From positions 49,634,390 through 49,698,389 of the forward strand of contig NC_068576.1 of NCBI RefSeq assembly GCF_025698545.1: 64,000 nucleotides of DNA. The letters are read 5' to 3'. The notes beneath the pieces are model-generated. The model did no database searches, was not told the origin of the DNA, and was given only the letters and a program-made list of their open reading frames with translations. Numbering within the stretch: position 1 is the stretch's first letter; every line of letters begins with the position of its first letter. The position numbers and the translations under genes were made by a program. Positions 1-64,000 of the stretch are shown one piece after another. This DNA comes from Gossypium raimondii. Taxonomy: Eukaryota; Streptophyta; Magnoliopsida; Malvales; Malvaceae.

Positions 1-262
1 ACACATGGTGTATGTGCAAGAATTAGACTGCATCTAAAGGATATATTTGGCATATCAACGAAATATTACAATGGTAACCTTTGAAAAAGTGAAGCAAAAG
101 AGGGGAGAAGAACAAAATAGCTTTTCTTATAAATTCTGACAATTGTTGTGTACAAGAATGTCAAGAAAGTTCAATATTTCAAAAGAAAATAGAAAAGGAA
201 ATGGGCGTAAGTCATATCTTTTCATTTCTCTTTCCTCCAAAAGGAGCCAAAGTGATACTTTA

Positions 263-3806
<3,544 letters not shown>

Positions 3807-3809
3807 CTG

Positions 3810-5126
3810 CAGGGTTAAATTTTGAAAGGTTAAGTACTCCTGGAATAAACATTTAAATAGGACAGCCATATTACTCTAGAGCCCAAAACATACTCTTGAT
3901 CACAAATCTTTCTGATGACTTATGATAGAAGATTGCCCCCAAACTAAAAAATCATGATATTTAATGCCTACTGCTATCTGGAGAATGACACTTCTTGTCA
4001 TTAACAGTATTTGAATCAATCTGCCACAAAAAATCTCAGCTTTCTCCAATTTTTAATTCTGATTCTCTCGGTTATTGATTTTGTGCTACTTTAATTTATC
4101 TTTTTTTTTTATTGATTTTGAGTGACCAAAAAAGAAACTTACCAATAGTTAGGTACTACTAGTGTAGTTTACCCAAGGACAAAAGCAAAGGAGCAGGGAG
4201 TGGTCTTGGGGCTAAGCAAGAAAAATAAAAAAACTGAAAATCAACTCGAACCAACTAAATTCTATTTTTTATTTAATATATAATTAATTTTAATTTTTAA
4301 CATATAAAAATATTTTATATTTAAAATAGTAAAAATAATTTAAAAATTCTTGTTTTTTTAGAAAAAATTGTGAAGAACACTTTAAAATATTGTCAAATAA
4401 TATTCAAAAGCCATAAAACAAACTTAATTTTTTAAAAATAAGTTTAAAAATTCAAACTAAAAATTAATATGAAAAGATCGAAAATCGAATAGAATTATGA
4501 TGGGTGGTTCAAAAAATTCCCAAAACTCGATCAAACTGAATCGATATCATTCCTAACCTTGGTCCCAAAAAATGATAAATTTACCATTTAATTCATAAAT
4601 TTTTTATGAAATTATATGTTAATATAATTATAAAATTGTACTTTAATTCGTTATATAATTTATGATTCATCTCTAATCCGATTTTCTATATTTATCCCAT
4701 CCCTCAGCTTTTTCCTAACACATCGATCAAAATAAAAATTATACTATTTTCTATTCTTCCAAAATTTCATCTCTGAATTTCTTTGAACGACCTAGTTGGT
4801 GCACCATTAACCGGTAATCATAATCATATAACACAAATGACGGTAAGGGCAAAATCCGATGTAAGTTATTAGTGGACACAGATCAGCAGCTTGCAAATAC
4901 CCACTTAAGGTTTTCTTACATCCAACAACAATAGTGTATTATATCGGTTTTTAATATATATCTATTTTAAAATTATCATATCTACTTTTGTAGCGTATTG
5001 TAGTGAAGGGTTTTTAAGAGTATGTTTTGCCATTGGGCTTTTATCATTTTCAAGCCCATTTTATAATTTCATTTGGGGCATCAAAATTAAATGAAAGAGC
5101 CCTTTATTTGACCACGTCCGATAATA
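3810..5126. other. AT-rich intergenic stretch
   Basis: No coding exon was recognised. The interval should hold the missing 5' exons of the AAA ATPase fragment but does not. Around 4190-4560 there is a decayed, possibly transposon-derived AT-rich patch without clean ends. From about 4976 the sequence becomes the promoter region of the next gene. Confidence 0.6.
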
Positions 5127-5237
5127 TTGGCACGTCCTGAAGCCAGAGTCAGCATATTTGAGTTTCGCTCAGTTTTCATTGAAAACCCTAGACCTCCCAA
5201 CGAAGTAGCAGAGCCGCAGTTTCTCTGTCAATATCCG
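4976..5237 (+). promoter_or_regulatory. EF1-beta promoter and leader exon with site II and telo-box motifs
   Basis: About 5030-5070 holds TGGGCT and its inverted form AGCCCA, which match the TCP-bound site II element (TGGGCY). About 5182-5190 holds AAACCCTAG, a telo-box. Site II plus telo-box is the known signature of plant translation-machinery genes. A leader intron with consensus borders (GTAAGT at 5238, TTTCAG ending 5587) separates this exon from the start codon. The transcription start is not defined. The same block occurs again upstream of SWP73 at about 8534-8736. Confidence 0.55.
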
Positions 5238-5596
5238 GTAAGTTCTAGATCTCCATTCAGTCTTGGTGCCGTTTTGGTTCATTATGGTCACTGGTTCGCG
5301 CCATCTTCATGGCAGTTTCTCAAGTTCTTTAGTTCATCTTTGTTGTGCGCTTTGTTGTGGTTTGTTTTCTTTAGCTTAGTGGTTTGATCGTGTTATTGAT
5401 AGATCCGAAGCCGAAATCATGTATTTGATTGGCTATTGGTGGAGCCATTCTTGATTGCTTGTTTTCACGATGTTGTGTATCGAATCCTTTGTTAACTCAT
5501 CCTTCGTTTCTCTTGTTTGTTTTGGCTATAGTTTTCATAAACAGTAGTTCATAATCTGATTTCTCTCTGATTTCATTTTAATTTCAGAAACAAGAA

Positions 5597-6992
5597 ATGG
5601 CTGTCACATTCAACGACCTGGGTTCTGCTGCTGGCTTGAAGAAGCTGGATGAGTATCTCCTTACTCGCAGTTACATCTCTGGGTAATTTTTCAAAAACCA
5701 TACTTTAATGAAATGTTCTATAGTTGTTAGGTTCTATCTTGTTTGGCTTAGGATTTTTGTTCATATGTTTGTTTTTGCAGGTACCAAGCTTCAAAGGATG
5801 ATATTACCGTCTACGCAGCTCTATCTGGTGCCCCATCGTCTAGCTATGTTAATGTTTCTCGATGGTACAAACACATTGATGCCCTTTTGAGAATCTCGTG
5901 AGTTCTTTTGTCTACTACTCTTATGCGTAATTATAAGTTTATTAGGTGGGATTTGGATGGTTGATAGAAATGTAATGTTTGATTTAGAGGTGTTTCTGAA
6001 GAAGGCTGTGGTGTGACTGTTGAGGGATTTGCTCCTGCTGAGGCTGTTGCCACTCCTCCAGTTGCTGATTCCAAGGCAAGTTAATCCGGGTGCTTATATG
6101 TTCTAATTTAGTAAATCAAGTGATTTGGTTATTTGCTGATCCATAAGTTGCTTGAATATATTGTGCAATGCAGGCTGCAGCTGCTGAGGATGACGACGAC
6201 GATGATGTAGATCTGTTCGGTGAAGAGACTGAGGAGGAAAAGAAGGCAGCTGAAGAACGTGCAGCTGCTGTTAAGGCCTCTGGCAAGAAGAAAGAATGTG
6301 AGTTCTTTAACTTGTTTCTGTTATGAGTGTTGACTAATGCTTGTAAACTTCTTTTTGGTTCTAAGTTGACTGTTTTAACTTGGGATTTTATTCTTTTGTC
6401 TCAGCTGGCAAGTCCTCTGTGTTGTTGGATATTAAACCATGGGACGATGAGACTGACATGAAGAAACTTGAAGAAGCGGTAAGAAGTGTTCAGATGGAAG
6501 GACTGCTTTGGGGAGCATGTAAGTGGTTAAACTAATATTGTTTATATTGTATGCAGTTTTATCCATCTAGTGTTAGATTGTGAAAAATAGGCCTGAAGTT
6601 TATTTTTAGCTTTTTGAAGTTGAATTGGTTAGAAGTGTATTTCATATGACATAGGATTTCTTTTCATGTTGCAGCTAAGCTTGTGCCCGTTGGTTATGGA
6701 ATTAAGAAATTGCAAATTATGATGACCATTGTGGATGATTTGGTGTCAGTTGACACTCTCATCGAGGAACATCTGACGGTTGAACCAATCAATGAGTATG
6801 TTCAGAGTTGTGACATTGTTGCATTCAACAAAATATGTAAGTACTTCAGATTCTGAATTGTTTTCGTTTTTGTTTCATTTGATACTTTTGTGCTTGAAGG
6901 ACAGATGTATGGAGCAAAATTTTGTATATTGCATTTGGAACTTTCATCTCACCTTATTACTTACAGTTCTTTTTTTTTCTCTTATTGCAGAA
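5597..6992 (+). CDS. Elongation factor 1-beta (eEF1B guanine-nucleotide exchange subunit)
   Basis: Join 5597-5682, 5781-5897, 5988-6075, 6174-6297, 6405-6518, 6675-6836 and 6991-6992 gives 230 aa, the usual size for plant EF1-beta. It reloads eEF1A with GTP during translation elongation in the cytosol. Visible parts: a GST-C-like N-terminal region starting MAVTFNDL, an acidic linker ([14 protein letters not shown], about residues 100-113), and a C-terminal exchange domain with [30 protein letters not shown] and the typical end VAFNKI. Two oddities: intron 3 has a GC donor (AAG|GCAAGT), the only choice that keeps frame; and the stop codon is split, T in exon 6 and AA after the last intron, so the final exon is otherwise 3' UTR. 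Start chosen because MAVTF is the family N terminus, right after the leader intron. Confidence 0.93.
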
Positions 6993-8533
6993 TTTGCTAT
7001 TTGGGATGCCTGCAGTAGGAGTTCCTTGGAGAGGCCTTCAAAGTTATGTTTGAGATTTTCATGTTTTTTGTTTTGCTAGAACTTAATTTAAGTTGTCGTT
7101 ATTCTTGTGTTGGACAATGGATCGTTTATCATAAATATGGAGCATCAAACACCTGATGGTTTTTAAAAAAAAAGAGAGATCTAGTTTGTGATATTTGTTT
7201 GTTTGTGAGGGATTAAGTTTCTAAAATTGGATCGATTTTAGGTAGGTAGAATGTATATTGTTAATACGAGAGAGTAAAGCTTGATTCAAGTACGATTCGG
7301 TTGAGGAAAACTGGAGAGAATCCCGGTTGCCTTGAATTAAGGCTAGAAGGATAGGAGGAAATGGGAAATAGGAAGTAGGAAGTAGAAAAGTAGGAAGTTA
7401 AATTTTAAGTATTTTTGTTAGAAAAGAATAGTGCGGTAAAAAAGGAAATCAAGAGATAATAATATTTCATCTATCTTAGTGATTTATGATGATAAATTAT
7501 TTCTAGTTTTCTAGAAATAAAAATTAGTTAAAAATTATATATGTATATATTATTCTTCAAATCTGTCAGTAATGAATGGTCTGAAAATTATTTTGTTTAG
7601 TTGAATATGGTAAAAGACATTCTCACCACCTTCATTCCTTTTAATTATATATTAAATTATTGATTCAATTAAATCTTTTAATTATTAAGATTGTTAATTT
7701 TTAATCGTTAAATGATATTTCAAAATTTATGACATAATTTGAGGAACAAAAGTTAAATGTTATCATGGAACTGTTTTTGATGAGAAGTGTTATCATACAA
7801 CTTTTGAAAGTAAATAACTAAAATAAAGAATGGGGATAAAATTTTGTAAATATTTTAAAATTTTAAAATCAAGATTTTTATAATATGTAATTTTGTCATG
7901 ATTTTTTTAAATTTAAAATCTCACTTAATAAATTAATTTTAATAATTTTATCAATAAAATAATCTATAACCTCAATAATTTAAAAGTGTAAATAAAATGT
8001 TATTTTTCGTGCTATTTTGCTATCTCCCATCTCCATCCCTCTTAATCTTAACTCACCTAAACATACAAATATGCTCGAGAATTTTAATTTCTTACATCTT
8101 TGATTGTTCCATAGCTTTTCATTCCTATTATCACCCACGATCACCGCCATAAAAATACATTTAAGATATTATATGTTTATATAAAATGTTAGTCGAAATC
8201 AATATTTATTATTATTTAAGTACTTTATTAAGTTGGTATTATCCTTAATCAAGTCAACAATTCAATTATGAATTTATAGAAATATATTTTTTAAATTATA
8301 ATTAATATTATTATGATGATACTTTTACCTTTTCATATTTTATATCATATTTAAATAAAACAATTAAAGATCACAAATCTAAGGATCAAACACGTGTTTG
8401 ATAGTATTAAAATACAAGTTCATTACCACTCCACTTATATTCATTATTGTATAAATTTTAAAATGACAAAATTTAATAATTTAATAATTTTTAAAGGAAT
8501 AATTTAAAATTTTATATCAGTTTTTAAATTTCT
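6993..8533. other. EF1-beta 3' UTR followed by AT-rich spacer
   Basis: The first 100-150 bases after the split stop codon are the probable 3' UTR. The remainder is A/T-rich, with many poly-A/T runs and no convincing reading frame. A palindromic G-box context (CACGTG) sits at about 8391, 880 bases before the SWP73 start codon. Confidence 0.5.
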
Positions 8534-9274
8534 AATATCTACTTTTCTAGCATATCAAAGTGAAGGGTTTTTAAGGGTATGTTTTGCCATTGGGCTTTAA
8601 TCATTTCCCCCTAAGTTAAGCCCATTTTATAGTTTTATTTGGGGCCTCAAAATTAAATAAAAGAAAAAGGAGAAAAAAAAAAGGGAAGAAGCCAGAGTCA
8701 GACAGCAGATTTGAGTTTGGCTCCGTTTTCTTTAAACAAAAAAAAGGAAGAAAAACAGGCGCTCCTTTAACCGATCTGCGACAGAAAGAGCATAGCAAAG
8801 AAGCTAAAGAGTGAAGCGAAGAAGGCCCAAACCGGACCCCAATCACTCACCTCTTGGGCATTGTAAGAGTTTCTTGCTTTTCTCTGTTAATAATCATGTT
8901 TTTCTTTTTCTTTTTTGAAAATTTGTGGTTTTTTAGCAGCTTTTGTTGAGTTAAAATCATAGGAAACTTACTGCCTTGTTTGTTTTTCCTTTTTTGGGTG
9001 TCCCACGTTGAGAATTAGTACTAGGGTTTCTGATTCATGCCCATGATTTTATTTGTTTTGTTTTTCTTTTCTGAGAGATTGAGCTGATTCGGGTGTTGAA
9101 TTTTAAGATACCAAGGAAGAAAGCTTTTAGTTTTTGGTGCCTAACATCTTATCTTGGTGTTATTGTTGTCAAATTCAGGGCTTTGTTTGGCTACATGTTG
9201 GGTTGTTTGCTTTTTGGTAGAAAAGTGTGGTTTAGGCTTTGAAGGATATTTTGGTTTCAAGTTGGTGATTTAGG
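8534..9274 (+). promoter_or_regulatory. SWP73 promoter and leader, with block shared with EF1-beta promoter
   Basis: About 8534-8736 repeats the EF1-beta upstream block, including ATTGGGCTT, AAGCCCATTTTAT and GAAGCCAGAGTCAG. A probable leader intron runs from the GTAAGAG donor at about 8863 to an AG at about 9178, inferred from signals only. The telo-box of the EF1-beta copy is not preserved here. Confidence 0.45.
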
Positions 9275-11425
9275 ATGAATAACACTAACATACCAAAGAA
9301 TTTTGGGGCTCCATCCCAGTTTGGGAATTCCGGGACGGTGCCAAAATCGCAATCTATTCCCATGAACAATCAACCACAGACACAAGGTGGGCCTCAGTTT
9401 CCAGGCCACTTTCAATTGTCTGAGCCTCAAGCACAGGTGCTTGCGCGGGCACAATATGTGCAGGCTCAGCCTCCTGCTCATTCCCAATTCCCAGCTCAAG
9501 TGCAGTCACAAAGCGGTAGTAATAGTACTGCTACAGCCACCCATTCCCCTTTGGTTTCCACCCCTGGCTCAGGTGGTGTCAAGCGGTCTTCTCAGAAGCC
9601 ACCTTCAAAAAATTCCGGTTCATCTCATAGTAATATGGCTTCTCTGTTTAAAACAATGGAGTTAACCCCGGCTGTTCTTAGGAAAAAGCGGAAGCATCCT
9701 GAGAGACAAATACCTGATAAGGTGGCTGCAATCTTACCAGAATGCGCTCTATATACTCAGTTGCTTGAATTTGAGGCTAAGGTCGATGCTGCTTTGTCAA
9801 GAAAGAAGACCGACATTCAACAGTCTATTAAAAATCCTCCCTGTGTTCAGAAGACTCTTAGACTATATGTTTTCAATACTTATGCCAATCAGGGACAAAC
9901 AGATCCTGACAAGAAGAGTACCGAGGCTCCATCATGGTCACTTAAGATTATTGGTAGGGTTTTGGAAGATGGGAAAGACCCTGTTCTGGCTGGAAAGGTT
10001 CAGAAATCATACCCAAAATTCTCGTCTTTCTTTAAGAAAATTACAGTATACATGGATGCAAGTCTCTATCCAGATAACCATGTAATCTTATGGGAGAGTG
10101 CTCGATCACCAGCCCTTCATGAGGGTTTTGAGTTGAAGAGGAAAGGAGACAAGGAATCAACTGTGAGAATAAGACTGGAAATGAATCATCGGCCTGAAAG
10201 ATTTAAACTTTCTCCTGCTCTAGCAGAAGTCTTGGGAATTGAAGTAGATACACGCCCAAGAATCTTGGCTGCGATTTGGCATTATGTGAAGTCAAAGAAG
10301 TTGCAGAATTATGAAGACAATTCCTTCTTTTCATGCGATCCACCTCTGCAGAAGGTATTCGGGGAAGAAAAAATGAAATTCATTATGGTTTCACAAAAGA
10401 TATCACAGCATTTAACTCCTCTACCACCTATACATTTGGAACATAGGATCAAGCTTTCAGGGAACTGTCCTGTTGGATCCACTTGCTACGATGTCCTGGT
10501 TGATGTGCCTTACCCATTAGAAACGGAAAAGTCTGCATTTTTGTCAGACATGGAAAAGAACAAAGATATTGATGCTTGTGATGAAGTGATTTGTACTTCT
10601 ATAAAGAAAATACACGAGCATTGTCGGAGACGAGCTTTCTTCCTTGGTTTCAGCCAGTCTCCTGCAGAGTTTATTAATGCTTTGATAGCTTCTCAAGGCA
10701 AGGATTTGAAGCTTTTTGCTGGAGAAGCTAACCATAATGCTGAAAAGGAGCGGCGATCTGAATTCTATAACCAACCATGGTAAAACCTTGTTACGGTTTT
10801 CTTTTTTCCATATCATGTTTGTTTTGATGTCCATGTTTGACATAAATATGTTAAAATTACAAGTTTATGCTGCTGTCTTTTTTCATTTGCCCGTATATGA
10901 TTGGAATCTGTCCAAATACCTGTTTAATGCAGCTTGATATTGCTATTTGATTATTTGGTCCGTCTGAACAGAAGAAAAACTGGATGAATTAGTTCTTTCA
11001 TTGACTGATCTATATATATTACCAACAATGATAATCCATCTTTAGAAGAAATTCTTAGGATTCTGCAATCCCAGGCTATATCATTTACTATGTTGGCATC
11101 AGGTGTTAATTTCTTGCTATGAATAATTACATCGTCTTTTTGGCTTCTCTGAATAAAATATGAGAGCGGTATTTCCACTATAATCTATAGATCCTAGTTG
11201 ATAATAATGCTGCTGCTTTGGTTTTACTTGAAAATTGTTGGGTTCCCACAGGGTGTTCAAGTTACCCGTGGAGCTCCATTAAAATGCAACAGCTTCCTTA
11301 TTGAAAACATTGTCTGACAGTCTTTTCTTGTTTATCTATTTTCTGGAATATTTAGGATTGAAGATGCTGTAATCCGTTACCTGAATCGTAAGTCTATGGG
11401 AGGGGATTCTCTTGGAAGCACTTGA
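9275..11425 (+). CDS. SWP73: SWP73/BAF60 subunit of SWI/SNF chromatin remodeller (SWIB domain)
   Basis: Join 9275-10779 and 11356-11425, 524 aa. It is the plant homologue of BAF60/SNF12, a core non-catalytic subunit of SWI/SNF complexes in the nucleus. The N terminus (residues 1-110) is rich in Gln, Pro and Ser, as in the family. A basic patch, RKKRKHPER (136-144), could be a nuclear signal. The SWIB/MDM2 domain spans about 311-385 ([35 protein letters not shown]). The first exon reads NQPW and then TAA, but this TAA is inside an intron: a GT donor splits the Trp codon, and the second exon encodes [12 protein letters not shown], the conserved family end. Translation of unspliced RNA would lose the last 22 residues. 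Frame and length across the junction are consistent. Confidence 0.93.
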
Positions 11426-11898
11426 GCAGGGCTCTTTTGAATTGTTGACTTTTTCATACCAATCTCAAGGCTTCTAATTTCTAACTCCTGTCCTGCATAT
11501 TATTGCTTATTGGTTCGGGGAACATCAAATGCCACAAGCAAAGAACCGTCCCATGGAGCACTTTGGATCGAATGAAAATTTCCTCCAAGTTATCTGAATT
11601 CACCACGGTGTTCACCACCCCTATCAACAAACACCAGTTTGATTCACTAAACCCTCTAGAATATTTACTTTGCTATTCCGCTTTCGAGCGATTGAGATCG
11701 ATGCTTATAAAAGGACTACGCAGTTGTAACGTAAGCTGATTTGTTTGCTTTTAGGTGTAGTTCAAACAGGAGTGTTGTATCCTTTTAGTTCACTAATCAT
11801 TAGTTCATTAAATCTGGGAAAAGGAGAATTGTCTTGGCTGTTGATTCTTTTGGCATTTTCCTTTTCTATTGTACTCTAGGGCCTAAGCCGATGCTACT

Positions 11899-12074
11899 CG
11901 AATTCGGGAATGATTGTTGAATAAGAGTATGTTTAAACTGATTAAAACGACTTGTATCAAATATATTTTTGAATAAGAGTATATTTATATCAAATATATT
12001 TTCGAATTCGGGAATGATTGTTGAATAAGAGTATGTTTAAACTGATTAAAACGACTTGTATCAAATATATTTTT
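11899..12074. repeat. Two identical 72-bp direct repeats
   Basis: 11899-11970 and 12003-12074 are identical by eye, both starting CGAATTCGGGAATGATTG and ending CAAATATATTTTT. The 32 bases between them repeat part of the unit (GAATAAGAGTATATTTATATC), so this is probably a recent slippage or tandem duplication. Confidence 0.9.
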
Positions 12075-12731
12075 GGCAAGAAGCATCGTCATAGTAAAGA
12101 TGACACAGCAATTTTGTTATTAGTCGAAGAGAAAAGCATTGCCTACGTTATTCTGATTTGAAAGATTACCTGCTTATCTTTTCTTTAGTTATTAATTACA
12201 AAAATTGATCCTATCGACGTTGACTGGGAAGATATTATTGTGAAGGGAAAGTAATCAAATTGAAATCGGTTTATCATTTCCGATTTGAACTTTACTTCTA
12301 GCTGTGAGAGTTGGATTCAAGTATTTTAGTACGTATTATATAAGAAGAAAAATAAAAAGGAATTTACAAGTTGCAGAGTTGGATTAGACCACGTGTGAAG
12401 CAATGATGGGGAAGGGTGGCTAAAGGAGTCATAAATCCAAACAACGAATCAGTACCAGTTTGTCGTCTCTCAAAAAAAAAACCAGGTGCGCAAAGCACTA
12501 GAGGCGCACATTAGAGTGGTATGCTAATTTAAAGCAGGATAAGACCACCACCTTTTTTATGAGCTTTTGTTTTTATTTAGAAAATAAAAAAGCTCGACCA
12601 ACCAGGATAAGCATTAGCCACCAACAGTACCTCTCCTAGAAAATAAAAATCCAAGTTTTGAGCTTTGACTAAACTCCCTTTTTATCATTCTCAATGACCA
12701 AATGTTTACCCCATCCACATCACCATCCGTA

Positions 12732-12737
12732 CACGTG
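12732..12737 (+). promoter_or_regulatory. ABRE/G-box upstream of SnRK1 gamma gene
   Basis: The sequence is ACACGTGTCC, an exact match to the ABRE core bound by ABF/AREB bZIP factors, about 250 bases before the KING1 start codon. A second CACGTG is at 12390. Function is inferred from motif and position only. Confidence 0.45.
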
Positions 12738-12982
12738 TCCCGTTAGTCTTCTCATAGACACAAGTTAACTGGATGATCGAACGGTGTTTGTTATTTGTAC
12801 CCTTTTGGAATTATTTTGTTGAAAGCATCCCACTTTGTCCCATGTTTTTTGATGTCAGAACTAGTTAATGATCCAAGTTGTCAGCTTTGTTGAACTTCGA
12901 ATTACGTATAGAAAAAAAAGGGTCGCTGTAAGAGAGAGTCTGAGTGAGTGAAGTTTTCCTTTTTCGAGCTTTTGTTGAAGCT

Positions 12983-15900
12983 ATGGCTATGGCTATGGCG
13001 AGTGTGCAACTCGGGAGACAAACTAGCATACAAGACAGTCCAAGGAGTCCTGAAGCAAAGCTTGGGATGCAAGTGGAGGATTTGTGGGATGTTCAGGAAC
13101 CAGAGCTTAGTCCTAATGAAAAGCTCAACGCTTGTTTTGAGAGCATCCCTGTTTCTGCTTTCCCTATTGCTCCTCAAGGTAATGAATTTTGCTTTACTCT
13201 TAACTGTTTTCCTTCATCAGGTTGTTGGTTTTGTATGAATCCTTTGATCCTTCACTGTTTGTTTAAGATCATGTTTTGATTGCTTTGGTTGATCAGAATT
13301 TTGGGTTTTCTTTTCTCTTTTTGGTGGGTGGATTTCAGCTAAAGAGATGAAGAATATTGGTTGATTAATTATATGTTTTTAGGTAATCGATCAAGAGAAT
13401 ATTTTAGTACTGGCCTCTAAAAAGGGATTAAATTTCAATAAATCCTCTGTTCTATCTAAACAAAAGCTTTTTCATATTTAAAATTGATCAACACAAGATG
13501 ATCTTTTACACCTGAGATCATTTGTGTTGTGTTTATGTTACACCGCTGGCACGGGGAAAAACATGAGATAAGACATGCTTACATGGATTGTCGGGGCTAG
13601 TTCTTTCTTGGGGTGCTAATTGAGGAGCTTATTAGTATAGTATATTGATGGTATTATCTTTGTAATGGTTCTGTTTTATAGGGATTGAGATAAAATCGGA
13701 TGCGAGTCTGGCCGAGGCTGTTCAAATACTAGCTCAAAACAAGATTCTTAGCGCGCCTGTTGTCGATGTTGATGCTCCTGAGGATGCAACATGGATGGAC
13801 AGATATATTGGCATTGTAGAGTTTGCAGGGATTGCTGTATGGATTTTGCAGCAGGTCGGAAACGGAACCACATATGATGAACTCTTTTCTCTATAAGTAC
13901 TTTATTTTTGAGGACAATTGCTAATGGTAGTTGCATAACATCTCATTCATCCACCATGGATTTGTGATGAAAATTGTCATTTTTTCTTATATTTTTTACT
14001 ATGCAGCTATGAATCCTATGATTATGTTGAAAAATGCAATATTTGGGGTCATAATTGTTGGAACATTTTCAAAATTTTTATAATGTTTCAAAGGTTACAA
14101 ATGAAAGGTTACAAGTGACCCAAAAGTTGGCTATTAATCAAAAGTTATAATGCTATCCTTTCATCTGGGAACCTGAAAGTTTTCGGTTTTTTCTTTTGCA
14201 GTCGGAACCATCTTCACCTAGAAGTCCTTCATCTCCGAATGGAGCCGAGTTTGCTATAGCTGCTAATGGAATGGTCTCTGCTGCAGGACTCGGGGCTTTA
14301 GGCCCTGAAGATGCTTCAATTACTTCTGGAGACTTTTTTGAGGCTTTAACTTCCTCCGAGTTTTATAAGAACACCAAGGTGGTACTTCTAATCTCTATAT
14401 CAGAAAACCTATATGGTCATCTTGAATTCTGTCTGTTTCTTAGTTGTGCTAACTATTCATGTTTAACTTGTGAGAACATCCAGGTTCGTGATATCTCGGG
14501 GTCATTCCGCTGGGCACCATTCCTTGCTTTGCAGAAATCAAACACCTTTTTGACCATGTTGTTACTTCTTTCTAAGTACAAAATGAAGAGCGTTCCAGTA
14601 CTTGATCTGGGCGATGGAAAGATCGATAACATCATAACACAGTCAGCTGTCATTCACATGTTAGCAGAATGCACTGGACTTCACTGGTTTGAAAGCTGGG
14701 GAAGTAAGAAGCTTTCAGAGATCGGTCTTCCCACGATGTCCCCTGAGCACATTATCACAGTGAGTGACTGTTACCTGTTAAGTTCTTATTTCTATTGATT
14801 TGAGGCTTTTCATGGCCATTGCCATGACTCGTACAAGTATTGCATGCTTGAGGCCTGAGTGTCCAAATGGCTGATGTGCCCTCTTGACGATACATCATTA
14901 TTTTCAGTTAATAATTATTAACTATAACCCACCATCCCTGATGACCATCGAGTTACAAGCTTTGTGTTACTTGTATGAAGCTCTAAATACCGAGTCTTTA
15001 GTGAAATTCTCTAGGATGCAGCCCTTTGTGGTGCTTTATGCTACTTAACTACTGAAAATTTTGTTTCTGTATCAGCATCCTTTGGACAAAGTCCGGTAGT
15101 TCGTCCTTGTGCGGTCGGATTTTACGAGGTCAGACCAGCCTTATTATTGTTTAGATGTGCTAATTTCTTCTTCTTTTTCTTCCCACCGTCTCTATATTGT
15201 TTCGAAAAACATATGCTGACAATTATTTTTTTTTACATATTAGAGCCATTGAGCCAATAGCTCGTAAAACATCTACCTGAATCTACCTATAGCATAAGTA
15301 TTGGTTCAGTACTCGGTATGTTCTTTAGTATTAAGTAAAAACTGAGCATGATGGCATGATCAAGGCTTCGGTTTCTTGATTTCTTCATGTTCTTCCGGTC
15401 CTTATATCTTTGCATTGCTACCGTTTTTCTCCGGTTTTTCTTCAAGTAAACCTATTCATTCTAGATGTTAACAAATAGCTATCCATACTTCAGGTATACG
15501 AAGATGAACCAGTGCTTCAGGCCTTTAAGCTAATGAGGAAAAAGAGAATCGGAGGCATACCCGTCATTGAATGCGGAAGGAAAAAAGCTATCGGTAACAT
15601 AAGCCTTCGAGATGTACAGTTCCTTTTAACCGCACCAGATATCTACTGTGACTACAGGTTCGTAATGGATCATGCCATACTTCTATATCACATAAGATAC
15701 TAATGTCTACAAAGTGTTCTAAGTTGAAGTCCTTTTGATGCATAGATCAATCACAGCCAAGAACTTCCTAATAGCGGTTCGAAACTACTTGGAGAAACAC
15801 GAGAAGAGGTCACCAATGTTGAGTGGCATGATAACTTGCAAGAGGGATGAAACAGTCAAAGAGTTGATTCAAAAGCTCGACTCTGAGAAGATCCAACGAG

Positions 15901-16043
15901 TGTACGTCACAGATGAGGACGGGAACTTGGAAGGAGTGATCACACTTAGAGACATCATTTCAAGGTTAGTACACGAACCGCGTGGCTACTTTGGTGATTT
16001 CTTCGATGGTGTGTTGCCTTTACCAGAAAACAGCAGGGTTTAA
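12983..16043 (+). CDS. KING1: SnRK1 regulatory gamma subunit, KING1 type (four CBS repeats)
   Basis: Join 12983-13178, 13682-13854, 14202-14378, 14484-14759, 15494-15657 and 15746-16043, 427 aa. This is the SNF4-like gamma subunit of the plant energy-sensing kinase SnRK1. Exon by exon: VEDLWDVQEPELSPNEKLNACF; the first CBS region with LSAPVVDVDAPED and RYIGIVEFAGIAVW; a Ser/Pro linker (SEPSSPRSPSSP); the second CBS region with SGSFRWAPFLALQKSN and HMLAECTGLHWFESWG; the third with LMRKKRIGGIPVIE and NISLRDVQFLL; the fourth with RVYVTDEDGNLEGVITLRDI. It ends in the family tail GYFGDFFDGVLPLPE. All junctions are GT-AG and in frame. The first Met of the MAMAMASVQ run was taken as start; a later Met of the run is possible. 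The gene appears intact. Confidence 0.93.
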
Positions 16044-19000
16044 AAGAGTAATCAAACAAGTCCTTACGCTTCCTACATGAACGATGAAACTCCATTTTTC
16101 TTTGCGATTTCCTGGTTTTTTATTTGCCTGTGTGTTGGGAGACTAATTGGATATGCAGATTGTACATAGGTGAGCCTTTTGTACTTAAAAGTTACTTGTG
16201 GCTTGAGAGATTCCAATTTCTGTAAATTTTGGGTGTATTCAAGAACTCGATTTGGATGTTCTGTGTTGCAATCTAATAAGAAGAGCTTGTCTTCTTGGAA
16301 TAAATCTATCCATCTCTCTCAATCTCTCAAAAATAAACTAACCAGATTAAGTTAGATATGCATATTGCATGGCACCTTTGTAACTTTCATGTGAAATATT
16401 CATTTTTGTTAAGAAAAGTCAACTTTTTCTCATACATAATTTCAGTAATTCATTAATGATTTTTATAATAAATAGTTTATTTTTCCCAACAATCTGATTA
16501 CTTTGTATTCCCTAACCCAAAAACATTAAGATTTGAAGAAAAGTCCTTAATCAAAGTTATGCAAAAGTACAAAGCATGGTATAAAGGATAATATTTTATA
16601 TATAAACTTAAGCTGTATCACTTAACCATAGCCTTAATTTTTAGGCTAAACTAATCTTAATTATTATGTGATTGTAATATCACGCTTATCTATTCACCAG
16701 AATAAAAATATTACGCTTATCCTAATTACTGAAGACTCACGATAATCAAGAGATGCAATGCTCTTAAAATGAAAATATTTTTGGACTCCTTTACAATTTA
16801 TAACTAACATATGAGAAATTTAAAGTTTGACCACTTAGAACTGATAAAATTTTAATTTAGCGATTCTAAATACTATAAAGATATAAGCTACTATATTGGT
16901 GAAGTTGCATTTAAGTTCTTGTAAAAATATATATGTTAGGCTATATTTGATAAACTGAAAAATTGAGTGCCTCAAATATTTGGTGTGTGTTATTTTTTTT
17001 GTCTGACTTTTTTGTTTGTTTGTGACTTCTTTTTCTCTTAAGTTTACTTTAGTTTTGCTTCGATGTCTTAGAGAATTTTTGTGAGAATTTTTATTTTTTG
17101 AGTGTAAGGCTGACTTAAACAAATTTGAACACAAAAAATTGATTAAGGCCGCATGATTTACCAGACTAAAGTTCTAGCCTGTGGCAGTTATATCCAAGTC
17201 AATGTTCGAAGGCGTCGGTTGAGATGATAAAGGAGTAGACGAGTAGAATGTCTCGATGGAGACCCGTAGGAGGACTAGGAAAAATAAAAGATCGAGGGAT
17301 ATAAATAGAAAAATTAAATGCTAAAAAAATAAGTATTTAAAAATTAAGTACTGAACAATTAAATGTTAAATTTAAGTTATAAAATATATTTAGTATATTA
17401 TTTAAAATTAAATATAGAATATAATTAGATTATTTGATTAAAATAAATTTTATTTAGTAGTTTTCATTATTAGTTAATCATATAATACATTGACATTATC
17501 CCAACAAAAATATATTTGACTTGATGATAACACGTGATCCTTATTTAATAAATTGTTATCAATAAAGTGACATGATAAACAAATGCTAATATATTTAAAA
17601 GTTTCTCTTACAATAAAAATAACAAATTTGCCCTAAAGTTAATTGAAAAGTTGAAATCCTCGATTTAACTTGTAGCACAGTCCTCGAATTACTGACACTT
17701 GAATAAATCGATCTTAATTTAAGTTACACAAATTTGATTGAAGTGATTCAAAATGCATTGAAAAGTTAATTTAAAGAGCTACAAGTTGAAAAAGATAACT
17801 TTGACTATCTCCCCATCTAGATGTATATTTCAAATGCTTTTCATACTTAAATACGTAACATCAAATTTAAAATAGTAAAATATAAGGAAGGAAACGATCA
17901 TATTTCATTTATATAGATAATGTATGTTAAATTTAACGTAAATTAAAAATTTTAACTAATTGTTTTATGTGAAAAAATTCAACCTATTCAAGAATAATAA
18001 TATATATATAATAATTTAAATTAATATAATAGAGATATCAAATTGATTCAAAATTTTACACATAGGATGAGTACAATTATGATGTTGATTTTTACGTGTA
18101 CGAAAGAGATGTAAAACAATAGAAAACAATCCAAGCTGTAAATTATGATGTTGGTGTAAAACAAGAGGTCTGAGTGGCGGCCGACGCGTTCAAACTTAAA
18201 CAAGGGGGTGGAACTTGTTTGGAGAATGAGGAAACAACTCCGCTCAGCAAATAGATTATATTTATTAATAAGCCAATAGAGTTGGGATAAAACCCAACTG
18301 CCAGCCTTTTGTTTGCCAACACTTTTCCTTACAGACAAACTTCCTCACTGTAACCACAACCATTCTTCATGCTGCATAATTGGCGACAGTTTTCATCCCT
18401 ATTTCCAATGTTTAAATCCAAATATGCTGTTGGAGTTATGTTCAATTAACCACAGCTTGGCTTGTTAGTCTTAAATCGTCGCATCCTTTGTATAAATGGA
18501 GAGAAAAAAAAGTTATTGACCAAATTTCGTTTAATTAAATTGTTTGAGAATTGAGATCGCTCGATTAATCTTATAAAACTTGTTTTTTAATTGCCAAAAT
18601 TGACTTTTGTTGATAAACAATGCATCATGCAAGTTAGAATTTGTTGAAAGAAAATGATTCCTAATTTGAGTGATGTTTTGCATACCAAAAACTTCAAATT
18701 TGGATTTAAAAAATAAAAATACATAGCACCAATTTAAAATTTTTGATTTAACTTGCAAACTTAACCAATTTAACTCACTCGAACTTGACAATAACTTAAA
18801 AAGCTTATTATCTATTTATGCGTTGAACAAGCGAATATGTCTTGTTTGCACCCACTGTCCTAACCCCATGCCATCTCGATGTTCATCGATATAACTTTCG
18901 TTTTCTGGTTTGGTTAGCCATCAAGAAATTCGCCCCTACCGCCCAACAAAACATGAAGAAAGAATTGATGTTTGGCTGCATTTACCATCAACGAGAGATG

Positions 19001-21655
19001 TGGCCATGCTCCCATTACCACCCAAAATTTCAGTTTATCTTCCAAGGAACAGGCAATTAATGCGAAATCTTTAGACCTAACAAGATCCCAATTGAGTTAT
19101 TGTCGTAAACCCAAGACATTGCATGTTCATTTGTTACACTATCATAATAATGTCTGTAAAAAACATGTGGGTTTTACATGTTTCCTGTTGTTATGAAACA
19201 GGGTGGCCCTGTTTCATGTCCCTCTTGTTTTCACCTTGGTGTTTTATGCTCTCTTTTTTTTTTAAAAAGATTGTTCTTTAGCTTTTCAGGCAATGCACTT
19301 CAAACAAGCTCCTATATCTTCATTCGGATTCGTTTCCTGTACAAGTCCGAATGCTCACAAAGGGCACTAAAATAAGAAGCCTATGTAGCTCTGTACCAAA
19401 AAGAATGTCTAAGCTGGGAGACAAACTTTCATTTCATGATAACTACCACTTGAAAAATTAAACCCCAAAGACAAAGAAAATTAACGGCAATTTGTAGATT
19501 AGTCAACAAAAAGGAAGTTTCTCAACACCTGTTTCACAAGGCTGAATGGAGGGCTTAGATCATTTTGCAGAATTCCAACTACAAAATTGGCAGCTATGTT
19601 GACTCTAAAGGGCAGAGTCATCTAGACAACAGTGGAGGAATTTCAACATTCCATCAGTTCTATTCTAGAAAACCAAAACTATACAAAACATATTTCAAGG
19701 CAAGATTTTTGTTCCTTTAGCTAAGCAAGCAAAGGAAGTCATTCCAAGGGGTGAACCAATAAAGCATTGCTTTTTCCTAAATGAAAACATTGAGGCTTCT
19801 GCCAAGGAAGCTTCCACTACATGCAAATGCAATCACTAGTTTTTGTCCATCCTTTATTCTTTCCACCTAGGAACTTAAATAACGGCTAAAACACGATATT
19901 ACCGTCCCTATTCTGCTATTTCAATTCCGTTGCTAAACCACACAGTTTTAGACATGATATAAAGAAAATAACTAAAACAAGAGATAATTCAACGAGAAAC
20001 AAAGTAATACGAACACATGAATACACAAACGTGTCAATAGTAAGAATACGATATGAATACATGGATTGTTAAGTCTGCTTGAAACGCGAAAGATTTTTGG
20101 CGAGAGAAAAAGAAGTGATCATCAATGCTATACCCTACATGTAGAAAAGTTTCTGCATTGCTATACCTAACCTAAGTGCCCTGCATTTGATGTATTTACT
20201 CTATATTGGACTCTTTAACACCATAAAAACTTGAAAGAGACCCTCAATCAGTCATGCCTTCCCTTATACTAATACCTTTATGAAGAAAAACAAAGAGAAA
20301 ATCTGCAAGACGGGACCAAAATGTTCACAATACACGACAACATATAGGTCCTACTCTCATAACATTTATGCCTACCTTTAAAAGGGATAACATCTAAAGT
20401 AATCTTGAATGAGATTCTCATAACACTTATGCCTTCCCTTAACACCATAAAAACTTGAAAGAGACTCTCAAGCAGTCATGCCTTCCCTTAACAGGGATAA
20501 CATCTTAATTAAGCTTTAGGTGCCTGCTTGCTGATACCACAAACCCTCAAATGCTAACTCAAAAACTTTGAACCTTATATTCTGTGGGCCTTTCACTCTG
20601 CCATCCACATAATCCTCACATGGCATTGACTAAATAAACCATGAATGGTGAAACTTACTTTCTGGCACTGAGCATTTAAATGAATTTCTTCCAAGTACTC
20701 TTTTAAGGACCAAAAATAGGGATCCTCTCAGATGAAACGTTCATAATGCGATTACATTTTATAGCAAAATCATCAACACATTGTACATGAATTTACTTTG
20801 GAATTCCACAAGCTATCAGTTCTTGTAACTCCCTCCATTGTATCATACATCAGATAGTTTCCGAGACATTAACTCGGGGGAAGCTTGTGTTCATCCTATA
20901 TAGCTCATTTGTGCTTTAAACAATGAATCTCCTAATTGTCCTAAGCATAAAATTACCGGCAGAACTAGTCTAAACATTTTTATCTGCTTGATTGCTTCTT
21001 CAATCACATTTCACAAATGCTTCTTGCAGAAAATCATTATCTTCAACATGCATGAGTTAACCATGCTGGCATGGTCCTAAAGTAACAGTCTAACTGAAAG
21101 ACATAAAAAATGGAAGAGATGTAGCCATTCCTTTAAGACATACACAACCGGATATTACGTCATGTTAGGTATCATGTAAAATCTTTCTGGCAGGAACAAC
21201 AAGACATGGCACAATTGGGACTCAAAATATACTTGTTGGCTTCAATCCTAAACATATAAACAGTGCTACTAGTCCATATATTAATATTACAGAATAAGAA
21301 GCTTTGTTTTGGTCGACAAAGAACTTCAGACTTCAGACACTTCAGAAGACTGAGAAAAGAATAAATTTGCCAGGATACCAGTGGGTCTTTGAAGCATGAC
21401 AAATGGAGAGGTAAAAATATTGCCACAATGGTAATGGTGATTCATGAAATAAAATATATGAACCACAAGAAAATCCACACATAAACTATAAACATGTACA
21501 GATACAGTTTGTAAAGGGGTGACAAGTAGCTTTCACAAAACCTGTGTTTAAAACATCAAACTGATTAAAAAAAAATACATATATAGGTAAAACTCTTGCT
21601 CTGATTAGTCCTCGATGAGCGGAAGGGTCATACCTGCATTGAGAAACTTTGTATC
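16044..21655. other. Long intergenic interval without recognised genes
   Basis: Bases 16044-16350 are likely 3' UTR of the SnRK1 gamma gene. 16400-18100 is AT-rich with no coding signal. 18170-18360 is less AT-rich (contains GCGGCCGACGCG) but no protein was recognised. 19370-21650 has ordinary plant UTR-like composition, no conserved reading frame, and a degenerate direct repeat near 20215 and 20440. Its right end is probably the 3' UTR of the EXO70 gene, which is read from the other strand. An unannotated non-coding transcript cannot be excluded. Confidence 0.5.
20215..20490. repeat. Degenerate direct repeat, about 50-bp unit
   Basis: 20215-20265 and 20440-20490 share TAACACCATAAAAACTTG followed by a similar stretch ending GTCATGCCTTCCCTTA, 225 bases apart. 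A related piece with AGGGATAACATCT and TATGCCTTCCCTTA lies at about 20378-20440. This looks like a decayed local duplication. Confidence 0.6.
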
Positions 21656-23629
21656 CTATGTACTCTTTCTTCTCATATGGTGAAGAACAAGAGGTGAGCC
21701 TTCAAACAAATCCAATAGATAGTTTTCTAAATCCTCTGGTGTATACTTAATGTATTTTCCAGCATGCCTTCCACTCTCTAGCTGACTCCCGAACCTCCCC
21801 ATGAAGGAGCGATAAGCTGGAATTACTTTCTCTGATATGGAAATTCGAAGCTCTTCACGAAGTTGAGGATCTGGGACCTTCCAACCTGTCTGAACCCTAT
21901 ATATGTCCTCAAAACATGCATTGAAGCTCTTAAATCTTTCCTTCAAGGCTACCTTGGAGGCATTGTTCGAGCTACCACCAATTCCTTCATCTTTCAAACA
22001 ATGTAAAGCTTTGGTCCAACAAGTCCTCAGATAACTTGTTGCATACTGGCGTATTGAGCCACGCCGCTTACGAACCCAGTTGTCTCCCAAAAGCTTTCTT
22101 AGCTCCGAATCCTTCACCTTTTGCACTATATATAGATTATTATTCATCAGAAAGATACAATGTAATGCACCATCCTCGTATAGTTTTGATTTCTCCTCAA
22201 GATTTGATTCCAAAGAGGATATCAACAACAGCAACCGTTTCGCAAAAGGAGTCATCATCTCTAGCTCACCGTCTTCACTCTTCAATCCGTCCGCTTCATC
22301 CTCGTCATTCTCCAATAAGGAATTCAAAGTCTCACTATAATCTACAAGCAGTTTCACATAGTTCATCACATAACGAGTAAGCGGATGAATCTCCCCGTTC
22401 TGCATAGGTTTTTTTGAAGCCTCATTCTTCACAGCATTCTCAAACTCCAAAAATGTCCCTTTCGCCGCATCCCCTAATCCAGCCAACACTCCCTTCGCCT
22501 CTGTACACATATATTCATCCATGAACATCATCTCGAACTCGAGCAATGCATCTGCTAACACATCATACATATCCAGGATCCTAAACAGCTTCTCAGATGA
22601 TCTTTTCCCAATAGCCACTGCTTCCCCGAAATTCAACAACTGCATTACACACCCTTTCGCGGTTTCATTAAAACAAATCTCTTTAATTGAATTCGATCCA
22701 TTGAAAATTTGATCACAAAGCCTCTTTTCCCCATTCAAAAGAACCCTAACAGTAATCTTAACAGCCTGAATCCATTTCTTCATCTTTTCATCCAAAGCTT
22801 TCCATTCAATCTTTTGAACTTCCTCAATACTTAACTTCTCAACTCCGAGAATCACCAAACACTCATCCAAAGCATCACGCCTAACATTACTATAAGCTTG
22901 AACGCACTCTTTTTCGTACCCGGCATTGATCATCCGGTCAGCAATCTCTTTCAATTCCATAACAGCATCAGGGTTTATCAAAACCACGCATAAATCATCG
23001 CCGAAACTCGGTCCTCGCTCGTGAAAGCACCCTCTTTCGCTATCAACCTCTGCGAAACTCTCGAATTCTTCACCAATTTCCCCGTCGTTCGCTGCGAATG
23101 AAAGGGAAACCCTCCGGATCGAACCGTAAAGCCTCTCCGAATCAAGCGGGACTGTGTTCCTAATCAAAACAAGGCGAAACTCGTCTTCCAGCCTCGACAT
23201 AGCCATCTGAATAGCCGTCTCCGCCCGGTCCATGATTTTGTTATCGGACCGGATGGACATATCAGCAACCAAATGAAGGATTTCGTCGACCGCAGAGAGG
23301 TACTCGGCGGCTTCATCGGGAGAGTCTTCCCAGGGGAGAGAGTGGCGAGAAGCATCAGCGTTGGAGGAGGAAGAGGAAGAGTCCCACTGGAGAATCACTT
23401 TCTCGGCAGCGTCGAAGCGGACGCCAGCGCTATCCGAGTTTTCGTTGATTAAATCAGTGATGTTAGACAAGCGGTTATCAAAGCTGGAGAAGATCAACAG
23501 CATGTCTTCACGAACCTCTTTCGGAGTGTTGAGACTCTTCAAGATCTGCTGAGCCGTCGCCATGACCCGGTCCTCGCTGCCCGCTCCAAGGTTGGTCGTA
23601 GTCGTCGTCATAGTCGATGCTTTTGACAC
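21656..23629 (-). CDS. EXO70: Exocyst subunit EXO70, probably EXO70F1-like
   Basis: A single-exon reading frame of 657 aa. EXO70 proteins are helical-rod subunits of the exocyst, which tethers secretory vesicles to the plasma membrane. The N terminus has [11 protein letters not shown] and [11 protein letters not shown], then [12 protein letters not shown] and [16 protein letters not shown]. The Exo70 domain proper follows (about residues 250-640), with [39 protein letters not shown] and, near the end, [19 protein letters not shown], then [17 protein letters not shown]. The lack of introns fits the plant EXO70B-H groups; EXO70A genes have many introns. The N terminus is closest, from memory, to EXO70F1. 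The next gene in the same orientation is the DYW PPR gene, as recalled for the Arabidopsis EXO70F1 region. The frame looks intact. Confidence 0.93.
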
Positions 23630-25824
23630 TCTGCTCAGACCAATTCTCCGGTTTCTTTCCTTGAGCCTTTTTCTAAGAAGTAATGATACGATTTGGGGAT
23701 TTGGGGAGGGGGGAGCGGTTTAGGGTTGAGGTGAAGTGGGAACAAGCATTTTCAGGGTTTGGGTTCTACGAGGAATTCGCCCCCCTGTGTTCTTTGTTGG
23801 GGTTGTTGTAAGAAGGGGAAGTGAAGAAGAAGATTATGCAGGGAAGTTGAAACTAGTCTATGCCGGCCGGTTAGGGAAAGGAAATACGATGCTGAAGAGA
23901 AAAGTAACGTAACGTCAGAGGATGTTTTATGGGCGCTTTGCCCGAGAATTTATTACAAATTAGATACTGTGTAAGAAGACAAAGCATAAGGGTTTGCGAA
24001 GTGGGGGAATTTTTATTACGGCACGATATTTCGGATATTTATTTGCTGTCTGTATATATATATTTATTATTTTTAATAATTTATATATTTATATTTAATT
24101 ATATCTTAACTAGATCGTTATTATAATAATTTGGAGGATGTGTGCTTTGAGCATGTTACATATGAAATATCATCTATTTTAGAGATTGAGATTTATGAGT
24201 AATTTAGGTAATATATTAAAAATTATTATAATATTTATATTAGAGTTAGTATTTATTCTAGGATAGTCACTTATTCTATTTTTAAAAAAATTATTTTTAT
24301 TATTTTACTACAATTTTAGAAAATATGTTATCCATGCAGTCCTGATTGTAGAGTTTTTTTTTTTAGTTATGTCTGTACAGTTTTTAAACTCCAATAACAA
24401 TGTATAAAACTATTTTATATTTTAATTATTTTTATTGTGTACTCATATATTAATATTACCTAATCTTTGTGTTTTTTATTTTATTTTAATTAAAATTAAG
24501 TTATTCACCTTCATCTGATATTTATATAGATGTCGCTTTTTTTATAATAATTAATATCCCAACCTTATTTCACTTGAATTTTATTAATTATTTTGAATAT
24601 AGAATATTTTGAAGAATGAAAGTATAAAAATTGGAAATAAGAGAAACCTAACGAGAATTGCATTGACCAAAAGTGTCTGCTTCACCAATTGACTCAACTA
24701 ATAATTAAAAAATAATAAATAAAATAGGAAGAAGATATGAAATTAATTAGAGGGGATCAAAATTTGTGATCCTAATTTTGGTTGGATTGGACTTTTGCCA
24801 ACTTGGGGCCCCTCCTTTGACTTTGTCTGCCTTGCGTACTGCAATTATATTATCAAACTAACTTCTCAATTCCCAATTATGCTACTTTCTTTTTTTTTCA
24901 ACCCCAATTATGTTACTGGATTGGATTCTAAATTATCCTTTATTCAGGTTTTAGGCGCAATTATTAATTTTATAATTCTATTTTAGGAAAATGGAAAATA
25001 ATTTATCGAAATTCGATGGATATTTTCATCATATCATATGATATTTATTTTGTGTCATGACAGTAGGAAACAACCTAAAATTGCTCAAACCTTTGCTTTT
25101 GAAAGCAGTTTTGCCTTTGAAAATGGTTCACCTTTGTCACATGGAGCCAATCTATGCTATGATGATACCAAAGAAAAACTAAACATCCTTTACTGTTTGT
25201 AATTCACAATAATCCCTCTTCCCCACAAGTTTCCAAGCTTGAAAGAAGTGACTTTGTTGGATCTCCTGCAACTCCTCCAAGGATATATACCATGCTGAGA
25301 ATAATTCAATGATTCAATCTTGGTGCAATTCAGAAATACAATAGAAACTTTCTATATCGGAGTGGAAATGCCTTTTGATTGAATCCTCTGATCCTCTTGT
25401 AAAAGCTATGTGAGCATCTGCAAAATTCAAAGTTCTTGCAGCATGGATGATGTTGAATCTTTCCTTTGAGAGCTGCTGCATCATTCACCATAGAAGGTAA
25501 ACATATCCATCAGAATGACAAAAAGAGAAAGATAGGCTGATAGGGTGACAAAAGGAATCCCCTAGCCATGATAAAACAAGTCCTTTCAGCCTCCAAATTT
25601 GGTTGCTCTTCTCTCTCATAGGATTACACAAAATGAGAAAGTGAACTGAAGAATGATTCCAAAGCTTGTGCACAAAAAGAATTTATTTTCGTTTAATGAA
25701 CTTGAAAATTACAACTCTTACATGTGGAATTACATTATTACTAAAAGATTAAGGAAAAATGGGTGGTGAAAAAACAATAGACTAACTAACATACATCTAT
25801 AGCCTGCAATTATAAGTTTTAACA
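23630..25824. other. EXO70 leader and AT-rich spacer
   Basis: 23630-23900 is the probable 5' leader and promoter of EXO70 (read on the minus strand) and is GC-richer than the rest. 24000-25000 is strongly AT-rich. 25250-25820 is probably the 3' UTR of the PPR gene. No further gene was recognised. Confidence 0.5.
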
Positions 25825-27933
25825 TCACCAATAATCACCACAGGAACAGCTCCCATCTTTGAAATGGTGAAATCTACTAGCATCCCTCACTACGATTTCT
25901 CTCCGAGTGACCAAAGCTATCAACTTGATAGCATTGTGGCAGTCATTGCAAATTCGATGGTTCTGCACGATTTGCAAAGGGGATCCTTTCATAGTATTTA
26001 TCAGGCCAAAAGCTACTGCTAATTTCTCACTGTGGTACAACAATATGCGCTGCTCCTGCTCGTCCACATCAGGCAGCAGAGTTTTCTCCTTTGGAACATA
26101 ACCATGCTTTGAGATTTCGTGTACCAAGCTATCAACTTTCTCATAAATCTCATTGGTCTGGACATGGGATTTGTCTCCAGAAAGGAAAACATGTGATTGT
26201 TTATTAACTTCAATCCAACTGCAGACAGGAAGCATTCGCAAGCCCTTTCTTCTCAAAGTCTGCAAAACACCGGCTGCTTCCTTTAACTTGCCTGATTGGT
26301 GGTAGATATTCAAAAGTACAACATAATTACTAAGCTTTTCAGGTTCCATCCCATACAATTTCTCGGCTGCATATTTCCCAAGCTCCAAATTTACATTAAC
26401 ACGACTGGCGGTTAACAGTGCAGCCCACATATTTGCCGTAGGCTTGAAGGGAGCACCTCTTATCAATGCAAAGGCTTCATCTAGAAGTCCCTCTTGACCT
26501 AATAATTCAATCATACAAGCATAATGCATTGCACGGGGTTTGATCTTGTGATCTCTACTCATCGACTGAAAAATTTCCCAACCACGTTCAAATAATCTTG
26601 AGTGGCTACAAGCAGATAACACAGCAAGAAAAGTAACATGGTTAGGTCTCATTTTTTCCCGAAGCATTTGCTCAAACAATTCCACGGCCTCAGCTCCCCA
26701 ACCGTGATTACCATATCCAGCAATTAAAGCATTCCAAGATATTGTATTCTTGCAAGGCATCCTGTCAAAAACATGTTTAGCATCTTCTACTCTCCCCCAT
26801 TTGCTATAGAAGTCCACGAGAGCGGTGTTAGCCACAATGTCCAACCCAAATCCATGGCGAATCAGACCTGCATGAACTTGCTTGGCATATTCAACTGAAG
26901 CTAACCTTGAACTAATTCTGATAATCATTGAAAATGTGAAATGGTCCATTTTAACACCAGAATCACGCATCTCATAGAACATACTTAGCGCTTCCTCACT
27001 GTAACCATGAAGAGCATAACCTGCTATAATTGAATTCCATCCTACAGTAGTCTTCTCTGGCATCTCATCAAAAGCCCATTGAGCATCTTCAATGCTGCCA
27101 CACTTACTATACATGTCAATCAGTGCACAAGACACGAAGATATCTTCACCTACACCGAACTTCACTGCAGCCGAATGTAGCTGCCTTCCTACTGAAATGA
27201 GTTCTAGCCCTGCAGATGCCCGGATCATTGTCGCTATAGTTCGAGATCCACAATCAGAGAACTCCTCCCACATAAGAAGAAACAACCTAAACGCCTCGAA
27301 GTAATCCCCAACATCGACCAGTCCAGCTATGATGGTATTCCATGAAACCAAATTCCTCTCCGGCATTTCATCAAATAAACTACGTGCATCGATCATCATC
27401 CCACATTTCACATGCATAAGCAGCACCCTGTTACTCATATACTGATCCGGCTCAAACCCATTACTTATCATGTAACTAAATACTCTCTTAACTGCTCGTA
27501 CAGATCCCAACCCAATACAAGCGCTCACTAATGCGTCATACGTGCTTAAACCCACATCAAAACCACCTTCAAGTTCCAAAATCTCAAACAATTCAAGCGC
27601 TTCCCTATACCTATTACAAAAAGCCAATTTCTCTATCTGACTACAAATCCCGACACTGGGTCTTTTAACATGGGTCTCTTCTGTTTCTTTCAAGTCAGAG
27701 TCAGTATTCCTAGAAGGTTTTGGCTTGGGCCGCCGTGGCTGCAGCCCTTGCTCAAGAGAAAAACACTTAATTTTATCACATGGGTTACCACATTTTCTCC
27801 TATTGAATCGAAAACAATAATCGGAAAACAAAGGCTTTGTTCTGAATACCTCATGGATTGATGAAGGAAAGCGAAAACTATTCTGTATTTTATCTAATGA
27901 AATGGATTGGTAACAAGCAAGTGAGATTTCCAT
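25825..27933 (-). CDS. PPR protein of the PLS-DYW class, organellar C-to-U RNA editing factor
   Basis: An uninterrupted 702-aa frame. The first 50 or so residues are rich in Ser, Arg and Phe with few acidic residues, as in a chloroplast or mitochondrial transit peptide. Roughly residues 110-520 are PLS-type pentatricopeptide repeats, with recurring segments such as DAQWAFDEMPEKTTVGWNSI and NALIAGYGNHGWGAEAVELF. E/E+ motifs follow. The C-terminal DYW deaminase domain has the zinc and catalytic residues: HSE at 634-636 and CNDCH at 662-666, and the chain ends GDYW. These proteins bind single organelle transcripts and deaminate a specific cytidine; the target cannot be read from sequence. From memory it resembles At5g50390 (EMB3141). 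No introns, as is usual for the family. Confidence 0.93.
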   Translation of the reverse strand: MEISLACYQSISLDKIQNSFRFPSSIHEVFRTKPLFSDYCFRFNRRKCGNPCDKIKCFSLEQGLQPRRPKPKPSRNTDSDLKETEETHVKRPSVGICSQIEKLAFCNRYREALELFEILELEGGFDVGLSTYDALVSACIGLGSVRAVKRVFSYMISNGFEPDQYMSNRVLLMHVKCGMMIDARSLFDEMPERNLVSWNTIIAGLVDVGDYFEAFRLFLLMWEEFSDCGSRTIATMIRASAGLELISVGRQLHSAAVKFGVGEDIFVSCALIDMYSKCGSIEDAQWAFDEMPEKTTVGWNSIIAGYALHGYSEEALSMFYEMRDSGVKMDHFTFSMIIRISSRLASVEYAKQVHAGLIRHGFGLDIVANTALVDFYSKWGRVEDAKHVFDRMPCKNTISWNALIAGYGNHGWGAEAVELFEQMLREKMRPNHVTFLAVLSACSHSRLFERGWEIFQSMSRDHKIKPRAMHYACMIELLGQEGLLDEAFALIRGAPFKPTANMWAALLTASRVNVNLELGKYAAEKLYGMEPEKLSNYVVLLNIYHQSGKLKEAAGVLQTLRRKGLRMLPVCSWIEVNKQSHVFLSGDKSHVQTNEIYEKVDSLVHEISKHGYVPKEKTLLPDVDEQEQRILLYHSEKLAVAFGLINTMKGSPLQIVQNHRICNDCHNAIKLIALVTRREIVVRDASRFHHFKDGSCSCGDYW

Positions 27934-28499
27934 GATTGAAAATTAAAGATGGATAAGGAGATGTACCTTCACAAAGATTAAAACTTTGGGGACGAAGCTT
28001 TCTCGAGACTAAGGGAAAGAGATTCGTTAGGTTGAGTTATTTCCATGTTTCTTATAAAGGAAGAAGAATTCAAAAAAGAATTGGGTTTAGAACTACTCTC
28101 AGCATCGAGAGATCCGCCGAGAGTTCACTGTTAAATTCAGTAGTTGCCGACCCGGATAATAGGAACGAGCATTTTGTCCATTTAGTTTTGAATTTTTAAG
28201 GCTTAAAATAATATTTCACACCTTTTTTTCTAATTAAAAAATATTGGAAATAATTTAAAATAATTTTTTATTTTGGTTGACGTGGATCTTCATGTCAATA
28301 GTGAAACAACTGATTCTATTATGGTTAACAACACGAAAATTGAATGTGGATATCATGCTTAATTTTTTATGATTTTATTGTTTCAATGTAGATTTCTAAC
28401 TTAGTTTTAATGTTTGGATAATGGTTGTAATCAAAGAGATAATTGAATTTTTTAAAGCGAAAGAAAAAGAAAAAATTATTGACAGTGACTGCTTTCAAT
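27934..28499. other. PPR gene leader and spacer
   Basis: About 27934-28150 is the probable leader and promoter of the PPR gene on the minus strand. The rest is AT-rich and shows no gene. Confidence 0.4.
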
Positions 28500-28898
28500 T
28501 AGACCTATCCATGGCCGGGCGGCCCGGCTCGACTCGATAGCCCGCTCGAAATATGGGCTTGGGCAAAAAAATGAGGCCCGTTTAAAAAAAGGGTCGAGCC
28601 TCGGGTACCACTTTTTTGGCCAGGGCCCGCCCCGGCCCGAATATAATAAATATATATATTTTTTTTTAATTTTAAAATACTTTTAAAATAAATTTTTTTT
28701 ATTTTTTAAATAATTTTTTAATGTTTATTTTAAAAATGGGCCGGGTCGGACAGGGCTGGGGCTTATGATATTTTTCCCGGACCGGGCCTGGGCAAAATTT
28801 CAAGCCCATATTTCGGGCCGGGCCGGGCCCGGGCCTAGGAGGCGGGCCGAAATTTTCCCTGCCCAAACTCGGCTCGGCCCGGCCCATGGACAGGTCTA
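28500..28898. mobile_element. Short non-autonomous hAT element (399 bp) with GC-rich ends
   Basis: The ends are inverted: TAGACCTATCCATGG on the left, and on the right the complement reads TAGACCTGTCCATGG. They are flanked by an exact 8-base direct repeat CTTTCAAT (28492-28499 and 28899-28906). An 8-base target duplication together with a TAGAC/TAGAG-type start is characteristic of the hAT superfamily. The subterminal regions are rich in GGCCCG/CGGGCC; the middle is A/T-rich and has no coding capacity. The same subterminal sequence flanks the 3.5-kb element at 46975-50441. Confidence 0.85.
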
Positions 28899-28906
28899 CT
28901 TTCAAT

Positions 28907-30339
28907 TTGTGTTAAGTATATTGTTTTCCTAGTATAAGTTTATTAAGAATTATGATTTGGTAATGTGTTACTTACCATGTTACTATATATGATTACTTTT
29001 ATATTTTGTTGGTTAAGGTATGTGCAATGGGCAAATGCAAGAGTTAAATGAATTCTATGTTGACTTGTCAATGTAAATTGTTATGTGGAGAAATATGTTA
29101 AGTTGATGATAAATTTTGTTATGTGTTAATTTGTAAAGCCTTATTAAATAATATTGGATAAAGTTTAGATATAATTGGCATGCCATAAGATGCATTGTGT
29201 GTTAGTGTAAGCATTTGAACTCGTGTGCATAGTTAATAAGGGTTGTTCACTTATGAAATATGTGATTTTATTAAATATCATTTGTCTTTTGGAAGTTTAT
29301 GTAAGTTACTAAGTTGATATTTTATAGAAATATGATGTTATGTTATGCTTTGAGCTATTTTCCTTGTAAAAAGAATGCATAATAATTCAATAGAAAGTCA
29401 TTATATGTTTTGTTAGTATGCTTAATATTTTTATATCATGAATTATTGATTTGTTAATATTATTGAGTTATTTTAGTCAGCGTACAATTTTGTTTATTAC
29501 CATGCACATACTAAAGTTCTTTGAGAGTTTAATTTGTGTGTCTACAACATCCAAAAGTCTTAAATCCTAGTCTCATTCTTAATTCATAATGGTTCTTTAT
29601 GTTTACATAATAAACATGTACTTTCCGCTCTAGCATAATAGAAGTTTTGAAATTTTTAAATGGTGTTAGTTTTTGGTTATAATTTTTGCTACTCAATTTG
29701 TATTGTGACATGTGCTATTATTAAGTTGAAATATGTATGTTTTATGAAATGTGTTGTCAAGGTATGTCTTTGCAAGTGTCGATGGTGTTTAAGGAGAGAC
29801 AAAATTGACCCTTGCACCCAGGGTTTGGTACTTAGAGTGAGAGTATCGACACTCAACCTTTAAAGGGTCAAGAATGTCGATTTGAGTGTTTAGGGTTTGG
29901 TACTCTTAGCTTGAATATCGGTAAATTGGTAGAATGTTAATGAAGAAGAAAAAGAAGAAACATTAACACTAGTTATCCTCCATCAATATAATATTTTTTT
30001 TTGGTTAACTGATTTTTGTCATTGTAAAAAAAAAAAGGGTAAAATTTTTGTCACTGCCATTCCCGTAATTAATCCGGGTGGGATACTATTTTCGAATTTT
30101 TTATTTTATTTTATAATATTTGGGTAAAAAAGTCAATTTATCCTTTTTTTTAAGTAGCATGATTTAAAAACTTTTTTTATAAATATAATTGTACTTATAA
30201 TTGGCTGATTAATATAAATGAAAAATAATTCGATGATCGATTGCTTTACCCTATAAGAAACTACCTTATCGAGCCTACTCTTTTGAACCGTTTGAAACGG
30301 GGGAGAATATAGCGGAAGGTTTAAATCGTTCAATAAGCA
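28907..30339. other. AT-rich spacer before snurportin
   Basis: No coding sequence was recognised. About 29812-29900 has two related TTTGGTACT-containing stretches. The last 100 or so bases are the promoter and leader of the snurportin gene. Confidence 0.4.
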
Positions 30340-33300
30340 ATGGCGCCGCACGACATTCGCCGTCCGTTCAAGCGAGCGGCGATATCCGATCAGCAGAAGC
30401 GGAGGGAGCTCTCGCTGCTCCGTCAAGCGCAGAATCGTCGCGATGCTCAACAGCAAGCTCGCTGCTTGGCTTCGTCTATTCTCTCTCTCCAGTCTGCTGC
30501 ACCCGAATCCCAACCCGAACAATCCGACATCGAATTAGAAACCGTACCCGAAGCCGAACCAGAATCTGAAGCTTTTTCGAAAGACCTCGATGTCCGTCAA
30601 GCTTCGAAGCTCCGAGGACCAGAGGTTCGAAAATGGTTCGCGAGGCAGCTTATGCTTCCTGAGTGGATGATCGACGTCCCTGATCGCTTGGCCCAAGACT
30701 GGTAATTAGGGATTCTCATAAATATGTTTAATCGTTTGCTGCAGTGTTAATTAGGGATTTGTGCAACGTTTTAATTGCTTCTGAAGTGAAGTTTCATTTT
30801 TTTTCTCCCTTCTTTAAAGGTATGTATTTGCAAGGCCAGCTGGAAAGCGATGCTTTGTGGTTTCATCAAACGGAACGACAGTGAGCAGGCAAAGAAACGG
30901 CTCCATTTTGCATCATTTCCCATCGGCTTTACCAGCTGGAGCCAAGATCAGAGATGGCTCGGGCTCAGCTCAATCATATTGTATCCTGGATTGCATTTTC
31001 CACGAGGTATGAAAAACCAGAAACAGTGAAGATAGGAATCATGTTAATGCTGATATATTGTTTGGTTTTGATTTTGTTGAAGCTTGATTCTTGTTGCAGT
31101 TGGATCAGACTTACTATGTGATTGATATGGTTTGCTGGAATGGATACTCTCTCTATGATTGTACTGCTGAGTTTAGATTCTATTGGTTGAACTCGAAGCT
31201 CGAAGAGAGCGGTGCTTGCAATGCGCCTTCACATTATCATAAATTTAGGTTCAGTGCTGTTCCAGTGTATAATTGTGATCAGAGTGGCCTACATGCAGCA
31301 TACACTGGAGTTGTGCCGTATGCTAAGGATGGATTACTGTTTTATAACAAGTGAGTTATTTTCCTCAAAATTTGTACTCAGTTTTCCATTATCTTTTCCC
31401 ATTGTCCTAAGTAATAGAATTTACTCTGTAATGGGTTCCATGTCTTTTGCTTTTTTTGTGTATGGATGATTGGCATGGCTTTCATTTTATTTCTCTTGTG
31501 ATCTAAGGAACATGTATGCTTCCATAGTCTGAACTAAGGTGTAAATTTGAGTACTTTGTTGGTTCTTATTCTTCCAAGACCAAGGGGAACATGGACATAA
31601 TCATTAGCCATCGCTCTGCCAAAACACCACCCTAAACCTCCATCCTTAGTGGCTCTCCTCCACTCCACACGCAGTGTGAACCACACCCATAGTCTACCCA
31701 ACACTTGTACAACTTAATTGTTATAACAAGTATAAAGTAAAGTGTTTGTCCTACTTTAATGGAATTTTCCTGTAAAAGGAGTTATAAAGATTAAAAGTGG
31801 ACTTTCTTCTTTGTTAAGAAGGATGCTGCTCCTATTTAGCTGGTAAGGTTGCTTGTATCTTAATGATACCTTTGGAAATCATAGATGAAGCCTTTCTTTG
31901 TGCATCCCATGGAAGATGGATATATATTGCTTCTTTTTTTGTTTTTCCTGTTCTTAGATTTTGTATTATCATTAGGACCTCCAACATCTCCTCATAGCAG
32001 ATTTTGTCTCTCTCCTGTTTGTGTATTCTAACCAGTGAGTTTTACTTTATTTCCTTCATAGGCATGCACTCTATCAAACTGGCAACACACCCCTAGCATT
32101 AGTCTGGAAGGATGAAAACTGTAGTCAATATGTTATTGACACCGATGGTAAAGGAGAGATCCCAAGCCAACAACAGGTATCTTGATGCAGCATTTGTTAT
32201 TCATCTATGCTCACCCTTTCAAACAAATTAGGACTTGTTTCTTTCTCATTGTTCAACTGAAGAGCAATGACTAATATAGTTAATTTGCGTGAGTTATTGT
32301 CTGTAAGTTGATGTTTGAAGTTTTAACATAGACAGGTTGCTCTTATGATCACCGATCCATGGATTGTTTTCTGTCTGATAGCTTGGTTCAGACAATTACT
32401 CTCTCTAGAGTAACATTTGGCTATGAAATTCAAAAGCAAAGTTTCCTAAAGCATGAAATAAAAGTCACATTGTGCTTTTGGACTAATTAGAGAAGACAAA
32501 TAATAAAAACTAGTATCTCCTTTTTAGTTGATCTATACATATGGAGTAAAGCTATAACCAATTGTTCTTTCTTCTGTTATCAGGTAGTTTTGGAGCTGCA
32601 AGATGATAGAAAACTGGTAACATCAGATGACCCTCCTGTGCTGTTTGGCTGCTTAGACGGGGATATCATAGAAAAGGTATGGTTTTGAATACCCATATTG
32701 AGCCAAATGCATAATGTGATAATCGTTGCTTAACCGTAAGTACCCATACCAAGCCAAATGCATAGTGCCGTAATCATTGCTATCAACTAATTACAATGAT
32801 CTGTTCATCTATAATTGGCCATTGTTATTTTATTTGTCAAAGTCTATGATATATCAATGCAGTTAGCTATTGCTTCAAATTGGTAAGTGCAATCATTGGG
32901 CTTTGAGCTAGTTGAAATAGGTAGCTCCCTCCCATCCTGTAATTCCTTCCTCCCCTCCGCTAGAATTGAATTCTGACCTGAGATCAAAGCTCCTAGTTCT
33001 CTCAATTGGACAGCCCCTTTGAAATAGTGATAATTATAAATTTGGTCTATTTAAATTGAAGCATAAAGGAGCCTAGAACCCAAGTTTTCATCTTGATGAT
33101 GTTCCATTACACCAGCATGTTTCGTTCTACAATTAAGACTGTCTGCTTCTTGAGCTGAGTGGCTGGCTCATGAGCCAGATTTCTTGAAATACAAGCTAGA
33201 AAGGAAAATAAATTGTAGAACTTTAAGCACCCTTCCTCTCCAACCTTGCTTTTAACATCCCACTTGGCTTACATTTAATATTTCTCTTTTCTTTTATCTG

Positions 33301-34198
33301 ATTTTCCCACTCTTCCAAATACACAGTCAGGGCTGCATACAGGGAACCTTTTACGGTTTGCTATTGGTGATGGAGGATTGAGTTTTGTAGATGGGAAGCT
33401 TGAGAAGGCTGATTTGATTTATCTTGGCAAGTCCAACCGGGCACGAGCTTTTGCAGATAGTTACTCAAAGGTTGGTAGAAAAGCATGCATGATACAATTT
33501 ATAACATTATTGTTGAAATTAAAACCCATACCCAAATCAGTCGAGGGACATGTCAAAATGTTATAGTTAGCTATTGTTTGAGATATTTTGTGTACTCTTA
33601 CCTCTGCGATAAAGTTTTTGGACTAATTCTTATTAGGATAATTCTGTAAATCCCTTGTCTACTTTAAAGGTTCATAAATAAAATTGGCCCTGAAATGATT
33701 CTTAATGATCATTCGGCGTTTGCATTGTCTATGCCATATTTAGAATCTCATTTTGATTGGTGGAATTAGGGATTTCAACTCAAATCTTTGTAGAGGGGGT
33801 ATAGATGCACCAGATGCTTCCTAGTTTAGACAGTGTCAATCCCCAACCAAATTAGTCGGTTCTCTATGATAAAATGTAAGCAAAATTGAAGAAGGTTTAT
33901 CTATATTTATTATCTTATTTTCTTTCTCTTTTTGGCTGCATTAATTTCTAAGATCCGTTGTTTCTCTGGATGCTAGTAAATCATTCGTGTCGTCCATGCT
34001 TGCCTTTCTGTGTTTTAAATTATTAATTTTCCCTTTAAATGATACCTTCAAACTAAAAACATCCTCGAATCTGCTCTGCAGGTTTTGTTCCAGTTCATGG
34101 TTCGACATTCTCCTCTAAAGATAGATGATCTTCTAGCATCAATTAACTCCGCAAATGATCAAGAAAAGACACCAAGTGACATCGAGATGGTTGGTTGA
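30340..34198 (+). CDS. SNUPN: Snurportin-1, import adaptor for m3G-capped snRNPs
   Basis: Join 30340-30701, 30820-31006, 31100-31350, 32062-32176, 32584-32676, 33327-33470 and 34082-34198, 422 aa. Snurportin binds the trimethylguanosine cap of spliceosomal snRNAs and links snRNPs to importin-beta for nuclear import. The basic N terminus (DIRRPFKRAAISDQQKRRE, then RQAQNRRDAQQQAR) is the importin-beta-binding-like region. After an acidic stretch (about residues 60-85), the segment LMLPEWMIDVPDRL leads into the cap-binding domain: WYVFARPAGKRCFVVSSNG, LDCIFHELDQTYYVIDMVCW and YDCTAEFRFYWLNSKL. All exon junctions are GT-AG and keep frame. The ATG was chosen as the first in-frame Met before the conserved basic region. 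The gene looks intact; introns of about 700 bases contain nothing recognisable. Confidence 0.92.
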
Positions 34199-35296
34199 CT
34201 ATATCTATATATTAATTATACCAGGTTCGGTATTTGTGTTCTGTGCGTGGCAAGTTTAAAACCCATTGTGGAGTAGAGAGAAACTGAAGATGCCCTGTTG
34301 GGTTACTACCAGATGAATTTCATGCAGAATGCAGGAGATAGATGTTTTTTGGCATAAATTAGGTATGTAATTGAACTTGGCTCAGCCAAGGGTGTGGATG
34401 GTTTCAATAGAGATCTTATGTTGAAAGCCAAATTGTTGTCTTTTTGTGTGTAGGAAACTATTGAGAGAGATTGTATCATACATGAGTGACTGTAATTTCT
34501 TGTTCCAGCATACCAGAGTATCTATGCCTGACTAAAGATGTATAGTTCTAAATTTGTACTCATAAATTATTTGAATTTGGTTAAAAAATAAATAAATTAC
34601 ACCACAAATCACTCAACTATGAGCTTATTTCTTTTTGATCACCTAATTATGAATTTTTAAATTGGTCACCCTTTAACTAAACAGTAAAGTGGCAGCTTAA
34701 AAATAGGTAGAATAATAAATTTAGATTTTAACTTTTAAATATTATGTCAATTTAGTCATAATTTAAAAAATTAACTTTCAACATGGCAAATTATTTGGTT
34801 TTTCCTTTTTGGGCTAAATTTGACCATAACCTTTAAAGAGTCAAACAATTTTTTTAATGGAAATGCAATTCAAAACATTAAATTTTCAACATTGTTAACC
34901 TGATAGTTTACTTGTATTTTATGTTGACATGATATCATTTGTTTTACGTCACTTTAACAAATAATTTATAAATTATAAAAATTCAAAAGTAAAAAAAAAC
35001 AAAAAAAGCATGAAGTCGGATGCCATCTTCTCTTTTCTATTGTTTTTGCTTATTTAAGTTAGTTTTTGTTGTTTTAGCTTATTAATTTTATTGATTTTCG
35101 TTCTAAGTTAAAGTTGCTTCAAGAAAGACATTCTCCTATATTGTTCCATCAAAAAACACATCAAAATGAGGAGTTTAAATCTTTTTTTGTTGTTTCAAAC
35201 ATTCTTACACAAAACAGTTGGTTTTTGTCTTTAAAATCATTCTAACAAATCTGTTTGTGTTTTGTTTTTCCATATCTGAATGGGGTTTTTTCTTGA
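34199..35296. other. Snurportin 3' UTR and AT-rich spacer
   Basis: About 34199-34560 is the probable 3' UTR. The rest, up to the hAT target site at 35297, is AT-rich with no gene recognised. Confidence 0.4.
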
Positions 35297-35304
35297 GGTC
35301 CAAG

Positions 35305-37332
35305 TAGGGGTATGCATTCAGTTAACCGACCGGTTAACCGACCCGAAATAGCTATAACCGAATTAACCGACCTTCAAAAAATTTTAACCGTTAACCGAAT
35401 CAAATTTTTTAAAAAAACATTAACCGAACCGAATTTTTTTCGGTTAAACCAGTCGATTAACCTAATTAACCGAAAATCATATGATTTTTATTTTTGGTTA
35501 AAAATTAACCGACTTAACTGATTAACCGACTTAACCGATTTAACCAAATCGAATCACTACATAATTAAAATAAAAGCACATAAGTCTTTGAATCACTACA
35601 TAATTAAAAAAAAAAGTACATAAGTCCTTGAATCACTACATAATTAAAAACATTACATAAAAATGAAAAATAAAAATTGAAAGGCGACAGACAACTATTT
35701 TTCTCTTCTTTTAAGTTCAATAATCTTTTTATGATTTTGGATTGTACCTAAAATTAATGGGCAGTATTGACCCAAAATCATATTAATTAAAAATATAAAA
35801 AGGCATAAGATATGGGGCCAATGGGCAGTATTGATGAAAGAAATTTAGGACTTGTAAAGATCTCCTGGTAGATTGAATAAACATATCTCAATCTTCCATT
35901 TCTGCTCCCCAACTATTGGAAGCTTTGTGTCTATCTCTATTCTGCAGGGAAATGATAAACCACATCCAAGAGACAATTAAGTCGTTGCCTAACATAAGCT
36001 TAACTTGGTTGTCATGATTGATGAAATGGAAGCTTTTGCCAATAATTTAGGATGCATTTCAGTGGTATGCTAAAACCCAGATATCAAATTCATGAAGTAA
36101 AAGGTAGAAGAAACTAGTATAGGAAGCCATTGAGATTTCAAACCTTAAACAAGGAAGGGTATTGTAACTTAAATTTACTCTATTATAATAATAGGGTGGA
36201 ACAAGGGTAGCACTTGGTCTTTCCCGACCCTTCTCATCAGGCCAAACAAAAAGCAAGCACCGGCTTCTGGACCTTGAGATGCAGCCTAAGGAATCCTAGA
36301 CTCCTAGTGCAAGATCCACATCCATCAAAACACCATCCCTGAAATCAACATTGCAACTGCCCATTTTCATCTATCAGCCCTTCCTACCATTTCCAGAGAA
36401 ACAAATCAAAACCCATATTTCTGAAAACACACTAACTTTCTCCTTCTTTTTAGCTCAAGCAAACAGGCAGGGAAGTTCGAACACAAAATTAACCCTAAAG
36501 CGGCCACTGAAGAGGTGCCCTTCAGCAGTATTTAGAATTAAACCTTAAAAATGCACTACTCACGGTAACATACAATCGCAAACACCTGAGTATGGCCTCA
36601 AAATTTTCATCATCATTTGCAGATACTGGATAGGTTCGAAGTTCGAACAGCACACACAAGTATTCATCGTGCAAACAATGTGTTGTTCTTCTTTGACCAC
36701 CGTAGCTTTAGAGCATGGGTGTTGAGGGTCTAGGCTAAAGCTTTTCACACCCAAACCCATTGAAAATGTGGGAGAGAATCTCGCTCATATTATTAGTTTA
36801 ATCGACTTAAGAAACCATACTAATGTCGACTTAAGAAATTGGAAAAAAAAACAAAGGGAAATTAGAAGAAAGCAAACCTGGCCTCTGGGTATTGGTGTGC
36901 TGGAAGAGAAATGGATAGCAAAATGGTGAATTTTCCCGATTTGACTGAAAATCTGAGATTGAGATTGAGAAATGAGAACCCGACGATGGCTGATTTGTGA
37001 CTTTGTGTTGCTGCCTGTTACCAGTACTGCTGAGTGCTGGGTGCTGAGTGCTCTTGAGAAAAGGTTTGGTTCTTGGGCTTGGAGCCTGGAGGAGAGAAAA
37101 TAAATTGGGCTGGCCGGCTGGGTTTAATTTAAGGCCCATTACCCTGCAAAGTTCGGTTAAATCGAAAAAATTCGGTTAACCGACTGGTTTCGAACCGATT
37201 TAACCTTTAACTGAAAATTTAAAAAATTCTTAACCGACCCCCGACTGAAAAAATTCGGTTAACCGACCGATTAACCGAATTCGGTCGGTTAACCGAATTT
37301 TTTCGATTTTACCCGAATTTTGCACACCCTTA
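35305..37332. mobile_element. Non-autonomous hAT element (2.0 kb) with GGTTAACCGA-rich ends
   Basis: It starts TAGGGGTATGCA and ends TGCACACCCTTA, an inverted pair of hAT type. An exact 8-base direct repeat GGTCCAAG flanks it (35297-35304 and 37333-37340). The first and last 200 or so bases are dense in GGTTAACCGA-type palindromic repeats. No transposase frame was found. Between them, about 35830-37135 has non-repetitive composition; on the minus strand from about 37135 it resembles a host 5' leader (AGGCCTT-type start, CT-rich stretch, then a 102-codon open frame). A captured host fragment is possible but its source was not recognised. Confidence 0.85.
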
Positions 37333-37340
37333 GGTCCAAG

Positions 37341-38576
37341 GACAGTTTCTTTCCATCCAAGAAACCGTGGATTACTATGCATGCTATCATGTTTAAAATT
37401 TTAATGTTTTAGTCAGTATTTTCATTAAAGAAAAGCAATATGAATCTTTCCGAAAAGTTGGTAATCAAATTTGACTATTTTAAAAGTTAAATTTAGCTAA
37501 AAAAGAAAATAAAACCAAATTTACAAAAAATACAAACGTTAAAGGCTAAATTTATCATAATATAAAAATCTAACTTTAAATTTTAACTTTCAACGATATT
37601 ACATATTTTAGACGACACTTGATCGGTTAGAGTGATAATGAATTCAATCCAAGGTAACTTTAAAATAAAATTATTAAATTCTTAATTTTTAAATATTTTT
37701 TCACAATTTTTATAATTTTGATTTTTTAAAAAATTGAAATTCTTTTGCATTTCTAATTTTTATCATTTACAAATTTTAAAACTTATAATTTTTAAGTTTT
37801 AGAATTTTTATATGTTAATTTTTTAAAAAAATCACAATTTTGGAATTATAATTTTTATTTGTGATTTTTAACTTTTAAATTTTATAATTTCCATATGATT
37901 TGATGATATGGCTATAAGACAAAATTGTATCATATTAACAATGAAGGGTTGAGGTCCAATTTGCTTAAAATAAAAGATTAGGAGCCAAATTTAATAAAGA
38001 TGTAAAAATAAAAATTAAATATTTATCATTACACATACATAAAAGGATAAAATAAATATTTAATTACACAATTTTAATAGACAACCATTTTACTCGTTTA
38101 TCTAATATATATAAACCAACTTTTTTTTTTTAGTGGAAGGATTAAAATTCAAAATGAGGTATTCTCGTTTAATACTTTTACCTTATTTAACTATAGGTTT
38201 TATTTACTAAATAAACTTAATCGATTGAACTTTTATCAAATTGAATTCAACTATTACAAGTATTAAAAAACACTTTCTTTTTCAAAAATAAAAATAAAAA
38301 TAAAACAAACATTTAAAAGAAAAGAAAGAAGGTAAATTTATTTTCTGAAAGTCAAATTTCAAAATCCATTTTTGACCCAAAAGAGTTTAATTTCTTCAAA
38401 ACTTTACTGATCCATCTGACATTTCCAATTGTGATCATAATGTGCAAAATGGGTTGTGATTTCATTGATGGCAAGTGATGAAGTAAAGCACCAGCCATTG
38501 ATGAACAATAGCTCATTTGCATAATTGCAAAGATCCATGAGCTATCTAATTATTGCCCTCAACAATGCATGAATGT
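37341..38576. other. AT-rich spacer
   Basis: Long A/T runs; no coding region, RNA gene or clean repeat was recognised between the hAT element and the copia element. Confidence 0.4.
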
Positions 38577-38581
38577 GAATT

Positions 38582-38998
38582 TGTTAGATAATATGAAAAT
38601 TATATGTTATTATTTAGTATAAAAAAAAAAGTTAATCGAAACTAAAAGTGATTCAATGTGATTTTTAAATAAAGGATAACTAAATATATGTAGATATCCT
38701 GATAATTAATTTCTAATTGACGATGGACTGGTTAGAAATTGAAGTTTACGTGCAAAAGTTATATATTAGGGTTATGATTCAAAATTATAAATAGTAACTT
38801 TTCTGATATGTCATCTTCATAAAAGAGTCACCATTCTCTAAAATGCTTGTATTAATTTGGAATATCAAAATCATAAGATCTCAAGATATCAATGGATTCA
38901 GATACGCTTCCGTATTTAGTTTTGTTCTTGATTTATTTTTGATGACAGATTCTAATTTACGGTTTCAAGTTTTATATAAGAGTTTTACGATTTTAACA
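38582..38998 (+). repeat. Left LTR of copia element
   Basis: 417 bases with TGTT...AACA ends. Blocks shared with 57074-57449 include the stretches around AAAAGTTATATATTAGG, CACCATTCTCT/TACCATTCTCT and TACGCTTC. The two LTRs differ by many substitutions and indels. Confidence 0.8.
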
Positions 38999-39644
38999 AG
39001 TGGGATCCGAGTTTCATCAAGTCAAATCATTAAGAACAAATTAAATTTTCTATTATTTTGAAATGATTCAATCTTAATTTTTATTATTTATGAATTTTAT
39101 GTTAAAATGTAATATTTATGTTAGAATCTTTGAGATTCATGTTGAATTGTTTGGATTTCGATAATTCTAGGGTTTCATATTTTAATTAAATGATATTTGG
39201 TCATTATGGTGGATTTTGTGTGGATATGTTTAATTTTTGCTTTGAAATTAGAAGGATGGCTCAAGATTTTGTCAATTTCACTTTTAATTTTATTAATATT
39301 AATTATATATTGAAAGTTTTCCTTTTCCGTACAATTACAGTAGTCTACATTAGGTCAATATCTAATGGAATGTTTTGGTTTATGTTTTTTGTTCAATGTT
39401 TGGGGTTATATCATGCATTAATTTTGTATTGTTTTTAATGTCATTATTTGGATTAATTAATATTTTTGTTTATAAACATTTATGGATTCAATTACCAATT
39501 TTATCAAATTGGTTTTATGAAATTAGCTATAATTGAAAAAATTGAAGTTGTTAATTTTCTCACACACATATATATAATTTTTGGGTGTTTTAATGCAAAA
39601 TATTCACTATAATACATGTTTAAAAAATATGGTTTTAAATATAG

Positions 39645-39835
39645 GGGCAATTTACCAGAAAAAGCCCTTTTTTAAAAAAAAATTTACCGAAATGGGCTGA
39701 TTTTTTGATTATTTACCGGAATGGTCCATTTTTTGGGAAATCTACATACGTCGGTAGCGATGTCGAGGTACATGGCGGAAGATCGCGTCCACGTCGGTAG
39801 CGACTCTTGGCGTGGACGCGACCTTTCCAGCGTGA
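39645..39835 (+). repeat. Left terminal inverted repeat of the MULE
   Basis: Pairs with about 50515-50710 on the opposite strand. It contains GCGTCCACG at 39785-39793 and the inverse CGTGGACGC at 39811-39819, so the end could also fold on itself. Confidence 0.8.
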
Positions 39836-40123
39836 ACGATACTAACGGTAAAAATTTGACCGTTGCCCCCCCAACGGTCAAAAAATATATATATAAATAC
39901 CCCCCACCCCTTTATTTTTTTTCACAAACAAATCCTATCTAATTTTTCCTCTCTAATCCTCTCAATTTCCTTCCAAAATTCTCTTAATTTCCTTCCAAAA
40001 TTCTCTCAAACCCATATTTAATTTTAATTTCCTTCCAAAATTCTCTCAAATCCATTTTTTAAAATAATTATAATTTTTTTATATTTTTTTAAAATAATTT
40101 TAAATTTTTTTATATTTTCATCA

Positions 40124-42316
40124 ATGGCCGGATCATTGACTCGTCTTGATAGCAATCACATATTGGTGGAGCAAATGAAAATGGTAAGTATTAAATTTAA
40201 TTTGTAATTATTATTTAAGATTTTTTTATTTATGTATTTTTAGATAATTATTAATTTATTGTTTGTTATAAAAGTCTGAAGATCGGGTATTGGAATGCCA
40301 TATCCGGAATATGCATGCTCCTCCATCACCGTTAGTAGAGAACTACCTGCGGGAAGCGGGTTTTTGGCAAGTGGCGACGGTAGGCCGGGGATTCAAGTTG
40401 GACCCGAAACTGATTAGTGCGTTGATCGAGAGGTGGAGACTCGAGACGCACACATTTCATCTTCCATGTGGATAGTGCACTATCACTCTAGAAGATGTCA
40501 ACATGCATTTGGGATTGCCGGTGGACGGGCACCCAGTCACCGGGTCTGCCCAATCTAGCAATTGGGAGGCGGTGTGCTACGAGCTTTTGGGCGCTATTCC
40601 GAAAAAAATGGATGGAGGTAAGGTCGAGATGGGCTGGTTACGTGCCACCTTCCCCGAGCCGAATGTAAATTCAACTGAAATCCAAAGAATTCGATATGCT
40701 CGATCATACATTCTTCAAATAATTAGAGGTTATCTGATGCCGGACACGTCACGGAGCCGTGTACATCTAAGATGGCTGCTAAAAGTCGTTGATTTTAGAG
40801 GAGCCGGTGAATTTAGTTGGGGGTCTGCCGTCTTGGCAACATTATATCGGGAGATATGCGGGGCGACGTGATCGAGGAGAGCAAACATCGGAGGTTGCCT
40901 GTCACTACTGCAATCATGGGCACGGTTTCGCTTTCCATTTCTACGTCATCGAGTGAACTACCCATATACATTCCCACTTGTAACGAGGTAAATTTTATAT
41001 TACATTTTTGAATTATTATGTAGATTTTGTAAGAATAAAAGTATGCTAAAAATTTATTTAATTAGGTGGAACCATCCGGCAAGTTTTCGTGGATTACCGT
41101 CTGAACTTGAAGATATACGGCTTCTATTGGACCAACGGTCGAAAGCAGAAGTAAGTATTATTGCAAATAGATATTTCCATACATTCGCTAGTCGATTGAT
41201 ATTTAGTATTTAGTATTTAGTATTATGTATATAACTAATATTTCTATCATGTTCATATAGTTTCAATGGACACCATACGAGGATCCGGCAATTCGGGCAG
41301 TAATCCCGGAAGAGTTTTTACAAAATCCGAACGCTTGGCACGTGAAAGTGGTGTTGATAAACTATGCAACCGTGGAGCCCCACCAGACAGACAGAGTGCT
41401 ACAACAGTTTGGATGTAGACAACCGATTCTTGCGGATCCTGAGGAGTTTGACGAGCACCACAAAATCGACATTCGGCTATTAGGTACGGATTGGCCTAGA
41501 TACTGGTCCGAGTACACGGAAATGTGGGAAAATCGGCATGAATATCTACCTACTCGAGAAGCAATCATCGTTCCGGAGTTAGTGTGTGTTCCAGAATACA
41601 TGTCATGGTTTAGGATCCATGGCAAACCGTATTTACTTACGCCAGAGGAGAGGCAACGGCAATTACGTCTCGGAAGGAAAAGGCGCAGACCTCTAAATCC
41701 AAGACGAGAAGACTTCGAAGGCAGCCCCTCAACGAGGCCCAAACAGTCACCCGGCACATCATCAGCGGGCATGCAATCACCGGCCCCAACGAGAGCACCG
41801 ACGCAGTCACCTGATGCAGCAATTCAACAGATGATACCCACGCAACCGCCTTTCCCTATGATGCCAGGTATGTTTCCTAGCCCTTATATGTACCCTAACC
41901 CTTACATGTATCCTTTTCCGAATACCATGGCAGGTTGGAGCCAAATGCCCGGTTCAGCTCCATTTCCTGTTATGCCGAGCGGACCATTGATATCTAGGCC
42001 AGCAGCGTAGGAGGGATCGGCTATACCTTCGGGGAGCTCTCCTTTTTACCAATCGCTAGCAACGTATGGCTTTCAAACACCGTCGTCGTTCATGATGCAA
42101 ACACCTCCACATACACTATTATTTGAAGGTGGATCATCGTCCCAAGTCCGACAACCAGATGCCGAACCGGAAGAACCAAAACCACCACCGGAGGAAGAAC
42201 CACAATCACCACCAGAGGAAGAACAACCGCCGCCGGAAGCTAGAGGAAGGAGGAATCCAACGCGCAACCGTCGACGGCCGCCATGTGAAACCGAATCCCC
42301 CGGTCATAAACATTGA
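40124..42316 (+). pseudogene. Plant mobile domain (PMD/MAIN-like) protein gene with three stop codons
   Basis: Exons 40124-40183, 40275-40987, 41066-41150 and 41261-42316 keep frame through GT-AG junctions and describe a protein of about 637 codons. The N-terminal two-thirds is a PMD: FWQVATVGRGFKLDPKLISA, then ITLEDVNMHLGLPVDG, MGWLRATFPEPN, ARSYILQIIRGYLMPDTSR, YEDPAIRAVIPEEF and IVPELVCVPEYMSWFRIHGK. The tail is rich in Pro, Gln, Glu and Arg, with PPPEEEP runs. Related plant proteins are often labelled serine/threonine phosphatase 7 long form, but no phosphatase motif is present. PMDs are known both in transposons and in host regulators such as MAIN/MAIL1. In-frame stops lie at 40473-40475 (TAG), 40869-40871 (TGA, probably from CGA) and 42008-42010 (TAG, probably from CAG). 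Confidence 0.85.
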
Positions 42317-42426
42317 TTGCCGTATTTAAATTTATTATTTGATGTAATAAAATAGAAGTTTATTTGATGTAATACGCATAGAAATTTTTTAAGAAAATTT
42401 TGATATTATTTGATATAATAAAATAA

Positions 42427-43312
42427 AAACCCTAATTTAATTGAAAACCCTAACCTAACCCTAACCTAAATTAATTAAAAACCCTAAACCTAACCTAAAT
42501 TAACAAAAACCCTAAACCTAACCTAAATTAATTAAAAATCCTAATCTAACCTAAATTAACTAAAACCCTAAACCTAACCTAAATTAACAAAAACACTAAA
42601 CCTAACCTAAATTAATTAAAAACCCTAATCTAACCTAAATTAACTAAAAACCTAAACCTAACTTAAATTAACAAAAAACCTAAACCTAACCTAAATTAAT
42701 TAAAAACCTAATCTAACCTAAATTAATTAAAAACCTAAACCTAACCTAAATTAACTAAAAACTCTAATCTAACCTAAATTAATTAAAAACCTTAATCTAA
42801 CCTAAATTAACTAAAACCCTAAACCTAACCTAAATTAATTAAAATCCTAAACCTAACCTAAATTAATTAAAACCTTAATCTAACCTAAATTAACTAAAAC
42901 CCTAAACCTAACCTAAATTAACAAAAACCCTAAACCTAACCTAAATTAATTAAAAACCTAATCTAACCTAAATTAACTAAAAACCTAAACCTAACCTAAA
43001 TTAACAAAAACCTAAACCTAACCTAAATTAATTAAAAACCTAATCTAACCTAAATTAACTAAAACCTAAACCTAACCTAAATTAACAAAAACCTAAACCT
43101 AAACCTAACCTAAATTAATTAAAAACCTAATCTAACCTAAATTAACTAAAACCTAAACCTAATATAAATTAACAAAAACCCCAAACCTAACCTAAATTAA
43201 TTAAAAACCTAATCTAACCTAAATTAACTAAAAACCTAAACCTAACCTAAATTAACAAAAACCCTAAACTTAACCTAAATTAATTAAAAACCCTAAACTA
43301 ACCTAAATTTTT
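42427..43312. repeat. Telomere-like minisatellite (AACCCTAAACCTAACC type) inside the MULE
   Basis: About 30 tandem units of roughly 26-30 bases alternate between AACCCTAAACCTAACCTAA and AACC(C)TAATCTAACCTAA, joined by ATTAATTAAA or ATTAAC(T)AAAA. Units resemble plant telomere repeat CCCTAAA and telo-boxes but are not pure telomeric DNA. The array lies exactly between the 3' ends of the two convergent MULE genes, close to their stops (42316 and 43599). Confidence 0.9.
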
Positions 43313-43598
43313 TGGCTTAATAATTTTACATATTTTTTGGCTTAATAATTTTACATATTTTGAACACTTTAATAACCATTAACACAATTTTTGGGCTTAA
43401 TAATTTGAGATTATTTGATAAATTTTACTAACCATTAAGAAAAAATTTTTGGCTTAATAATTTTACATAATGTTAGATCGGTAAAATGTTTTGGTGGTAT
43501 TAACAATTAAGAAATTAAACTAATTTGATAATTTTACTAACAATTTATACAATTATCAATTAATAATTGAAGAAAATGTATTTTTTCTAAAATTACAT

Positions 43599-46478
43599 TC
43601 AGCTATTGCGATTAGGGCATGATCGACTTGTATGGCCTGGGTTCCTACACCATCCGCACAACTTCTGCTGACTGGATGTTTCTCGGATATCCATATTGTT
43701 CCGTATTCTAGTGGAGCAAGGTCGACCCTTTGGTTTTCGACGCAATTCTCTATCCGGTAACAGCTTAAAAGGAGCAAGAGATACGGGCGGCCACTTACGT
43801 TCATCTGGGACCGGTGGGAAAACATGTCTCCAAATGTTGTACATGTTTTCTAGTTTGTACACTTCGTCCACATAACTCATTGGATCCAGACGAAGTTTCT
43901 GGCAAGCTGCAATAACATGAGCACATGGATAACGAAGTGCATCAAACTTCCCACAGTCATAAGTCCTATTTCACAAGTGTACACGATACTGCCCGCCAAC
44001 AACACCTTGGTGCGGTTTGTCAAACTCCGTCACGCGAAACCATAAATTGTCTCGATCGTGACACACAATGTGCATGATGTTTGCCCTCGCCTTCGCCTTG
44101 TTAATTTCTTAAACTACCTTACTGCACCATACATGGCCACCCTGCATCTGGCCAGCATAAGTTGCTGCTCGCTTTGGAAATAGCGCCGCCAAATAGAAAT
44201 ATGTCTCTCGCACAACCGATGTTATCGGTAGATGGCGCGTTCCTTTAAGAACAGAATTTATGCATTCAGCCAGGTTCGACGTCATTTGGCCATATCGTAG
44301 GCCTCCATCGTATACTTGTGTCCACTGTTCGAAACGTATGTTATAAAGGTAGTCCGCCCTTTCTCCATTTTGGGATCGTAAAATTGCCAACATCTCCTGA
44401 AAACGATCTTTATTTATTTTATACCCTGCCAATTGGAAGATAATAGCGAATATTTTATACCACTTCTACCAATAAAAATAATTCAAATTGACAAACGAAA
44501 TAATACAGTTATAAACTAAATACCCATGTTGGTCACTTGTCGTCGTTCGCTCTTGGATGGATATTGCCTGTAGTAGTTCGAAGCAACGTGTCTTAGGCAC
44601 TATCTATGGTGTGTGCGCTGCCACAAACTTCCCTCTTGATCAAATGCAGCTAGTATACCGGCGCCCCGATCTGAAATAACAAAGATATCAGGTTGGGGGC
44701 AGACATGCCTCCTTAATCTAGAGAGAAAGAAATCTCAGTCATCAGATGACTCCCCCGGTGTTATTGCAAATGCAATTGGAAGAATTCTCCCAGCGCCATC
44801 CTGTGCCACTGCAACCAATAGCCGATGAGTATACCTACCGAACATGAAGGTACCGTCAATTTGTACCAATGGCTTGCAGTATGAAAATGCGTCTCGGAAT
44901 TGTTTAAAGGTCCAAAATAGGCGTTTGAACACTTGACATCCACGTAGCAATCGGCCGTTGTAGTACGCATGTTCCGTTTCAAGGTCTGTGATGGCACCTG
45001 GGACGTATTTCTCTAGCACCTGACACAACTGCCACACTTCATTATATGAGGCGTCTCACCCACTATGCATCTTCTCCAATGCCTTTTGCTTAGCTATCCA
45101 AGCCTTGCGGTAAGAGGGCGTATACCCCATTTGGCTACGGATATTGGCAATTATCACCGGCACTGAAATCCTGGGATCTGCTTTTATCGTGGGCATTATC
45201 AAGCTGGCTAACATAGCTGAATCCATTTTGGGATGATCTTGTGAAACACCTACAGAGGGAGTACATTAGATAATGCAACATTGCAAAATAAAATTATTAT
45301 CCAGATACATTCAATCATGTACCTGCAGCACATGTATGTGGACCTTTGAACTTTTTTATCTCCCACAACCCCATCCTTTTTTTTAACGAGGCGACGATTT
45401 TCCATGAACATGTGCCGTCTTGCACCGCACACTTTGCCTCAAACTTATCGAATTTTGATTTAACGACGTGGTAATTAATGCCGTTTTTGATGCTATGCTG
45501 TTTCAAAGCACCAATAAAACTATCCTTGTTGGTAAACTGATTACCAACTTCAAGTTCATCGAAATCTACCCCCGAACTTGTACGATCGCGCAACCGGTGT
45601 GGTAGATCTGGAAACTCTAACGCATCATCTGCTGATAGATCGATATTATGCATGTGGGCTGGAGGTGAGTATGCTCTGAATCGTGGATTTTCTTCATCAT
45701 CTGAACTCCTTTCAGCATCTTTACCTTCTGTTGGAATAGGCTCCGGTTCAGAAAATAATCCCACTTCTGCACCATCCGGCCCGGGCTCTCGAGGTGGATC
45801 CACATCAGAGTCATCTTCTAACCCACAATCATCTGCAGCGTACGACGTCCCCTCACCGGTTGACGTCGTAGGTAGTACGCCATCCCTTCTTCTGGGCATT
45901 TGATAACGTCCCCAATTGGATGTAGATTGCCATCCACTAGAACTTGACGCAGTTCCCCAGTACGTATTTCCAGCATCAAACGTCGAGCCACCAACGTACA
46001 TGTCTCATCCACCAACAGAGTGTCTTGCGGGGGATGTGCATTCGACACCTCTACCGAACATGGGCTGTTCCGTATTTTGTAACTCGCTAACAGAATGTCG
46101 GCCAGGGGTCGTGTATACATCTCGAACACCGGACAGAAGTACATCAGTTGGTGACGTAAATTGTACATATAACTCAATATAAGTTGCTCCACTAGCAAGA
46201 TGAGTCTGCACCATTACCTCCAAGCTACGAGCACGTTTTATGTCGAACGAGTCATATGTCACCGGATCAACACAAGAACAAAATCGATACGTGATTGACA
46301 GAACTTTCATTGGCGTCGTTCTGAAGATTTTACGCCTAATTCTTTTACGAAGTTCTGTCAAATCTATGTTCTAGTTAAATGACAGTTGCACCGTATTCTC
46401 CGACAAAAAGACAACACCATTCTCGGTGTGGCAAACCTCACCATCGTAGTAAATAACATCACTAATACGTTCGCTCAT
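43599..46478 (-). pseudogene. MuDR-type transposase gene with seven stop codons
   Basis: Exons 45323-46478, 44524-45249 and 43599-44425 join in frame (903 codons). Order of parts: N-terminal region starting MSERISDVIYYDGEV; Ser/Pro/Glu-rich linker; MuDR DNA-binding region with NKDSFIGALKQHSIKNGINY and the zinc ligands of CSWKI and HTC; then the MULE catalytic domain with the first Asp in LVQIDGTFMFG (44855-44857), the second in VISDRGAGI, the C-x2-H motif CLRH, and Glu in NLAECINSVLK. A SWIM finger follows and a CCHC knuckle (CGWCRNPGHTSRSC) ends the protein. Stops lie at 46371, 46005, 45056, 44735, 44600, 44109 and 43971 (lowest base of each). Three stand where related proteins have Trp (TGG to TGA). 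The first SWIM cysteine is Tyr (TYDCGKF). The protein cannot be made whole. Confidence 0.88.
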
Positions 46479-46583
46479 TTTGAAACTCTAACTTTCTTAG
46501 CCTCTCTAAATTGTTTCTGCTATGACTTATGCATTCTAAGAACATTTTCTGCCTAATTTATAGCCTTAGCCCAAACTTGCTAC

Positions 46584-46922
46584 TGTAGCAAAACCGCGTC
46601 CACGAGGGCGCGATTTCACAATTTCTTCTCAAATAGCATCCTCGTAGAAATGATTTTATACTATTTGCTCAGAAACATCGAAAAAATTATTTCTTACATG
46701 ACCTCTTGTAGCAAAATCGCGTCCACGGTAGCGATTTCTAATTCTTCTCAAATAGCATAATCGTAGAAACGATTTTATACTATTTGCTCAGAAAAATCAG
46801 AAAAAAAATTATTTCTTACATGACCTACTGTAGCAAAGTCGTGTCCACGAGGGCGCGATTTCACAATTTCTTCTCAAATAGCATCCTGGTAGAAACGATT
46901 TTATACTATTTGACCAGAGACG
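46584..46922. repeat. Triple subterminal repeat beside the transposase start
   Basis: Three copies of about 122-124 bases begin near 46584, 46708 and 46829. Each starts TGTAGCAAA followed by a GCGTCCACG-type motif, then ATTTC, TTCTTCTCAAATAGCAT and CGATTTTATACTATTTG. They lie just upstream of the transposase ATG and face the right inverted end of the MULE. Confidence 0.85.
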
Positions 46923-46974
46923 TCAACTCGAAATAATTTATTCTGGGACCCCTAAACCCTAAAAAGCCTGCACC

Positions 46975-49900
46975 TAGAGGTGTTCATGGGCCGGGAGGCC
47001 CGACCCGGCCCGACGACCCGTCCGAAATATGGGAGGGTTTGGGTAAAAATATAGGCCCGAAATATGGGCTTGGGCAAAAAACGAGGCCCGTTTAAAAAAC
47101 GGGCCGGGCCTCGGGCAAAATTTTTTGGGCCCGGCCCGAATATAGTATATATATATATTTTAAAAATTTTAAAATTTGTTTAAACACATTTCTTTTCCCG
47201 TCTCCCCCACATTTCTTTTCCCGTCCCCCCCACTCCCAACTTGTCACTTTTCCCAAGCCATTTCCCCTATTTCCCTCTTCCTCAAATCCCTAGCCTTCCA
47301 TTTTTTTTTCTCAACCTTCACCTTCAATTCCGGCAGCAGTCCTCCACCACCGATCCACCTCCAGTCATTTTTCTTTCCAAAATCAAAGGTTAGTTTTCTT
47401 TATTTTTTCTTTCTCTGATATTTACTGTAAATATAAGTTTCATCTATTGAAGTTGCTGTAAATATAAGTTTGTTTTATTTTTTCTTTCTCTGATATATTT
47501 TTTCTTTCTCTGATATCCCAGTACAGTAGTGTATGTATAATGATTTTGTTTTACTTTTCCCCCCCGGTATCCATAACCTAACCTTAATATTTGTTAAGAC
47601 TTGGGGTTGAAAGAAGGGGAATGGGTGTAGAATAACCCTTCCAGTCTTAACATTAGACTTGTTATTTCACCTGTGCTTCGGTTGCCCTACAAATTTAGAT
47701 ATTTATGTATTTTCATGTTTTTCTCATATATTCTGGTGTATCGAAATTCGAAGGCATCAAGTAGAAATTGGAAGGATACAGGTTAGGTCTTCTAAAATTA
47801 CTAGTTTATTTCCAATTTGTTAAAATTGAATTTTCATTTAACTTGGATAATACATCTGAACTGAAGAGCCAAACTTGCTCTCGAAAATAAACTAAATTCT
47901 AATTTCTGTTAAGGGAAGGAAAAGAATGCCAGTATTTCTTTTTTAAATAATTAACCGCAATGGATTTGGAGTGAGACCATTCACTTCCACCCTTAAAATT
48001 TCTTAAACCACACAAATAATTTTCTAAAAAAAGAATTAGCAGTGATTGATTGAAGAATTTTACTAAACAAGAGTCATTATGGTTTGAAATAAATTTAGTA
48101 TTAGTCAACTAAATAAATAACATATGATAATGAAAATCAACTCATTGATTTTTCCATCTCTACTTTCTTTGAAGAATTGTTAATCTAATGCTCCAATCTC
48201 GCGACATGCTTCTTACTTATTATTGTTAATAATCTTTTAATTTAATGTTATTTATAATGTTTAATCTTAATTTAATTGATGCTATAATAATTAAGTCACA
48301 ACCATTTTAAAGTTTAGTGTAATTTAGTTAAAAATCAATTTTAAAAATTTAATTTAATATCGATATGATCAATGAAAAAGACTGTATGTAATTTGCAGTA
48401 TATTTTTTATGAGATCACATACAAGTATATTTTTCTGCTTCTTTCATGCATGCTGGTTCAACTTTATGGGTTCATTATTTCTTTGCTCTGCTACATGCAA
48501 ACAAAACACTACATTTTCCTGCTTTCATGCATGCTGCCAGAGGTTCTGTATTTATATTATTTGCATATAATTCATGTAATGTAATATTATGCATAGCCAT
48601 TATTTCTTACATTTGTTTCTATAATTTCTTTCTTACATTCTTTCTTACATTTGTATTTATCTTTTTTGTTTTTGTTTTGTTTTATTGCAGAAATAAGCTA
48701 TTGAGGCAGAAAAACAGCAGGCCGAGGCAGGTTGCTATCACTTAGAGGTTGCTATCACACCCTTTCCTTCGAAACAATCAACTTTAGTGACTTTTTGTAA
48801 ATGATGTGTGTTTTTTTAGTATTACTTAAAGACATGTGACAAGTTTGATCTTGAATCTAGCATAGTTAAATAACTAGTTTATTATATTGTGCAATATAAC
48901 TAGTTTATTATCTTGTATCTAGCATAGTTAAAATATAATATATTTATTTTTTCAAAACTGTTATAAAATTTATAACTTTTGAAAAAGTAAAATAATATAA
49001 ATCTTCACTTTTATATTTGAAAAGTAAAAATAATATAAATATATTACATTCACATATAGACACTTGTTTTGGTTTTGGAGGTTGAAATAATCTTACAAAC
49101 AAACACATGATTTTTTTTCTTCTACGTTTGCTATGTCTTACCCCTTTTTTGTAATTTTGGAAAAAATGAATAAATTTTAATTTTGGTATTTAACTACTAC
49201 ACCTTAATTTTTAATGTAATATAATGTTTTAATATACTCTTATAAAATTTGTAACTTTTTGAATTTTTGTTTTAAGTTGTATTTTTTCTACCAAAAGAAA
49301 TTCATACATTAAATGTTGATGTCATATACATATAGTGTTACTTGTCAAACATTAAAAATATTTAAATTGGTTGCAAAAAGGACGATGACGACGATGAGGA
49401 CGATGATGTTTCTTCTGTAGCTTTTTAAGATACTTTCTTTCTAAATGTTTAAAATTTCATTTAGCTTACAATTTATATTTTGTTATGAAATTAAATATGT
49501 TGATGGATTAATGTATGAATATTATGGTTTGTTGCTTAATTTTCCGAAGTCATTTTGGACTTTGAAGGTATGTGTACTTGTGGGGTTTAACTTATGTTCT
49601 TATCTCAAAGATGGTTTGAAGTAAAATTAGAGATTGAGATTTATATAATGACTAGAATTAGTGAATGATAAAGCTCAAATTGATTTAATATGATTTAATA
49701 TGCTTATGGATGTGCTATCTATATGTATATGTGATTTGAAGGGAAAGTTTTGAGTTCGCTATCTAATTCGCAAAGAGAAAAAAGTTTGTTGAGCAAATAT
49801 TTGTATGCTTTGCTTCTCCATTCAATTTCTGAACTTTTTTACAGCATAAAAGCAATAACAGAATATTTAATTAATTTAATTATGTTATTATGCATAGATA

Positions 49901-50441
49901 ATATGCTACTTATTGCCCAATGATAATATGTTGCTAGTCCTAATTACTTGTATAATCATTTTATTTTATTCTCTTTTTTAAGAATTGATTGTTACTTAAA
50001 TGTCACAAATGTGTAATTATATACAATTAAATAACATTTAAATTCAATTAGTTGGTAATTTTTAAACAACTCTAGTGGACATGAGGTTCATTATTTATAA
50101 TCAAAACTTAGAATATAATACTACATCAATTCTAACATAAAATTTATAGATAACATGAAAGCTATGCATTTTGTTCTTTAAATAAGTAATTTTATTTTAA
50201 TTTTTTTCATTATATACAAAAAAAATATAATTTGATATTTGATATAATTTTAATAACAATTAATTTTAATATTAGTTTTAAGCAAAAAAAAAGGGCCGGG
50301 CCGGGCCCGGGCTTCATATTCTTTCCACGGGTCGGGCTTGGGCAACATATTAAGCCCATATTTCGGGTCGGGCAGGGCCCGGGCCTAGTAAGCGGGCCGA
50401 AAATTTTTTTTGGACCCGGCCCGGCCCATGCACACCTCTAC
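46975..50441. mobile_element. Non-autonomous hAT element (3.5 kb) inserted in the MULE
   Basis: The ends are TAGAGGTGTTCATGGGCCGGG and, on the other side, CCCGGCCCATGCACACCTCTA, matching the hAT end consensus YARNG. Flanks are CCTGCACC and CCTACACC, an 8-base target duplication with one change. Subterminal GC-rich stretches (46981-47140 and 50290-50430) match the 399-bp element at 28500. The 3-kb interior has a CT-rich leader-like segment (47180-47390), an exon-like piece at 48690-48746 and an acidic run at 49380-49429 (KDDDDDEDDDVSSVAF then stop). No transposase catalytic region was found. Confidence 0.85.
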
Positions 50442-50514
50442 CTACACCATAAACCCTAAAAGCCAGAAAACCCAAATGTGAAATCAACGTCAAAATCGCG
50501 CCCACGTCAGCGCG

Positions 50515-50710
50515 ATGTCAAGACATGGCAAGAGGTCGCGTCCACGTCAGCAGGTCGTACTGACGTGGATGCGATCTTCTGCCATGTACCCTGACATCGC
50601 GCTGATGTGGGCGCGATTTCCTGAAAAATGGACCATTCTGGTAAATAATAAAAAAATCGGCTCATTTCGGTAAATTTTGAAAAAAAAGGGTTTTTTCTGG
50701 TAAATTACCC
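50515..50710 (-). repeat. Right terminal inverted repeat of the MULE
   Basis: Read on the minus strand it starts GGGTAATTTACCAGAAAAAA and follows the left end for about 180 bases. It holds GCGTCCACG at 50538-50546 and a near-inverse CGTGGATGC a few bases later. Confidence 0.8.
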
Positions 50711-51296
50711 TAAATATAGTTCTATGTTATTTGGTTTAGTATTTTATGGTTCCAAATATTTGGTTGCATAAATTTTTATTTTTATTATGTATAAAACAGT
50801 CAAAAATTCAGGTTTTTGGCTTTTTATTACGATATTAAGATAACCTTATTTTGGAAACATAACGTGATGAAAAATTTCAATTTGACCTTAAGAAAATTTT
50901 GATTTTGAATTTTTATATTTATATATTTTAACTTAATTGAAGAAACAATTGTCAAAGTAACTTCATTGTGGAAATTACTTTATTTTAAAATATAAAATGT
51001 TTTATGCATGTAACTTAAGCCATGGTAAGTTAATATTTACCAAAATTACATGTGCATTTGGTAATTAACATGTGACAATTATTCGGTTTTACATATGAGT
51101 AATAAATCAACCCAGAGGAAGATTTATAATTCAACATGTTCTTATTGTCAATGTTTGATTACTACACCAATATATCACTTATAAGTTAATATTTTTGTCC
51201 CAATGTGAAATATTAATGGAGTGCATGGTATCTTGAGATATGGTTTACCTTTATTCAAATTATTCTTGTTTAAATTTGAAGCTTGTTTTGTTTGAT

Positions 51297-52560
51297 TCAG
51301 CTATTATTACACCTACCAACATCACAACCAACATTAACTCGATTCCTATGTTAAATGACACTGACTTTAAATCATACCAAGAGAATCTTATGATTGTTCT
51401 CGGAGTCATGGATCTCGACCTTGAGTTAAAAGATGATTCTCCTCCTTTAGTTACAAATGAAAGTACCTCTGATCAAAGCAATGAGATGGAAAGGTAGGAG
51501 AGATCAAATCACATGTGTATGATGATCATGAAGAAGACCATTCCAGAAATATTCAGGGGCACTATGCTTGATAAGAATGCCACTGCTAAGGAATTCTTAG
51601 CTGACTTTAAAAAGAGGTTTGCAAAGAATGAAAAGGCTAAAATTGGTACACTCTTAACAAATCTAATTTCGATGAGTTATAAAGAGAAAGGTATAGCAAT
51701 AAGTACATTATGGAAATGTCTCATCTTGTTTCAAAGTTGAAAGCACCTAAGCTAGAACTTTTTGTGGACTTACTATTGTATCTAGTTTAAGGTGAGCTAT
51801 AATTGTCAGAAAGAGACTTGGTCTCTAAGTGAGCTCATCTCACATAGTATTTAGGAAGATGAAAGGTTGAAACAAGAAATGGTAGAAAGGGCCCATTTAG
51901 CCACGACAAAAAGAGAAAGAAGATTAAGGAAGTTGCGAATATCACACCAGAAAAGAAAAGAAAAGAAGAGTTGTACCAATTATAATGATCGGCGTGTTAA
52001 GAAAGGCACATTTCTTGATTTTGTTTATTTTGAGGTTAATTTGACTTCGGTACTTAGACACACTTGGTGGATAGATTTCAACGCAATGACTCACATCAGC
52101 ATATTTATGTAGGATTGTTGTAATTTTCAAAAGCCAAATGATGGTGAAAGATACATTTACCTAGGAAATAATCATTTGATAGAAATTGAAGCAGTAGGAA
52201 CTTTATATATTATGTAGAATTGAATTTTATTATATTGCCTTTTAGGCGAAATTCGATTTTCAGCATTGGACAATTTTATTTATTTTTGTTCATTTTTAAA
52301 ATAGAATTTTTCATTTTCATTTTTTCAAAATTCAAATTTGGTTGGCTTTAATTCTTTATCGGGCTATGATAATCTATTTTGCTTAATACTATTACTTCAT
52401 TTAATGAATCTTTACATAGTATCATAACAGCTAACAAACACAAATTAACTATTAAGAATTTGACTTCGCTGTGACATAAGAGATTAGGTTATATCTCCAA
52501 AAGGAGAATTGAGAGACTTGTGTCTGACAATATTTCTAATCCCTTTGATTTTTTGGATAT
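51297..52560 (+). pseudogene. Copia gag, protease and pre-integrase relics
   Basis: Fragments in shifting frames: gag with SIPMLNDTDFKSYQENLMIV and MIMKKTIPEIFRGTM; a Lys-rich linker; the protease position TWWIDFNAMTHIS, where the family has the catalytic D-S-G (here D-F-N); and a pre-integrase piece with HKRLGYISKRRIERLVSD in which the preceding Trp is a stop. The integrase core is absent: sequence passes directly to GYKFYDPTKAIF and then KDIVFEEEYV (to 52700). Confidence 0.75.
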
Positions 52561-52700
52561 TCTAAAAAATCTAGGGGTTACAAATTTTATGATCCCACTA
52601 AGGCTATTTTTTTAAAGATAGATAATGCTCATTCTTTAAGGATGTTGAGTTTGCAAGGGGAAAAAGAATTAAGGACATTGTCTTTGAAGAAGAATATGTT

Positions 52701-53913
52701 TGTAACACCCTTAACCCCAAACCGTTGCCGGAACAGGGTTACGAAGCATTACCGAACATATCAGATAATTTACAATAATTCTTAAATAGATAACAAACAT
52801 ATTAAAATAAAATCATAAATTCATATAATATTTTACTAATTGACTTCATTTTTTTTTAAATTTTGGCAGCACTTCTGCATATTTTTACTTAAAACCCCCT
52901 ACAATTAAAATCATATCATTTTCAAATATAATCAAATCAACCAATTCATGTCACATTCTCATTTTCTATTCTAAATACCTTCTAATCAAACTCAATCAAC
53001 ATAATATCAATTTAAATTTAACAATATACTAATTAAATAAAAATAGATAAACCTCTTTCATTATAATTCATAAACTTATAATACTAACATTTTTAACCAT
53101 TTATATTAAAACATAATAACCTTTATACACATCCTATGTACATCACATTACCAAAAGAAAATATACATCACCAAAGTTATGCTGAAGTCGGGATTGATTT
53201 GGATGCTGAACCGGAATTTTTTACTTCTATCAACCTGCGCACGGAAACAACCGTACATTCAAATTTAAATTTAAATTTCATATTTCAACAATAGCAATTC
53301 ATCAATTGATATCATACATCCACAATTTGAATTTGGACATATCATGAACCTTAGGTTCATTTCTCAATCTCATATCACATTTCAATTCACAATTCAACCT
53401 TTTCATTTCATTTCAGTAGCTCATTTGATCAACTAGTTCGGTTTATCATTTCATCATTTACCCTATTAACAAAACTCGGACTTTGGCGGATACACGGATC
53501 CAACCAAACACACCAGAATGGCACTCAGTGCCTCATCGTAACTATCCGAAGAAATATAGTGACACCCAGTGTCTCATCGACTCGAGGTCGAAGTATCCCT
53601 GAACTCTTCCAATCCTATGGCATGCCAACTATATCCGACTCAGCCCGACTAGTTAATAGGGTATTTAAATTACATATAACTCCAATTCAATCATAATTTC
53701 TCACATTTTCAATTCAATCATTTTTCCACCTTTCAATCAATAATTAATCCAAAAATTCACACATTTCACAACTCAATACATTTCCATACAATTTAATACC
53801 ATTCACAATTCGATTCAAATTCATTTCCCGCTTTTAATCAACAAACAATTCAAATATTAATTCATATAAACTATTCAATTTAATTCTCACTCATCATCAT
53901 CATCATCATCATC

Positions 53914-53950
<37 letters not shown>

Positions 53951-55525
53951 CCTCACATTTCATTTACCAAACACATAAATTAAAATTTAAGATTTAATAA
54001 TAAATAACTTGAATTATAGTAAGACAAACCGTGATTTTCTCGAGTTTACTCCTCGATAATCTTCTCTTTTCCCTTCCGTGCCGATGCTTCTGGTTCTTTG
54101 CTAGCTACGAAAATAATAATAATTTACACTATTAATTTCAGCACTAATTATGATAAATAATTAAATTTCTATTCAATTTCTTCCTTATTCTCAATTTAAT
54201 CCTAACTAAGTTCACTTACTTTCCTAATTCAATTCACACTCTATTTCTATTCAAATTTCATCCAAACTCAAATGTAACTATTAAAATTTTAGCATATTTT
54301 CCTAATTTCGAATTTCTCTCAATTTAATCCCTAAAACATAAAATTATAGTTTCTTTTACAATTTAATCCTTTTATCAATTCTAACTTGAAATTCATTCAA
54401 TTAAATCCTAATTCATCTCTTTTGTTCAACATAAACTATACTTGAAAACCTATAAACTTACAAAATATCAACTTAATTCCATCAAAACCTTATTTTAAGA
54501 CTTCTAAAACATCAAAATTAAAAGAAAAGGACTTGATTGACTTACCTTTAAAGCTTTAAAACCTTAAACCCTAGTTTTCCTTTCTTTCTCTTTTTCTTTT
54601 CTTTCTTTCTTTCGCCCTGTTCCTTCTCTGTTTCGTCCCTTCCTATTCTGTTTCTTTCTTTCTTTTATTTCATTTGTTTTCTTTTCTTTTATTTCATTTT
54701 ATTTCATTTACTTTATGTTATAATAATAATAATATATATTTTATTCTAAATATCTATTAAATATTCAATCATATATTCACATTTGTACACCATCAATACC
54801 ATACAATTGTCACTACTTAATTTGTTTATCAAATAAAAATCTCATAATATAATTATTTAATTAATTAATATCTTTTACTCAAATTTTAAGTAAATAATAA
54901 TTATAATACAAGTGTATATATATATTATTACACTTGTACCATCTTATCACCACACACTTGTCATGTCTTTAATTTATTTATTATATAAAAATCTCATAAT
55001 ATAATTCATACAATTAATAATTATAAAATATCTTCATATTTAAATTATAAGTAATTTAGGTGTTTAGTTTATACATGTACAAATATAAGTTTTACACATG
55101 TATATTTTATTATCATACAATTGTCTACTATTTACTTTATTCCATAATATAATAATATAATTAATATAAATTACAATTTGAATAAATAATTATAATAATT
55201 ATAATAATTATATAGATATAATATTTATAATAACTTGAATAAAATCTTGGATTTAATGCATATATGTCGCCTCATTTCATATAAATGGCTTAATTTCATT
55301 TTAGCCCTTTTACTTTTTTAATCTATAATTAGACTTTCACTCTTTATTCGATTTGATCCTTTTTTCCTAATTATTCTTAATTAGACTAAATTCACCTAAT
55401 TGATACCTAATTAAACATACAACTAGTCTCGTAAATATTTCTAATAATTATTTTCAAACTCAGTTTACTAAGATGGAGGCCCGATATTATACTTTTCCGA
55501 TGCCCGTAAATTTTGGGTCATTACA
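52701..55525. mobile_element. Solo LTR of a gypsy-type retrotransposon
   Basis: It starts TGTAACACCC and ends GGTCATTACA, with an exact 5-base duplication ATGTT on both sides (52696-52700 and 55526-55530). At 2.8 kb with no gag-pol it is best read as one LTR left after LTR-LTR recombination. It contains the GGCACTCAGTGCCTCATCG / GACACCCAGTGTCTCATCG pair (about 53520-53580), as I recall from gypsy LTRs of cotton. It interrupts the copia coding region within a VFEEE-encoding stretch. Confidence 0.8.
53887..53946. repeat. (TCA)n-(TAA)n microsatellite
   Basis: A run of TCA repeats passes directly into TAA/ATA repeats, about 60 bases in total, inside the solo LTR. Confidence 0.9.
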
Positions 55526-55659
55526 ATGTTGATATTTGTTCAAATAGCAACTTTAGATAATAAAAAATGTCGTTAAACCTCTCGGTTAAGTAACAAACTC
55601 TACAATCTCAAGAATTAATGTCATTAAGAAGGTCCATTCGAGAAGAGGGTATAATGGCT

Positions 55660-56620
55660 TTAGTGGCATATATTGACATTGAGCTACATTAGATGAATGT
55701 CAAGATTGTGTTTCTCAATGATAACATTGATGAGACGATTTATATGGTGATACCAAAAAACTTTGTGCTCAGTAGTACAAAACCAATGGTTTGCAAATTA
55801 AAGAAATTTATATATCTATGGGCTTAAGCAAGTCTCTCATTAGTGGTATCACAATATTTACCAAGTGATTATCTCATTCAGTTTCAAGATGGCTTTAGAT
55901 AATGATTGTATATATCACAAGTTCAGTAAGATTATGAATAATCCCAATCAATGCCCCAAAAATGATTTTGAGATTATGAAAATGTATAAGATTCCCTACA
56001 TTTTAGCTGTGGGAAGTCTAACGTATATGTTCAAGTTTGTACACATTTAGACATTGTGTACATTATTGGGATGTTGTGTAAATATTTGAGCAATTCAAAT
56101 ATGTATCATTGGAAAGCAACTAAACGATTTATACATTATCTTCAGAAAACAAAACATTACATGCTCACATAGCAAAAGTTTGATAAGTTAGAGATCGTCA
56201 GGTATACAAACTCTGATCTTATGGAATATGGATGCAAAATTTTGTTGTGAATGTGCAAATTGTGACAATAAATAAATGATAGTCTTTTATTCCAATAACA
56301 ATAGAAGCACGGCAAAGTCAAAGCACAAATACTTTAAATTTCTAGCTGTTAAAGTAAAAATTCAAAGTGATCAGGTGTTTATAAAACATATTGGGACAAA
56401 CTTTATGATTGCAGATCCGCTTATTAAGGGAATAATAGGAGCACATCAAAGTCAAAGCACAAATACTTTAAATTTCTGGCTGTTAAAGTAAAAATTCAAA
56501 GTGATCAAGTGTTTATAAAACATATTGGGACAAATCTATGATTGCAGATCCGTTTATTAAGGGATTACCACCCAAGGTTTTGATGAACGCATTGTTCATA
56601 TGGGTGTAATGTCATTTCAA
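55660..56620 (+). pseudogene. Copia reverse transcriptase/RNase H relics
   Basis: Visible pieces are MALVAYIDIELH, FLNDNIDETIYMV, PMVCKLKKFIY, DNDCIYHKFS, NQCPKNDFEIMKM, VGSLTYM, SNNNRSTAKSKH and HIGTNFMIADPL. The segment that should carry the YVDD catalytic motif is missing between HKFS and NQCPKN. The RNase H end is duplicated in tandem (56303-56434 and 56437-56566). The element is inactive. Confidence 0.75.
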
Positions 56621-57073
56621 AATATTTGATTTTAGTGAGAGTTTGTAATTTTAAATGTTTTTGTTATAGGCACATTTTCAGTTATTTCGATTTACAATTT
56701 TTAAGATTATTTTCTACAGAAATAAAGTTTATTTGGTTTATTCACACTTTGATTTTGGTAAGTTTTGATCTCACTAAGGTTTAATAAGGATCACTTGAAA
56801 ATAGACATGTTTAGATCACGTCGCATGTAATTTCCATGCTACACATTCATACTTGATTTATGTCATTTGCTTGTGTTAATATATGGGATCATGGATGGAT
56901 TTAGTTACGATATATGTAACGAAAGTTGTTCTGGTTTTGTGTTAACATAATTTAATGAATGAGATTGTTCGGAACACATTTTGTATATGATAGTAAAGTT
57001 TTGAGCTCATAAAGTTATATAACAACATGTAATTATAAAGTAATTAGTATATATATGTGGCCCGGTGAGAGAT

Positions 57074-57449
57074 TGTTGGATAATAGGGCATCCCATAGAT
57101 ATAATAATAAAATTACACATTATTTACTATCATAAAATTAGCCCAAATTAAAAGTGATTTAATTTGGTTAAAGTTTATTTTGATTTAATTATTAAATAAA
57201 GAATTGAAATTTAATGTTCAAAAGTTATATATTAGGATTATGATCCCCAAATTACAAATATGTAACTTTTAAATATATCTATCTTTAAAAAGAGAATTAC
57301 CATTCTCTGAAATAATGTTAATTTGAAAGATGAAAATGATTCAGCTACGCTTCTATATTTAGTTTGCTCTTAATTTATTTTGGATGATTTACATAACAAA
57401 TCTTAATTTACAGTTTTAAATCTTATATCAAAGTTTCACTGTTCTAACA
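57074..57449 (+). repeat. Right LTR of copia element
   Basis: 376 bases, TGTTGGATAATA...TCTAACA. It is preceded by the purine-rich GGTGAGAGAT, the usual copia polypurine context. It is shorter than the left LTR and diverged from it. Confidence 0.8.
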
Positions 57450-57497
57450 GAATCTCCATAGCCTAATCATTTACATAATGGATTATTAATAAAAAAG

Positions 57498-59902
57498 TTA
57501 CCGAGTGGAGAAGTCGTCATCATCATGGTTGATTTCACTCTTTCTGAAATTCCCTTTCATTTCTTCTTCGAAAACATGGGGAAAAGCTTCTTCTCCAACT
57601 CTAATAAGCTGAAATTTCATCATTAAAATTATCAAATAAATTTGCATATGTTAAAATTTGAACTCAAATCTCTTGAATATATCTTTAAAAGTTACTTGCA
57701 TGAGCAACTCCAGTTCATGGCAAAAAGATTTTAAAAGAAAATCATTAAGTTCGAACTAGAAACGGAAGAATAAAATAAATGATCCTCATATCTCATATTT
57801 GCGTAAAGCTTCATTTCGTTTTGCTATGTAGAGGTCACTGTCTTTAGGTATATTGTTCAAAGGATTGCCTGGATAACATGAAACAAAGGCGTATAAGTCC
57901 CAAGTGATGGATAAAAGAAAGTATTAAACTAGCATTATAACAGTAATAGAAGAATATATCAACATCTCTGAGATTAACGAATTGGACATAAGTATCTCAT
58001 ATCTAACAACAAGAGGGAAACATAATGTAAATGTCAAAACAAGTAATGAGCTATAGATAATGCAAAGAAATTCTATACTATTTTGACTCTTCAAATTTTT
58101 TATATGGGTATAGGAATATGATTCTCTAAGAGCCTCTTGAATATATGAAAAAGAAAAACTCTTTAAAAAAACAAACGTTCCATGTAGGGCACAAATATAT
58201 TTAGCACTCACACCTGAGTTTGAGTAACATAGCTGAAGATTATCCTTGAACTGGTATTACATTCTCGCTGTTTGCTTGTTTTTCATGAAATTTATTTGAC
58301 AAAAACGCAAAGGAAGAAGCAAAGTGTAAAAGCAACAAGCAGCTAAACCTTCAAAAAGTGCATCCCATGGAAACATATAACAAGAAGAAGGAAAAATATG
58401 AGATCTGGGCAAGCTGAAAACTTAGAAGCTAAAAATCAAAATGACCATTAAACCTCATCAACACAGAGAACAACACAGGTATTTTTTGAAGATTAGGAAA
58501 AGAGAAAACAATAGCCACAAACAACTTAAAGCTCATGGTTATCGAAAAGAATACCAGAGAGGGACACTAGAACATCCCACTAAAATCACTCCATTGATAT
58601 TGAACATCCAAAGCTTCCTAAAAATCATAAGTAGACATACTTAGCAGTGCTGCTGGCTTTTTTGCAAAATCCTTCTGAACTTTCAATGTAGTTCCGTTAT
58701 TCGAGGGCTGCAAACTAACCTGTTCAAGGAAGTATCACCATTCAGAAGTAGTATGAAAGCAGAGAAGTATCAATTAATGAAATTGGGTAAAAAGTAAATG
58801 AAATGGCAGGATAAATAACACAGAATGCAAACACTTTTACCAGAACACAAATACCAACTAAACTAAACATTCGCTTATCAAACACAAGAAGACCAAACAT
58901 CCAAATTTGAAACATCAAACAGTTTCTACTTACAATTTAAAAGAACCATTACCTTCTTCTCCCTCCTTTTTATTATCTTTAAATGGCATTTCTTTATATA
59001 GTGCATCAAATGGTATTTGGAATGCCTAGAACACAATTGGTCCTTGACCTGCAGGTTCTCGTTTAACCAATCCGAGATATCTTTAGATTTGACTACTTCA
59101 TCAGTATCCAATGATTCAAACCATGAGTATACTGGTATCTACTGATCAGTGCGCTGAAAACGAGCCGGCAGAAGATCAGGCTGGCTCGGTTCCTTTTCCT
59201 TTAATAAGAGACAAGAGAAAAAGGGTCAGATCATCCTATGTTACCTGAAACGCGGATCGGTCTGGTACAAGGAACAAAAACTAGAATCGTTAGAGGTAAT
59301 CTTCTCCAATTCATTTAGTAGGAGCGAAATACGAATTACTAGAAAGCAACAAAATCCAATTCAAACGGGTCCCAGAATCAAGAGCTAAAAAAGAACCAAG
59401 TTTTTTTCTTCTGTCTTACAAGCATTGATTTTCCACCCATGTTTTGATCAATCTATTTGACAATCTTAACGATGTAAGAATACGAAATAATCAAGTAATA
59501 GTAAAAAGGACCCAGATTTTTCTTTTTCTGATATATATTTCTAGGATCATGTAAATGGAAACAGTATCCAAGCAATTAATACTTATACCAAGCTATCACA
59601 ATTCCCAACCGTATATAACACGTAATGAAAAAGAATTCGCCGTAATAAATGCTGAAAGGGATTGGAAGAGAAATCAAAACCTGGGAGTGGGAGGGTAATC
59701 TCAAGTGATTTTGAATGGAGAGGAGTCGAGCGATGAGCTCAGATCGTGGCATGGATTGGAGGTCAGGTGGTAGCGAGCCAAAGTTGGAGTTGATCCACAA
59801 TTCGACTTGGCTTATGTTCAGAGGTTTTGCTTCTGGGAATGCGTTCACCCAGGCTCGAGCCAATGTCTCCCATTCTAGCGTTTGTTCTGTTGTGTTCGAC
59901 AT
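57498..59902 (-). pseudogene. Uncharacterised plant gene with nonsense and splice-donor lesions
   Basis: I do not recognise the family. Five exons read in frame: 59681-59902 (MSNTTEQTLEWETLARAWVN, then VELWINSNFGSLPPDL), 58953-59198 (PVYSWFESLDTDEVVKSKDI and HSKYHLMHYIKKCHLKIIKR), 58641-58719 (VSLQPSNNGTTLKVQKDF), 57792-57868 (NPLNNIPKDSDLYIAKRNEA) and 57498-57608 (VGEEAFPHVFEEEMKGNFRK, ending DDDDFSTR). Together they total 245 codons. Two problems: an in-frame TAG at 59139-59141, between TDQ and IPVYSW, and an exon-4 donor that is AT instead of GT (GAG|ATATGAGG). The TAG could be bypassed if the acceptor is the AG just before ATACCAG at 59138, which keeps frame. A working gene with an odd splice pattern is therefore possible. 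The N-terminal part is helical in character, with no signal peptide or membrane segment. Confidence 0.5.
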
Positions 59903-60313
59903 CTCCTCAGTTGCCGTTGCCGCTAGATTGTATTAGGAGTAAAACGATACCGTTTTGCTTTTCTATTTTCTTAAAAATTCTCACAATTATAAATTTGCTG
60001 TTCTTTCCTTTTGATTTGAAGTTTCTCCTTAAAAATTCAAGCGATATTATGCTCCTAATAATATAGAAATATCAAGCGTTCCACAGACCAAATACAAATT
60101 TAAGTTAATTTATGTTCAACTAATTTGTAATTTTTATTTATATTAAGAAAGTTTATTAGAAGTCTAATCCCGCACTTTTTTCATAAAAAAAATACAAATT
60201 TAACATATTAAAATCCGAAAGTCAAAACCTTTCTTATGTACATAAAAGAAAGCATCCCATACATTAAAAGAAAGAAAAAAAGAATTTCTTTTACCCATAA
60301 TTGCATTTATGAT
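59903..60313. other. Spacer between two minus-strand genes
   Basis: Holds the short leader/promoter of the uncharacterised gene on the left and the 3' UTR of the F-box gene on the right. AT-rich; nothing else was seen. Confidence 0.5.
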
Positions 60314-61565
60314 TTAAATAGCAAAATGTTCAGCTTCCACAACTTCCTCCATTTCTCCAACACCGCCGTGGCCGCCGTCATCACCATTACCGCCTTCTTC
60401 CAACCACCTTTCAATCGGTCCACATTCCGCCTTATGTCTCAACTTCCAATCAAGCGCTTGGCAACCACGGGAGCAATAGTTCACGGTGCCGCAAACCGAG
60501 CATCTCCTAAACTCGTGAGCCCTTGTCTCGGGCCTCCCGCACCCTTTATGGGAACAAAGCCTTAGCCCCTGCCCCAACGCACCCCTCCCTGACTCGAACC
60601 ATTCTTTTGAAAACACGTTCACCGGGTGGACCTCCGGTGCCGGCACATTGCACCCGAAATCACTCAATAACGGACAACCCGAACCCGCCTTGAAACTATA
60701 ATGTTGATAATTTAAACGACGTTGGTGTTGTTGCTGGGGTTTTCGTTTGACTAAGGCGTTTAAAGACGACGCAAGTTCCCGCGCGTTGGCTCGGATGAGC
60801 AGCCGGCGTCCTTCGGCTATATGTTGGCGCACGCCGTAACCGTCTTGTAAGCAATGGCCAAGTTCACGCAGGGCGTCCACGTGGCCTAGGAAAGCGGCTC
60901 TCGCGCATAAGGCTACTCCGGCACGGAGATCCTTGTCGTTCTTCGAACCACCGCTTCCGTTGAATTGAATGACTCCGAGAGAGTACAGAGCTGGCGCGTG
61001 GGATTTGATTGCTGCTTTAGCCAGTAACGACGCTCCGCTTCCTCTGTTTTGTAAGCAGTAAAATTGGATCTGCAACGGCAACAAATTACGTTAATTAGAA
61101 ATGAATTTTATAAATAAATAAAAAACAGAAGAAATTCGTACGAAATACGGACCATGCCGAGAGTGTAGCAAGCTTCAACGTTGCCGGCGTTAATGCAGTG
61201 TTTGAGAAAATGGTGAGCGGAATCGCACCAGTTTCTAGCTTTGACGGCCAAAGCTTTAGAGCCAGCTTTTGATAAAACCAAAGGATGAAGAGCCAAACGG
61301 TTTAATCTCTTACATCTACCAAAAATAAAAAAAAATCGAAATTTCAATTATTATTACCTTCAAACGACAGTAAGAAAAATAAAAAATTCAAAGGAAAAAA
61401 AATCAAAACGTACGTTACGAGAATGTTGATGAAATCCGAAGGGGAAGAAGCGGAAGAAGCGAGCTTGGAAAGGATGGAAATAACAAGATCCTCAGGTAAT
61501 CCATCGAACAGATCAGATTTATCGGTGAATTTACGAGAAATCCTTTGCTTTTTTCTCTGCAACAT
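60314..61565 (-). CDS. F-box protein with Sel1/HCP-like repeats and MYND zinc finger
   Basis: Exons 61414-61565, 61153-61315 and 60314-61069 give 356 aa, close to the recalled Arabidopsis relatives At1g67340 and At5g50450. F-box proteins recruit targets to SCF ubiquitin ligases. The F-box is at about residues 19-65 (FDGLPEDLVISILSKLAS, then CKRLNRLALHP). Sel1-type helical repeats follow to about 210, with AKAAIKSHAPALYSLGVIQF and CARAAFLGHVDALRELGHCL. The MYND finger spans about 277-321 with ligands in CSHKGC, CSVCGTVNYCSRGCQ and HKAEC. The tail is Gly/Glu-rich (GGNGDDGGHGGVGEMEEVVE). Junctions are GT-AG and in frame. Substrates are unknown. The gene looks intact. Confidence 0.92.
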
Positions 61566-63765
61566 AACTTTCCTTTTTTTTTATGAGAGGGGAAGAACAG
61601 AAACGAAACTCCAGCTTAATTTCAAATTAATCTTTCCATCTTCCTTGTACTTTTATATCGAATTCGTGCTTCCGTTCTTTCCTGTTTGCTTCTTCTTTTC
61701 CACAAAACTGTTGTTCGAAATGAAAGCAAAATTCCAAACCACAGTACGTATATATATAGTCATTGAGAGTTGAAGAAGGCAAAGATAAAGATTTATTGCA
61801 GACAAGTGTTCAGTTCGATTATGGACCCACAAAGCTACAAGTTTCTTTCTTTTTGACATGTGGACAAACAAGGTTTTCTTTAAATGTTTTTTTACAAAAA
61901 TAAAATGAAAATAATTAGTGTTTGTAATTTTATGTATGGGCTGTGTTTTATATATAATTAAAATGCATTTTTCAAAAATTGATAAATTCTATGAATAATA
62001 TTAGAAATAATAAAATATGTTATTTTAAATAAAATTGTTCAAACTAATTAGTAAAAATATCAGGCGAAATTTAAAATGGAAACTTTTATACAAACAATTA
62101 TATTTTATTAAATCAATAAAACAAAGCGATGTACATAAATAGATAATGTCGTAGGATTAAAGTAATTAAAATTTTCTTACCAAAAAAATAACTAAAATAA
62201 TTAAATTTCATTTAAAGTAATAAAAATTTATTAAAGTAATTGCCAAATATATATCATATAATTTAAAAAAAAAACTGGTATCCCTTATTCAATCAAAATC
62301 TTGATAATTAATTCATTTCTAATTTCTACCTAGCAAAACTTGAAAATTTGGAAAATTCTAAAATAAGATTGAAACTTTGAAAATTTTGAGATTTATGTTC
62401 CAATTTTAACATATGAAATTTACGTTTAACCGATTGATTTAGACCTTTTTTTTTAAATGATAAACGCGAGTAGCGCAACTCAAATCCAGACTACATTTGA
62501 GACGATAAACACCCTTAACCACCAGATTATCACATAGGGTTCATATTGTACCATTAATATTGAAGTAATTAATAATAAATTTAAGTATGAAATTGGGAAG
62601 ATCGAAGCTGGTCAAAGAGGCCCCCGCACAATAGTGCATTTAGTTAAACAAAAAGACAAAAAATATTATGAAATCAATAATTTATGGATATGTTTAGGTT
62701 GGATTTTGTATACGATTTATTATTTAAATTTAATTATAAATATATTAATTTGTAATATTATTTATAAATATTTGAAATAGTAAAATGAAGTTTTGAGTCC
62801 AACAAACATTAGTTAAATATATATATATATTTAAAATAAAATTAATTAATTAAGTTTTAACTTGACTAGTATGGACATTATTGTTAATGTAGCAGGACGT
62901 TGGTTCTAATAATAAGAATCTATGGATTATTAACTTTTGTTTTCTTCATGAATTAATAAAATTAATTGGTTCCTAAAAAAATTGTGAAAGCACTAGGTCT
63001 CATAATTGGTATGAAACTAATTGAACCACAAAAATAATGACAATGAGTACAAGTAATCTAAAGGAAGCAAACGGAATTTGAAATTCATAATTTCCTAACT
63101 AGAAATTGTAATTTTATAATTTCTTTTTATTAGTTTTTGAATTTTCTTAGATCAATTTGCTTGCCAATTTTTGGTATTAGTGTGTGCTTTCTTTCTTCCA
63201 AGTTTTGTCTTTTAGGAAATATCCAAAATCATTACAGCTTGATGTTTTATATCTAAAGTAGATCAAGCATTCAATTTTTATGGTATAACTCAATATCACA
63301 CGTAAAAATTAAGGTTTTCATTTTAGATTTTTCCATAAAAAATTAATATTTTATTAAAATACCATGAAGGAGTTTTTTATGGAAAAACATAAATGAGATT
63401 TTAATTATTTTTCCCAATTGTTATGATATAACTTAATATTTACATATAATTAAAAAAGGTTTGAATTTCAGGATTTCAAGTGATTTATTAATGAAAAAAA
63501 GGCTTCAAATGCAAACGAGCTAAAGATTTTTTTTTTTTTAAAATGGATAAACATGGAAGAACCCATCAATCTTAAAAAGGTGGGAATGATGATTAATTCA
63601 CATTTGATCTTATTTACTAGTAGTTTACTTATAAGGAAGCTTTGAAGTTAAGACTCAAACTTTTGAAGCTTTCATGTGGTGTGAACTAAGATTAAACTAC
63701 TACAAAACAATGAGGACTTTAGCTTGCTTTTATCTTGTTTGTTTTATTGTCTTTATCAAACAACA

Positions 63766-63810
<45 letters not shown>

Positions 63811-64000
63811 TTAAGTTAGTATTAGGGATATAGATGGACTTTGTGAAAATAGTGTCCTAAATGGCTTTTCCCCTCTTAAGTTAGTATTGTAGTAATAATA
63901 TTATATTAAATAATGGAAAATATTTTTTTGACCAGATGATATTAGGTTTTGGTAGAGTAACCCTAAAGAAAGTGTAATTGTCTTTGTTTTTAATCTTAAA
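61566..64000. other. F-box gene leader followed by AT-rich intergenic DNA
   Basis: 61566-61860 is the probable leader and promoter of the F-box gene. From about 61860 to the end the sequence is strongly AT-rich, with no coding region recognised. It contains the AT microsatellite at about 63763-63808. Confidence 0.5.
63763..63808. repeat. (AT)n microsatellite
   Basis: An uninterrupted alternating AT tract of about 45 bases. Confidence 0.95.

What the first reader, a model, noticed from the sequence alone, without database searches (positions are those of the whole stretch)
39636..50719. MULE that carries a plant-mobile-domain gene convergent with its own transposase
The element has a perfect 9-bp target duplication (TAAATATAG) and long inverted ends. 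Inside are two full-length but decayed genes facing each other: a four-exon PMD gene and a three-exon MuDR transposase. Host PMD proteins (MAIN/MAIL1) act in silencing and meristem maintenance, and PMD-transposon links are known in general. The two-gene layout with an intact boundary suggests the PMD protein was a functional second protein of the transposon, comparable to mudrB in maize MuDR, and not a chance capture.
Basis: partly seen in the sequence, partly recalled or inferred. Interest (0 to 1): 0.85.

Follow-up and report, generated by a model that had tools for sequence, protein, structure and literature searches.

The report
Jumping gene with silencing-related partner gene
This is a dead copy of a plant jumping gene whose relatives mostly carry, facing the transposase, a second gene of a family that plants use in silencing; the layout was already known, but the second gene changes fast beside a fast-changing DNA repeat, as expected of a protein that fights silencing.

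Summary
A Mutator-like element (39645-50710) lies in a perfect 9-bp duplication, with ~180-bp inverted ends, a four-exon PMD gene and a convergent three-exon MuDR-type transposase. Both genes are full length, without frameshifts, with 3 and 7 internal stops.

The proposed test could be run in the window's own genome (750.8 Mb). Of the 40 best transposase matches (window included), chosen without regard to PMD, 34 have a PMD beside them, all convergent. Of 24 copies examined at both ends, 23 have a 9-bp duplication (8 of 9 or better). PMD is a standing second gene, not a chance capture.

The layout is in print: PMD antisense to the transposase in plant MULE groups (PMC6446971, Table 1). Added here: PMD weakly matches DUF1985, a domain of the MULE anti-silencing protein VANC, and a largely family-specific tandem array differs between the subfamilies, as VANC targets do. 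I favour a VANC-like anti-silencing role; inferred, not shown.

The parts
39636..39644 (.). left target-site duplication TAAATATAG
39645..39824 (+). left terminal inverted repeat
   Evidence: 82% over 182 columns with the right end; also found at the ends of other copies
40124..40183 (+). PMD gene, exon 1
   Evidence: splice sites of intron 1 GT/AG in 29 of 29 rows
40275..40987 (+). PMD gene, exon 2 (core of the PMD domain; two internal stops)
41066..41150 (+). PMD gene, exon 3
41261..42316 (+). PMD gene, exon 4 (end of the domain, then a low-complexity tail; one internal stop)
42452..43309 (+). tandem array between the convergent genes (28-bp and 83-bp units; unit motif CCTAAATTAA plus AAACCCTAA telobox)
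43599..44425 (-). transposase gene, exon 3 (SWIM zinc finger)
44524..45249 (-). transposase gene, exon 2 (MULE domain part)
45323..46478 (-). transposase gene, exon 1 (DBD_Tnp_Mut)
46580..46912 (-). 119-bp tandem repeats upstream of the transposase start
46967..46974 (.). left duplication of the nested hAT-like insertion (CCTGCACC)
46975..50440 (.). nested hAT-like element, not part of the MULE
50441..50448 (.). right duplication of the nested insertion (CCTACACC, 7 of 8)
50533..50710 (-). right terminal inverted repeat
50711..50719 (.). right target-site duplication TAAATATAG

Best explanation
SHOWN: this is a decayed copy of a high-copy two-gene MULE family. PMD is a regular second gene, convergent with the transposase, with a tandem array between the two gene ends. 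INFERRED: the PMD protein works like VANC of Arabidopsis VANDAL elements. It would bind or act at the family's own non-coding tandem arrays and lift host silencing there, so that the transposase gene is expressed. The protein and its array would then change together quickly, while the transposase stays constrained. The structural part is near certain (about 0.95). The anti-silencing part is my best guess, and the figure below is for it.
For: Linkage: of the 40 best transposase places (window copy included), 34 have a listed PMD within 12 kb, all convergent; of the union of 170 places 92 are linked, 91 of 92 pairs convergent, against a mean of 2.0 links by chance. Structure: 28 of 28 fetched copies hold PMD (by choice of query) and 27 of 28 hold transposase sequence in the same layout; 23 of 24 examined at both ends have a 9-bp duplication at 8/9 or better within 3 bases of the ends, against 15 of 1200 random pairs searched alike. 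Splice sites are largely kept. Open frame: mean stops in PMD exon 2 do not rise with divergence (1.19 at 78-80% identity, 1.14 at 87-92%, 149 places, rho -0.06). Fast protein, slow transposase: 31:14 against 9:25 (Fisher p=2.6e-4), 30:14 against 11:25 with tree-placed rows only (p=1.5e-3). VANC link: 4 of 7 PMDs scanned match DUF1985 at E 6e-4 to 1.6e-3 (the four are related, so not independent); genome-wide, 50 of the 144 DUF1985 matches listed fall on listed PMD places, 0.25 expected by chance; VANC holds DUF1985 (PMC5735166, passages). Arrays: 18 of 18 spacers examined are tandem arrays; CCTAAATTAA occurs 194 times in 11 spacers and once in the 7 of the second subfamily, which have 106 CCTAATTTAA against 11. 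The CCTAAATTAA unit has 276 exact matches in the genome, 0 for the reversed control; 22 of the 25 listed sites lie at the family's genes, all 22 strand-concordant.
Against: DUF1985 matches are below that family's curated cut-off, the three PMD-B-like proteins do not show them, the window's own copy is not among the 144 genome-wide matches, and 94 of those 144 are not assigned to a listed PMD. No binding, expression or methylation data. PMD replacement changes at the neutral ratio are also what a useless passenger would show. The second unit motif (CCTAATTTAA) is less exclusive: 13 of 18 listed sites lie at the family, and some sites hold both motifs. The AAACCCTAA telobox, present in all 18 spacers, could be the working part instead, through host telobox binders (recalled). 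Both structure models were too poor to use (mean pLDDT 40 and 51).
Confidence: 0.42

Rival explanations
1. PMD is an old passenger: a captured host gene that rides along between the ends with little or no function, its frame still open only because the bursts are recent.
For: Replacement/silent ratio of PMD on internal branches about neutral (0.87; domain alone 0.78, not different from terminal branches), while the transposase is constrained in the same copies; 31:14 near-fixed differences (30:14). Some copies have lost most or all of the transposase but keep PMD (L017, L009; L018 keeps part of PMD), so PMD can be carried without it.
Against: Stops do not rise with divergence among 149 PMD places down to 78% identity; none of the 45 near-fixed PMD differences is a stop (p about 0.08, weak); PMD is open and about 49% identical in a copy of a second high-copy PMD family; PMD sits in most members of several plant MULE groups (PMC6446971, Table 1 rows).
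Confidence: 0.22
2. The transposon PMD is a decoy of the host silencing factors MAIN/MAIL1: it binds their partners and weakens that pathway without recognising the element's own DNA.
For: The window PMD is closer to a MAIN-like host gene (38%) than to PMD-B-like genes (about 27%) (the labels MAIN-like and PMD-B-like are recalled). MAIN and MAIL1 act with PP7L in silencing (PMC7156037, passages). Ikeda et al. suggested an anti-silencing use of captured PMD (PMC5418596, passages).
Against: A decoy would be expected to keep the partner-binding surface, yet PMD replacement changes run at about the neutral ratio. It does not explain the largely family-specific arrays.
Confidence: 0.18
3. PMD is a helper of transposition itself, needed for insertion, as is supposed for mudrB in maize MuDR.
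For: Two genes per element in a fixed convergent layout; a second MULE gene apparently required for integration is known in maize (PMC6446971, passage).
Against: A protein that touches the transpososome would be expected to be as constrained as the transposase; it is not. No resemblance to mudrB was tested.
Confidence: 0.12

Closest known systems
Plant MULE groups with PMD antisense to the transposase (MUDR, MUDRAVI2, MDR; Dupeyron et al. 2019, PMC6446971, Table 1)
   Same: 9-10 bp duplication where indicated, TIRs of tens to hundreds of bp, SWIM transposase, PMD antisense in most (MUDR), often (MUDRAVI2) or sometimes (MDR)
   Different: No new layout here. The table rows seen give no copy counts, selection analysis, tandem array or DUF1985 link for these groups; placement of this family in that tree was not tested
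VANDAL/Hiun elements with VANC (Hosaka et al. 2017, PMC5735166, passages)
   Same: MULE with a fast-changing accessory protein beside a more conserved transposase; non-coding tandem arrays of a family-specific short motif that change in concert; weak DUF1985 match
   Different: VANC is anti-silencing by experiment, this PMD is not tested; DUF1985 match below cut-off; VANDAL21 also has VANB
MULE transposase-PMD-C fusions of grasses and Amborella (Ikeda et al. 2017, PMC5418596, passages)
   Same: PMD carried by a MULE; PMD-C-like by resemblance
   Different: There one fused protein, here two separate convergent genes
Maize MuDR (mudrA/mudrB)
   Same: Two genes in one MULE; convergent layout (recalled)
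   Different: mudrB is not known as a PMD protein (recalled); homology not tested
Kaonashi/KIU MULEs with ULP1-like genes (PMC13317346, passages)
   Same: MULEs that keep a host-type protein domain as an accessory gene
   Different: ULP1 protease domain, not PMD

Membership tests
Mutator-like element (MULE/MuDR) | about 9-bp target duplication | tested here: met
   window copy perfect; 23 of 24 other copies with both ends at 8/9 or better
Mutator-like element (MULE/MuDR) | terminal inverted repeats shared by copies | tested here: met
Mutator-like element (MULE/MuDR) | MuDR-type transposase domains | tested here: met
   DBD_Tnp_Mut 35.5 bits (cut-off 25) and SWIM 23.6 (19.6) met; the PF10551 fragment at 22.6 is below its cut-off of 27.6
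Mutator-like element (MULE/MuDR) | catalytic DDE residues | not tested
   no alignment to a reference transposase was made
Plant mobile domain (PF10536) | Pfam PMD above curated cut-off | tested here: met
   165.9 bits for exon 2 read through its stops, cut-off 34.9; single pieces 85.5 and 39.8
PMD-C clade (MAIN/MAIL) | groups with MAIN/MAIL rather than PMD-A or PMD-B | tested here: inconclusive
   closer to a MAIN-like gene than to PMD-B-like genes of the same genome; no PMD-A reference was available and labels are recalled
MULE-PMD fusion (Ikeda 2017) | PMD and transposase in one protein | tested here: not met
   two genes on opposite strands
Dupeyron MUDR/MUDRAVI2 groups | PMD antisense to transposase | tested here: met
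Dupeyron MUDR/MUDRAVI2 groups | transposase falls in that clade | not tested
   no reference sequences in hand
VANC anti-silencing protein | DUF1985 domain | tested here: inconclusive
   E 6e-4 to 1.6e-3 in 4 of 7 PMDs, below cut-off; 50 of 144 genome-wide matches on listed PMD places, the window copy not among them
VANC anti-silencing protein | family-specific non-coding tandem motif arrays | tested here: met
   arrays in 18 of 18 spacers; first unit 22 of 25 listed sites at the family; second unit 13 of 18
VANC anti-silencing protein | sequence-specific loss of DNA methylation | not testable with these tools
   needs expression in plants
maize mudrB | sequence homology to mudrB | not tested
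   no mudrB sequence fetched

The most novel reading that the evidence does not exclude
PMD and the DUF1985 part of VANC are one protein family of MULE accessory proteins. The PMD of this element is a sequence-specific anti-silencing factor whose target is the telobox-rich array between the two genes, and the host silencing factors MAIN/MAIL1 belong to the same family. Anti-silencing proteins of transposons and silencing factors of the host would then be branches of one lineage, and each MULE subfamily would carry its own lock-and-key pair of PMD and array.
Probability: 0.27. Interest if true: 0.82.

Novelty: new member of a known kind. Interest (0 to 1): 0.52.

Why it matters
The molecular role of PMD proteins is called unknown in the papers seen (PMC7156037, PMC8616336, passages), although MAIN and MAIL1 are needed for silencing. 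A high-copy family with the gene, a candidate DNA target and natural variants of both makes that question testable. If PMD and VANC share a domain, the transposon weapon and the host guard come from one family. If not, the case still shows a transposon keeping a fast-changing second gene open across its subfamilies while the transposase is conserved.

Tried and rejected
Two AlphaFold2 jobs on PMD (host PMD-B-like L037; window exon 2) gave mean pLDDT 40 and 51. They were judged unusable, so no fold search was run. Profile search of the PMD alignment against solved structures: 8 matches up to E 10, none below 0.5, taken as none. Chance capture in this copy alone was rejected. Intron divergence as a neutral yardstick was set aside, because the introns have few sites (279 and 171) and look AT-rich to the eye.

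Rows dropped before counts: of the 29 rows (28 copies and the window) 24 were used for the branch test, those with at least 60% of both genes. For the subfamily comparison 7 rows that lie between the groups on the tree (L013, L016, L020, L023, L024, L025, L033) were left out, while 5 incomplete rows not on the tree (L009, L010, L017, L018, L027) were counted with the first group. Without those five the result is 30:14 against 11:25, 9 and 8 rows. For duplications 4 of 28 copies were not examined, because an end was missing (L017, L027) or lay outside the stretch (L029, L031). Spacers: 18 rows of 29 had both gene ends; the group of 11 includes four of the between-group rows (L013, L020, L024, L033). 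Motif places: the outputs list only the first places, which I grouped by hand into 25 and 18 sites.
Full report
1. What is there. The element runs from 39645 to 50710 between two perfect copies of TAAATATAG (39636-39644, 50711-50719). Its ends are inverted repeats that align over 182 columns at 82%. The plus strand holds a PMD gene of four exons (40124-40183, 40275-40987, 41066-41150, 41261-42316), 1914 nt, with three internal stops and no frameshift. The minus strand holds a transposase gene of three exons (46478-45323, 45249-44524, 44425-43599), 2709 nt, with seven internal stops and no frameshift. Pfam confirms PMD, DBD_Tnp_Mut and SWIM; the MULE domain fragment is below its cut-off. A hAT-like element of 3466 bp (46975-50440), flanked by an 8-bp duplication matching at 7 of 8, sits between the transposase start and the right end. 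It accounts for the length of 11.07 kb, where other copies with nearly complete genes have 6.6-7.7 kb and one 8.7 kb. Between the convergent gene ends lies a tandem array (42452-43309), and upstream of the transposase a 119-bp repeat (46580-46912).

2. Other copies. The window's own genome is held as an unnamed assembly of 750.8 Mb in 281 contigs; the matches lie on contigs C1 to C13, bar one weak match on C101. Size and number fit a diploid cotton, but that is recalled and no call names it. A query of the left end plus the start of PMD gave 45 matches from 40 scored candidates of 2593, that is, 39 places besides the window; 18 of the 39 begin exactly at the element's first base and 29 within 5 bases of it, counting three whose end is a separate piece. 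Twenty full stretches and eight more divergent ones were fetched. All 28 hold PMD, as the query demands. 27 of 28 hold transposase sequence in the same relative layout; L017 has none, and L009 and L018 have short pieces. Of the 24 copies examined at both ends, 19 have a perfect 9-bp duplication, 4 have 8 of 9, and one has none, ends being allowed to shift by 3 bases. Random position pairs treated alike reach 8 of 9 in 15 of 1200.

3. The reverse test. Because those copies were picked by PMD, I searched with the transposase alone. Its last 901 bp gave the 40 best places (93-100% identity; window copy included), and a 203-aa middle piece gave 150. PMD places came from four searches, each cut at its best matches. 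34 of the 40 and 76 of the 150 have a listed PMD within 12 kb. In the union 92 of 170 are linked, 91 pairs convergent and one not. Shifted positions give 2.0 links on average, 8 at most. Since the PMD lists are incomplete, the unlinked places are not shown to lack PMD.

4. Selection. Terminal branches behave about as neutral for both genes (ratio to neutral 0.90 for PMD and 0.99 for the transposase; 0.87 and 0.86 without C>T and G>A changes), which is the built-in control. On internal branches the transposase drops to 0.57 (0.39 without those changes; terminal against internal p=4e-4 and 8e-4). PMD stays at 0.87 (0.89; p=0.87 and 1.0), its domain part at 0.78 (p=0.56) (24 rows). Between two subfamilies (14 and 8 rows for PMD, 13 and 8 for the transposase) the near-fixed differences are 31 replacement, 14 silent, 0 stop in PMD, and 9, 25, 0 in the transposase (p=2.6e-4). 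With only rows placed on the tree (9 and 8) they are 30, 14, 0 and 11, 25, 0 (p=1.5e-3). Yet PMD is not simply decaying. Stops in exon 2 do not rise with divergence among 149 places (1.19 at 78-80% identity, 1.14 at 87-92%). The lack of near-fixed stops is suggestive only (p about 0.08). A second PMD (L041), of which 40 places at 92% or more are listed (itself included), is about 49% identical to the window's; L041 and L042 have dN/dS 0.13. Silent sites between the window PMD and L041 are saturated, and separate capture from a constrained host gene would give the same picture. A neutral ratio with a kept frame fits a fast-changing protein, or a mixture of constrained and diversifying sites; it does not prove either.

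5. A possible tie to VANC. The window PMD, a MAIN-like host gene (L040), L041 and L042 each match Pfam DUF1985 within profile positions 74-140, E 6e-4 to 1.6e-3, all below the curated cut-off; the four are related and not independent. Three PMD-B-like genes do not match. A genome-wide search with DUF1985 finds nothing over its cut-off. Of the 144 weak matches listed, 50 lie on listed PMD places (those) where 0.25 are expected; the other 94 are unassigned, and the window's own copy is not among the 144. VANC, the anti-silencing protein of VANDAL MULEs, carries DUF1985, is much less conserved than its transposase, and binds motif arrays that change in concert (PMC5735166, passages). No paper listed shows both DUF1985 and 'plant mobile domain' (30 of 36 papers listed; rows with more terms come first, and none has both). 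That library is partial, and Pfam clans were not checked.

6. The arrays. All 18 rows with both gene ends have a tandem array in the spacer. The motif CCTAAATTAA occurs 194 times in 11 spacers and once in the other 7, which belong to the second subfamily; these have 106 CCTAATTTAA against 11. The 21-bp unit of the first type has 276 exact matches in the genome, 0 for the reversed control; 22 of the 25 listed sites lie within 6 kb of a listed PMD or transposase of the family, all 22 strand-concordant. The second type has 1518 matches (1 for the reversed control) and is less exclusive: 13 of 18 listed sites, all 13 strand-concordant. The telobox AAACCCTAA is in all 18 spacers, 9 to 61 times each, 405 in all against 1.65 in shuffles of single bases. 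So a core is kept while the rest of the unit changes. Host telobox binders are a rival reading of the array (recalled).

7. Known or new. The layout is known. Table 1 of PMC6446971 (rows seen as a passage, first part of the section) lists PMD 'in antisense for most of them' for the MUDR group and 'often antisense' for MUDRAVI2. Ikeda et al. (PMC5418596, passages) report MULE-PMD-C fusions in grasses and Amborella, infer capture from host genes, and already suggest anti-silencing; the review PMC8616336 (passages) repeats the idea. What I add is the genome-wide linkage, the contrast in selection between the two genes, the largely family-specific array, and the weak DUF1985 tie. I therefore file it as a new member of a known kind, with an open and testable mechanism.

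Noticed in passing
window 46975-50440: Nested hAT-like element with TIRs TAGAGGTGT(T/G)CATGGGCCGG and an 8-bp duplication (7 of 8); no transposase was looked for in it beyond the ORF list. It splits the MULE between transposase start and right end.
   Followed up: partly
window 28544-28899: Stretches 75-78% alike to the two ends of the nested hAT-like element, probably a short relative.
   Followed up: no
window 21659-23719 (-), 25828-27942 (-), 9269-10780 (+), 60317-61090 (-): Host genes by Pfam: Exo70, a PPR-DYW protein, a SWIB-domain protein and a MYND-finger protein; the MULE lies in gene-bearing DNA.
   Followed up: no
L041 (G000 C13:34884871-34885455) and 39 further listed places: A second high-copy PMD family (copies 92-95% identical; several without stops), about 49% identical to the window PMD; with one exception its 40 listed places are not within 15 kb of the listed transposase places of this MULE family, so it probably rides in another element.
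   Followed up: partly
spacers of 18 rows, e.g. window 42452-43309: Telobox AAACCCTAA in every inter-gene array examined, 9 to 61 copies each, on a strand with 2-6% G.
   Followed up: partly
G000 C1:46289759-46293737 and C1:9052839-9053870: Long arrays of the second spacer unit more than 6 kb from any listed PMD or transposase of the family; origin unclear.
   Followed up: no
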